Source: an uncultured Colwellia sp. | GTDB lineage: Bacteria > Pseudomonadota > Gammaproteobacteria > Enterobacterales > Alteromonadaceae | Direction of reading: 5' to 3' | Length of the DNA: 42,975 nucleotides | Assembly: GCA_913020705.1 (NCBI GenBank) | Contig: CAJWBY010000016.1 | Coordinates: 1 to 42,975 of the forward strand | In this document: piece by piece, positions 1 to 42,975 of the stretch | Layout: each line of letters opens with the position of its first letter | How positions within the stretch are numbered: position 1 is the stretch's first letter | Translations under genes and position numbers: made by a program | The notes under the pieces: model-generated | Database searches by the model: none | What the model saw: the letters and a program-made list of their open reading frames with translations, nothing else | Told to the model about the DNA's origin: nothing

Positions 1-93
1 TACTACATTGATTACCGTAACCTTCGCCCAAGCTACATGGCAGGTTTCTGGGCATTAGCAAACTGGGATTTTGCTTCAGCAAACTTCGCTTAA
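1..93 (+). CDS. C-terminal end of an unidentified protein (partial)
   Basis: Frame 1 is open from the first base to a TAA at 91-93 and gives 30 residues rich in aromatic residues, including the stretch [20 protein letters not shown]. The gene starts outside the window, so its family cannot be judged; I do not recognise this tail. A strong terminator follows 27 bases after the stop, which supports this being a genuine gene end. Confidence 0.6.
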
Positions 94-120
94 TAGCTCG
101 CTAAAACATTTTTCAAAAAT

Positions 121-149
121 AAAAAACCAGAATTTATTCTGGTTTTTTT
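121..149 (+). terminator. Rho-independent terminator
   Basis: A perfect 13-base inverted repeat (arms 121-133 and 136-148) with core ACCAGAAT/ATTCTGGT is preceded by an A-run and followed by a T-run. It ends the gene that finishes at 93 and separates it from the prkA operon. The A/T symmetry would let it work in both directions. Confidence 0.9.
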
Positions 150-388
150 ATCACTAATTTTTTAATCCCCACCAAAGTTAACCATTTATTCAATAACATA
201 GCCTCCTATCTTTTTTTCTATCGTTACAATTTATTTTGCTATTTTTTAACTGCTTTATAAATTTACAACTACGCTTATAAATAGAAATTGTAAAAAACAC
301 GGTCTAATTATTTATGTAGAGTTTGATAAGTAACGCATACGGTCGAATTATCAGCTCGGTCTGAACGATTTATCTTCTGGAGGCGGTT

Positions 389-2323
389 ATGAGTATATTT
401 CAGCATTACCAATCACGTTACGATGAAGCACAAGAAGAGTGCTATTCAATTCAAGACTTTCTAAGCTTATGCCAAAGCGACCAAACAGCGTACGCAAGTG
501 CCGCACAACGTTTGCTCAACGCCATTGGCGAACCTGAAATGGTCGATACATCTTCCGAGCCTTGTCTAAGTCGAATTTTCTCTAATCGTGTTATTGCCCG
601 CTATCCAGCTTTTAAAGAATTCTATGGTATGGAAGAAGCCATTGAACAAATTGTTGCTTACCTAACCCATGCCTCACAAGGGTTAGAGGAACAAAAACAA
701 ATTTTATATTTACTTGGCCCTGTTGGTGGTGGTAAATCGTCATTGGCTGAAAAGCTCAAAGCGTTAATGCAGCAAGAGCCAATTTACGTATTAAGTGCCA
801 ATGGTGAGCGCAGCCCGGTAAATGATCACCCATTTTGCTTATTTGATGCCAGTTCTGACGGTAAAATTTTACAGCAAGAATATAATATTCCTGAGCGTTA
901 TCTCAGCACTATTATGTCGCCTTGGGCTGCGAAGCGTTTGCATGAGTTTAAAGGTGACATTGCTAAATTTGAAGTTGTTAAAGTTTATCCATCGATTCTC
1001 GATCAAATCGCTATTGCGAAAACAGAGCCTGGGGATGATAACAATCAAGACATTTCAGCTTTAGTTGGTAAAGTTGATATTCGCCAACTAGAACATTTCG
1101 CCCAAAACGACCCTGATGCTTACAGTTACTCAGGTGCATTATGTCGAGCCAACCAAGGCTTGATGGAGTTTGTTGAAATGTTTAAGGCGCCAATTAAGGT
1201 TCTTCACCCACTTTTAACCGCGACACAAGAGGGGAATTACAATCCAACAGAAGGCCTTTCTGCCCTGCCATTCAATGGTATTTTACTGGCCCATTCAAAT
1301 GAATCTGAGTGGCAAACCTTTAGAAACAACAAAAATAATGAAGCATTTTTAGACCGGGTTTATATTGTTAAAGTGCCTTACTGTATGCGGGTTTCTGAAG
1401 AAGTTAAAATTTATCAAAAACTATTAGAAAACAGTGAATTAAACAACGCACAATGTGCACCTGACACCTTGGAAACCTTAGCGCAATTTTCGGTGTTATC
1501 ACGGTTAAAAGATCCAGAAAATTCCAGCGTTTATTCAAAAATGCGTGTTTACGATGGTGAAAGTTTAAAAGATACAGATCCAAAAGCAAAATCGTATCAA
1601 GAATATCGTGATTATGCCGGAGTAGACGAAGGTATGTCGGGGCTTTCAACACGTTTTGCTTTTAAAATATTATCACGAGTATTTAACTTTGATCATTTAG
1701 AGGTTGCAGCAAATCCAGTACATCTGTTTTACGTACTTGAACAACAGATTGAACGAGAACAACTACCTAAAGATACTGCAGAAAGGTATCTAGAGTTCAT
1801 AAAGGGGTATTTATCTGCTCAATATATAGAATTTATTGGGAAAGAAATACAAACCGCTTACTTAGAATCTTACTCAGAATACGGGCAAAACATTTTTGAT
1901 CGTTATGTAACTTATGCCGATTTTTGGATACAAGACCAAGAATATCGCGATGCAGAAACAGGTCAACTATTTGATCGAGAAGCATTAAATAATGAGTTAG
2001 AAAAAATTGAAAAACCCGCAGGTATTAGCAACCCTAAAGATTTCCGCAATGAAATTGTTAATTTCGTTTTACGTGCAAAAGCGAATAACAATGGTAAAAA
2101 TCCTAACTGGACCAGCTACGAAAAACTCCGCACTGTTATTGAGAAAAAAATGTTTTCGAATACTGAAGACTTATTACCTGTTATTTCATTTAACACCAAA
2201 ACATCGAATGACGATCAACAAAAACATGACGACTTTATTGATCGCATGATGACAAAAGGTTATACAAAAAAACAAGTCAGATTGTTATCAGAATGGTATT
2301 TACGCGTTCGTAAATCTTCTTAA
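389..2323 (+). CDS. prkA: PrkA-family serine protein kinase (YeaG)
   Basis: PrkA is a cytoplasmic AAA-type serine protein kinase linked to stationary-phase and nutrient-stress responses in enterobacteria. The 644-residue length equals that of E. coli YeaG. The N-terminal AAA domain has a Walker A motif GPVGGGKS at residues 110-117; the C-terminal part is the PrkA kinase-like domain. The ATG at 389 is preceded by a strong GGAGG at 379-383. It is the first gene of an operon with yeaH (48 bases downstream) and the SpoVR-family gene, an order widely conserved in proteobacteria and interpreted as one functional unit. In E. coli yeaGH is RpoS-dependent; I cannot confirm a matching promoter in the 240 bases upstream. 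Confidence 0.96.
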   Translation: MSIFQHYQSRYDEAQEECYSIQDFLSLCQSDQTAYASAAQRLLNAIGEPEMVDTSSEPCLSRIFSNRVIARYPAFKEFYGMEEAIEQIVAYLTHASQGLEEQKQILYLLGPVGGGKSSLAEKLKALMQQEPIYVLSANGERSPVNDHPFCLFDASSDGKILQQEYNIPERYLSTIMSPWAAKRLHEFKGDIAKFEVVKVYPSILDQIAIAKTEPGDDNNQDISALVGKVDIRQLEHFAQNDPDAYSYSGALCRANQGLMEFVEMFKAPIKVLHPLLTATQEGNYNPTEGLSALPFNGILLAHSNESEWQTFRNNKNNEAFLDRVYIVKVPYCMRVSEEVKIYQKLLENSELNNAQCAPDTLETLAQFSVLSRLKDPENSSVYSKMRVYDGESLKDTDPKAKSYQEYRDYAGVDEGMSGLSTRFAFKILSRVFNFDHLEVAANPVHLFYVLEQQIEREQLPKDTAERYLEFIKGYLSAQYIEFIGKEIQTAYLESYSEYGQNIFDRYVTYADFWIQDQEYRDAETGQLFDREALNNELEKIEKPAGISNPKDFRNEIVNFVLRAKANNNGKNPNWTSYEKLRTVIEKKMFSNTEDLLPVISFNTKTSNDDQQKHDDFIDRMMTKGYTKKQVRLLSEWYLRVRKSS

Positions 2324-2371
2324 GTTTTACTTTATGGTTAGTATAAAAAGCCTATAAAGTAAGGAGAACCC

Positions 2372-3649
2372 ATGGCCAATTTTATTGATAGGCGTTTAAA
2401 TAGCAAAAACAAAAGCACAGTTAATCGTCAACGTTTTATTCGACGTTACAAAAGCCAGATAAAAAAATCGGTTGAACAAGCCATTAATAAGCGTGGCGTT
2501 ACTGACGTTGACCGTGGTGAAAATATTACTATCACCAAAAAAGATTTGTCTGAGCCAATTTTTCACCAAGATAAAGGTGGTGTTAAAGATCGTGTGCATC
2601 CAGGAAATGATCAATTTGTAACAGGCGATCAAATTGAACGTCCTCCACAACAGCAAGGTCAAGGCGGTGGTGATGGAGATGCAAGTGATACAGGTGAAGG
2701 CGATGATGATTTTGTTTTTTCGATTTCTAAAGATGAATATTTAAACTTACTCTTTGAAGATCTTGAGTTACCTAATTTAGAAAAAAACCAATTAGATAAA
2801 TTAATTGATTATAAAACAGTTCGTTCAGGTTATTGCGCTGAAGGTGTAGCCTCAAATATAGATATTGTAAAATCTTTACAGGGTTCTATTGCGAGACGTA
2901 TTGCCATGACATCAAGCAAACGTAAAGAACTTAAAGTTCTTGAGAGTGAATATGCTGTTTTAGTTAATGATAAACATGAACATATCCAAGAAATTAAAAG
3001 GATAAAAGATCAGATAACACTATTAGAAAATAAAATTGCAAAAGTCCCTTTCATCGATACTTTTGATTTACGCTTTAGAAATTTTGCTAAACAACCAGTT
3101 CCTACATCAAAGGCGGTAATGTTCTGCTTAATGGATGTCTCAGGCTCGATGGATCAAGCCACTAAAGATATTGCCAAGCGATTCTATATCTTATTATATT
3201 TGTTTTTAACACGAACCTATAAAACGATTGATGTTGTTTATATTCGGCATCATACCCAAGCAAAAGAAGTCGATGAGCAAGAGTTTTTTTATTCACAAGA
3301 AACTGGCGGAACCATTGCATCAAGTGCACTGGAATTGATGGTTAAGATAATGCAAGAACGTTATAACGAAAGTGAATGGAATATTTACGCCGCTCAGGCC
3401 TCTGACGGTGATAACTGGGCTGATGATTCCCCTCGCTGTAAAAAGTTATTAACGGAAAGTATCCTGCCTAAAGCGCGTTACTTTAGTTACATTGAAATAA
3501 CACAACGACCTCATCAAACACTTTGGCAACAATATCAAGAAGTTGCATTATCGACCGAACACTTTGCAATGCAACATATAGAAACCGTTGAAGATATTTA
3601 TCCTGTTTTCAGAGAACTTTTCAAAAAAAACAGTAAAAAAGCAGCCTAA
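2372..3649 (+). CDS. yeaH: YeaH/DUF444 family protein with VWA-like domain
   Basis: This 425-residue protein matches the length and layout of E. coli YeaH (DUF444). The N-terminus is basic, followed by a Gln/Gly/Asp-rich low-complexity linker at about residues 90-113. A von Willebrand A-like domain begins near residue 245 with the metal-site motif DVSGSM at 255-260. It is cytoplasmic, with no signal peptide. The biochemical role is unknown; constant association with PrkA and SpoVR suggests the three act together. The start follows AAGGAG about 7 bases upstream (2361-2366). Confidence 0.95.
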
Positions 3650-3672
3650 GTTATCACTAGAAAAGGATGTTA

Positions 3673-5202
3673 ATGATGAAAAAACGTGAACCATTAAGCG
3701 ATCAATGTGATTGGAATTTTGATTTGCTTCAACAATATCAAACTGAAATTGAGAGAGTCGCTAAACATTACCGTTTAGATACTTACACCAATCAAATTGA
3801 AGTTATAACCGCAGAACAAATGATGGATGCTTATGCCAGTGTGGGTATGCCTATTGGTTATAATCATTGGACATTCGGCAAAAAGTTTATACAAACAGAG
3901 CAAAATTATAAACGCGGCCAAATGGGCTTGGCCTATGAAATAGTCATTAACTCTGATCCCTGTATTTCATATCTAATGGAAGAAAACTCCATGACGATGC
4001 AAGCACTTGTAATGGCACATGCATGTTACGGTCATAACTCATTTTTTAAAGGTAATTATTTATTCAAATCTTGGACAGATGCTACCTCTATTATCGATTA
4101 CCTATTATTTGCTAAAAACTACATCAGTGAGTGTGAGCAAAAGTTTGGTATTAGTGAAGTTGAATCATGCTTAGATGCTTGTCATGCATTAATGAATCAC
4201 GGGGTTGATCGTTATAAGCGTCCACAAAAAATTTCATTAGAAGAAGAGTTAAAACGTCAAAAAAACCGTGAAGAGTATTTACAATCGCAGGTGAATACCT
4301 TGTGGCGAACATTACCTAAAAATAATGATGATATTGAACATAAAAAACCGACATTTCCCAATGAGCCACAAGAGAACATCTTATATTTTATTGAAAAAAA
4401 TGCTCCTTTATTAAAACCTTGGCAACGAGAAATTGTTCGAATTGTCCGTAAAGTTTCACAATATTTCTATCCACAAAAACAAACCCAAGTAATGAACGAA
4501 GGCTGGGCATGTTTTTGGCACTATACTATTTTAAATCATCTTTATGATGAAGGCTTAGTCACAGATAACTTCATGATGGAGTTTTTGCATAACCATACTA
4601 ATGTTGTTGCTCAGCCTGATTACAACAGTCCACACTATTCTGGTATCAACCCATATGCTTTGGGTTTTAATATGTTCATAGATATTAGAAGAATATGCGA
4701 ACATCCCACTGAAGAAGATAAATTATGGTTCCCAGAAATAGCGGGTAGCAATTGGCTAGATACTTTACATTTTGCGATGGAAAACTTTAAAGATGAAAGC
4801 TTCATAAGCCAATACTTATCACCTAAATTAATGCGTGATTTCAAATTATTCTATTTACACGACGATGACCAACAGGGTTTCATTGAGGTTGCAGCTATCC
4901 ACAATGAAAGCGGCTACAAAAAAGTGAGAACAGCGTTATCTGAACAATACAATTTAAGTAATTTAGAAGTCAACATTCAAGTCATTAATGCGGAAGTTGA
5001 TGGTGATAGATCATTAACCTTAAAATATACGCCTCATCAAAATGTACCTCTGGCAGACTCAAAAAACGAAGTAATCAAACATTTATATTCGTTATGGCAA
5101 TTTGATGTAATATTGGTGCAAGATAATGAGCAAGGCGAAGAAGAAGTTATAGCGAGATGTCCAGAAATAGACCGTGGTTTAGAGTCAAAAAAGGCAAGTT
5201 AA
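3673..5202 (+). CDS. ycgB: SpoVR family protein (YcgB)
   Basis: This is a SpoVR-family protein of about 509 residues, collinear by eye with E. coli YcgB from the opening DW.FDLL segment to the C-terminal CP motif. Conserved stretches include QIEVITAEQMMDAYASVGMP, MAHACYGHNSFFK and QTQVMNEGWA. The family is named from a Bacillus spore-cortex mutant, but its molecular function in Gram-negatives is unknown. Three ATGs lie at 3667, 3673 and 3676; AAGG at 3663-3666 is best placed for 3673, with 3676 also possible. It is the third gene of the prkA operon, about 23 bases after yeaH. In E. coli ycgB sits apart from yeaGH but next to fadR, and here it joins both contexts. Confidence 0.95.
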   Translation: MMKKREPLSDQCDWNFDLLQQYQTEIERVAKHYRLDTYTNQIEVITAEQMMDAYASVGMPIGYNHWTFGKKFIQTEQNYKRGQMGLAYEIVINSDPCISYLMEENSMTMQALVMAHACYGHNSFFKGNYLFKSWTDATSIIDYLLFAKNYISECEQKFGISEVESCLDACHALMNHGVDRYKRPQKISLEEELKRQKNREEYLQSQVNTLWRTLPKNNDDIEHKKPTFPNEPQENILYFIEKNAPLLKPWQREIVRIVRKVSQYFYPQKQTQVMNEGWACFWHYTILNHLYDEGLVTDNFMMEFLHNHTNVVAQPDYNSPHYSGINPYALGFNMFIDIRRICEHPTEEDKLWFPEIAGSNWLDTLHFAMENFKDESFISQYLSPKLMRDFKLFYLHDDDQQGFIEVAAIHNESGYKKVRTALSEQYNLSNLEVNIQVINAEVDGDRSLTLKYTPHQNVPLADSKNEVIKHLYSLWQFDVILVQDNEQGEEEVIARCPEIDRGLESKKAS

Positions 5203-5215
5203 TCTTGCCTTATAT
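5189..5215. terminator. Hairpin between ycgB and fadR
   Basis: An 8-base perfect stem (AAGGCAAG 5191-5198, CTTGCCTT 5204-5211) with a 5-base loop overlaps the ycgB stop codon. It has an A-run on the left and only a short T-rich stretch on the right. It probably ends both convergent transcription units, reading best on the minus strand where a run of T follows the stem. Confidence 0.6.
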
Positions 5216-5245
5216 TGAGAGAAGTATACGCTAATCAATAACGTT

Positions 5246-5956
5246 TTATTCTACGAGTTCTTTTAAAACATCGTCTTTAAGTTCTAACCAAAGTTTACCT
5301 GATTCAAGACCATATTTACGAACAGCAAAAACAGATTCATCAAATTTATTTTCGCTGGCGAGTTCAATTAATTTTTTATAATAATCACGTGAAATTTCGC
5401 GCCCTTTCGGATGAGAAAAGTATAAGGTTCCAAGGCGTGAATAAAGCCCTTTAAAACCATTAAGAATTAATAAGTAAATAGAATTGCCTGAAGCAACCAC
5501 TAATTCTTTATTCAATCTATAATCAAACTCAGCAAAGGCTTCACCGTTGTCTTCGATTTCTTCATAAGCTTTGATTAATTCTATCGCTTTATCTGGATTA
5601 TTTTTAATCGCTGCACGAACATAAATTGCACTTATATTTGTACGAGCAGACATTAAGTTATCCACTAAATCAGGAATCCCTTCTTGATCGAGTTGCGCTA
5701 ATGTTTCAAGGATATTTAAACTTGAAGTTTCCCAAAAGTTATTAACTTTTGTGGGTTTACCATGTCGAATAGTCAACCATCCGTCACGAGCTAATCGCTG
5801 TAATACTTCTCGTAACGTTGTACGTGTAACGCCAATAAGTTCAGATAACTCTCGTTCAGCCGGCAATATTGAACCAGGAGGAAAACCACCGTTCCAAATT
5901 GACTCAACAATATATTGCTCTGCAAACCCTGCTGGGCTATGTGCTTTAATAACCAT
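5246..5956 (-). CDS. fadR: FadR, GntR-family fatty-acid metabolism regulator
   Basis: FadR is an acyl-CoA-responsive transcription factor that represses fatty-acid degradation and activates unsaturated fatty-acid synthesis genes. The 236-residue protein is near-identical to E. coli FadR over the winged-helix DNA-binding domain (residues 1-75): [20 protein letters not shown] and [14 protein letters not shown]. The DNA-contact residues R35, R45, T46, R49 and H65 are present. The C-terminal acyl-CoA-binding helical domain (about 80-230) is more diverged but collinear. The start is preceded by GTGGAA. It is convergent with ycgB, and the ycgB/fadR/nhaB/dsbB neighbourhood matches E. coli apart from the accessory patch. 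Confidence 0.95.
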
Positions 5957-6321
5957 AATGTTCCACGTTAAGTCTAAAATTCATCTATCAACTGATTGTA
6001 CCAGAACGTGTATTTGACACAAGTGTATAAAAACAGGCTAGGATTTTACCAAGGACAGTCCAGTTGAAATTTTAAGGGAACCTGTGATTATAAATATAAT
6101 TACAAGAGAACATTTAAATCTCTATCTTTTTAACGTATTTATTATAATACCTTTATTAAAATGCCATAAAATTAGTTAACTGTATTAATAAGAAGTTACT
6201 CGTCATTATATTTTCTATATTTAAATGCTAAAAATTAAAGCTTTAATAAAATTTATAAGCGATAGTTACCAACTATTTTTTAGAACATATAATGCCCAGC
6301 AATATATTTCCTAGTAAACTG
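5957..6321. other. Gene-free region upstream of fadR
   Basis: About 365 bases of very AT-rich sequence without a convincing ORF. It must carry the fadR promoter (minus strand). The one structured element I see is GGACAGTCC at 6053-6061, within a weak FadR-box-like sequence described in the findings. Confidence 0.5.
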
Positions 6322-6492
6322 TTACGAATAACTATCACTTAAATTTAATATCACACACAAAGCCTTTGCCCGCTTATTTCGTCGTTCTGTTTCATTCATA
6401 ATATTTTCATCGACTTCTTTATCAATAACTTCATCAATCGTTGTGCCATAATCAGGATGACTTTTTATTGATAATAATGCTCTATTATCCAT
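6322..6492 (-). CDS. Small hypothetical protein, 56 residues
   Basis: An ATG at 6490-6492 opens a 56-codon frame ending in TAA at 6322-6324. The product begins MDNRALLSIKSHPDYGTTID, is acidic in the middle (DEVIDKEVDEN), then has a basic segment ERRNKRAKA. AAGG sits about 8 bases before the start, and codon use resembles the neighbours. No signal peptide or membrane segment is visible. I recognise no family. It lies in the decayed accessory patch between fadR and nhaB, so it may be a remnant rather than a functional gene. Confidence 0.4.
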   Translation of the reverse strand: MDNRALLSIKSHPDYGTTIDEVIDKEVDENIMNETERRNKRAKALCVILNLSDSYS

Positions 6493-6804
6493 ATATATAC
6501 CTTATTAATGAAAAAAAATGCTTGATTTTCAAACCAAACACTTCGAAATAACACGCCCTAATCGGCTATTTTGAAGTTAACCAATATGCTAATCTTATTC
6601 CTTCAGCCAATAATAACTAATCTCATCAGCGTCAATGTCGGTTCCAAAACAATATGTACTAATGTTTGATCCTCTTAAATACTTGTGATGTGACTTTCAA
6701 TGCTAACGGGTGTCGGCTTCTTTTAAGTGCGAACCTACGATTATTACAGATAGATCACAATTCATGATTAATAGCACTATATAGAAAGAGTTAGGATACT
6801 TTGT
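6493..6804. other. Gene-free region before the kinase remnant
   Basis: About 310 bases with stops in all frames. No repeat, RNA gene or hairpin of note is visible. It may contain unrecognisable remains of the 5' part of the adjacent decayed histidine kinase gene. Confidence 0.4.
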
Positions 6805-7158
6805 GGGGAAATTGAAGAAAGTCTTATTTTAAAGCAATGGTATCAAGAATTTGAACAGTTTTCAGAACAAAATCAACTCACTTTTACTTATAAAAACAGC
6901 TTACCTGATGATTTATAAATGGAATTGACAGTAATAAAATAAAACGCTTTTCATCATTATTAGCGATAGCGCTCCTAACGTCGCAGAAGAGGATTTAAGT
7001 AATACCTTTGAACGTTTATTTAGGGTAGAACGTTCAGAAATAAAGAAACGGTGGATTAGGTCTAGCGATATAAGAGTCTAATAGAAGCGCATAAGGATAA
7101 AATTTATGTTAAGGGTTCTAGTTTAGGTGACTTAAAAATGACTATAGAATTTTCCATA
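6805..7158 (+). pseudogene. Decayed BaeS-like sensor histidine kinase (C-terminal remnant)
   Basis: Plus-strand frames give broken pieces of a histidine kinase ATPase domain in the right order. First comes LKQWYQEFEQFSEQNQLTF with a following LPDD, ended by TAA at about 6917. Next, in another frame, is SDSAPNVAEEDLSNTFERLF, the G1-box region; BaeS of E. coli has DSAPGV at this place. Then come a short GGLGLAI piece (G2 box) and, in a third frame, YKSLIEAHKDKIYVKGSSLG and LKMTIEF. The N-box segment between the first two pieces is deleted and at least two further frameshifts are needed. The sensor, membrane and H-box parts are missing. It is convergent with the BaeR-like regulator next door, whereas partners normally share a strand. 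Confidence 0.85.
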
Positions 7159-7168
7159 ATTCACACAC

Positions 7169-7852
7169 TCACTCGATCGGTACGAAACGAAAGCCAGCTC
7201 CATAGGTAGTTTCTATTATGTTTTGGTCTATGTTAATAGCGCGAATTTTTTTACGAATTTTTTTACGAATGTTTTTGATATGGCTATCTATGGCTCGATC
7301 CGAAATGTCTCGATCATTGTTATATACAAATTCTAAAATTTGTTCTCTTGAATAGATACGACCTGGCTTCTGACTGAGAAAGTTTAAGAGTGCGAACTCT
7401 AGGTGAGTCAGTTTAATTTGTTGATCATTATATCTTAAGAAATAACCATTTTTATCTAATTGCAGCCCTTCTACTTTATTTTCGTTAAAGATACCAGCAC
7501 GTTTCAAAACGGCTTGAATTCTCAGCATAAGTTCTTTGGCACTAAAAGGTTTACAGACGTAATCATCAACACCTGCTTTCAAACCAATAATACGATCATT
7601 TTCTGTTTTTCTAGCGGTAAGCATAATGATTGGTATATCAGAGAATTTTCGTATTTCATTACAACAAGTTATACCATCTTTAATTGGCAACATAACATCT
7701 AATACAATAATATCGGGTAACTCTTTTTTCACTGTTTCGATGACAAATTCACCCGAATTTAGCACTATCGATTGAAACCCTTCTCGAACGATATACTTAG
7801 CTACATGTGCAGCTATCTCTCTTTCGTCTTCAACAATTAAAACTTTGACCAT
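7169..7852 (-). CDS. OmpR/PhoB-family response regulator, BaeR-like
   Basis: This 227-residue two-domain regulator has a receiver domain (residues 1-115) with acidic pair E8/D9, phospho-acceptor D52, switch T79 and K101. A winged-helix output domain (about 125-225) follows. Similarity to E. coli BaeR is clear by eye (EIRKFSDIPI; DRAIDSHIKNIRKKI). BaeR-type regulators control envelope-stress and efflux genes. The output domain carries an in-frame 12-base tandem duplication that repeats IRKK (residues 195-202), four residues absent from BaeR. Its likely partner kinase is the wrecked gene directly downstream on the other strand, so this is an orphan regulator. The Shine-Dalgarno sequence is weak. 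Confidence 0.9.
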   Translation of the reverse strand: MVKVLIVEDEREIAAHVAKYIVREGFQSIVLNSGEFVIETVKKELPDIIVLDVMLPIKDGITCCNEIRKFSDIPIIMLTARKTENDRIIGLKAGVDDYVCKPFSAKELMLRIQAVLKRAGIFNENKVEGLQLDKNGYFLRYNDQQIKLTHLEFALLNFLSQKPGRIYSREQILEFVYNNDRDISDRAIDSHIKNIRKKIRKKIRAINIDQNIIETTYGAGFRFVPIE

Positions 7853-7982
7853 AATATAATGAATAACTAAGATAAATTATAAATATAGTGTAATTTGCTT
7901 AAGCTATAAGCGTCAACTGATTAAAAATTATAAAAATGGTGTAAGCGTAAATAAGCTTCATAGATTGCCGTTTATTTAATGA

Positions 7983-8504
7983 CTATCCATCTTTTGGGTT
8001 AAGTGGTGTATTTAATATTAATTGATAAAAGCCTAAATCAAGCCAACGACCAAATTTAAAAGCCACCTCATTAATTGTGCCTGTGTGCACAAAACCGAGT
8101 TTTTCATGAAGTACTTTACTACCAATATTTGAAACATCTAGTCCTGCAATCATTGTATGATATTGTTGCTGTTTTGCCATACCTATTAGTTCTTTCAATA
8201 ATTTTTTTCCAATGCCTTTACCTCGATGGTTGGAATGAATATAAACACAGTGCTCTACAGAATATTTATACGCTGGCCATGCCCTAAAAATATCATAGGA
8301 AGCAAACCCCATTAACTGACCATTTGAATCTACAATACCAATTATTGGAAAATTGCCTTTTTCTTTATTTGAAAACCACATAGTCATACTTTCCATCGTA
8401 CGAGGTTCGTAATCATAAAGCGCTGTCGAGTTTAAAATCACTTCATTTAGTATCTCAAGTATTTCTATTGAATGAGATTCATACGTACAATTTACAAAAT
8501 CCAT
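7983..8504 (-). CDS. GNAT family N-acetyltransferase, PAT/MnaT-like
   Basis: A single-domain GNAT acetyltransferase of 173 residues. The acetyl-CoA pyrophosphate-binding motif A is HRGKGIGK at residues 93-100, followed by the helix LLKELIGMA. DVSNIGSKVLHEKLGF (residues 123-138) is the usual motif B region. The overall pattern (YDYEPRT near 31-37, FRAWPAYKYSVEHCVYI near 73-90) is that of the phosphinothricin/methionine-derivative N-acetyltransferase group (Bar, MnaT/YncA). The probable role is acetylation of a small amine such as an amino-acid analogue; the true substrate cannot be told. AGGA about 7 bases upstream supports the ATG. It lies alone in the accessory patch. Confidence 0.9.
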   Translation of the reverse strand: MDFVNCTYESHSIEILEILNEVILNSTALYDYEPRTMESMTMWFSNKEKGNFPIIGIVDSNGQLMGFASYDIFRAWPAYKYSVEHCVYIHSNHRGKGIGKKLLKELIGMAKQQQYHTMIAGLDVSNIGSKVLHEKLGFVHTGTINEVAFKFGRWLDLGFYQLILNTPLNPKDG

Positions 8505-8590
8505 TGATATATCCTAAGTGCCTTAGCCCCACGATGAGACTTAGATTTATAATTGAAGAGTTAAACGTGAAAAAAGTGTTATCTAATTGA

Positions 8591-8926
8591 TTAGTCAACA
8601 ACGGTAAAAGAAAAAGTTAACTTGCAATCAATGTATTTAAGCATGCGATTAACGATTCCGGGAATGTCATAAACATTGGTACCAGAATCAGAAGCGCCAG
8701 AGACCAAAATGTCGCAGTCTTCAATATCAACTCTTTGTCGAACATAATAATCATTTATATCATCAAAACTCATATCTGTTAAAGGTACACACACAACATG
8801 GTAATGGTCTTCAATATGATCTTTACGTTTTGAACCGACGATTTCTCGTTCCAGTGTAAAAGCTTGCATTTTATCTAAACGATTAAATCTGAAGCTTATT
8901 TCAGCCTCAGTGTTTGACTTTGTCAC
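8591..8926 (-). CDS. Hypothetical protein, 111 residues
   Basis: I do not recognise this protein. It is small, acidic and soluble-looking, with no signal peptide or membrane segment. The longest frame starts at a GTG (8924-8926) with only a weak GAG upstream; an ATG at codon 20 (MQAFTLE) is an alternative start. The segment from ISFRFNRLDKMQAFTLEREI to CKLTFSFTVVD alternates beta-strand-like and helical stretches, suggesting a small alpha/beta domain. It follows the CPXCG gene on the same strand with a 176-base gap, so co-transcription is possible but not shown. Confidence 0.65.
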   Translation of the reverse strand: MTKSNTEAEISFRFNRLDKMQAFTLEREIVGSKRKDHIEDHYHVVCVPLTDMSFDDINDYYVRQRVDIEDCDILVSGASDSGTNVYDIPGIVNRMLKYIDCKLTFSFTVVD

Positions 8927-9102
8927 CTAATTCTCAATATTTTATAAAGCTTCAATAAGAAGTAAAGTTGTTTCAATGACATTAATATAACATTTACTCA
9001 TAATGCAGGTAAGAAAAACTATGAATAAAATCAATGATAAATAACACCTTGGTGTTCCTGTTTATGAAAAACTGATTCATATAAGATGATATTATATACC
9101 CA

Positions 9103-9300
9103 TCAGAAAGCTTCATCTTCGCTATAAACATTTACGGTAATATCGCCATTGATACTTTCAGAAATCAAAAAATTGATAGGTTTACAGCATACTTGGCAAT
9201 CTTCAATATACTGTTGCTCCATATCAGATGAATCAATTAAAACGTTAATCGTCTCACCACAATAAGGACACCCGATAGATTTATCTGTTAATTGGTTCAA
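9103..9300 (-). CDS. CPXCG-motif cysteine-rich zinc-ribbon protein
   Basis: This 65-residue protein has two cysteine pairs spaced as in a zinc ribbon: C11-P-Y-C14-G and C35-Q-V-C38-C39. It fits the small CPXCG-motif cysteine-rich family of gammaproteobacteria, whose function is not known. It is cytoplasmic and probably binds one zinc ion (inference from the cysteines). Translation starts at a TTG (9298-9300), as GGAG lies 9 bases upstream and no ATG is available. Confidence 0.85.
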   Translation of the reverse strand: MNQLTDKSIGCPYCGETINVLIDSSDMEQQYIEDCQVCCKPINFLISESINGDITVNVYSEDEAF

Positions 9301-9710
9301 TTTAACAATCTCCTATATTTGACTAAAGACATAAAAAATATCGTAAGATATTAAACTAACACAAAGCGATTAATATCCACGCCTATTACATTGAAAATCT
9401 CCGTCTGATTTTATATAACAACTCATGAAATATGATAGGAAAAAATAAACATCACTATAATGCTATCAAAATAAAATAAGTATATAAGTGAGGAAGAGTA
9501 TCTGCAAAAGTTACTTTAGCTAAAGCTTTGATATATATAAACACCTCTTATTCTGAATTTAATTGAAATTAGCTACTTATATATAAAGGTAGATTATTTA
9601 CAAGCCCTACAATTGCGCTTAAACTAATATTCATTACAAAACTATAATAAAAACAAGATTCATTCGAGGCGAGACACAATTCGTCATATTCTTAAATAAA
9701 TAGGTCAATT
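9301..9710. other. Gene-free region upstream of nhaB
   Basis: About 410 AT-rich bases between divergent genes, with no supported ORF. It must hold the nhaB promoter. The only symmetry I noted is the palindrome CTTTAGCTAAAG at 9514-9525, too short to call as an operator. Confidence 0.5.
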
Positions 9711-11300
9711 ATGCAGCAATCTTTCATGAGTGCGTTTTATAAAAACTTTCTTGGTAATTCGCCAGAATGGTACAAACTTGCAATAATCTCGTTCTTAGTG
9801 ATTAACCCCATCCTCTTTTTCTACGTAGATCCTTATACCGCTGGTTGGGCACTCGTTATAGAATTTATTTTCACCTTAGCGATGGCGTTAAAATGTTACC
9901 CTCTTCAGCCGGGTGGTTTACTTGCTATTGAAGCCGTCGTGATAGGTATGACCACGCCAGGTCAAATAATGCATGAAATGATTGTAAATTTTGAAGTGTT
10001 ACTACTGCTAATATTTATGGTGGCAGGTATATACTTTATGAAAGACTTGCTACTTTTCTTATTCACCAAAATAGTGACTAAAATACGCTCTAAAATGCTG
10101 GTATCAGTACTTTTTTGTTTCTCTGGCGCATTTCTTTCTGCTTTCTTAGATGCGTTAACGGTAATTGCTGTAATTATAAGTGTAGCAATCGGTTTTTACT
10201 CAGTTTATCACAAGGTTGCTTCAGGTAAAGATGCACATCATAATCACGATCATACGCATGACAATGATTTAGTCGATTATTCACGAGATGATTTAGAGCA
10301 ATTTCGTGGTTATTTACGTAACTTACTGATGCATGCTGGTGTAGGTACTGCTTTAGGTGGCGTTTGTACTATTGTTGGTGAGCCACAAAACTTAATTATT
10401 GGACAACAAGCCGGTTGGGAATTTGTTGAATTTGCCATTCGTATGTCTCCTGTAACTATCCCTGTCTTTTTTGCAGGTATGCTGACTTGTCTTGCGTTAG
10501 AAAAATTGAAATGGTTTAGCTACGGCGTTGCCTTACCGGAAAATGTTCATAAAGTATTAAACGACTTTGACCTTGAAGAAAGTAAGAAACGCTCTAAACG
10601 AGATAACGTAAAATTAATCATGCAAGGTGTTATCGCTGTTTGGTTAATTGTAGGTTTAGCGCTTCATTTAGCACCTGTTGGATTAATTGGTTTAAGTGTT
10701 ATTATTCTCGCAACCTGTTTTACTGGCGTTACAGAAGAGCATCAGATTGGTCATGCCTTCGAAGAAGCCTTACCATTTACTGCTTTACTAGCCGTATTTT
10801 TCGCTGTTGTTGCTGTAATTATCGATCAACAATTATTTACGCCTGTAATTACCTGGGTATTAACCTACGAAGGTAATATGCAATTAGTGATGTTTTATTT
10901 AGCTAATGGCTTACTTTCAATGGTAAGTGATAACGTATTTGTTGGTACTGTATACATTACCGAAATACAAAAAGCATTAACCGCTGGAACTATTACTCGT
11001 GATCAGTTTGACCTTCTTGCTGTAGCAATTAATACCGGTACTAACTTACCAAGCGTTGCAACACCAAATGGTCAAGCAGCCTTCTTATTCCTATTAACTT
11101 CGGCATTAGCTCCTTTAGTTCGTTTATCATATGGACGTATGGTTATCATGGCATTGCCATATACCATTGTGCTAACCATTGTAGGTTTACTTGCTATTTC
11201 TTCAGGTCATTTAGAAGAAACAACACAAGAATACTATGAATCTGGTTTGATTAAGCACCATAATACTAAAGACGGCGCATCAGCACCTTCAGGGCACTAG
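9711..11300 (+). CDS. nhaB: Na+/H+ antiporter NhaB
   Basis: NhaB is an inner-membrane electrogenic Na+/H+ antiporter used for sodium extrusion and pH homeostasis. The 529-residue protein matches E. coli NhaB nearly end to end, with diagnostic blocks [32 protein letters not shown]...[10 protein letters not shown] and [20 protein letters not shown]. About a dozen membrane segments are evident. It is slightly longer than the 513-residue E. coli protein, partly because the loop at residues 174-194 is rich in His and Asp. It is followed by a terminator and then dsbB, the same order as in E. coli. A sodium antiporter fits a marine host that also carries AGCS and SLC13 sodium symporters in this window. 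Confidence 0.96.
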
Positions 11301-11328
11301 TGTTAACGTCTTGAAAATGAGAATATAT

Positions 11329-11353
11329 AAAAGCGCCCTTGTGGCGCTTTTTA
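11329..11353 (+). terminator. Rho-independent terminator of nhaB
   Basis: A perfect 9-base stem AAAAGCGCC (11329-11337) and GGCGCTTTT (11343-11351) with a 5-base loop is followed by further T. It lies 28 bases after the nhaB stop and separates it from dsbB. Confidence 0.9.
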
Positions 11354-11399
11354 TATGCCAATAGAAAAATTTTATAACAACATCATATGAGGACAACTT

Positions 11400-11918
11400 T
11401 TGAAGTTTTTAAGTAATTTATCAGAAAACACACGCGCTTGGCAGTTACTTGCTTTTACCGCTTTATGTCTTGAGCTATCTGCACTGTATTTTCAATATGT
11501 GATGGGGTTAGCACCTTGTATTATGTGCATATATCAAAGAACAGCAATATGGGGAATATTCTTCGCGGGAGTTCTAGGCAGCCTTGGTAATAAAAACGTA
11601 ATAGTTCGTATGCTCGCCTATTCGTTGTGGGGACTAAGCGCAATATGGGGTTTGTTAATTGCTTTAGAACATGTCGAAATTCAGTCAGCAACTTTGTCAT
11701 TCTTATACAGCTGTGAATTCGTACCTAACTTTCCTAGTTGGGCACCACTGCATGAATGGCTACCTTCATTATTCGAAGCAACAGGCGATTGTGGAGATAT
11801 TAATTGGCAATTTTTGGGGTATACAATGCCACAAATGATGATAGCTGTTTATAGTGCTTTTAGTGCAGCTTTCGCTGTTATTTTACTTGCTCGACTGATT
11901 GATAAAAGAAGCCTATAG
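11400..11918 (+). CDS. dsbB: Disulfide bond formation protein DsbB
   Basis: DsbB is an inner-membrane quinone reductase that re-oxidises periplasmic DsbA. At 172 residues with four membrane helices it has the family's usual size. The first redox pair is C40-I-M-C43 in loop 1; the second is C105 and C131 in the long periplasmic loop, the latter within ATGDCGD. These correspond to C41/C44 and C104/C130 of E. coli. The start is a TTG at 11400 with GAGGA 6 bases upstream. Gene order nhaB-dsbB is conserved in enterics, but the terminator between them implies dsbB has its own promoter. Confidence 0.96.
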
Positions 11919-12048
11919 GCAACGAAGATTGATTATATAAATGGATGGTCGAGCAATAAGTTCTTAAAATAACTTATAAGACTAACAGGGCTCATTTATG
12001 TAATTTTTATTTATTAATGGGCGATTCTCAGCCTTAAAGGATGAATTG

Positions 12049-12765
12049 ATGTCATTACTACTTACGGTTATTGCAACGACTTTTCTCGCTGGTTTGGCTA
12101 TGCCCTTAGGCGCAGCAATTGCCTGTTTCGAAAAAATAGGTAGCGAATGGCTTCAACAGGAATTCAGACATAGTGTTATGGCTTTCGGAGGCGGTGCTTT
12201 ATTGTCAGCCGTTGCTTTAGTACTTGTTCCAGAAGGCATAGAAAGCCTCAGTATATTACCTGCTTGTATTTGGTTTATCGTCGGCGGACTTAGCTTCATG
12301 ATGCTTGATATTTATCTAAAAAAGATAGATACACCCGCCAGTCAACTTGCTGCAATGCTATCCGACTTTATTCCGGAGTCAATAGCACTTGGAGCCGCTT
12401 TCGCAACAGGTAGTAGCAATGCATACCTGCTTGCAGGTTTAATCGCATTACAAAATTTACCTGAGGGCTTTAGTGCTTATCGTGAATTAAATGCATCTTC
12501 AGCTTACAAACCTAAAAAAATTATAATTACGTTTATTTTAATGGCATTGTTAGGTCCTATAGCTGCTGTTACGGGCTATTTATGGTTATCTGAATCACCT
12601 GAAATTATTGGCGCAGTTATGCTTTTTGCCTCTGGTGGCATTCTCTATTCAATCTTTCAAGATTTAGCGCCACAAGTAAAATTAGAAAAACATTGGGCTC
12701 CACCAATGGGGGCTGTATTAGGCTTTACTATTGGTATGTTGGGTTTAATGTTAACAACAGCATAA
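12049..12765 (+). CDS. ZIP family metal (zinc) transporter
   Basis: A 238-residue inner-membrane permease of the ZIP family (ZupT-like), which imports zinc or other divalent metals. About eight hydrophobic segments are visible. The two metal-site helices carry DFIPESIALGAAF (near residues 106-118) and LQNLPEGFSAY (near 133-143), the expected N/x-P-E-x motifs; the first has Asp-Phe-Ile-Pro-Glu rather than the common His-Asn-x-Pro-Glu. ATG 12049 is preferred to the in-frame TTG at 12046 because AAAGG at 12036-12040 is spaced 8 bases from it. Metal choice cannot be told from sequence. Confidence 0.88.
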   Translation: MSLLLTVIATTFLAGLAMPLGAAIACFEKIGSEWLQQEFRHSVMAFGGGALLSAVALVLVPEGIESLSILPACIWFIVGGLSFMMLDIYLKKIDTPASQLAAMLSDFIPESIALGAAFATGSSNAYLLAGLIALQNLPEGFSAYRELNASSAYKPKKIIITFILMALLGPIAAVTGYLWLSESPEIIGAVMLFASGGILYSIFQDLAPQVKLEKHWAPPMGAVLGFTIGMLGLMLTTA

Positions 12766-12806
12766 GAAATAATATCAATAGAATATGCCGAAAATCAGGC
12801 AAAAAT

Positions 12807-12835
12807 AAAAGGATCTGAATTTCAGATCCTTTTTT
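12807..12835. terminator. Bidirectional terminator
   Basis: GGATCTGAA (12811-12819) and TTCAGATCC (12821-12829) form a perfect stem flanked by AAAA on the left and TTTTTT on the right. It lies between the convergent ZIP transporter and SLC13 transporter genes and can serve both. Confidence 0.9.
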
Positions 12836-12857
12836 ATATTAACGTTTTAAGATGGGC

Positions 12858-14234
12858 TTAGAATAAAAATAGATAACACGCAACCGCGATCAAACAAGAC
12901 AATATTAAACTCAATATCGCCCCTTCCTTCACCATATCTTTAATTTCAAGCTCCCCTGTGCCATAAGCTATCGCATTTGGCGCGGTTGCAACAGGTAACA
13001 TAAACGCACAACTAGCACACATAGCAGCGGGTATCATTAACACCATAGGGTCATAACCTGCAGATATAGCAGCTACCGCTAAAATAGGCATAAGTAAGGT
13101 TGCTGTTGCAGTATTACTGGTAATTTCAGTTAGATAAGTAACCACTAAACAAATCGTTAGTATCATAAATATTACAGGTAGATTGGCTAATGAAGACATC
13201 CACTCGCCTAGTATTTGACTTAAACCTGAGGCAACAAAACCTTTTGCTATCGCAATACCACCAGCAAAAAGTAATAACATTCCCCACGGAATTGTTTTTG
13301 CAGTGTCCCAATCAAGCAAACGAGAGCCTTTACCATTTGGTATCAAGAACATTAATACAACAGCAAATAAAGCAACCGTGCTATCGCCAGCAATAGGAAT
13401 ATCTAAGAAATCACTCCAACCACCAAAAGGTTCTTTACGCGTGATCCATGCCAATGCAGTTAAACCAAACACCCAAAGTGTTCTTGTTTCTTCAATTCTC
13501 CATTCACCCTGCTCTGGTAGTTTTATCTCTTGTTCGAGTTTCACATTTCTTGTTAACCACCAAGCCATTATTGGTAGTGCAATTAAAACAATAGGCACAC
13601 CTATTTTCATCCAAGATAAAAAGCTAAATTCACGGCCTGTATGTTCTTCATATATTCCCATAAAAATCACATTAGGAGGAGTTCCTATAGGCGTACCAAT
13701 TCCGCCAACCGATGCGGCATAAGCAATGCCCAAAATAAGCGCAACTTTAAGTTCTTTGTTGTCAACATGGGCCAGAATGGCTAATGCAATGGGAAGCATG
13801 ATCAAGGTTGTAGCGGTATTCGAAATCCACATACTGAGCAAGCCTGTCGCTAACATAAAGCCAAACACTAAACGTCTACCACTTGAAACACCGACCAATC
13901 TGACCATATAAACAGCAAGTCTTTGATGAGCGCCACTTTTTTCAATTGCTTTTGACAACATAAATGCGCCCATTAGCAATAAAATAACGTGGCTACCTAG
14001 CGAAGAAGCTACGGTTTTATGGTCAACCACACCAAACATGGGTAATAATGCAAAAGGAACTAAAGATGTTGCAGGAATAGGAATCGCTTCGCTAACCCAC
14101 CAAATAACGGTAAGTAATGTAATTGCAGCTGCGGTAGCTGGTTTTTCGTCTAAGCCCATCCATAACAGCAAAAAGTAAAATGCAAACGCTAACACTGGCG
14201 CCAGCACAATAAAACTTTGTTTAGTTAACTTCAT
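12858..14234 (-). CDS. SLC13/DASS family sodium-dependent anion (dicarboxylate) symporter
   Basis: A 458-residue inner-membrane transporter of the divalent anion:sodium symporter family. The two inverted-repeat SNT signatures that bind sodium and substrate carboxylate are visible: SNTATT at 138-143 and SNTATA at 373-378. Both are followed by hydrophobic LP/MP stretches, and GGIGTPIGTPPNVIF (177-191) lies between the halves. The likely cargo is a C4-dicarboxylate such as succinate, though sulfate or other anions are transported by relatives. It follows nagZ by 42 bases on the same strand and could be read from the same transcript. Confidence 0.92.
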   Translation of the reverse strand: MKLTKQSFIVLAPVLAFAFYFLLLWMGLDEKPATAAAITLLTVIWWVSEAIPIPATSLVPFALLPMFGVVDHKTVASSLGSHVILLLMGAFMLSKAIEKSGAHQRLAVYMVRLVGVSSGRRLVFGFMLATGLLSMWISNTATTLIMLPIALAILAHVDNKELKVALILGIAYAASVGGIGTPIGTPPNVIFMGIYEEHTGREFSFLSWMKIGVPIVLIALPIMAWWLTRNVKLEQEIKLPEQGEWRIEETRTLWVFGLTALAWITRKEPFGGWSDFLDIPIAGDSTVALFAVVLMFLIPNGKGSRLLDWDTAKTIPWGMLLLFAGGIAIAKGFVASGLSQILGEWMSSLANLPVIFMILTICLVVTYLTEITSNTATATLLMPILAVAAISAGYDPMVLMIPAAMCASCAFMLPVATAPNAIAYGTGELEIKDMVKEGAILSLILSCLIAVACYLFLF

Positions 14235-14276
14235 ATATGTCTCTGTTTTTTTATTATTTTAATAAATTAGAATTAT

Positions 14277-15290
14277 TTATATATACTCAGCTAATACTTT
14301 ACGAGCATGCTGCCAATTTGGGTTTTCTTTTAATTCATTCAAGCCACTTGTTGAACTTTTTAATAGCGGTAACAAGCGCTGATTACTTTTTTCTTCAATA
14401 GTAATATTAGCATTATCAATAACATCAATGCATCCATCACGGTTATTACACAATAAAAGCATATCGCAACCTGCTTGCTGCGCCGCTTCTGCACGCTCAA
14501 CATAACCACCAACACATGCGGCACCTTCCATTGATAAGTCATCACTAAAGATAACCCCATTAAATCCTAGCTTATCTCGTAAAACATCTTTTAACCAATA
14601 AGAAGAGAAACCTACAGCTTCACTGTCAATGTCGGGGAAAATGACATGAGCTGGCATTAATGCATCTACTTTATTATTATTAATTAACGTTTTAAAAGGC
14701 AATAAATCTAAGGAAAATATTTCATCTCGCGAACGAAGGTCAATGGGTAAATCAATATGTGAATCAGCTTGTACGCTGCCATGCCCCGGAAAATGTTTAC
14801 CTGTAGCCTTCATGCCAACGTGATGCAACCCGTCAACAAAAGCACTAGCAAGTTGGCAAACAATTTCAGGGCTTTTATGAAAAGCTCTATCACCAATAAC
14901 CGCACTTATATCATCTATATCAAGAATGGGGGCAAAACTAATATCAATGCCCACCGCTTGAACTTCTAATGCCATAAGTATTGCACTTTGCTTTGCTAAC
15001 TCTTGGGCTTTACTGACATTTTGGTCAGCAAAGTTCCAGATTTTGCCCATAGCAGGGATCAAAGAGAATCCATCACGAAAACGTTGAACACGACCACCTT
15101 CATGATCGACAGCAATAATGAGTGGCTTGTTTGCTGCGAGGCGAATATCTGCGGTTAATTGAGCAATCTGCTCAGGGGATTCATAATTGCGCGTAAATAA
15201 AATTAACCCGCCGACAAGAGGATGTTGCAGAAGCTCTTTGTCTTCTGCCGTTAAAGATGTGCCAAGCACATCTAGCATTATTGGACCCAT
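14277..15290 (-). CDS. nagZ: Beta-N-acetylhexosaminidase NagZ
   Basis: NagZ is a cytoplasmic glycoside hydrolase family 3 enzyme that removes GlcNAc from anhydro-muropeptides in peptidoglycan recycling. The start is set to the ATG at 15290, giving MGPIMLDV, which aligns with E. coli MGPVMLDV; an in-frame GTG at 15296 would add two residues. Counting from this ATG, KHFPGHG is at 165-171 and the general acid/base His of ADSH is at 178. The nucleophile Asp lies in FSDDLSMEGA at about 250. Other family blocks are HPLVGGLILFTRNY and AVDHEGGRVQRFR. It is 103 bases downstream of psrA on the same strand; nagZ-psrA adjacency also occurs in Pseudomonas. Confidence 0.96.
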   Translation of the reverse strand: MGPIMLDVLGTSLTAEDKELLQHPLVGGLILFTRNYESPEQIAQLTADIRLAANKPLIIAVDHEGGRVQRFRDGFSLIPAMGKIWNFADQNVSKAQELAKQSAILMALEVQAVGIDISFAPILDIDDISAVIGDRAFHKSPEIVCQLASAFVDGLHHVGMKATGKHFPGHGSVQADSHIDLPIDLRSRDEIFSLDLLPFKTLINNNKVDALMPAHVIFPDIDSEAVGFSSYWLKDVLRDKLGFNGVIFSDDLSMEGAACVGGYVERAEAAQQAGCDMLLLCNNRDGCIDVIDNANITIEEKSNQRLLPLLKSSTSGLNELKENPNWQHARKVLAEYI

Positions 15291-15399
15291 AAACACGCTT
15301 TAATATGATAAGTTTTTGATGGTGCTACTTTACCTAAATCAGCCTAAATAACAAAGGCTGATTTTGATATATCAAATTAAAAACGAATAGATAATGTAA

Positions 15400-16020
15400 T
15401 TAGAGTAAAGGTGCGGCAACACCTGCAGCAACATAAGGGATGACTTTTTTGATAACACCAGCAATATCCATCGTTTTATCAAAATCACTTTTTGCAATAT
15501 CAATCAACGCATCACTCGACGACATTGTAAATACTACGGTTCCCATCGTAAAATGCAAACGCCAAAACATTTCTTCTGCAGTTAGTTCTGGATAAGCTTT
15601 TTGTACAGCTTTCACAAAGTTATTAATAACACCGGGGTATTGTGTGGTTAAAAACCAACGTAAAAAACCTTGGCTATCAGAGTAACCTCGCCCAAGCAGT
15701 TGTAAAAAGTTGCTGGTACCATTTTCTTTAAATTCATTTAATGATAATAAAGGTTCTATAAAAGCCGAAAACACTTCAAGTAATGTCAGATTCTCTTGCT
15801 CACATATATTAACAAGTGACGATTCTAAACGAGGCGAAAGCTCATTCATATAGCGAGACATTACAGATTTTATTAATTCTTTTTTAGAACCAAAATGATA
15901 ATTAACCGCCGCTAAATTAACTTCAGCTCGACTGGTGATTTCTCTTAACGATGTACCATTAAAACCTTGTATCGCGAATAAATTTTCTGCTGCGTCTAAA
16001 ATTTTGTTTTTTGTACTCAT
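15400..16020 (-). CDS. psrA: PsrA-like TetR-family regulator of fatty-acid metabolism
   Basis: A TetR-family repressor of 206 residues. The N-terminal helix-turn-helix (about residues 5-50) contains TSLREITSRAEVNLAAVNYH followed by FGSKKELI, which matches Pseudomonas PsrA closely. PsrA senses long-chain acyl-CoA or free fatty acid and represses beta-oxidation genes; in Shewanella it works beside FadR. The C-terminal half (LFWRLHFTMG equivalent EEMFWRLHFTMGTVVFTMS) also fits PsrA. The open frame extends 17 codons further upstream, but the ATG at 16020 gives the normal TetR N-terminus. A PsrA-type palindrome 62-79 bases upstream suggests autoregulation. Confidence 0.88.
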   Translation of the reverse strand: MSTKNKILDAAENLFAIQGFNGTSLREITSRAEVNLAAVNYHFGSKKELIKSVMSRYMNELSPRLESSLVNICEQENLTLLEVFSAFIEPLLSLNEFKENGTSNFLQLLGRGYSDSQGFLRWFLTTQYPGVINNFVKAVQKAYPELTAEEMFWRLHFTMGTVVFTMSSSDALIDIAKSDFDKTMDIAGVIKKVIPYVAAGVAAPLL

Positions 16021-16535
16021 GTGCCAACGATACCTTTTAACTACACCGTAAATGAAAATATTCACCATCAATTAATGACAGTTTAAACAAGCGTTTGAAA
16101 TAACGCAACAATGAATAAAAAATCAATTTTTATGCTTTAATTTCAATATGATAAGAATAGTCATTCAACGAATTACAATTCATTGAGTAAAAGAAACGTA
16201 AAAAAACACCCAATACACCTATTATTTAAGCTTTTAAAAAGTACACATTTGAAAAGTATTTCATTGTTATGTCCCTATAAATTCATTTCTAGACGAAGAT
16301 TTGTAATATTAATGGGCTTTGTTTACCCCAGATTTACGCCTCTATATTTAATAAATAAGTTCATTGTTCATTCAGTTCGTGTTTAATAATTATTCATTAC
16401 CAATTTAATAGTGAAGTTTCACTGTTTACATTGCAATTTAATCGTTTTGAACAATACTTGGTTATATTAATACCGATGAAATTCTAGTGATTATTGAATC
16501 ATCATCTTGTAGCCCATTAAATTTGTGGTAAACAC
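16021..16535. other. Intergenic region between psrA and the BLUF operon
   Basis: About 515 bases between divergent units. It holds the putative PsrA operator at 16082-16099 and must contain both promoters. A 67-codon plus-strand frame at 16183-16386 starts with TTG, lacks a ribosome binding site and looks non-coding. I see no RNA gene. Confidence 0.5.
16082..16099. promoter_or_regulatory. Candidate PsrA operator
   Basis: TTTAAAC-AAGC-GTTTGAA is an 18-base near-perfect inverted repeat with AAAC(N4)GTTT half-sites, the form described for PsrA-binding sites. It lies 62-79 bases upstream of the psrA start, a normal place for autoregulation. The assignment is by pattern only. Confidence 0.6.
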
Positions 16536-16670
16536 ATGAAAAAATCCTTCCAAATCTGTATTTCTTCAACAAAATTACCTTTTAAATCAGCAACATTTGC
16601 AACACATAGCACAAAAACTTTTCCTAATGTTTTTCTAGCAGCCACAAATGTAAGCAAGGCAATGACATGA
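16536..16670 (+). CDS. Small upstream ORF (44 residues) overlapping the BLUF gene start
   Basis: An ATG at 16536 opens a 44-codon frame beginning MKKSFQICISS, rich in Thr, Ser and Ala. Its TGA (16668-16670) overlaps the BLUF gene's start codon as ATGA. The ribosome binding site is weak (GTGG about 9 bases upstream). It might be a translated leader coupled to the photoreceptor gene or a chance frame. No family is recognised. Confidence 0.3.
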   Translation: MKKSFQICISSTKLPFKSATFATHSTKTFPNVFLAATNVSKAMT

Positions 16671-17089
16671 TTGAAATGATATACGTCAGTAAAGCATCAA
16701 GCCGATTTACTGAAAAAGAGTTAAAGGAGTTATTGGCAAAGGCACGCACTAATAACACTAAAACAGGGTTAACTGGCTTGTTGCTTTATGACGGACAAGG
16801 AACATTTATACAAGTACTTGAGGGTGAAGAAAGTGTAATTGAAGCACTATTTAAAACAATTAAAAACGACAAAAGGCATTCACGTGTAAACGTATTATGG
16901 CGTAAAGATATTGAAGAACGAGGTTTTCCAGATTGGAAAATGGGATATCAAAACATACTCGACATGGACACGTCTACAATAATGGGGTTTTCTGACTTTT
17001 TACAACAGGATAAAAACCACGATTATGTATTAACAAATCCAGGGTTTGTATTAAACATGCTAAACCATTTTAAATCAAAACATCAGTAA
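16667..17089 (+). CDS. BLUF-domain blue-light photoreceptor
   Basis: A 140-residue stand-alone BLUF protein, which binds FAD and senses blue light by rearranging hydrogen bonds around the flavin. All signature residues are present: Y6 (IYVSKAS), N29/N30 (ARTNN), Q49 (FIQVLEG), and W90/M92 in DWKMGY, equivalent to W91/M93 of PixD. After the about 95-residue BLUF core comes a short helical C-terminal cap (about 100-140) as in PixD-type proteins; there is no output enzyme domain. AAGG 7 bases upstream sets the ATG at 16667. A chemoreceptor gene begins 14 bases after its stop, implying one operon and signalling by protein contact. Confidence 0.95.
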
Positions 17090-17103
17090 TTTGGAGACAT
17101 ACT

Positions 17104-18798
17104 TTGCTCGATAAACTAAAAATATCACAAAAGGTTTACGCATTAGCGCTACCTCAATTAATTCTTATGCTCGTAATGGGGTTTGTATCAATATCTCAAA
17201 TGTCAAAAATTGGTATGGAATTGATGGATATTGCTGAAATAGACATTCCCTTAACCAATGAAATTACTAAAATAACGGAGAAGCAATTACATCAAGCAAT
17301 ATTAATTGAACGAATGTTATTCAAAGCTGCACTCTCAAAATTAGGTAACATTAATGCTGATAAAGAAGCTCTACAATTAGCCAAAGATGTTGACAGTTCA
17401 TCAACCGAGATAACGAAAAAACTAAAATCAACAATCGCATTTGCACAAAGCTCATTAAATAAATTACACAGTGAGGAAGCAAAAAATAAATTAACAGGGG
17501 TATTAAGGAACCTCCAGAATATTGATGCAGAATACGCAGAAATTACGTTATTAATCAATAAAATATCATCAGCTACAGCCTCTCATGACTTTGAATCAAT
17601 AATAGAAATAAGCCGTGATTTAGAAGAAAAAGAAGATAAGATCGAACATGAACTTGTTAATTTACTTAATGACATAGAGCAATTTACCTTAGACAGTGCG
17701 CTCAAAGCTGAGCATGATGAACAACAAGCTATAAAATGGATTTGGATAGTCTTTATTATTGCCGTGTCGTTTGGTATATCTGTACCTTATTTTATCGCAC
17801 GCGGCATTAGCCAACCCGTTATAAACCTAGGTGATCGTCTTAATGAAATAGCTTCTGGAGACGGAGATCTAACCGTTAGATTAAACACTGATTCAAAGGA
17901 TGAAACAGGAGATTTAGCAAGAGCATTCAATACATTTATGATTAAACTGCGAGATCTAATTTCTGGTACAAGTACCCAAGCCGACTCGCTTGGTGAATCA
18001 GCTGAAGTTGCACTTAGTGTAATGCAAATAACATTGAGAAATGTAGAACAACAACGACAAGAAACAGAGTTAGTCGCTACTGCTATGAATGAAATGAGCG
18101 AAACCATTCAAGAAGTAGCACGCAATGCAAATAGCGCTTCACAGGTAACAGATATTGTTTCAAGTAATGTAGTTGAAGGGCGAGCTGAATCGTTAGAAAC
18201 ACAATCCATAATGACTCAACTTACCAGTGAAGTAGAAGAAGCATCAACAGTAATTCAAACATTAGTCACTGAAACAAATAAAATTGGCAGTGTACTTGAT
18301 ACAATTCAAGGCATTGCCGAACAGACTAACTTATTAGCATTAAATGCTGCAATAGAAGCAGCTCGTGCTGGCGAAACAGGTCGAGGCTTTGCAGTAGTCG
18401 CTGATGAAGTTAGATCGCTAGCACAACGTACACAAAAATCTACCGTCGATATTCAAGAGCTTGTTACACGTTTACAAAACGAAGCGAATAATGCGGTTAG
18501 GAGTATGGATAAAGGATCTGATAGTGCTCAAAGGTGTTTAATAAAGGCGACAGCGACAGCGAAAACGTTTGAGAAAGCGTCTGAAGCCGTTGGTGAAATT
18601 TCTGACTTAAACGCACAAATAGCATCAGCTGCTGAACAGCAATCTCATGTGGCAAGAGAAATTAATAACAACTTAATACGCATTAAAGAGGTGGCAGAAA
18701 CCACCAGCGAAGGGGCAAAAGAAACCGAGCGAGCTAATCAACAAATCGCCACCAGTTTGATAGATTTACACACAAGTTTAAATGTATTCCAAACATAG
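17104..18798 (+). CDS. Methyl-accepting chemotaxis protein
   Basis: A 564-residue transmembrane chemoreceptor. TM1 is at about residues 10-30, then a periplasmic helical sensor region of about 180 residues (31-210). TM2 is near 211-231 ([20 protein letters not shown]) and HAMP near 232-285. The long coiled-coil signalling domain ends at the C-terminus, with the conserved hairpin tip [19 protein letters not shown] at about 406-424. It signals through CheA/CheW. No PAS or other recognisable ligand domain is present. The start is TTG 17104 with GGAGA 6 bases upstream. Its position 14 bases after a BLUF gene suggests the receptor mediates a light response; this is inference. Confidence 0.95.
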
Positions 18799-19106
18799 GC
18801 ATTTTTACTGATAGCAATTATAAATATCACTGTTGATATATAATTTATAAATTAGTAAGTGGTAATGTGCCTAAAAGCATAAAGTTCGTGTCGCTAAGAC
18901 ATAAACTCGATAACCTTTGTTTATTTATATAATTGTTCAGTGAACTATAGCTGAACAATTATACCCACAAAGCAAATCACTGATTCTAGTGTCAAAAAAG
19001 TTAATACTGTTGCCAAGCCGCTCATCTCATCCTAGTATGTACAAGACCTTATATTGCTATAACTCCGGCGCATTTTTAGCGCTAATAAAAACAATAACGG
19101 ATACTT
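18799..19106. other. Intergenic region before the M2 peptidase gene
   Basis: About 308 bases without an ORF. It contains the 12-base inverted repeat at 18929-18962 and presumably the promoter of the peptidase gene. Confidence 0.5.
18929..18962. repeat. Perfect inverted repeat, 12-base arms, 10-base spacer
   Basis: ATAATTGTTCAG (18929-18940) is repeated inverted as CTGAACAATTAT (18951-18962) around a 10-base spacer. No T-run follows on either strand, so it is not an obvious terminator. It may be an operator for the peptidase gene, whose start is about 145 bases downstream, or the end hairpin of the chemoreceptor transcript. Confidence 0.7.
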
Positions 19107-20951
19107 ATGAAATCGACATTTAAATTAACCACTGCAGCTATTCTGGTTGCTGCAAGTCTAAGTGCTTGCAATGGTGATAGCCAAGCTAATAATGAGTCTA
19201 AAGCTGCCGCTGAGACCACCCAAGCATTAACAGCAAAAGATGCAGACAAGTTTCTTATTGCTACCGAAAAAGAATTAATAACATTAGGTATTGAAGGAAA
19301 TCGTGCTGAATGGATTTATTCAAATTTCATCACTGAAGATACTGCGGCATTATCTGCAGCAGCCAACCAGAAATTAACTGAAGCTGGCGTTCGTTTTGCT
19401 ATGGCTGCGGCTAAGTTTGATGATGCTGAAGTGACAACAACTCAGCGGAGAAAATTAAATACGTTAAAACAAAGTTTAGTTATGCCTGCACCACAAGATT
19501 CTGAAAAATCTGCAGAGCTTGCAAAAATTGGTTCAGAACTCGGTGGCATGTACGGCAAAGGCACCTACACAACGAAAGCAGGTAAAACGTTAAGCTTAGG
19601 CCAAATGACCTCTACAATGGCGACTTCACGTGATTACGACGAATTATTAGAAATGTGGCAAGGCTGGCGTACCATTAGCCCTGACATGAAACCCTTATTT
19701 GTACGTCAATCTGAATTAGGTAATGAAGGAGCTCAAGGTCTAGGATATAAAGACTTAGGTACAATGTGGCGTTCCAACTACGATATGCCTGCTGACGACT
19801 TTGCCAAAGAATTAGACCGGTTATGGGATCAGGTTAAACCTTTATACGACGACTTACATTGTTATGTTCGTAGTGAACTAGGTGAAACTTACGGGATAGA
19901 TAAAGTACCGCAAGACCAACCTATACCTGCGCATTTACTAGGAAATATGTGGGCCCAATCTTGGGGAAATATCTATGAATTAGTTGCTCCTGAAAATGCT
20001 GATCCTGGTTACGATGTAACTGAGCAATTAGCTGCAAATAATTATGACGAAATAAAAATGGTAAAAGGTGCAGAAACTTTCTTTACTTCATTGGGTTTTG
20101 ATGCATTACCTGAAACATTCTGGACACGTTCATTATTTACTAAACCCGAAGATCGTGATGTAGTTTGTCATGCTTCAGCATGGGATCTTGATTCAAAAGA
20201 TGATATCCGCATTAAAATGTGTATCCAAAAAACAGGTGAAGAGTTCAATGTTATTCACCACGAACTTGGGCATAATTTTTATCAACGGGCATATAAAAAC
20301 CAACCTGTTTACTTTCAAAATAGTGCGAATGATGGCTTTCATGAAGCAATTGGCGATACCATTGCCCTTTCGGTAACACCTAAATACTTGAAAGAAATTG
20401 GCTTAATAGACGCAATTCCTGATGAGTCAAAAGATATTGGTTTATTAATGAAGATGGCGTTAGAGAAAATAGCCTTTATTCCCTTTGGCTTGATGGTCGA
20501 TCAATGGCGTTGGAAAGTTTACTCAGGTGAAATCACACCAGAAAATTACAATACGGCTTGGTGGGAGTTACGCGAAAAATATCAAGGTGTAGCAGCACCT
20601 GTTGTTCGAGACGCGAATGCATTCGACCCAGGCGCAAAATATCATGTACCTGGTGGCGTTCCATACAGTCGTTACTTCTTAGCGCATATTCAACAATTCG
20701 AATTCCATAAAGCGTTATGTGAAATATCTGGAAATACTGACCCTATTCATCGCTGTTCAATTTATAACTCTAAAGAAGCCGGTAAAGCACTTAATACTGT
20801 GTTAGAAATGGGTTCTAGTAAACCTTGGCAAGAAGCTTACAAAGTTCTAACAGATAGTGAGCAAATGAATGCTACAGCCGTACTCGATTACTTCGCTCCT
20901 TTACAAACGTGGTTGAAAGATAAAAACCAAGGAAAACAGTGTGGTTTCTAG
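19107..20951 (+). CDS. M2 family (ACE-like) peptidyl-dipeptidase lipoprotein
   Basis: A zinc metallopeptidase of family M2, the family of angiotensin-converting enzyme, which removes C-terminal dipeptides from peptides. The N-terminus is a lipoprotein signal with lipobox LSAC and lipidated C21, so it is membrane-anchored facing the periplasm or outside. The zinc site HELGH is at 385-389 and the third ligand E413 lies in HEAIGD, exactly the HEXXH-(23)-E spacing of ACE. The 614-residue length fits single-domain bacterial M2 enzymes. The gene stands alone, with a terminator behind it. The probable role is peptide nutrition. Confidence 0.95.
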   Translation: MKSTFKLTTAAILVAASLSACNGDSQANNESKAAAETTQALTAKDADKFLIATEKELITLGIEGNRAEWIYSNFITEDTAALSAAANQKLTEAGVRFAMAAAKFDDAEVTTTQRRKLNTLKQSLVMPAPQDSEKSAELAKIGSELGGMYGKGTYTTKAGKTLSLGQMTSTMATSRDYDELLEMWQGWRTISPDMKPLFVRQSELGNEGAQGLGYKDLGTMWRSNYDMPADDFAKELDRLWDQVKPLYDDLHCYVRSELGETYGIDKVPQDQPIPAHLLGNMWAQSWGNIYELVAPENADPGYDVTEQLAANNYDEIKMVKGAETFFTSLGFDALPETFWTRSLFTKPEDRDVVCHASAWDLDSKDDIRIKMCIQKTGEEFNVIHHELGHNFYQRAYKNQPVYFQNSANDGFHEAIGDTIALSVTPKYLKEIGLIDAIPDESKDIGLLMKMALEKIAFIPFGLMVDQWRWKVYSGEITPENYNTAWWELREKYQGVAAPVVRDANAFDPGAKYHVPGGVPYSRYFLAHIQQFEFHKALCEISGNTDPIHRCSIYNSKEAGKALNTVLEMGSSKPWQEAYKVLTDSEQMNATAVLDYFAPLQTWLKDKNQGKQCGF

Positions 20952-20977
20952 GTTTTAATAATTGAAGTTTTAATACT

Positions 20978-21011
20978 AAAAAGCCGCAAAACATAATTTT
21001 GCGGCTTTTAA
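20978..21011 (+). terminator. Bidirectional terminator
   Basis: AAAAGCCGCAAAA and TTTTGCGGCTTTT (within 20978-21010) form a long perfect stem with a 5-base loop, with A-run and T-run at the ends. It ends the M2 peptidase gene and may also end the convergent lipoprotein gene. Confidence 0.92.
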
Positions 21012-21120
21012 ATTAACAATGATTCTCTAATGAATAATGAGTTTAGATAAAATGACTTGATGGTTTTCTTGGCAAAAAATTTTTCAAAGGCATTAATTGC
21101 TAACTTTATGCATATTGGAA

Positions 21121-21831
21121 CTATTTAAAATGCTGAATAACTTCATAGGTAATATTTAACAAATCAACATGTTTAACCTTAATTTCTGCTCCTTTGAAAT
21201 TAAATAATATGTGCGCATCTTTTGTATTTTCGATTGAAAATTCTTGGCTAAGGGTTGCTCTAGCCATACTTCCTGAATATTCAGAATAATTAAAGTTAAT
21301 CTTTCCGTTTGATAGTCCTTTATAAGATAACGTTTTTCTGAAGTAACCTCTTTCAGGCGTTAGACTATTATCACTAAAGATATTATAAGGAACATTTAAC
21401 GCGTAAGTTTCATCTCCGTTAAAGCTACCCATTTCAAAATAGCCATCCTTCTCTATATCGAATAAGCAAAACTTAACAAGATTTTCTCGATACTTAGCAT
21501 CATTAAAACAAGCCGCATTACCGCCTGAATCTGTCATACCTAATACTGTTGTTTTACCTTTAGATAACCCTGGATGTTCACCATTAATATACTGAATTTT
21601 TGAAAGTAAACTTACAGACTGTGTTTTATTTTCTAAATAACTACCTGAGACTTTAGATAATAAGTTATCACCAATAACAACAGTAAATTCTTTGAATAAT
21701 TCTGGGCTGTCCTTCTTAGCATTAACTACTTCAGCATCAGTAGATAAGTTTTGATATTTAGGCATCGAAGAACAAGCTGTGAGTATAATGCTACCGGTAA
21801 CAAAAAAAGCAATACGTAAAATATTTTTCAT
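21121..21831 (-). CDS. Putative lipoprotein of unknown function
   Basis: I do not recognise the family. The preferred start, ATG at 21831, gives a standard lipoprotein signal MKNILRIAFFVTGSIILTAC with lipidated C20; GGA sits about 9 bases upstream. The frame extends five codons further, to 21846, without a better ribosome site. The 236-residue product has alternating strand-like stretches and no membrane segment after the signal, so it is probably a periplasm-facing beta-rich protein. It is last in a run of minus-strand genes that starts with the J-domain gene at 24451, but the 89-base gap leaves operon membership open. Confidence 0.75.
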   Translation of the reverse strand: MKNILRIAFFVTGSIILTACSSMPKYQNLSTDAEVVNAKKDSPELFKEFTVVIGDNLLSKVSGSYLENKTQSVSLLSKIQYINGEHPGLSKGKTTVLGMTDSGGNAACFNDAKYRENLVKFCLFDIEKDGYFEMGSFNGDETYALNVPYNIFSDNSLTPERGYFRKTLSYKGLSNGKINFNYSEYSGSMARATLSQEFSIENTKDAHILFNFKGAEIKVKHVDLLNITYEVIQHFK

Positions 21832-21935
21832 AAATTTTTCCATCAATAATTTTTTCTAAAGGTTATTACATATTATTAGGTTGATTGATAAAAGCTTTAT
21901 GCTTTATTCATTCATCTGTAGATAATTTATATTCA

Positions 21936-22856
21936 TTACGATGCGTCAGGCCTTAAATAAGCAATATCGTCTTCATCATCAGCATGGAAGTCGTAACCTC
22001 CATCAAAATCATCATTTAACTCGTTAACAACAGTTATAGGCAGTTCTAAGATTTCTTGAATATAAATAGAAATATTTTCTTGTTGATTAATAATTCCCTT
22101 AAATTCGACAAAATCTAATAAATTTATATCTCGCAAGTATCCTTTAGTTAATACAGATAGATTCTCAGAAAAACGTGCGATACAGACTTCAACTTTGACA
22201 AGTATTGATGCTTTATCCGTTGTTGTAAAGTACGTATTTAGTTGCTCATATAGCGAACTAGTGAATACGGTTCTTTCTGAATCAATCAATAACAATGCAA
22301 TCGCGGTATTAAGGAATTTCTGCAATTCAAACATTAACACTTCTTCATCATTATCAATAAGCAGTGTGTTTGCACAATAATTGGCCGCAATACTTTTATA
22401 AACTTGTAAAAGTTTGGCACTTTTATAGCCTTCGTCAGCTAAAGCTTTATGCATGAGCCTTATATCAGAACTATCGTTAATTCCTAAAGCATAACTACAA
22501 ATAGAGACTTCTTCAAAGTAAGAGGGAGATACTTTTTTCAATTGAGCATATTTCGCCCAACCCGCCCTGAAACAATAAACGATTCCTTCGTTTTTAATTA
22601 TATCTTTTGCTCTATCTGTATCGTTACCACAAAGTTCTAATAACCCTAGATTACTCATACCTAGAACAATCTCACAACCTTTTCTAATTTGATCTGCATA
22701 AATTATCGATAAATTATCCGAAGCTATTCTCAAGGACATATCGGTTAATTGCTGTTGGGTTTTGTGCATAAATTCAGGTGTAAAATAACCTTCACTTTCT
22801 CCGTCTTTTAATACTAAAAGTAAAAAAGGATGATTTCGTAACTCTGCAATTCTCAT
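21936..22856 (-). CDS. Hypothetical protein in J-domain gene cluster, 306 residues
   Basis: This is an unrecognised, mostly helical cytoplasmic protein without a signal peptide or membrane segment. The first 270 residues look like a helical repeat or bundle with several cysteines. The tail (about 280-306) is strongly acidic, with DDFDGG and DDEDD. It is the fourth gene in the same-strand run behind a stand-alone J-domain protein, 84 bases after the previous gene. By association I suspect a chaperone-linked role, but nothing in the sequence proves this. Confidence 0.75.
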   Translation of the reverse strand: MRIAELRNHPFLLLVLKDGESEGYFTPEFMHKTQQQLTDMSLRIASDNLSIIYADQIRKGCEIVLGMSNLGLLELCGNDTDRAKDIIKNEGIVYCFRAGWAKYAQLKKVSPSYFEEVSICSYALGINDSSDIRLMHKALADEGYKSAKLLQVYKSIAANYCANTLLIDNDEEVLMFELQKFLNTAIALLLIDSERTVFTSSLYEQLNTYFTTTDKASILVKVEVCIARFSENLSVLTKGYLRDINLLDFVEFKGIINQQENISIYIQEILELPITVVNELNDDFDGGYDFHADDEDDIAYLRPDAS

Positions 22857-22940
22857 TTATGAATTCCAATCGATTAACTATCTTAAATAACGCGGTTCAT
22901 ATAGGCAAAATTAATACTGTATTTACCCTGGAAACACCAA

Positions 22941-23588
22941 TTAAAGTGGAGCAAACATATCGTCTGTATCCATTTCAACCGAAGTCACTCTTTGTTTATT
23001 GGCATTTTGTTTTAATGCATTTTCAATATTTTCGAGTGTTCCGTTGGTGCTAACAGTCATCACTTCACGATAAGCTTCTTCATTTAACGTTTTTATTTTC
23101 ATTAGCAATTCTTCAATGCTCCCAGATGTCTGCTCTTCATCTTCCTCTATTTCAGAGAAATCATGGCCTACAAACGGTAATGATAAATATAAAAGACCAA
23201 AATCATCTTCAACAATGGCGTTCAATACTTCTAATTGTTTCTCTTCATCATCTGAAGATAGGAATATTTGTGTTAATAAACTATGTGCCTCTGTTTGTGC
23301 ACAAAACACATGGTCTTCATCTAAATTTTGCCAATATGATGGTTCTACATTTAACAGTTGTTTAATAGAGTCAGCATCCATTAACCAAGTAGCAATAGAA
23401 GGTATGGTCGCATCATGCTCTCTTACAATTTTAGCAACAGTTAAAATGTCCATTTCGGTTAGAACGGCAAGCATAGTTTCATCGCCTTGTTCAGAGGCAA
23501 TTGTTTCTAATGAAGTGCCAGCACGTCTTCCACTATGTTGTGCTTGTTCAATAATGTCTGTAGCAAGAATTAATTCATTTGTAGTCAA
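22941..23588 (-). CDS. Hypothetical protein in J-domain gene cluster, 215 residues
   Basis: This is an acidic, helical, soluble protein of no family known to me. It has no signal peptide. A negatively charged stretch SEIEEDEEQ lies near residue 145, and the C-terminus ends in MDTDDMFAPL. The repeated small helical units in residues 10-130 (alternating LLTQIFLSS and LEVLNAIVEDD types) suggest an alpha-solenoid-like fold. It sits between the 153- and 306-residue unknowns on the same strand. Confidence 0.75.
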   Translation of the reverse strand: MTTNELILATDIIEQAQHSGRRAGTSLETIASEQGDETMLAVLTEMDILTVAKIVREHDATIPSIATWLMDADSIKQLLNVEPSYWQNLDEDHVFCAQTEAHSLLTQIFLSSDDEEKQLEVLNAIVEDDFGLLYLSLPFVGHDFSEIEEDEEQTSGSIEELLMKIKTLNEEAYREVMTVSTNGTLENIENALKQNANKQRVTSVEMDTDDMFAPL

Positions 23589-23663
23589 GGTGAATCCTTA
23601 AAGCTTATGAGTTATTTTGGTAATGTATTGCACCGGAAATTATAAAATAAGGTGTTTTAAATT

Positions 23664-24125
23664 CTAGTAATTTTCATCAAAATCATTCTGTTCGTCATCA
23701 TCGACTTGAGCATATTCATCTTCTTCAGCTTTTAACGGCGTCGCATCATAGCGATTATAAAAATGAATGAGCAAGATGGCTGCCTTTAGGTCTTCTTCTG
23801 CATGGGTCATGATCTCAGTGATACAGGTTCGGGCATCAGCATGAACTCCAACAAAAGGTTTAACTACATCCCAAGAAGGTTCAACAGTGAGTTCAATTTT
23901 TGAAAGGTTTTTACTATCAATTCTAACCTTGGTTGAAATAGCCATGGCTAATTGATCCGCCATACCTTCAAATAATAAAGGCATTTGCTTTAATTGTTCG
24001 AATAAGTTCGTTAGATAATTTGATAATAAGTCTGGATTTTCTGGATCTGTCAATGAATTCATATTCTCTAAATACATTGAAAAATCATCAGTTAGATAAT
24101 CTGGTAAATTGGTTTCCACTTGCAT
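23664..24125 (-). CDS. Hypothetical acidic protein in J-domain gene cluster, 153 residues
   Basis: An unrecognised cytoplasmic protein of 153 residues. The body (1-130) is helical; the last about 22 residues are highly acidic (EEDEYAQVDDDEQNDFDENY). It starts 65 bases after the J-domain gene on the same strand and is the closest partner candidate. No catalytic motif or cysteine pair is visible. Confidence 0.75.
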   Translation of the reverse strand: MQVETNLPDYLTDDFSMYLENMNSLTDPENPDLLSNYLTNLFEQLKQMPLLFEGMADQLAMAISTKVRIDSKNLSKIELTVEPSWDVVKPFVGVHADARTCITEIMTHAEEDLKAAILLIHFYNRYDATPLKAEEDEYAQVDDDEQNDFDENY

Positions 24126-24190
24126 TAATTACTTCCTAATCGATTGTCTAACGATAGTCTGATTTATAATTAAGACAAACTTGTTAAAGT

Positions 24191-24451
24191 CTATCTTAAA
24201 GCACTTTGCCAAAATGAATCGGCAATTTCTCGCGGATCTGTTATGACGGTATAGTTATTTTTTAAATATAATGAGCGCTTTTTAGGGTCTGATATAACAT
24301 CATAGGCCTGTTGAATTAACTGAAACTTTTCTTTGGCTTCATTGCTGTCATCCCTATCAGGGTGAAACTTATTAGCAAGTTTTCGATAAGCCTTTTTAAT
24401 TTCGATGGTCGTAGCTCCCCTACTCACACCTAACTGCTCAAAATGATCCAT
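24191..24451 (-). CDS. Stand-alone J-domain (DnaJ-like) co-chaperone
   Basis: An 86-residue protein that is essentially only a J domain. It has helix II with positively charged [11 protein letters not shown], the HPD motif at residues 30-32 and helix [23 protein letters not shown]. The HPD motif stimulates DnaK/Hsp70 ATPase. It lacks the Gly/Phe-rich and zinc-finger regions of true DnaJ, so any client specificity must come from partners, plausibly the unknown proteins encoded downstream. It is the first gene of the minus-strand run 24451-21121. Confidence 0.93.
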
Positions 24452-24628
24452 AAACGTTCAACTACCCTTGGCTAGACAACATAAAACAGTTGTTGTCGTA
24501 ATTTTACCTTCGCAATTACATAATTAACATCATTATGTTTGCTTATTTTAATGCATCATCTTTTCAACATGATCGAGTCCAAGCGATATAAGCACGAACA
24601 ATTCGATTATATTAAAATTTGAGCATTA

Positions 24629-24663
24629 AAAAAGGCGTCATATAATTAATTATATGACGCCTT
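24629..24663 (-). terminator. Terminator of the leftward envelope operon
   Basis: AAGGCGTCATATAATT and its exact inverse form a perfect 32-base palindrome (24632-24663). Reading on the minus strand it is followed by TTTTTT, a strong intrinsic terminator placed 73 bases after the last gene of the operon 31059-24736. Confidence 0.92.
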
Positions 24664-24735
24664 ATCAGAAATACAGTAAATTAAATATTTTCAAAAATTG
24701 TAAAGCTTGACACAGTTTTTCAAATATATACCTGA

Positions 24736-25095
24736 CTAATTTTTCAAATATTTGAGCCTTTCCTTATAAACTAAATTTACTAAATCAATTTCTACGCCTT
24801 CTTTTATAGAATCAATTAATGCCGTAATAACATCCGGTTTAAATGCACTATTAAGAAAGAATTGCTTAATTTCTAATATCTCTCTTTTACAGGCAATAGG
24901 AGCAAATGTAATTGCTTCAGTAGGTGAACTCACTTTGGCAAATTGAATGCCCTTTTCTAATACACATTCTTCATATTTCAGTTTCATTTTATTGAAACCA
25001 GGTGTACTGAAAAACTGCTTAGAATGGCCAAATTCTTGAGCATTTACCAAAGGAATTAAGAAGAGAAATAAAGCTGTAAAAAGTATAGCTTTCAT
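24736..25095 (-). CDS. Small secreted protein of unknown function
   Basis: This 119-residue protein has a clear signal peptide (MKAILFTALFLFLIPLVNAQ, cleavage near residue 19). The mature part of about 100 residues has two cysteines (C44 and C69) that could form a disulfide. No family is recognised. Its ATG directly follows the TAG of the FN3 protein gene with no intervening base, so it is probably translationally coupled and part of the same system. It is the last gene before the operon terminator. Confidence 0.8.
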   Translation of the reverse strand: MKAILFTALFLFLIPLVNAQEFGHSKQFFSTPGFNKMKLKYEECVLEKGIQFAKVSSPTEAITFAPIACKREILEIKQFFLNSAFKPDVITALIDSIKEGVEIDLVNLVYKERLKYLKN

Positions 25096-27924
25096 CTAAT
25101 TTCCTTGCTCGGTTATTGGCATAGTAAAACTAACTGACTGAGATGGATTACCTTCTAGCTTATCACGGTCAATAGCAGTTATTTGATAACAATAACTTTT
25201 ACCACTTTTAACGCTTGAATCTAAATAAACATCATTTGAGCTATCAACAGTCGCTAATTTACGAACACCACTACATGAACTAGAATTACTTCGATAGACT
25301 TGATAGCTACGTATATCAGTATTATTAGAGGGCTGCCAAAAAACCATTAAGCCTCCAACGTCTTCTTCGATTGACAGTCCAGAAACGGTGTTAGGAATAG
25401 CTTTAGTCTTTGCTTCAATCTCTTCAGATAATCGACCTATTACTGAAAATTTATTATATGTCGCAATTTTATAGCCATAATTTGTACCATCTTCTAAGCT
25501 AGTAAACAAACTTCCTTCATCGGTATATTGTGTTTTTGATATATTTGATATTTTTTCAATCTCTTCAAATTTACCCTTTTTATTATTTCTATAAATCACA
25601 TATCCTTCATTATCAGGATCATTTGTAGACTCCCATGATAAAGACACCTGTTTTACTTGGTTACTCTGTGCAACTATCCTACGGGGAGCTTCAGGTAATG
25701 CTTTAGTAGTTCCTGATACAACATTTGAAGCAGGCATTTCTAAAAATTCATCAAAGGCGCTTAATTTATATTCATACTTAACACCTTCTTTCATATTTTT
25801 ACTATCAAAGTCTCTATATCCACTTTGCCTAGGAGATATACTTTTTTGAATGAGTTGCCATCTGCTGCTGTTAGCTTCTTTACGGTATAGCTTATAGCCC
25901 TTTATGTGTTTAACACTATTCCACGCAAGACTAATGGTTCTAAGCATAAATTCTTGATCAACAAATAAGGTTATTGAAAGCGGGCTATCAACTTGTTGTA
26001 TCGCCGATGGTTTGCTTACTAGACCCTTTTGATCTGTAACTAATATCTTATAAGACGTTTCAGCATAGGCTTTAAGATCTTCATCTAGATAACTAGTGCC
26101 ACTGACATTTGCAATTTTTTTCCAAGTTTCATTATTCCATTTACGAAACAAGCTGTAATTATCAATATCAGGCTCTGAATTGGCTTCCCAAGTTAGACTT
26201 ATACTATCTTGTTGGGCGATTGCCTGAAAATTATTAACGGGCTCTGGTAATGGTTTCGTTTCACCATCTACAGCAAAGCTAACATTTCCGGTACTACCAA
26301 ATAAGTTTCTCGCTGCAATAGCATAAAAGTATTTCTCACCATCTTTCAAAGGTGTTGCACCTAATCCATCGACAAACTCATTGGTCATGTACCCATCAAC
26401 AAAAGCAATTTCAACAAGTAGATCGCCAGAGGACATTGAACCTGCTTTGCGGTATATAACATAACCGCTTACATCGTTGTCATCACTGGCCTGCCAAGTT
26501 AATCTGACACTTTTGACCATATTTGATTCAAGCTGCAGGTTTTCAGGTGGGCTTGGAAGATCTTTAGTTCGTACTAAAACATTGTTTGACTTGGTAGTTT
26601 CAGTAAATTCATCAAAAGCAGTAACGCTATATTGATATTGTTTACCATCTTGTAAACCTTGAGTATCAATTGTAGACAACCGAGATATATCAGAAGTTTC
26701 ATACACTAATTGCCAATCCGTTTTTTCTACTTCTTTTCTGTAAAGTTTATAGCCATTACCCAAATTGGCTTGTGTCCATGACAGCTCAGTTTTTCGCAAA
26801 GACTTACCTTCTTTAGCTTGTAACACTAAAGCGGGATGCGTTGTAACCGTTAATATATCAGAGCGTTTACTTTCACCAAGTTCGCTGTAGGCGGAAACAT
26901 AAATTTGGTAACCAGCATTAGCAGCAAAGTTCTTATTAAGTACTTGTGAATAATTTAACTGATTAGTTTTGGCAATTGAATGAACTTTCTTCCATTGCTG
27001 GTCATTTACTCTTTGATAAAAATTATAACCCACCACGCCCTTATTATTGAGCTGTGGTACCAAGTTAATTTTAATACCATGTAATAAATTATCCGAACCT
27101 AAAATAATGGGTGGTAATAAATTATCATCAACGATATTGCCAGTTGCCTTAGCACTGACAATTTGTTTCCCTTTGATCTCGTTTCCATTATCTAAAACTA
27201 GATCTAATCTATAGAATAATTCGCCTTGGGCATTGTCTTGGTATTGAGTTTCTTCAACACTGGTCACAAATTCAAACAAGCCATCTGCTGACTTGCCACG
27301 ATAAACATTCGTATAAAAAACAGGTACACCTTCGTTAATAGCCCAACTAAGAAACACGCCGGAGTCTTTAGCAATTGCGGAGATACTTTTAAAGTGCTCA
27401 ATTTCATTTTCCATTGAAGCAGAAGATACATTACTCAAATTATCTTCTGCTGCAGAGAAAATAGAGTTTTTAATATCTTCAGCTAATGTTGTTGCACGTT
27501 GTAATACATCACCACGTCCGGTATAACTTTCTTGCCAAGTATTAACGACTCGACCTCCAATGATATCAATCAAGTTAATATTCACCTTCATCGAGCTGCC
27601 CAATTTATCGACATCACCCGTTAAAATGAAGCTAACGCCCATTTCTTGGCCATACGCTATAACTAGATTAGTATCAGAAACTTGTGCTCCACCAATTCGG
27701 TGTAATACCGCTTCAATATCTCGTCGAGAAAGTACTGATATTTCCGAAGACTTCCCTAACTCTACTTCTAGAGAATAAAGTAAATCCGCATCGGCACCAA
27801 TAGCATCCATACTTATAGGTCTTAAGTTAAATAGCGCAATTGAATTAACACTTCCAGCAACAGCTGGTAGGCTAAAACAAAATAGAAAACTTAATAAAAC
27901 CAGTCTTTGTCGTAAAACATTCAT
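25096..27924 (-). CDS. Secreted protein with CsgG/FlgO-like N-terminus and about eight fibronectin-III repeats
   Basis: A 942-residue exported protein (signal peptide ending AVAG, about residue 24). Residues 25-165 resemble the CsgG/FlgO-type fold: SIALFNL, then a sensitive ISVLSRRDIEAVL block, GVSFILTGDV and a final strand. From about 180 to the end I count eight FN3-like modules. Each has the pattern L.W near its start, Y.(I/L)YR in the middle, and (G/A)..Y.Y.(I/V)(T/S)A near its end. There is no C-terminal sorting signal or membrane helix. FN3 arrays usually mediate protein or glycan contacts. It is third in the leftward operon, 16 bases after the CsgG lipoprotein gene. Confidence 0.85.
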   Translation of the reverse strand: MNVLRQRLVLLSFLFCFSLPAVAGSVNSIALFNLRPISMDAIGADADLLYSLEVELGKSSEISVLSRRDIEAVLHRIGGAQVSDTNLVIAYGQEMGVSFILTGDVDKLGSSMKVNINLIDIIGGRVVNTWQESYTGRGDVLQRATTLAEDIKNSIFSAAEDNLSNVSSASMENEIEHFKSISAIAKDSGVFLSWAINEGVPVFYTNVYRGKSADGLFEFVTSVEETQYQDNAQGELFYRLDLVLDNGNEIKGKQIVSAKATGNIVDDNLLPPIILGSDNLLHGIKINLVPQLNNKGVVGYNFYQRVNDQQWKKVHSIAKTNQLNYSQVLNKNFAANAGYQIYVSAYSELGESKRSDILTVTTHPALVLQAKEGKSLRKTELSWTQANLGNGYKLYRKEVEKTDWQLVYETSDISRLSTIDTQGLQDGKQYQYSVTAFDEFTETTKSNNVLVRTKDLPSPPENLQLESNMVKSVRLTWQASDDNDVSGYVIYRKAGSMSSGDLLVEIAFVDGYMTNEFVDGLGATPLKDGEKYFYAIAARNLFGSTGNVSFAVDGETKPLPEPVNNFQAIAQQDSISLTWEANSEPDIDNYSLFRKWNNETWKKIANVSGTSYLDEDLKAYAETSYKILVTDQKGLVSKPSAIQQVDSPLSITLFVDQEFMLRTISLAWNSVKHIKGYKLYRKEANSSRWQLIQKSISPRQSGYRDFDSKNMKEGVKYEYKLSAFDEFLEMPASNVVSGTTKALPEAPRRIVAQSNQVKQVSLSWESTNDPDNEGYVIYRNNKKGKFEEIEKISNISKTQYTDEGSLFTSLEDGTNYGYKIATYNKFSVIGRLSEEIEAKTKAIPNTVSGLSIEEDVGGLMVFWQPSNNTDIRSYQVYRSNSSSCSGVRKLATVDSSNDVYLDSSVKSGKSYCYQITAIDRDKLEGNPSQSVSFTMPITEQGN

Positions 27925-27940
27925 ACTTTAAACCTATAGC

Positions 27941-29947
27941 TTATCTAAAAGCATGTTCATTTATAATAGTTTCTAAGTATTTATTCGCTTGTGTTGTGAT
28001 GGGTGAGTTGACTACCGATTTCAATTTTTCATCAAAAATAGCATTCACAAATTGTTCAACAGCGTTTAAGTTTTCTTTACGTCGTAAATATAGCCCTTCG
28101 CCATCTTCAAAATATTTTTTCTCTAGATTTCGTAACGGCTGTAAAACACCACGAGATAATTCTTCAACAACTTCAGAAGCCATATGTTGTAACAACTCAG
28201 TGTCTGTTGAAATTTCTAATGGATCAAATATTACATTAGCATCTTTAATTCCTTCATTAGAGCTATCTTCAACTACCTTTTGACGTTTGATCGTTTCAAC
28301 GCGCTTATTAGCACCAGTAGCAAAATCAACTATTTTGAAAGATAGTTGAAAGAAACCAACTTTCTTCATATTGGTCACTTTATACTCTTTTTCTTCATAT
28401 TTAGGAACCATGATTTTAGCTGGAGGAGCCGATCGTAATTCATCTTTTGAAGGTTTAGGGTTCATTGCTCTCCAATTCAAGTAATCGATGTTATCTGAAA
28501 TTTCTTCACCAACACTATATCGAACTGTTTTAGAGCTAATAGATTCACTAGTATCTACTTTATAAAGAAGTACGCTTCCCATGATAGCTGTATCAATACC
28601 ATATAATCGTCCCATCTCTTGAGCACTTGACTCGGATACAACGCCAATTTGGCCAAGTTTCATTTCTTCTAAAATTGATTTTAAATTTTCACGTTCTAAA
28701 ATAATAATATCTTTAGATGCGCTATTAAATAAATTTGCAATTAAGTTGTTTGCGACTAAAACACCGGCATCTTGGCCGTAAGAAGGGCTTTTAAAATCAA
28801 ATACAGCGATTTGTTTTCTAATACGAACGGTTATGCTGTCTTCTATCTCTTTTATTTTTTGAAATAAATCAGGGTAATAAGGATTAAAATCTTTGATTCT
28901 ATTTAACAAGTACCAAGAAGATCCATATTTCCCTCGCTCAGCTAACTCTTCTGCGGTTACATCTATTTTATCAGATAATGATGCTTTTAACGCCGACAAT
29001 GTTTTGTTATCTTTGCCGTCATTTACTACTTCAGCTTCTTGAAAACTGGCTATACTTTTTGCCAAATAACCTTTAACCATTAACTGACGGGCTTCACTAA
29101 TAAGAGTTGATGTCCATTTGTCTTTAGCAGCCTCCATCTCTTCAACGCAATATGCGTTGCTCGATTCATAACTAAGCACTTTTTTACATGCACTATAAAC
29201 TGTTGCCCAATCGGACTTTACTGCTGCGGTCTGAGCAAGGCTAATAAAGAACTCTTTATTATTTTTTTTGTTAGTTAATGATATTAATTGCTTAGCTTTA
29301 GGATTATTACTATTAACAGTAATTGCCTTTCGGGCAAACGCTAAAGTACTTACAAAGTCATTTACACGATAAGCATCATTAGCTTTCTGCAAATAAAAGC
29401 GACTACCTGAAATTTTAATTTTTTGACTAAGTTGAGAACTATCTTCGTAATTAGGAAATAGCTGGGTTAATTTACTCACAGCAAACTTTGCTTTTATCCA
29501 TTCCTGGCTTGCTATATTCGATTCAACCGTTGTATATAGAGCTTTAACTTTTACTTGTAACGCTTCTTGCTTACTAGCAATTAAAGCTTCGGCCCCTTCA
29601 TAAGAACTATGTCTAGATAGTATAGACTTTGCCTTATTTAATGTTTCGTTAGCACTATCAAGGTTAGCCTTGTTTAATGTTCCGTCGTTTAAGGTTTTGT
29701 TCAATTTTGTAATTAATTGAACGACCGCTTTTTGGCGTGCCTCAGTGAGCATTGCCGCATATTGTCTATTTTCTGGATCATTTTTTACTGCCTGTTCCAA
29801 ATAGGCTACAGCTTCAACATATTTGTGAGACGACATCAACTGTTGCGAAATATTGAATTCATTACTGTTTACTTTCTTTTCAGTTGTGCCACAAGCAGAT
29901 AAAACGCCTAATGCTACTGACAGAACGAGTACTTTTTTATTTAACAT
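27941..29947 (-). CDS. TPR-like and CsgG-domain outer-membrane lipoprotein
   Basis: A 668-residue lipoprotein (lipobox LSAC, C19; the next residue Gly favours outer-membrane sorting). Residues 30-370 are helical tetratricopeptide-like repeats (SHKYVEAVAYLEQAVKNDPE is a clear one). From about 378 a CsgG-type domain begins with IRKQIAVFDF. It continues through LVANNLIANLF, DIIILERENLKSILEEMKLG and YGIDTAIMGSVLLY, and finishes near 580 with FQLSFKIVDFATG. CsgG is the curli-export pore lipoprotein; FlgO-like flagellar proteins share the fold. Whether this one forms a pore is unknown. It lies 8 bases after the FlgT-like gene. Confidence 0.85.
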   Translation of the reverse strand: MLNKKVLVLSVALGVLSACGTTEKKVNSNEFNISQQLMSSHKYVEAVAYLEQAVKNDPENRQYAAMLTEARQKAVVQLITKLNKTLNDGTLNKANLDSANETLNKAKSILSRHSSYEGAEALIASKQEALQVKVKALYTTVESNIASQEWIKAKFAVSKLTQLFPNYEDSSQLSQKIKISGSRFYLQKANDAYRVNDFVSTLAFARKAITVNSNNPKAKQLISLTNKKNNKEFFISLAQTAAVKSDWATVYSACKKVLSYESSNAYCVEEMEAAKDKWTSTLISEARQLMVKGYLAKSIASFQEAEVVNDGKDNKTLSALKASLSDKIDVTAEELAERGKYGSSWYLLNRIKDFNPYYPDLFQKIKEIEDSITVRIRKQIAVFDFKSPSYGQDAGVLVANNLIANLFNSASKDIIILERENLKSILEEMKLGQIGVVSESSAQEMGRLYGIDTAIMGSVLLYKVDTSESISSKTVRYSVGEEISDNIDYLNWRAMNPKPSKDELRSAPPAKIMVPKYEEKEYKVTNMKKVGFFQLSFKIVDFATGANKRVETIKRQKVVEDSSNEGIKDANVIFDPLEISTDTELLQHMASEVVEELSRGVLQPLRNLEKKYFEDGEGLYLRRKENLNAVEQFVNAIFDEKLKSVVNSPITTQANKYLETIINEHAFR

Positions 29948-29955
29948 TATTATTC

Positions 29956-31059
29956 CTAATTTATTCTTAATGTAACATGATTAGCATTAACACTAATTAA
30001 TTCGAGTTGATATTCTGATTTTAATGGCCCAGCAAATACTTCGTCATACAATTGCTCAGGCCAACCTTTATACTTAAGTAAAAATTGACTTTTTTCTTGA
30101 GAAAACTCAATTAACTCAACATCTAATAAGCCTGAAACGCTTTGTTTCAATGAACGAGAAAAAGATTTAGCTTGTTCAAAATTGTTCAATTGTTTTACAT
30201 CTAGATAGATAGAACGGGCAATATATTGTTCTTCTTGCCAAAAATCTAAAATTTCGTTTTTTAAACCTCGCCAAGCTTTCCTTACTAATTTATTAGAAAG
30301 TTGCTGTGTTATTTTACCTAGATTACTTCCTGCTTTTGAGGCGTTTTGAGTCCTAGTAGCGATAACCTGACCATCATCAGTTCTTGTTACATTAGTAACT
30401 AAAGACAAATTGTTAGAAGCAATACTGATCCCTTGATAGTCACTTTTATTTGTCTGTAAATCAGCATTAATTTCTAATACAAATCCTGTTTTCACTTTTT
30501 TTGAATCATCAAAAACCTCAAAACCATTCTGATTTAGTTTGGTGATAAATAAGGATTTCAAGCTACTGCCAAGGCTAGCATTATTTGAGTTAACGTTTAA
30601 AGTAATACGAGGCTTACGACTCCAGCCATTTACTTTTAAAATTTCTTTTATATCAACGAGTAATTCTTGAACATCAACATTGGCTTCAATTTCAACTTCA
30701 TATGCACCGAAGTCATTTACACCTTCAGATAGAACAGTGTAAGCAGATATATTACCTGAAGAGGAACTATAAATTTTGTCTTGGGCGATAACAAAGTCGG
30801 TAACTGTAGAGCGAGATTGAACAAAAGCTCCTGCAACTTGCTCTACTGCAGCACGTTTAGCATTATTAAGCGCTATTGATCGAGTTTTAGCTTTTTTCCC
30901 TTCAACTATGTCACTAATACCCTTTGCTGTGACAACTTTCGCGTGAGAATTTACTGAAATTAATAATAGAATGAAAAAGGATAAAAACACCGTTTTCCCG
31001 AAAAGGATAGATTTTTGAAGCATAATTTCCCTTGCATTTGCAATTAATATTTGAAGCAT
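29956..31059 (-). CDS. FlgT-N/LPP20-like exported protein
   Basis: A periplasmic protein of 367 residues, or 355 from the second start at 31023. After the signal peptide (ending NSHA), residues about 42-135 have the FlgT N-terminal/LPP20 pattern: VVTAKGISDIVEGKKAKTRS, then ALNNAKRAAVEQVAGAFV, S.STVTDF, and a closing strand YEVEIEANVDV. The remaining 230 residues resemble the middle region of flagellar FlgT in length only. A 36-base tandem duplication covers the start, so two ATGs (31059 and 31023) each have their own AAGGGAA ribosome site. The shorter form has the more usual signal peptide. It is the first gene of the leftward operon. Confidence 0.82.
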   Translation of the reverse strand: MLQILIANAREIMLQKSILFGKTVFLSFFILLLISVNSHAKVVTAKGISDIVEGKKAKTRSIALNNAKRAAVEQVAGAFVQSRSTVTDFVIAQDKIYSSSSGNISAYTVLSEGVNDFGAYEVEIEANVDVQELLVDIKEILKVNGWSRKPRITLNVNSNNASLGSSLKSLFITKLNQNGFEVFDDSKKVKTGFVLEINADLQTNKSDYQGISIASNNLSLVTNVTRTDDGQVIATRTQNASKAGSNLGKITQQLSNKLVRKAWRGLKNEILDFWQEEQYIARSIYLDVKQLNNFEQAKSFSRSLKQSVSGLLDVELIEFSQEKSQFLLKYKGWPEQLYDEVFAGPLKSEYQLELISVNANHVTLRIN

Positions 31060-31085
31060 GATTTCCCTTGCGTTTGCAATTAACG
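31014..31085. repeat. 36-base tandem direct repeat over a start codon
   Basis: Copies at 31014-31049 and 31050-31085 differ at only a few positions. Each contains, on the minus strand, AAGGGAA and an ATG followed by CTTCAA. The unit is exactly 12 codons, so both starts are in frame for the FlgT-like gene. Confidence 0.92.
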
Positions 31086-31246
31086 TTCTATGGACAAAAG
31101 TCCAATAAAAAGAATAGTGAAATCTTTCTAATAAAATATTACACTATTTTACATATTGTTCAATTGTCGCATAAGATTAATAATAACTAAAATTTAATTA
31201 TATTTGATGTTACAAAATTTAGCCAAGTTATAAAGGATACTTATTT

Positions 31247-31702
31247 ATGAGAAATATCTCATTAAATCGCATTGCACTTATATTATTGATCACTAACTTT
31301 ACACTTTTCCCTGTATTGGCCGAGGAGCATAAAGGTCTACTTACAGCGAAGGGTTTTGGTACCGTGGACATAGAAAAAACCATCAGTAATTTTCAAGCTA
31401 AGATGATGGCCAAGCGTGCAGCATCACTTGATGCTCAGAGACAGTTAACAGAAATAGTTCAAGGTGTTCAACTAAGCTCTGGCACTTCAGTTGAAGATTT
31501 TGAAGTTACTAAAGATATTATAGCAACGAGAGTGAGAGGCTTAATAAAAGGCGCTTTTATTTTAAACGAATCGGTAAAGCCTGATGAAGGTACGTTTGTT
31601 GCCGAAGTTACTTTAGCGATTTGTTCAACCAATGAATCTGAAATTTGTAGTAAACGAGATTCGATTAAATTAATAAGTGAAAGTATCAGTGAAAAAAATT
31701 AG
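31247..31702 (+). CDS. LPP20/FlgP-like exported protein, 151 residues
   Basis: A small periplasmic protein with signal peptide (to about LAEE, residue 25) and a single LPP20/FlgP-like domain. Key blocks are LLTAKGFGTVD, AKRAASLDAQRQLTEIVQGV, SSGTSVEDF and VRGLIKGA. FlgP of Vibrio has the same RA..LDAYR.L.E..G...S..T.V pattern and forms an outer-membrane ring. It lacks a lipobox cysteine, so unlike FlgP it is not lipidated. It opens the rightward operon and its end overlaps the transglycosylase start. Confidence 0.82.
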   Translation: MRNISLNRIALILLITNFTLFPVLAEEHKGLLTAKGFGTVDIEKTISNFQAKMMAKRAASLDAQRQLTEIVQGVQLSSGTSVEDFEVTKDIIATRVRGLIKGAFILNESVKPDEGTFVAEVTLAICSTNESEICSKRDSIKLISESISEKN

Positions 31703-33119
31703 TTTCTCACTTACAGTAATCAGCACATTACTGCTATTTAGTTCAAACCTTGTTGCAAAAAATCTGCAAGAGCAAAGTTTTGACAACATAGACAGAATGC
31801 TCGATCAACAATTCAAACAAAAAAACAACGAAATTGACAGTTTATATAATGCTTATAATGACGCGATAAATGACGCATTTAATGGCATAACTAAAAAAAT
31901 CGAAGTTAAATGGCCAAGTAATGTCAAACTGCCAACTAAAAGTACCTGGGTTGGTTATAGTAAAAACTTGCAAACCCGCTCAATCGTAGATTATCAAGCG
32001 GGAGAGCTTGTTATAGAAACGCTGGTTACTAATAACGATTTGGGCAAAGCAACACTTGAACTTGAAGCAATGGCAGAGCAATTAACGGCTCCAACCTCGA
32101 AATCGATAGATGAACTGGATATCGTTGCTCAAGAAGTAAATAAAAACTTAAGTAAAAAAGGTATAAAACCCGCTTTACAGCCGTTGAAAGATGATAATAT
32201 TTTAAAGGAATTACTCCCGAAAAAAGAGTTATTGAAAGCGGCAACAGTAAATATAGATGAAGTCAAAAAAACAGTACAATTAACCACCCCAATTACAACT
32301 GAAGAAAGTGTAGCATCTATAGTTCCCCCATCTTCTACTGCAATAATTCCTGAAATCGTTACCGTTCCAGCGATAATACCTATTCCACCTCTTCCTGTTA
32401 TCCCGACTATTACAGTTAAAAATGAATTACAAAGCCAAGAGACCTTAAAAGCTTCAGTTGCTAAACCACTCAAAAATACAGAACCAGCAATTAAATTAGA
32501 CTTAGTAAAAACCGCTGAAGGTTCAGTCTTAAAAATGACGGTCAAATTTGTAAATAACTATCAAAAAGTGTTATTAGCTAATAATTTTGATGACGTAAAG
32601 AAATTTTCTAAGAAATATGATGTCGATATTTCAGTGATTTTAGCCATCATTGAAACAGAATCTAGTTATAATCCAAGAGCAATTTCACGTGTTCCAGCTT
32701 TTGGTTTAATGCAACTCGTTCCAAAAACTGCTGGAATAGATGCTCATAATTATGTGCATGGTCAAAAGAAAGTATTATCCCCTGATTATTTGTTTGATGA
32801 AACGAATAATTTACAACTAGGGACTGCCTATTTTAAATTATTAAAAAGTCGATATTTAAGAAAAATTGATGATCCCCAATCACGTTTTTATTGTGCTGTA
32901 TCTAGTTATAATACAGGTGTTGGAAATTTAGCTAAAACCTTCACAGGTAAAAAAAACTTATCTAAAGCGGCTAAGATAATCAATACAATGACGGCAGAAG
33001 AAGTTTATCAGTATTTACTTGTAAACTTACCTGCAGAAGAAACTCGAAATTATCTCAAAAAAATAGTCAAGCGTAGAGCTAAATACATACATTTTGATAA
33101 CGAAACAAAGGGAATTTAA
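31689..33119 (+). CDS. MltC-like lytic murein transglycosylase
   Basis: A periplasmic peptidoglycan lytic transglycosylase of 476 residues. The N-terminal part (30-130) resembles the DUF3393 domain of MltC (WVGYSKNLQTRSIVDYQAGE). A Pro/Ile-rich linker follows (about 210-245), then the SLT catalytic domain. The catalytic Glu is E324 in ETESSYNPRA, followed by GLMQLVPKTAG and SSYNTGVGN. E. coli MltC is a lipoprotein; here the signal (MKKISFSLTVISTLLLFSSN region) has no lipobox cysteine, so the enzyme should be soluble in the periplasm. GTG 31689 is chosen over GTG 31677 for its better purine-rich spacing; it overlaps the previous gene by 14 bases. Its role may be opening the wall for the surrounding envelope proteins. 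Confidence 0.88.
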   Translation: MKKISFSLTVISTLLLFSSNLVAKNLQEQSFDNIDRMLDQQFKQKNNEIDSLYNAYNDAINDAFNGITKKIEVKWPSNVKLPTKSTWVGYSKNLQTRSIVDYQAGELVIETLVTNNDLGKATLELEAMAEQLTAPTSKSIDELDIVAQEVNKNLSKKGIKPALQPLKDDNILKELLPKKELLKAATVNIDEVKKTVQLTTPITTEESVASIVPPSSTAIIPEIVTVPAIIPIPPLPVIPTITVKNELQSQETLKASVAKPLKNTEPAIKLDLVKTAEGSVLKMTVKFVNNYQKVLLANNFDDVKKFSKKYDVDISVILAIIETESSYNPRAISRVPAFGLMQLVPKTAGIDAHNYVHGQKKVLSPDYLFDETNNLQLGTAYFKLLKSRYLRKIDDPQSRFYCAVSSYNTGVGNLAKTFTGKKNLSKAAKIINTMTAEEVYQYLLVNLPAEETRNYLKKIVKRRAKYIHFDNETKGI

Positions 33120-33121
33120 TC

Positions 33122-34153
33122 ATGGTAAAATATCTAATCGTATATTCATTAATATCATTCATGTTGAGCAGTTTTTCCGTATTAGCAGAAGATGTCATCC
33201 AAGGGACTGATACGGGTGGTATTAATTGGTCTAAAGGTACTATATTTGCTAGTGGTTATGGCGTTGCTTCAGATAACACACCAAACCGTAAAAAGCGATT
33301 GATGGCTCGAAGAGCTGCACAAGTCGATGCATATAGAAATTTGGCAGAAATTATATCTGGTGTACAAGTGAGTTCTGAAACTACCGTTTTAGACTTAGAA
33401 GCTACATCAGATATTATTCGTACTAAATTGAACACCTTAATTAGAGGCGCATTGGTCACCAAAGATATTTACCAAAATGAAATAGCTCAAGTAGTTGTTG
33501 AAGTGAAAATGGATGGTTCTTTTATTGAATCCATTTCTCAACATGCGACCAGTGATCATAGTTCAATTTTCATAGAATCAAATACAGTAAATACTAAATT
33601 CTCAGATCAATATTATCTAGAAGCATTAACGTCTTTATTTTCTCCAAAAAACTGGCAATTTATAAGTAAAGCACATGCTGCAACTCCGCCAGCAGCAGAA
33701 ACGACTGTATCTTTATTACGAGAAATACAAACAAAATTACATAAACTTCCTAAAAAAGAACTTTTGCAATATGTTGAAGCTAAAATAGATAGCCTTGAAA
33801 ACATCAACAATATTTCAGGCTTGCTAATTGATGCGCAAGGTATTGACCAGTTTGAACTAGCGACTATACCGAGAATACGCACACAAGATGGCAAAGTAAT
33901 TTATCCTACTAAAGAAATGCTCAATAGTAATAATATTAGAAAGCGCCCTGTTTCATATGATCTAGATCTTCGAGATGCTATTAACGATAGGCGAATTGGT
34001 TACACTCCTTATGTTGTGAAAGCAATTGGGACTTATAAATCAAAAAATTCAGATCTAATTGTTTCTGATGATGTAGCATTATTTATTAAAAATAATTTAG
34101 ACCTTGCTAAAACGATGGATGAAGGTCGTGTAATGATTGTTGTTTCGCCATAA
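33122..34153 (+). CDS. LPP20/FlgP-like exported protein, 343 residues
   Basis: A periplasmic protein with a signal peptide ending VLAE (about residue 22). Residues 35-140 form an LPP20/FlgP-like domain: IFASGYGVASD, MARRAAQVDAYRNLAEIISG, SETTVLDL and LNTLIRGALV. A linker with HAATPPAAE leads to a helical stretch and then a C-terminal domain (about 225-343) starting SGLLIDAQGI. The C-terminal domain is shared with the protein at 36257-37210, so the two are paralogues. It starts 2 bases after the transglycosylase stop, clearly the same operon. Confidence 0.82.
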   Translation: MVKYLIVYSLISFMLSSFSVLAEDVIQGTDTGGINWSKGTIFASGYGVASDNTPNRKKRLMARRAAQVDAYRNLAEIISGVQVSSETTVLDLEATSDIIRTKLNTLIRGALVTKDIYQNEIAQVVVEVKMDGSFIESISQHATSDHSSIFIESNTVNTKFSDQYYLEALTSLFSPKNWQFISKAHAATPPAAETTVSLLREIQTKLHKLPKKELLQYVEAKIDSLENINNISGLLIDAQGIDQFELATIPRIRTQDGKVIYPTKEMLNSNNIRKRPVSYDLDLRDAINDRRIGYTPYVVKAIGTYKSKNSDLIVSDDVALFIKNNLDLAKTMDEGRVMIVVSP

Positions 34154-34370
34154 AAATTCATTTATAAAATTACAGAAAATATCATAAACTCATTAAGCTG
34201 ATTAATGATAATGTTATAAAATAGAAACGTAGAGTGCATAGATAATTATTTTTATCTAAATTTTTGAATAATAATCAATAAGTAAAAGGGTTGGTCAAAT
34301 AAAATTCCAGAGTATACGAATAATAAATCAACACGGAATTTAAATAAGCCTAATCACAAAGGAGAAGTGA

Positions 34371-36233
34371 GTGAACAGCATGAAGATTAAATTATTGTTT
34401 AGTGTAGGCATTGCAATAACGTTACTAACGAGCTGTTCTATCAGCACCAAGGGTACAATTGCTATTACCAGCCCGATTAGAACCTTAGAAAACATGACCT
34501 CAGGCGAGCAAGATAAATTAGCAATAAGTGACATCCCCAAAGTCATTGCTATTGCTCAATTATCTAATAGTACTGAATCTATCGAAGCCTCTTCAGTACT
34601 TAGAGAGATATTACAAAGTCATCTTTCTAATAAAAACTTTCAACTTGTTCATACAAAAGAGGTTGATCTCAAAAACCCAGAAAATAAATTATCTCCTCAA
34701 CAATTAGCACAAACTCTTGGTGTAGACGCTGTTGTAGTTGGTGAAGTTGTCGAATATGAAAGATTCTACGCAGGTATATATGCCCATATAAAATTAGGTG
34801 TCGATATTGAATTAATATCTAAAGACGGCAAAACCTTGTGGCAAAAAAAGGAAGTCATTACTTCAAGGGCTGGTGGTGTTTCAACTACAATTTGGGGAAT
34901 ATTACTGAATGCGGCCTTAGCTGCCCAACACCTTGAAGACAAAAATTTATTCGCTGCAGCTGATGAATTAGGTCGTTCTATAGCAAATGAATTTCCTGAA
35001 CCTGATGGTTATATCGGTACCGCCATACCAACGATTGATATGGTAATTCACGATGGTGCAAACAAATGGTTAAAATATAATGACAATTTAACTGTTGGTA
35101 TCAAAGGACAAAAAGGCTTGAGAGCTGTATTAGATATAGAAGGTATTGGCTCATTTGATTTAAAAGAACAAGAATCAGGTATTTATAAAACAGATATTAT
35201 TGTTGATAAACGTTGGAACGGTGAACAAAAGGTCATCACAGGGAAATTAATAGATAATACTGGCCAAATTACTCAAATGATTAGTACCACAGGTTTAGTG
35301 AACTTTGATAATCTGAAACCGACAAATGTAAGTGAATTAAAGGTTGATTTCGCAACTACCGATGAAATAAAGCTTTCGTGGAAAAATAATAATCAAGAAC
35401 ACGTTAACTATAAAGTATTGATGACTTCACTTGATAACAATTTAACCGAAACTACTATAACTAAAGACACTAATATTGTTTTCAATGGTGATTTTGAAGC
35501 TTTTAAAACACTAGAATTTGCGGTTATTGCGCTGGATAAGGCAGAAAATGAAAGTGCAAAAACAGTAGTTTCAGCAAAAGCATACCCTATTAAATTAGCT
35601 GAAACTTCAATACTGAGTAGTACGCTATCGGGTTCATATCAGGGTATTAATATTTTAAGTAAAGAAAATAGCCCTTATATCGTAGCTGCTAAGACTGTGT
35701 TTACTGAAGGCTCTACTTTGATCATTGAACCCGAAGTTAAAGTCAAATTTAAACAAGGTGCAGGGATTACGGTTCAAGGCTTAGCTTATTTATGGGGTAA
35801 TACAAAACAATTACCTAAAAGCATTATTTTTGAAAGTGAATCGGTACAATCACCTGCAAAAAAATTCTTAACTTTAGACAGCAGTAAAACGATTGAAATT
35901 AATGGGCTTCACCTAAAAAATTCAGGTGTGGGAATAGAGATAAAATCAGGGTCACCTCGCTTTAACCATTTATACTCTGATAATGCTAAGTACTCTGCAT
36001 TAACAATCAATGGTCGTGCTAACGTAAAAATAAAAAATTGCCTGCTAAACGGTAGTTCTACTAGTGCAATTGTATTATCTGGTCGTTCTCGTTTAGCACT
36101 TGATAAATGTAATTTCACCAATAATCAACCTTTTCATATTCAAAATTCATCCGCATTCCCTGTTGTAGCAAAGGATGTGATTTTTGATAAAAGCACTAAA
36201 ATGCCAATGCTTGGTGCATTAGAAACTAACTAA
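34371..36233 (+). CDS. Multidomain lipoprotein: DUF799/CsgG-like, FN3-like and predicted beta-helix
   Basis: A 620-residue lipoprotein with lipobox LTSC and lipidated C22. Residues about 50-210 resemble the DUF799/CsgG-like lipoprotein fold (IPKVIAIAQL, LGVDAVVVGEVVEYERFYAG, IKLGVDIELISKDGKTLWQK). Residues 225-315 look beta-rich, and 318-405 like one FN3 module (LSWKNNN...YKVLM). Residues 420-600 look like a right-handed beta-helix with repeated short strands (INGLHLKNSGVGIEI, LTINGRANVKIKNCLLNG). The start is GTG 34371 with AAAGGAGA 6 bases away; the ATG at 34380 is too far from it. A 217-base gap precedes it, so it may have its own promoter. Confidence 0.8.
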   Translation: MNSMKIKLLFSVGIAITLLTSCSISTKGTIAITSPIRTLENMTSGEQDKLAISDIPKVIAIAQLSNSTESIEASSVLREILQSHLSNKNFQLVHTKEVDLKNPENKLSPQQLAQTLGVDAVVVGEVVEYERFYAGIYAHIKLGVDIELISKDGKTLWQKKEVITSRAGGVSTTIWGILLNAALAAQHLEDKNLFAAADELGRSIANEFPEPDGYIGTAIPTIDMVIHDGANKWLKYNDNLTVGIKGQKGLRAVLDIEGIGSFDLKEQESGIYKTDIIVDKRWNGEQKVITGKLIDNTGQITQMISTTGLVNFDNLKPTNVSELKVDFATTDEIKLSWKNNNQEHVNYKVLMTSLDNNLTETTITKDTNIVFNGDFEAFKTLEFAVIALDKAENESAKTVVSAKAYPIKLAETSILSSTLSGSYQGINILSKENSPYIVAAKTVFTEGSTLIIEPEVKVKFKQGAGITVQGLAYLWGNTKQLPKSIIFESESVQSPAKKFLTLDSSKTIEINGLHLKNSGVGIEIKSGSPRFNHLYSDNAKYSALTINGRANVKIKNCLLNGSSTSAIVLSGRSRLALDKCNFTNNQPFHIQNSSAFPVVAKDVIFDKSTKMPMLGALETN

Positions 36234-36256
36234 TAACTTAAATTTGAGATAATAAA

Positions 36257-37210
36257 ATGAACAAATCACTAAGCATTATCATTATCACCTTGTGTTCATT
36301 AACGGCCAATGCAGAAGATGGTCAGTACACTGAACTTGTTGGGAATACTGGTGAAATAAATTGGACTAAAGCAACAGTTTCAGCCATAGGTTATGGTATA
36401 GCAGGTGAAGGAAAGAAAGCTAATATAGCTCCTTACCTTGCTTGTCGAGCAGCAAAAGTTGACGCACAAAGAAATTTATTAGAGTCGTACCAAGGTGTTA
36501 GAGTAACGGCAACAACATTGGTTAGTAATTACATGTTATCCAGTGACGAAGTAAAATCATCAGTTGAGGGAACCGTTAAAGGCGCTATCATAAAAAGTAG
36601 AGATAATCGTATAGACGGTTCTTGTAAAGTAGTATTGGAAGCGCCTCTAAGAGGTAAAATATCAAAGTCTATTTATCAAGACTTATATCAAGAAGAAGTG
36701 TCCGCGAGTATTCTTCCAAACTTATGGTCACTTTGGATCGGCACAGCTCATGCTGCTAGCTATCCGACAGTTTCTAATCAGCAAATTAGTGACCAATTAA
36801 GCCAGCTAAGCAAGCGCATTTCTGATCTTGAAAAAGGTGTAAAAGCAACGAATGTTAATGATGTTCAAACACATGATATTTCAGGTATTATTATCGACGT
36901 AAGAGGTACAAGCTTTACACCTTCACTCAACCCTAAAATTCGTAAAGCTGATGGCGATGTTCTTTATCCTAACAGAAGTGATACTCAAGATATTATCGAC
37001 AACGGTCAACTTGTTTCATTATTTGCTAATAATGTTACTTTTGCGATGGATCATCCTATGATTGGAGATACTCCTCTGTTAATAAAGGCGAAAAAAACGT
37101 GGAAAAATTTACATACAGAAATAGCATTAGCCGATAATGACGCTCTTAAACTCACCTACTTAATCAATAAAAACTTATTGAAAGATATTGGTGTAATTAT
37201 AGTTTTATAA
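36257..37210 (+). CDS. LPP20/FlgP-like exported protein, 317 residues
   Basis: A periplasmic protein with a signal peptide ending TANAE (about residue 19). It is a paralogue of the protein at 33122-34153, with the same EINW/INW motif followed by TVSAIGYGIAG, ACRAAKVDAQRNLLESYQGV and VEGTVKGAI. The linker has HAASYP, and the C-terminal domain opens SGIIIDVRGT. The two extra cysteines (C61 and C111 region) could form a disulfide. It is the last gene of the rightward operon, 23 bases after the lipoprotein gene and followed by a terminator. Confidence 0.82.
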   Translation: MNKSLSIIIITLCSLTANAEDGQYTELVGNTGEINWTKATVSAIGYGIAGEGKKANIAPYLACRAAKVDAQRNLLESYQGVRVTATTLVSNYMLSSDEVKSSVEGTVKGAIIKSRDNRIDGSCKVVLEAPLRGKISKSIYQDLYQEEVSASILPNLWSLWIGTAHAASYPTVSNQQISDQLSQLSKRISDLEKGVKATNVNDVQTHDISGIIIDVRGTSFTPSLNPKIRKADGDVLYPNRSDTQDIIDNGQLVSLFANNVTFAMDHPMIGDTPLLIKAKKTWKNLHTEIALADNDALKLTYLINKNLLKDIGVIIVL

Positions 37211-37260
37211 TAATTTACTGATACTGCAATATTTTGTTTTCTTTAATCTGAGAAAACACG

Positions 37261-37303
37261 AAAAAAAGCACTGATAATATTTCATTATATCAGTGCTTTT
37301 TTA
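37261..37303. terminator. Bidirectional terminator
   Basis: AAAAAAGCACTGATA and TATCAGTGCTTTTTT form a 15-base perfect stem with an 11-base loop, flanked by A and T runs. It lies between the convergent LPP20-like gene and the Lrp-type regulator gene and serves both. Confidence 0.92.
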
Positions 37304-37336
37304 AGTTTTAATCGCTATTTTTTATATCTATAATCG

Positions 37337-37792
37337 TTAAACAGAACTTAAAAGAATACTTGTCTCACTGTTAAGCACACCATCAATGGTTCTAACTTCA
37401 CGCAATACCAGATCAAACTCTAACAAACTTGATGTTTTAATTTCTGCGACTAAATCCCAAGTGCCATTGGTTGTATGAAGTTTTTCAAGTTGCGGAATAC
37501 CGCGTAACTTATTAATTACTTGAGTAGTCGATTTTCCAATAACTTCTATCATCATAATAGCCTTAACTACATCCGTTTCTAACTCATCATGGGCTCGAAT
37601 AGTAAAACCAAGAATAGCATTTGAATCTATAAGCCTGTCTAGCCTATTTTGAACAGTACCACGAGAAACGTGCAGTAGTTTTGCTAGAGTCGATATTGAA
37701 GCTCTAGCATCAGTTCTTAGAATGGCAATAAGCTCTTTATCAACTGAATCATAAAGATAAACACGTTTCTTAACACCTTTGTCCATTGTCAT
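37337..37792 (-). CDS. Lrp/AsnC family transcriptional regulator
   Basis: A 151-residue Lrp/AsnC-family regulator. The N-terminal helix-turn-helix is DSVDKELIAILRTDARASIS through TLAKLLHVSRGTVQNRLDRL. The C-terminal RAM ligand-binding domain starts near IMMIEVIGKST and includes the usual NGTWDLVAEI block (xGxxD). Such proteins bind amino acids and usually control amino-acid metabolism. The start is ATG 37792, because GGAG lies 6 bases upstream; the frame could extend to a TTG at 37804. It is divergent from a CtlX-type hydrolase gene with a 214-base shared promoter region, so that gene is its probable target. Confidence 0.92.
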   Translation of the reverse strand: MTMDKGVKKRVYLYDSVDKELIAILRTDARASISTLAKLLHVSRGTVQNRLDRLIDSNAILGFTIRAHDELETDVVKAIMMIEVIGKSTTQVINKLRGIPQLEKLHTTNGTWDLVAEIKTSSLLEFDLVLREVRTIDGVLNSETSILLSSV

Positions 37793-38006
37793 AAAGCACT
37801 CCAAATTATCATTTTAACAATAAAATCTAACAATATGATAAATCTTTACCAAATATTTGCAATATATTGCCATTTTGATTCACATCTTAACCAGATAATA
37901 TAGAGGGTAATTAAAACAATAGTTTTATATATCGTTATATTTTATTGGCCAATACTTTAGTACTTAACTTAACAAAGCCAAATAAAAAAATAAAAGAGAG
38001 ACACCA

Positions 38007-38927
38007 ATGCCACTATTTCCTCAAGCCCCCAATGCAGTTGTCATGATCCGCCCTCATCACTTTTGCCCTAACGAAGAAACAAAGCAAGACAACAGCTTTC
38101 AATCAACAGAACCTGTAGACAAGCAAAAAGTTAAATCACTTGCTTTTGATCAAGTAACTATAGCAGGAAAATTGTTAGAAGCTGAAGGTGTTATGGTGCA
38201 CACATTTGAAGATCATGGAGAAGATACACCCGATTCAGTATTCCCTAATAATTGGTTTTCAACCCACACTGGTGGTCAAATTGCTATATACCCTATGTAT
38301 GCTAAAAACCGTAGAAAGGAACGCAGAAGTGACATTATAGAACTGTTGAAGAAACTATATCGCGTACAAGTAGTCTTTGATTATTCTGGCTTGGAATATG
38401 ACGATATTTACTTAGAAGGCACAGGTGCTATGGTATTAGATCATATTGAACGAATTGCTTATGCAGCTAGCTCAAAAAGAAGTGACTCGCATATACTTGA
38501 GCGTTTTTGTGCCCATTTCAATTTTGAACCGATGGTTTTCGATGCGAAAAATAAAGCAGGCATCTCTGTTTACCACACCAATGTTGTAATGTGTATTGGT
38601 AGTGATTATGTTTTGGCTGGCTTTGAAATGATGACAAATGCTAAACGCCGTAATGAAATTATTCAGCGTTTTGAAAATGCTGGAAAACGCATCATTTATT
38701 TATCTGAACAACAAATAAATTCTTTTTGCGGAAATGCACTTGAACTGCAAGGATCTTCAGGACGCATCTTAGCACTTTCCGTTACCGCCTATAACGCACT
38801 AACAAATAACCAAATATCATTATTAGAAGAAACGGTAAAGTTGGTGCCACTTGATGTATCAGCAATTGAGCTTGCTGGTGGTTCAGTACGTTGTATGCTG
38901 GCAGGTATTCATTTATCGAGAAGGTAA
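38007..38927 (+). CDS. ctlX: CtlX-type citrulline utilization hydrolase / arginine deiminase-related protein
   Basis: A 306-residue member of the guanidino-group-modifying (amidinotransferase/deiminase) fold, closest to the CtlX group of putative citrulline utilization hydrolases. Visible motifs are VFPNNWFSTH (78-87), the acidic EGTGAMVLD (137-145), catalytic His H190 in YHTNVVMCIG, and nucleophile Cys C296 in GGSVRCMLAGIH. It is cytoplasmic. The substrate is most likely arginine, citrulline or a methylated arginine. The downstream AGCS symporter gene (93 bases away) and the divergent Lrp-type regulator support a role in amino-acid catabolism. The start has AGAGAGA upstream. Confidence 0.88.
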   Translation: MPLFPQAPNAVVMIRPHHFCPNEETKQDNSFQSTEPVDKQKVKSLAFDQVTIAGKLLEAEGVMVHTFEDHGEDTPDSVFPNNWFSTHTGGQIAIYPMYAKNRRKERRSDIIELLKKLYRVQVVFDYSGLEYDDIYLEGTGAMVLDHIERIAYAASSKRSDSHILERFCAHFNFEPMVFDAKNKAGISVYHTNVVMCIGSDYVLAGFEMMTNAKRRNEIIQRFENAGKRIIYLSEQQINSFCGNALELQGSSGRILALSVTAYNALTNNQISLLEETVKLVPLDVSAIELAGGSVRCMLAGIHLSRR

Positions 38928-39020
38928 GGTAACATTATCAATTGGTAAGAGAGACATTAAACATATAATTTTAAGAACACATCGTACTATAATGAAAATT
39001 AGAGAGTAAAAGGAAAATCA

Positions 39021-40439
39021 ATGATTAATGAAATTGTAAACTCTATTAATAATGTACTGTGGGGAGAAGGCCAAATATTGATTTATTTGTTACTTTTTGC
39101 CGGGTTTTGGTTTTCATTTAAGCTACGTTGGATTCAAATACTCCACTTCAGATATATGTTCAAAGTGATGAAAGACAGTACGCAGTCTGACAAATCGGGG
39201 ATCAGTTCTTTTCAAGCCTTATGTACAGGTTTGTCTGCCAGAGTTGGAACGGGTAATTTAGCAGGTGTCGCCATGGCAATTTCACTAGGCGGCAGTGGTG
39301 CCGTATTTTGGATGTGGGTGATCGCATTACTTGGTATGGCTACTGGCTTTGCAGAAAGTGTATTGGGACAGATTTATAAAGTACGAGACGAACATAAAGA
39401 ATTCAGAGGTGGTCCCGCTTACTATATTCGATCTGGACTGAATAAGCCGTGGCTTGCTATTCTTTTTTCTCTTTGTCTATTTCTAGGTTACGGTTTAACT
39501 TTTAGTGCCATGCAAGCGAATACTATCGCTGATGCCTTGAATAATACATTTACTATTCCTCGCGATTATTCTGGTTTAGTTATTGCTGTACTCGCAGGCA
39601 GCATAGTAGTTGGAGGCATGCGAAGCATAGCTAGATTTGCTGAACTCATCGTTCCTTTTATGGGATTGGCCTTTGTCAGTACTGCAGTAATTGTTACCTT
39701 AATGAATATTGAATTATTGCCCTCAATGTTTATAGATATATTTAATTCAGCCTTTGGTCTAAATGAAGCAGGCGCCGGCGCTTTAGGCGCCGCAATTAAG
39801 AATGGTATTCAGCGAGGTTTATATTCAAATGAAGCTGGTGCAGGAAGTGTACCTCATGCCGCAGCTGGTGCATCACCTGTACCCAACCACCCTGTTGCAC
39901 AAGGTTATGTGCAAATGCTTGGTGTGTTCTTAGACACTATGGTGCTTTGTAGCTGTACCGCTGTGGTAATTTTGTTATCTGATATTAATATTAGCGGAGA
40001 TATGGAAGGCATTAGAATGACACAAAATGCCATGACGAGTCATTTTGGTACTGGTGGAAATTACTTTGTTGCTGCAGCAATTACCTTATTTGCTTTTACC
40101 TCAGTTGTTGCTAATTACGCTTATGCTGAAAGTAACCTTCATTTATTCAAATTAGACAATAAAATAGGTCGACTAATTTACACTGGTATTTATTTGATGA
40201 TGGTTTTTTGGGGAGCAACAGCATCGTTGAAACAAGTATGGGGGCTAGCTGATATGGCACTTGGGTTAATGACGCTAGTGAATATTTACGCCATTATTCT
40301 ACTTACCCCGACGGTAATAAATTTAACTCAGGATTTTAGACAAAAACTAAAGGTTAATAGTAAACCTACTTTTTCACTTGATGACGTTGAAATACAAGGA
40401 AAAACGGAACCTGGTATCTGGTCAAGTACTAAAGAATAA
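39021..40439 (+). CDS. AGCS family sodium:amino-acid (alanine/glycine) symporter
   Basis: An inner-membrane sodium-coupled amino-acid importer of 472 residues. Family blocks are ALCTGLSARVGTGNLAGVA, FRGGPAYYI and the signature NEAGAGSVPHAAA. About eleven hydrophobic segments are visible. Relatives carry alanine or glycine; given its place behind the CtlX-type hydrolase, its substrate here could be another amino acid. AAAGGA precedes the start at a good distance. No terminator is visible before the convergent MATE gene, 29 bases away. Confidence 0.93.
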   Translation: MINEIVNSINNVLWGEGQILIYLLLFAGFWFSFKLRWIQILHFRYMFKVMKDSTQSDKSGISSFQALCTGLSARVGTGNLAGVAMAISLGGSGAVFWMWVIALLGMATGFAESVLGQIYKVRDEHKEFRGGPAYYIRSGLNKPWLAILFSLCLFLGYGLTFSAMQANTIADALNNTFTIPRDYSGLVIAVLAGSIVVGGMRSIARFAELIVPFMGLAFVSTAVIVTLMNIELLPSMFIDIFNSAFGLNEAGAGALGAAIKNGIQRGLYSNEAGAGSVPHAAAGASPVPNHPVAQGYVQMLGVFLDTMVLCSCTAVVILLSDINISGDMEGIRMTQNAMTSHFGTGGNYFVAAAITLFAFTSVVANYAYAESNLHLFKLDNKIGRLIYTGIYLMMVFWGATASLKQVWGLADMALGLMTLVNIYAIILLTPTVINLTQDFRQKLKVNSKPTFSLDDVEIQGKTEPGIWSSTKE

Positions 40440-40468
40440 ATAGAATAGGTTGATAAATGTCTCCAATG

Positions 40469-41911
40469 TTAATCGCCGTTACGGAGTTCACAAAAGTTGT
40501 ATGGTACGTCAGCTTGCTGTTCGTCTTTCCACCATACCTTTCTAATGAACAATCTGGAAACTAAAACCAAAGAGACGACGTGAGCCAGTGCTATACCGAT
40601 AAAAACACCGATAATTGATGCGTACCAAGCACCGATGATTGAAAAAATTAATATCAGTATCACCTTATGACCAAAACCTAAAATACTCGCATTAGCTGAT
40701 TTCCCAATAGCATTTAAGCTTGATATTGCCAGCATTGAACACCCTGCTCCGATAAAGCTAATAGGTACGTAAATCAGGTAATGCTCAATATGTAGTTGTA
40801 ATTTTGTACTCTGGCTAATTTCTACCGCAATGGTTTCAGCATAAAAATAAAGTGCACAAGCAATTACTACTTGGGTCACTGTAATAATAATAACCCCTTG
40901 AATGATTAATGCTTTCACTCTGTCAATTTTTCCTGCCCACCAATTCGCGGCGATAAGTCCGGGTAATGAAGCGGTAAATACCATTGGAATAAATAAGCCG
41001 AGTGTTTCTAATCTAAATATAATGCTCAATAATGCGACTTTATCTTCAGCAAAACTAGCTATATAGAAGGTAAGAATACCGATTGTAATTGGCAGGTATA
41101 ATTGCTGTATACTGGCATTTAAACCGGTAAGTGACATTTGTTTTAATGTGCCTATCCACTGCATTTTTACAATTTGATGCTTTTCGATGCCCAGAGCTCT
41201 AATAATAATTCCTAAGGAAATAAGTGAAAATAAGGTATCGGAAATTAAGTGAGCATAACCCGCTCCAATAATACCCGTCTCTAAAAGTTGAGAACACTTT
41301 CCATCGCCAATTAAGCTATAACTTAAAACTGATTTAGTTATCATCCAAGTGACAAGCAGTATGCTTGCTTGTTTTATGTGGCCAAAGCTACGTAATATGC
41401 CATTAATTTGCCACACCAGTATTAACGGGATCCAGCCAATTAATCTAATTTCGGTATAGGTTGTGACCAAAGATGTCATACCAAGTTCTATAGCAGGTTC
41501 AGACGAAGATTGCGTACCGAGTAATTCGTAAAATGTGGGTGAGATGAAATACAATAACATCGCAAGTATAGCAGTTAACGTTGCCGCTAAAACAAGTGCT
41601 CTTACAACGTTACTTTTTAATTCATTTTTATCAGTGATACAACTATTAGGGTTAACATTTGATTTAATTCGACAAATCCAACTATTTGTCGCAATAGATA
41701 ATGCAATGGCTACGCCTGTCATCGCGGTAGTAATGGGCGCACTAAAGCTTAATGCAGCAAGGTGAGTTGAACAAAGCCTTGCAATAAGCCCTGTTTCAAA
41801 TAAGTCATAAGCACTTAATAAAAAAACAGCAGGTAGAATAGGTAAAGAACATGACAATATAAGCCTAAAAATTGGCGTATTAAGCATCCAGTGTTGCTTG
41901 CAATGTTCCAT
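40469..41911 (-). CDS. MATE family efflux transporter
   Basis: A 480-residue inner-membrane protein with about twelve hydrophobic segments in two related halves, as in multidrug and toxin extrusion transporters that export drugs or metabolites using a sodium or proton gradient. Diagnostic features are SCSLPILPAVFLLSAYDLFE in TM1 and GTLKQMSLTGLNASIQQL opening the second half. GGGGAG 4 bases before the ATG supports the start. It is more divergent than NorM, so substrate and ion are not predictable. It is separated from the upstream methyltransferase gene by 98 bases containing a hairpin. Confidence 0.88.
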   Translation of the reverse strand: MEHCKQHWMLNTPIFRLILSCSLPILPAVFLLSAYDLFETGLIARLCSTHLAALSFSAPITTAMTGVAIALSIATNSWICRIKSNVNPNSCITDKNELKSNVVRALVLAATLTAILAMLLYFISPTFYELLGTQSSSEPAIELGMTSLVTTYTEIRLIGWIPLILVWQINGILRSFGHIKQASILLVTWMITKSVLSYSLIGDGKCSQLLETGIIGAGYAHLISDTLFSLISLGIIIRALGIEKHQIVKMQWIGTLKQMSLTGLNASIQQLYLPITIGILTFYIASFAEDKVALLSIIFRLETLGLFIPMVFTASLPGLIAANWWAGKIDRVKALIIQGVIIITVTQVVIACALYFYAETIAVEISQSTKLQLHIEHYLIYVPISFIGAGCSMLAISSLNAIGKSANASILGFGHKVILILIFSIIGAWYASIIGVFIGIALAHVVSLVLVSRLFIRKVWWKDEQQADVPYNFCELRNGD

Positions 41912-41952
41912 TTACTCCCCTTTATATAACAAAGCTTGATTCATATTTAATA

Positions 41953-41984
41953 TGTTGATGGGAAATTTTCATTCCCCATCAATA
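41953..41984. terminator. Possible terminator hairpin
   Basis: TTGATGGGAA (41955-41964) pairs with TTCCCCATCAA (41972-41982) with one bulged C. No strong T-run follows on the minus strand, so its action as terminator of the methyltransferase gene is uncertain; it may instead sit in the leader of the MATE transcript. Confidence 0.45.
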
Positions 41985-42009
41985 GACCTGAGATCAACTG
42001 AAAAAATTT

Positions 42010-42774
42010 TTACTCTGGTTTTTTAAATAATAAAGTAAAGCGATCTGAGTTTCCTTGTACGGTTTTACGACCGACTTCAAAACGTAATTCATCGTCTGCT
42101 TTGTAATGTATATTTGAATAGTCGACTAAAACAAAACCGGCTTGTTGAATTTCTTTGATTGCTAACACAGGATCAAAACGACGACCATTTTCATCATTCT
42201 TCTTTTGCATATGTCTACGAGTATGATCAACAACACCATAAATACCGCCAGGTTTTAATGCATCAAAGAACAGCTCAAATGAAGACGCCTCAGTGTTTGA
42301 GCCCATCCAATTATGAACATTTCTGAAGGTTACTACCGCATCGACTGATGAATCCTCAGCATCCAATTTTTTAGCAGCGGCATCAAATATATGCATCTTT
42401 ACGTTGCCATACAGCTCCGGTGAAGCTTCAATTTTAGCTACAAACTTGCCCTGAGAGTTTCGATAATAAGCACGATCTGATTGCGGATCATAATGTCCAG
42501 CGAGTAAATTACCGGTAACATAGTCGGCGAGTATCTCGGTATACCAACCACCCCCTGGTGATATCTCTAAAACATTCATCTGTGGGGTAATTCCGAAAAA
42601 TGCCAGTGTCTCCATCGGATGACGATATTGGTCCCTAGAGGTATCTCGCTCTGCAAAAGCCATTCCTGAAATCGCAACTAAGGTGGACAGCAGTGTCGCT
42701 TTTAATAAAAGCCCAACGCTACTATAAGTTCCTCTAACAGACGTTGTTATTACATTTTTTCTAGCAAATTCCAT
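42010..42774 (-). CDS. Predicted exported class I SAM-dependent methyltransferase
   Basis: A 254-residue protein with a class I methyltransferase core. Motif I is VLEISPGGGWYTEIL (68-82); post-motif segments include VDAVVTFRNVHNW and the strand after LKPGGIYGVVDH. It belongs by look to the predicted methyltransferase group COG4798. The N-terminus has a long basic region, a hydrophobic stretch (about 21-41) and AFA-E, a probable signal peptide, which would place it in the periplasm. AAGGAG about 9 bases upstream supports the ATG at 42774. Substrate is unknown. Confidence 0.85.
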   Translation of the reverse strand: MEFARKNVITTSVRGTYSSVGLLLKATLLSTLVAISGMAFAERDTSRDQYRHPMETLAFFGITPQMNVLEISPGGGWYTEILADYVTGNLLAGHYDPQSDRAYYRNSQGKFVAKIEASPELYGNVKMHIFDAAAKKLDAEDSSVDAVVTFRNVHNWMGSNTEASSFELFFDALKPGGIYGVVDHTRRHMQKKNDENGRRFDPVLAIKEIQQAGFVLVDYSNIHYKADDELRFEVGRKTVQGNSDRFTLLFKKPE

Positions 42775-42879
42775 GAGTAATATCTCCTTTTAAGTGTCTA
42801 ATTTTAATATTGCGGATAAGTCTAAAGTGTTGCCATATGTAAATTCTACGGGCCAATTTTATACCTAAGGTCAGAGTAA

Positions 42880-42975
42880 CTAGGCCTGGTACGGTGCTAG
42901 ATCTCCTGGAGTACGCAGCATCTTGTTCACCTCATCTAAATGCATTTCCTCCAAATGAATCATCTCTCGAGCATA
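42880..42975 (-). CDS. C-terminal end of an unidentified protein (partial)
   Basis: The minus strand is open from the window edge to a TAG at 42880-42882, giving 31 residues that begin YAREMIHLEEMHLDEVNKML and end LAPYQA. The helix with Glu and His at regular spacing (E..HLEE.H.DE) recalls the last helix of ferritin-like proteins, but this is weak and the rest of the gene is outside the window. Confidence 0.5.
   Translation of the reverse strand, partial: YAREMIHLEEMHLDEVNKMLRTPGDLAPYQA

Follow-up and report, generated by a model that had tools for sequence, protein, structure and literature searches.

What do nine clustered genes for envelope proteins build, when several of them resemble parts of the flagellar outer-membrane rings and when a Pfam scan of the 33 proteins around and including them returns no flagellar or curli gene? 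The cluster lies in a stretch of 42,975 nucleotides from an uncultured Colwellia sp. (the whole of which is called the window here) and consists of two divergent runs, named A to I. An initial annotation had read it as an envelope assembly with its own peptidoglycan-cleaving enzyme, separate from any flagellar or curli locus and lacking, by nature, an inner-membrane partner. It seems that the former part of this reading is supported and the latter is not. A description of such a system was not found in open-licence papers. All nine reading frames are intact, with coordinates and strands as originally called; they and the neighbouring features are as follows.

24632-24663, minus strand: terminator-like stem 3' of A, closing the left gene run (14-pair stem, loop of 4, T-run)
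24736-25095, minus strand: A, 119 aa, small secreted protein without a Pfam family
25096-27924, minus strand: B, 942 aa, N-terminal CsgG/ABA-like domain and about six FN3 domains
27941-29947, minus strand: C, 668-aa lipoprotein, TPR superhelix (29-376) and CsgG/FlgT-middle-like domain with a long charged beta hairpin
29956-31059, minus strand: D, 367 aa, FlgT-like, with SHS2, ABA (LptE/PelC/CsgG-type) and C-terminal domains
31060-31246: divergent intergenic region separating the left and right gene runs
31247-31702, plus strand: E, 151 aa, secreted, FlgP/LPP20-like
31677-33119, plus strand: F, 480 aa, predicted MltC-like lytic transglycosylase (SLT)
33122-34153, plus strand: G, 343 aa, FlgP/LPP20-like with a second conserved domain
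34304-34378, plus strand: remnant of an MCE (MlaD-like) gene, C-terminus, 26 codons, overlapping the start of H
34371-36233, plus strand: H, 620-aa lipoprotein, GNA1162-like, FN3-like and beta-helix
36257-37210, plus strand: I, 317 aa, paralogue of G
about 37261-37302, plus strand: terminator-like inverted repeat and T-run after I (by eye, limits approximate)

The spacings given earlier are correct (0, 16 and 8 bases on the left; a 26-base overlap and 2 bases on the right), but that list left out two right-hand gaps, G-H (217 bases) and H-I (23 bases), of which the former is the informative one. Of the operon terminators claimed for both ends, the stem after A was recovered, whereas the repeat after I is a by-eye reading absent from the scan list; the five terminator-like sites in the scan are not above the number in shuffled sequence (mean 7.5). 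Promoters in the divergent region are not established, promoter-like sites being no commoner than in shuffles. By eye, every product carries an export signal, as had been noted: a signal peptide in A, B, D, E, F, G and I, and a lipobox in C ('LSAC') and H ('LTSC'). None of the nine proteins matched a family of the PADLOC models (anti-phage defence) at E 0.001.

D, E, G and I share one domain, in which FlgT_N and the FlgP type come together. The four had been called LPP20/FlgT-N-like, and although they fall below the Pfam cut-offs (FlgT_N in D, 22.4 bits versus 28.8; LPP20 in E, G and I, 12.8, 18.5 and 19.1 bits versus 25.9), they are joined by profile-profile comparison, with E-values of 6e-11 for the N-terminus of D against that of G, 5e-10 for the N-terminus of D against E, and 6e-24 for the N-terminus of G against E. 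The combined profile of G and I matches solved FlgP (8z5n_2, E 1.2e-11), and the alignment runs ungapped across the stretch expected to hold the ring-forming insert, which sits between the helix and the second strand and whose limits were placed by eye; the criterion for a ring-type insert was taken from PMC12222027. In a Foldseek search, the predicted model of D shows the three-domain architecture of FlgT (8z5n_0, E 2.6e-11 over 375 columns; 3w1e, E 3.9e-11 over 384 columns). The TM-scores are low (0.26-0.31), so the domains agree in their order, not in their mutual arrangement. Among the matches of the middle domain of D is a structure of DUF330, the PqiC family.

The CsgG domain of C exceeds its Pfam cut-off (30.2 bits versus 20.8), and the N-terminus of B, in which Pfam sees no such domain, matches that of C by profile-profile comparison (probability 81%, E 1.3e-5). 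B further contains fn3 (81.1 bits, cut-off 25) and H a Beta_helix (30.4 bits, cut-off 25.9), while the GNA1162-like match in H stays under the cut-off (24.1 bits versus 25.9). F is, by its sequence, a predicted MltC-like lytic transglycosylase, with SLT at 83.3 bits (cut-off 21.3) and Mltc_N at 29.5 bits (cut-off 22.6).

Two alternatives are best weighed against these domains. The cluster could be an extra accessory of the polar flagellum, i.e. an H/T-ring or basal-disk set, as would fit the resemblance of D to FlgT over its length and of G and I to FlgP. In the genomes of relatives, however, D is not the best FlgT: a separate protein above the FlgT_N cut-off, presumably the flagellar FlgT, was found in seven out of seven (65.7-91.2 bits), versus a weaker match for D in six of them (21.8-25.6 bits); in the seventh, G006, D is not listed and a second protein above the cut-off occurs elsewhere (40 bits). 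Together with the lack of flagellar genes among the scanned window proteins, this makes a flagellar role improbable and bears out the separateness that had been claimed for the cluster. It is very improbable that C forms a secretion pore of the CsgG type, curli-like or other, for the export of protein or polysaccharide, even though it exceeds the CsgG cut-off and PelC, from Pel export, is among its fold relatives. The hairpins of C (residues 462-482 and 513-528) are not of the membrane type, being 31% and 37% charged, with a mean hydropathy of about -0.7 on the better face (computed for C alone, without a CsgG sequence as yardstick), and its predicted fold resembles the FlgT middle domain, PelC and TolB more closely than CsgG; by prediction, a membrane pore of the CsgG type is not what C forms.

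The nine genes keep their company in other genomes. In 55 loci fetched with C as the query family, B is present in 51, D in 48, the SLT family in 22 and the A family in 19. Sixteen of the gammaproteobacterial (Alteromonadales-type) loci also hold MlaE and ABC-type genes, mostly within a block of five MCE (lipid) transporter genes, which encode a TPR membrane protein, a lipoprotein, an MlaE-like permease, the ABC subunit and an elongated MCE protein; an MCE gene was called in 15 of the 16. In the closest relatives this block is placed between G and H, and the combined Marisediminitalea run (L006 and L099) reads D C B A E F G TPR lipoprotein MlaE ABC MCE H I. The MCE proteins of the relatives are elongated (301-390 aa); the elongated type also occurs among control MCE proteins, five out of 19 measuring 329-461 aa. 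Outside the Alteromonadales-type group, the MlaE family was found within the fetched stretch of three C loci only (L019, L023 and L029).

The window itself lacks MlaE, ABC and MCE genes, save for an MCE remnant. In the window and its two close relatives L001 and L002 alike, the gap between G and H contains a match to the MCE C-terminus, which in the window scores 23.5 bits versus a maximum of 21.9 in the controls (1972 windows cut from the window sequence, 1637 with any match). The match is short (26 codons, ~23 bits) and has a stop inside it in L001. These three loci form a clade (100/100) nested within the block-bearing L003, L005 and L004, and the draft genomes G001 and G002 yielded no orthologue of the divergent MlaE or of the MCE protein at any other place. 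The missing inner-membrane part therefore looks like a loss, and not like the nature of the system. Clusters without MCE genes also occur in Glaciecola/Paraglaciecola, which together with the window means that the transporter is dispensable for the ring part; in fact, the divergent MlaE is present in 19 of the 49 C-bearing genomes searched, many being without the transporter.

The ABC subunit that accompanies this divergent MlaE is unusual, in that the Walker A and signature motifs are missing from all 48 subunits of the class, whereas each of the 19 ABC genes called next to an ordinary MlaE has both. The class extends to the Desulfobacterales, where 42 out of 146 genomes have the divergent MlaE. 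The genome-level link to C is weak in that order (nine of 21 genomes with full-length C versus 33 of 125 without). In genomes without full-length C, ring-family genes (FlgP/CsgG-like) lie within about 10 kb of 13 out of 33 divergent-MlaE loci, versus one out of 20 ordinary MlaE loci (p 0.009), and a SpoIID protein (a peptidoglycan enzyme) is found at 14 out of 33 versus none out of 20. All tested neighbour families are missing from 13 of these 33 loci, several of which are short contigs.

Following these results, the best explanation is a flagellum-independent outer-membrane ring assembly that was ancestrally the partner of an unusual MCE transporter, to which we give a probability of roughly 60%. 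We infer that D (FlgT-like), E, G and I (FlgP-like) and C, B and H (FlgT-middle/CsgG-like) would form a ring- or disk-like outer-membrane/periplasmic assembly from domain families of the flagellar H-ring and basal disk, outside a flagellum, the fold classes themselves being predicted from models, while F would open a hole in the peptidoglycan for it. Ancestrally, the cluster may have been the outer half and the MCE-type lipid transporter the inner half of an envelope-spanning system, in which the elongated MCE protein would serve as the conduit across the periplasm and the rings would give its outer end a seat at the outer membrane or stabilise it there. With an ABC subunit that looks incapable of ATP hydrolysis, the putative lipid or hydrophobic cargo would move passively or by means of another energy source, i.e. 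without ATP at that step. The Colwellia-like lineage of the window would then have deleted the five inner genes and retained the outer assembly. The full form of this proposal, with an MCE conduit seated in a ring stack, an ABC subunit that has ceased to be an ATPase, cargo moving without ATP and the stack of the window as an independent survivor, is tentative and more doubtful than the partnership as such.

What became of the outer genes after the loss bears on the remaining alternatives. Between the window and L001, which both carry the remnant, dN/dS of the nine genes is 0.056-0.100, near that of five flanking controls (0.024-0.074), so the nine genes are under purifying selection after loss of the block. 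A decaying relic, for which only the cut-down MCE gene would speak, is hardly credible with nine intact frames and such values. Retention under selection implies a function for the ring assembly in its own right, e.g. as an outer-membrane scaffold or as a docking site for the housekeeping Mla system. The same persistence would also fit a free-standing outer-membrane scaffold or an adhesive structure on the surface, with its FN3 array, beta-helix and FlgP-like disk, that came to neighbour MCE genes through operon building and easily lost them again, as would the lineages that do without the block, the rarity of MlaE in C loci outside the Alteromonadales-type group and the weak association in Desulfobacterales. 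This is nevertheless rather unlikely, considering that two distant groups both have the divergent MCE class next to ring-family genes, with varied order and orientation, and that such neighbours are rarer at ordinary Mla loci. If the ring-transporter partnership is true, proteins of the motor rings serve envelope transport as well, and flagellar outer-membrane rings become linked to MCE lipid transport, although the two topics are usually treated separately. MCE transporters whose ABC subunit is conserved yet seemingly non-catalytic would also exist as a natural class, in which the power source of MCE transport could be tested directly, and the lineage of the window, with its loss and remnant, would be a natural experiment that splits ring function from transporter function.

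Compared with known systems, F shares SLT and Mltc_N with MltC, which is a lipoprotein, but it fails the NCBIfam MltC equivalog cut-off (180.2 bits versus 375) and no lipobox was seen in it. With the curli pore CsgG, C has the Pfam domain in common, unlike the predicted hairpins, and other curli genes were not among the scanned proteins. The likeness to the flagellar H-ring/T-ring and basal disk (FlgO, FlgP, FlgT) lies in the domain order that D shares with FlgT, in the FlgP/LPP20 SHS2 family to which E, G and I belong and in the main domain of C, which is nearest to the FlgT middle domain. The differences are the absence of flagellar genes from the scanned window proteins, the better-scoring FlgT of relatives, the TPR superhelix of C, the FN3 array of B, the beta-helix of H and the MCE genes linked to the cluster in relatives.

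The loci of relatives resemble Mla/MCE systems (MlaFEDB) in their MlaE permease, ABC subunit and elongated MCE protein, an elongated MlaD being described for Veillonella parvula (PMC10665443). They differ in the missing motifs of the ABC subunit and in the ring-type partners within the locus, and the window retains only a remnant. The MCE systems Pqi and Let (Yeb) are not known to use an ABC ATPase. Unlike in these, the permease of the relatives is of the MlaE type, while the DUF330 structure among the matches of the D middle domain is a point of likeness to them.

The nine open reading frames of the initial annotation are all present in the window as described, in two divergent runs:

D-C-B-A (-): D, FlgT-like; C, CsgG-like TPR lipoprotein; B, CsgG-like protein with FN3 domains; A, small secreted protein
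E-F-G-H-I (+): E, G and I, FlgP/LPP20-like; F, MltC-like SLT lytic transglycosylase; H, GNA1162-like lipoprotein with a beta-helix

The domains claimed for them were recovered in part: above cut-off, Pfam recovers a CsgG domain for C, fn3 domains for B, SLT plus Mltc_N for F and a Beta_helix for H, whereas D (FlgT_N), E, G and I (LPP20) and H (GNA1162-like) have these matches below it. In profile-profile comparison, D, G and E group together by their N-terminal domains (E-values 6e-11, 5e-10 and 6e-24), and the N-terminus of B resembles the CsgG-like domain of C (81% probability, E-value 1.3e-5), compared to just 41% probability for the N-terminus of H against C. G and I are paralogues by alignment. 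The best match of G is PDB entry 9hmf ('Lipoprotein, putative'), while the N-terminus of B gave nothing significant against solved structures. Predicted fold matches to HpaA, LptE, TolB and TraT reflect a common ABA-type fold. A terminator-like structure follows A and another, identified by eye, follows I, in line with the terminators proposed for both ends, and a scan of 33 window proteins turned up no flagellar or curli gene, the CsgG-type match itself aside. D is probably not the flagellar FlgT, since all seven genomes of relatives that were tested encode a separate FlgT_N protein (65.7-91.2 bits), with D as a weaker match in six of them (21.8-25.6 bits); in the seventh (G006) D is not among the FlgT_N matches listed, which include a second protein at 40 bits.

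No RNA family (at gathering threshold) or tRNA was found in the window. A plasmid origin found no support, C being without a match in 72,556 plasmid records (tblastn) and window positions 33000-34500 likewise (blastn). PADLOC assigned none of the cluster proteins to a defence family, and C matches Myxococcus TraC (outer membrane exchange) at just 18.3 bits, the cut-off being 500. The following was observed elsewhere in the window:

16667-18798 (+): gene for a BLUF blue-light sensor with a chemoreceptor gene (HAMP and MCPsignal) immediately downstream, possibly a light-taxis pair
19107-20951 (+): angiotensin-converting-enzyme-type peptidase (Peptidase_M2, 744.9 bits)
21121-24125 (-): four genes annotated without function (241, 306, 215 and 153 aa), adjoining the cluster

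The 306-aa protein barely exceeds the DUF6178 cut-off (27.9 versus 25.5 bits). Open reading frames of near-identical sizes occur in the same order in L001, one of the two closest sister loci of the window, with 96.7% identity for the 215-aa protein, and are absent from the other, L002.

Using an alignment of 20 C homologues as query, 55 C loci were found in GTDB species genomes, in Alteromonadales-type Gammaproteobacteria and otherwise mostly in Desulfobacterota (two peptide patterns underlie the locus scan, which is not exhaustive). As expected from the proposal that the genes form a single unit, the content is kept in other genomes, with B in 51 and D in 48 of the 55 loci. The SLT family of F occurs in 22, A in 19 and H in 11, and the best match is to G in 24, to E in 22 and to I in 12 (all counts exclude the window, and contig ends truncate some loci). 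The arrangement varies: in Alteromonas-type loci all cluster genes run in one direction, in Catenovulum E-F-G precede D-C-B, and in Colwellia the two runs are divergent. Conservation of content through rearranged order and orientation supports a functional unit. Its distribution is patchy, full-length C being found in just one (G001) of 394 genomes sampled from the order of G001, with weak partial matches (≤79 bits) in 27 others, when the best three candidates per genome were scored. Within the genus of G001, two of six genomes have the system. In the order of G008 (Candidatus Desulfatibia vada), which we take to be Desulfobacterales, 21 of 146 genomes carry full-length C (at least 455 bits; best eight candidates per genome).

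Several loci show variants of their own. Three from Glaciecola/Paraglaciecola (L024, L028 and L034) lack MCE genes as well as any match to G at the locus, and their FN3 protein B is longer, at 1239-1269 aa. In five Desulfobacterota loci (L027, L032, L035, L038 and L040), D-C is preceded by radical-SAM, HemB-like, radical-SAM and CBS-domain genes, as read by eye from L040 (clusters f12, f23 and f22; the CBS cluster was not called in L038). In the Desulfobacterales locus L049, D-C-B is followed by a TPR protein (14135-15253) that by eye reads as an N-acetylmuramoyl-L-alanine amidase, and which would add a third type of peptidoglycan enzyme to those found here.

The next relatives of the window (L003, L004 and L005) carry five genes between G and H, one each for a TPR membrane protein, a lipoprotein, a divergent MlaE permease, an ABC protein and an MlaD/MCE protein, the last three at 123.3, 38.6 and 32.0 bits in L004. 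MlaE and ABC-type genes are present in 16 Alteromonadales-type C loci, 15 of which also have the MCE family; the MlaE family further occurs in L019, L023 and L029, and the MCE family in L019. Of the 19 loci with MlaE, 16 thus have an MCE call, and the other three are L023 and L029, which are cut by the locus end, and L010, whose last open reading frame (279 aa) was not clustered. In Marisediminitalea, a run of 14 genes can be pieced together from L006 and L099.

Between the end of G (34153) and the start of H (34371), the window encodes 'IPEYTNNKSTRNLNKPNHKGEVSEQH', which resembles, in frame, the last residues of the L004 MCE protein (54%) and overlaps the start of H just as the intact MCE gene does in L004. 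It scores 23.5 bits, compared to a maximum of 21.9 for 1972 control windows from the window sequence (1637 of which gave a match). Similar matches to the MCE end lie at the same place in L001 (34%, one internal stop) and L002 (42%). The C tree unites the three sequences with a remnant in a 100/100 clade nested within block-bearing ones, and no orthologue of the divergent MlaE or the MCE protein was found elsewhere in the L001 and L002 genomes (both metagenome-assembled drafts). Together, the remnant, the nested clade and the missing orthologues make it most likely that the five-gene block was lost in the window lineage; no repeats of at least 9 bases were found at the deletion scar (34100-34420). 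Therefore, the initial annotation was right that the window has no inner-membrane component, but this does not extend to the relatives with their MCE block, of which the window keeps a remnant.

The nine genes are still in use after the loss of the block. Their dN/dS between the window and L001 (both with the remnant) is 0.056-0.100, compared to 0.024-0.074 for five flanking control genes; against L002, from whose locus these controls are absent, it is 0.070-0.136. Single values are rough, as some genes have a dS close to or exceeding 1.

The transporter of the block is itself unusual. All 48 copies of its ABC subunit lack a Walker A motif (GxxxxGK[ST]), any GK[ST] near the N-terminus and an LSGG-type signature (unrelated clusters in L022 and L033 and pieces below 150 aa excluded), whereas in 20 control loci with ordinary MlaE the adjoining ABC genes have both Walker A and signature in 19 of 19 cases (two control MlaE, L158 and L164, had no adjacent ABC call). 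By eye, aligned Alteromonadales-type copies keep the Walker B stretch and its glutamate, while this part is changed too in the two aligned Desulfobacterota copies. The motif loss suggests that the subunit could be a structural or regulatory part, with movement being passive or otherwise powered. The MCE protein is elongated, at 301-390 aa in 46 copies (Desulfobacterota pieces of ≤280 aa excluded), compared to 147-180 aa for 14 of 19 control MCE proteins; as the other five measure 329-461 aa, length alone does not mark a class. An elongated MlaD of Veillonella was proposed to bridge the membranes (PMC10665443).

With a profile from ten copies, the divergent MlaE stands as a class apart, orthologues scoring at least 148 bits and other MlaE at most 111 (the second piece of the broken G444 copy aside). 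It occurs in 19 of 49 C-bearing genomes searched, from 50 of the 55 loci (L005, L011, L013, L014 and L042 were left out, as was the L007 genome). In the 394-genome sample it was not found at an E-value of 1e-45 (best six candidates per genome), which shows rarity, since the profile is known to work from C-bearing genomes. The second MlaE of the Colwellia genomes G001 and G002 presumably belongs to an Mla operon of the ordinary kind, in which Walker A is intact (gene names read from the sequence) and which seems to include a STAS protein, an RsbW-like kinase and a PP2C-type phosphatase (L094:5232-9962 and L095:5180-9900). The Desulfobacterales sample has the divergent MlaE in 42 of 146 genomes (up to 17 candidates per genome). 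Five of these matches (G545, G540, G505, G457 and G474) score just 138-167 bits with most of the profile covered and may be another subclass. The G444 copy, split into pieces of 148.7 and 80.5 bits in the search of C-bearing genomes, is either broken or truncated by the end of its contig.

Whether the link between MCE and ring genes is merely incidental has to be weighed at this point. In Desulfobacterales, C and divergent MlaE are weakly linked at the genome level (9 of 21 genomes with C versus 33 of 125 without), and 13 of the 33 divergent-MlaE loci from genomes without full-length C have none of the tested neighbours. Around the divergent MlaE-ABC-MCE operon of the Desulfobacterales sample, on the other hand, FlgP-like, H-like, FlgT/CsgG-like, FecR and TPR-SpoIID genes often lie in divergent orientation. 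Ring-family profiles, derived from C loci and not from the 33 tested ones, match in 13 of the 33, compared to one of 20 ordinary MlaE loci (p 0.009). SpoIID (14 versus 0, p 0.0004) and FecR (8 versus 0, p 0.02) follow the same pattern, with optimistic p-values, as both profiles derive from the very divergent loci being counted and the examination took in 22 neighbour families. This forms a second, partly independent association, and an incidental link is the less likely reading. CHASE2 proteins were not enriched (6 of 33 versus 2 of 20, p 0.7), and families f7, f8 and f11 proved to be housekeeping genes (NAD kinase, MetK and SAH hydrolase). With SLT in Alteromonadales-type loci and SpoIID in Desulfobacterales, a peptidoglycan-cleaving type of protein recurs, the chemistry differing.

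We therefore favour a ring assembly with an MCE conduit, at a probability of roughly 0.6 for the reading as a whole. D, G, I and C would form rings at the outer membrane, for which F would open the peptidoglycan, and in species with the full locus the rings would seat the outer end of the conduit; in the window lineage they would have to serve without it. What the data show is which genes are present and kept, the remnant and the loss of the block, the lost motifs and the continuing selection; the folds are predictions. No description of a ring-MCE system was found in open-licence PMC papers, including the excerpts of PMC11756786, PMC12222027 and PMC10665443. The parts are of known kinds, and it is their combination that is new to us.
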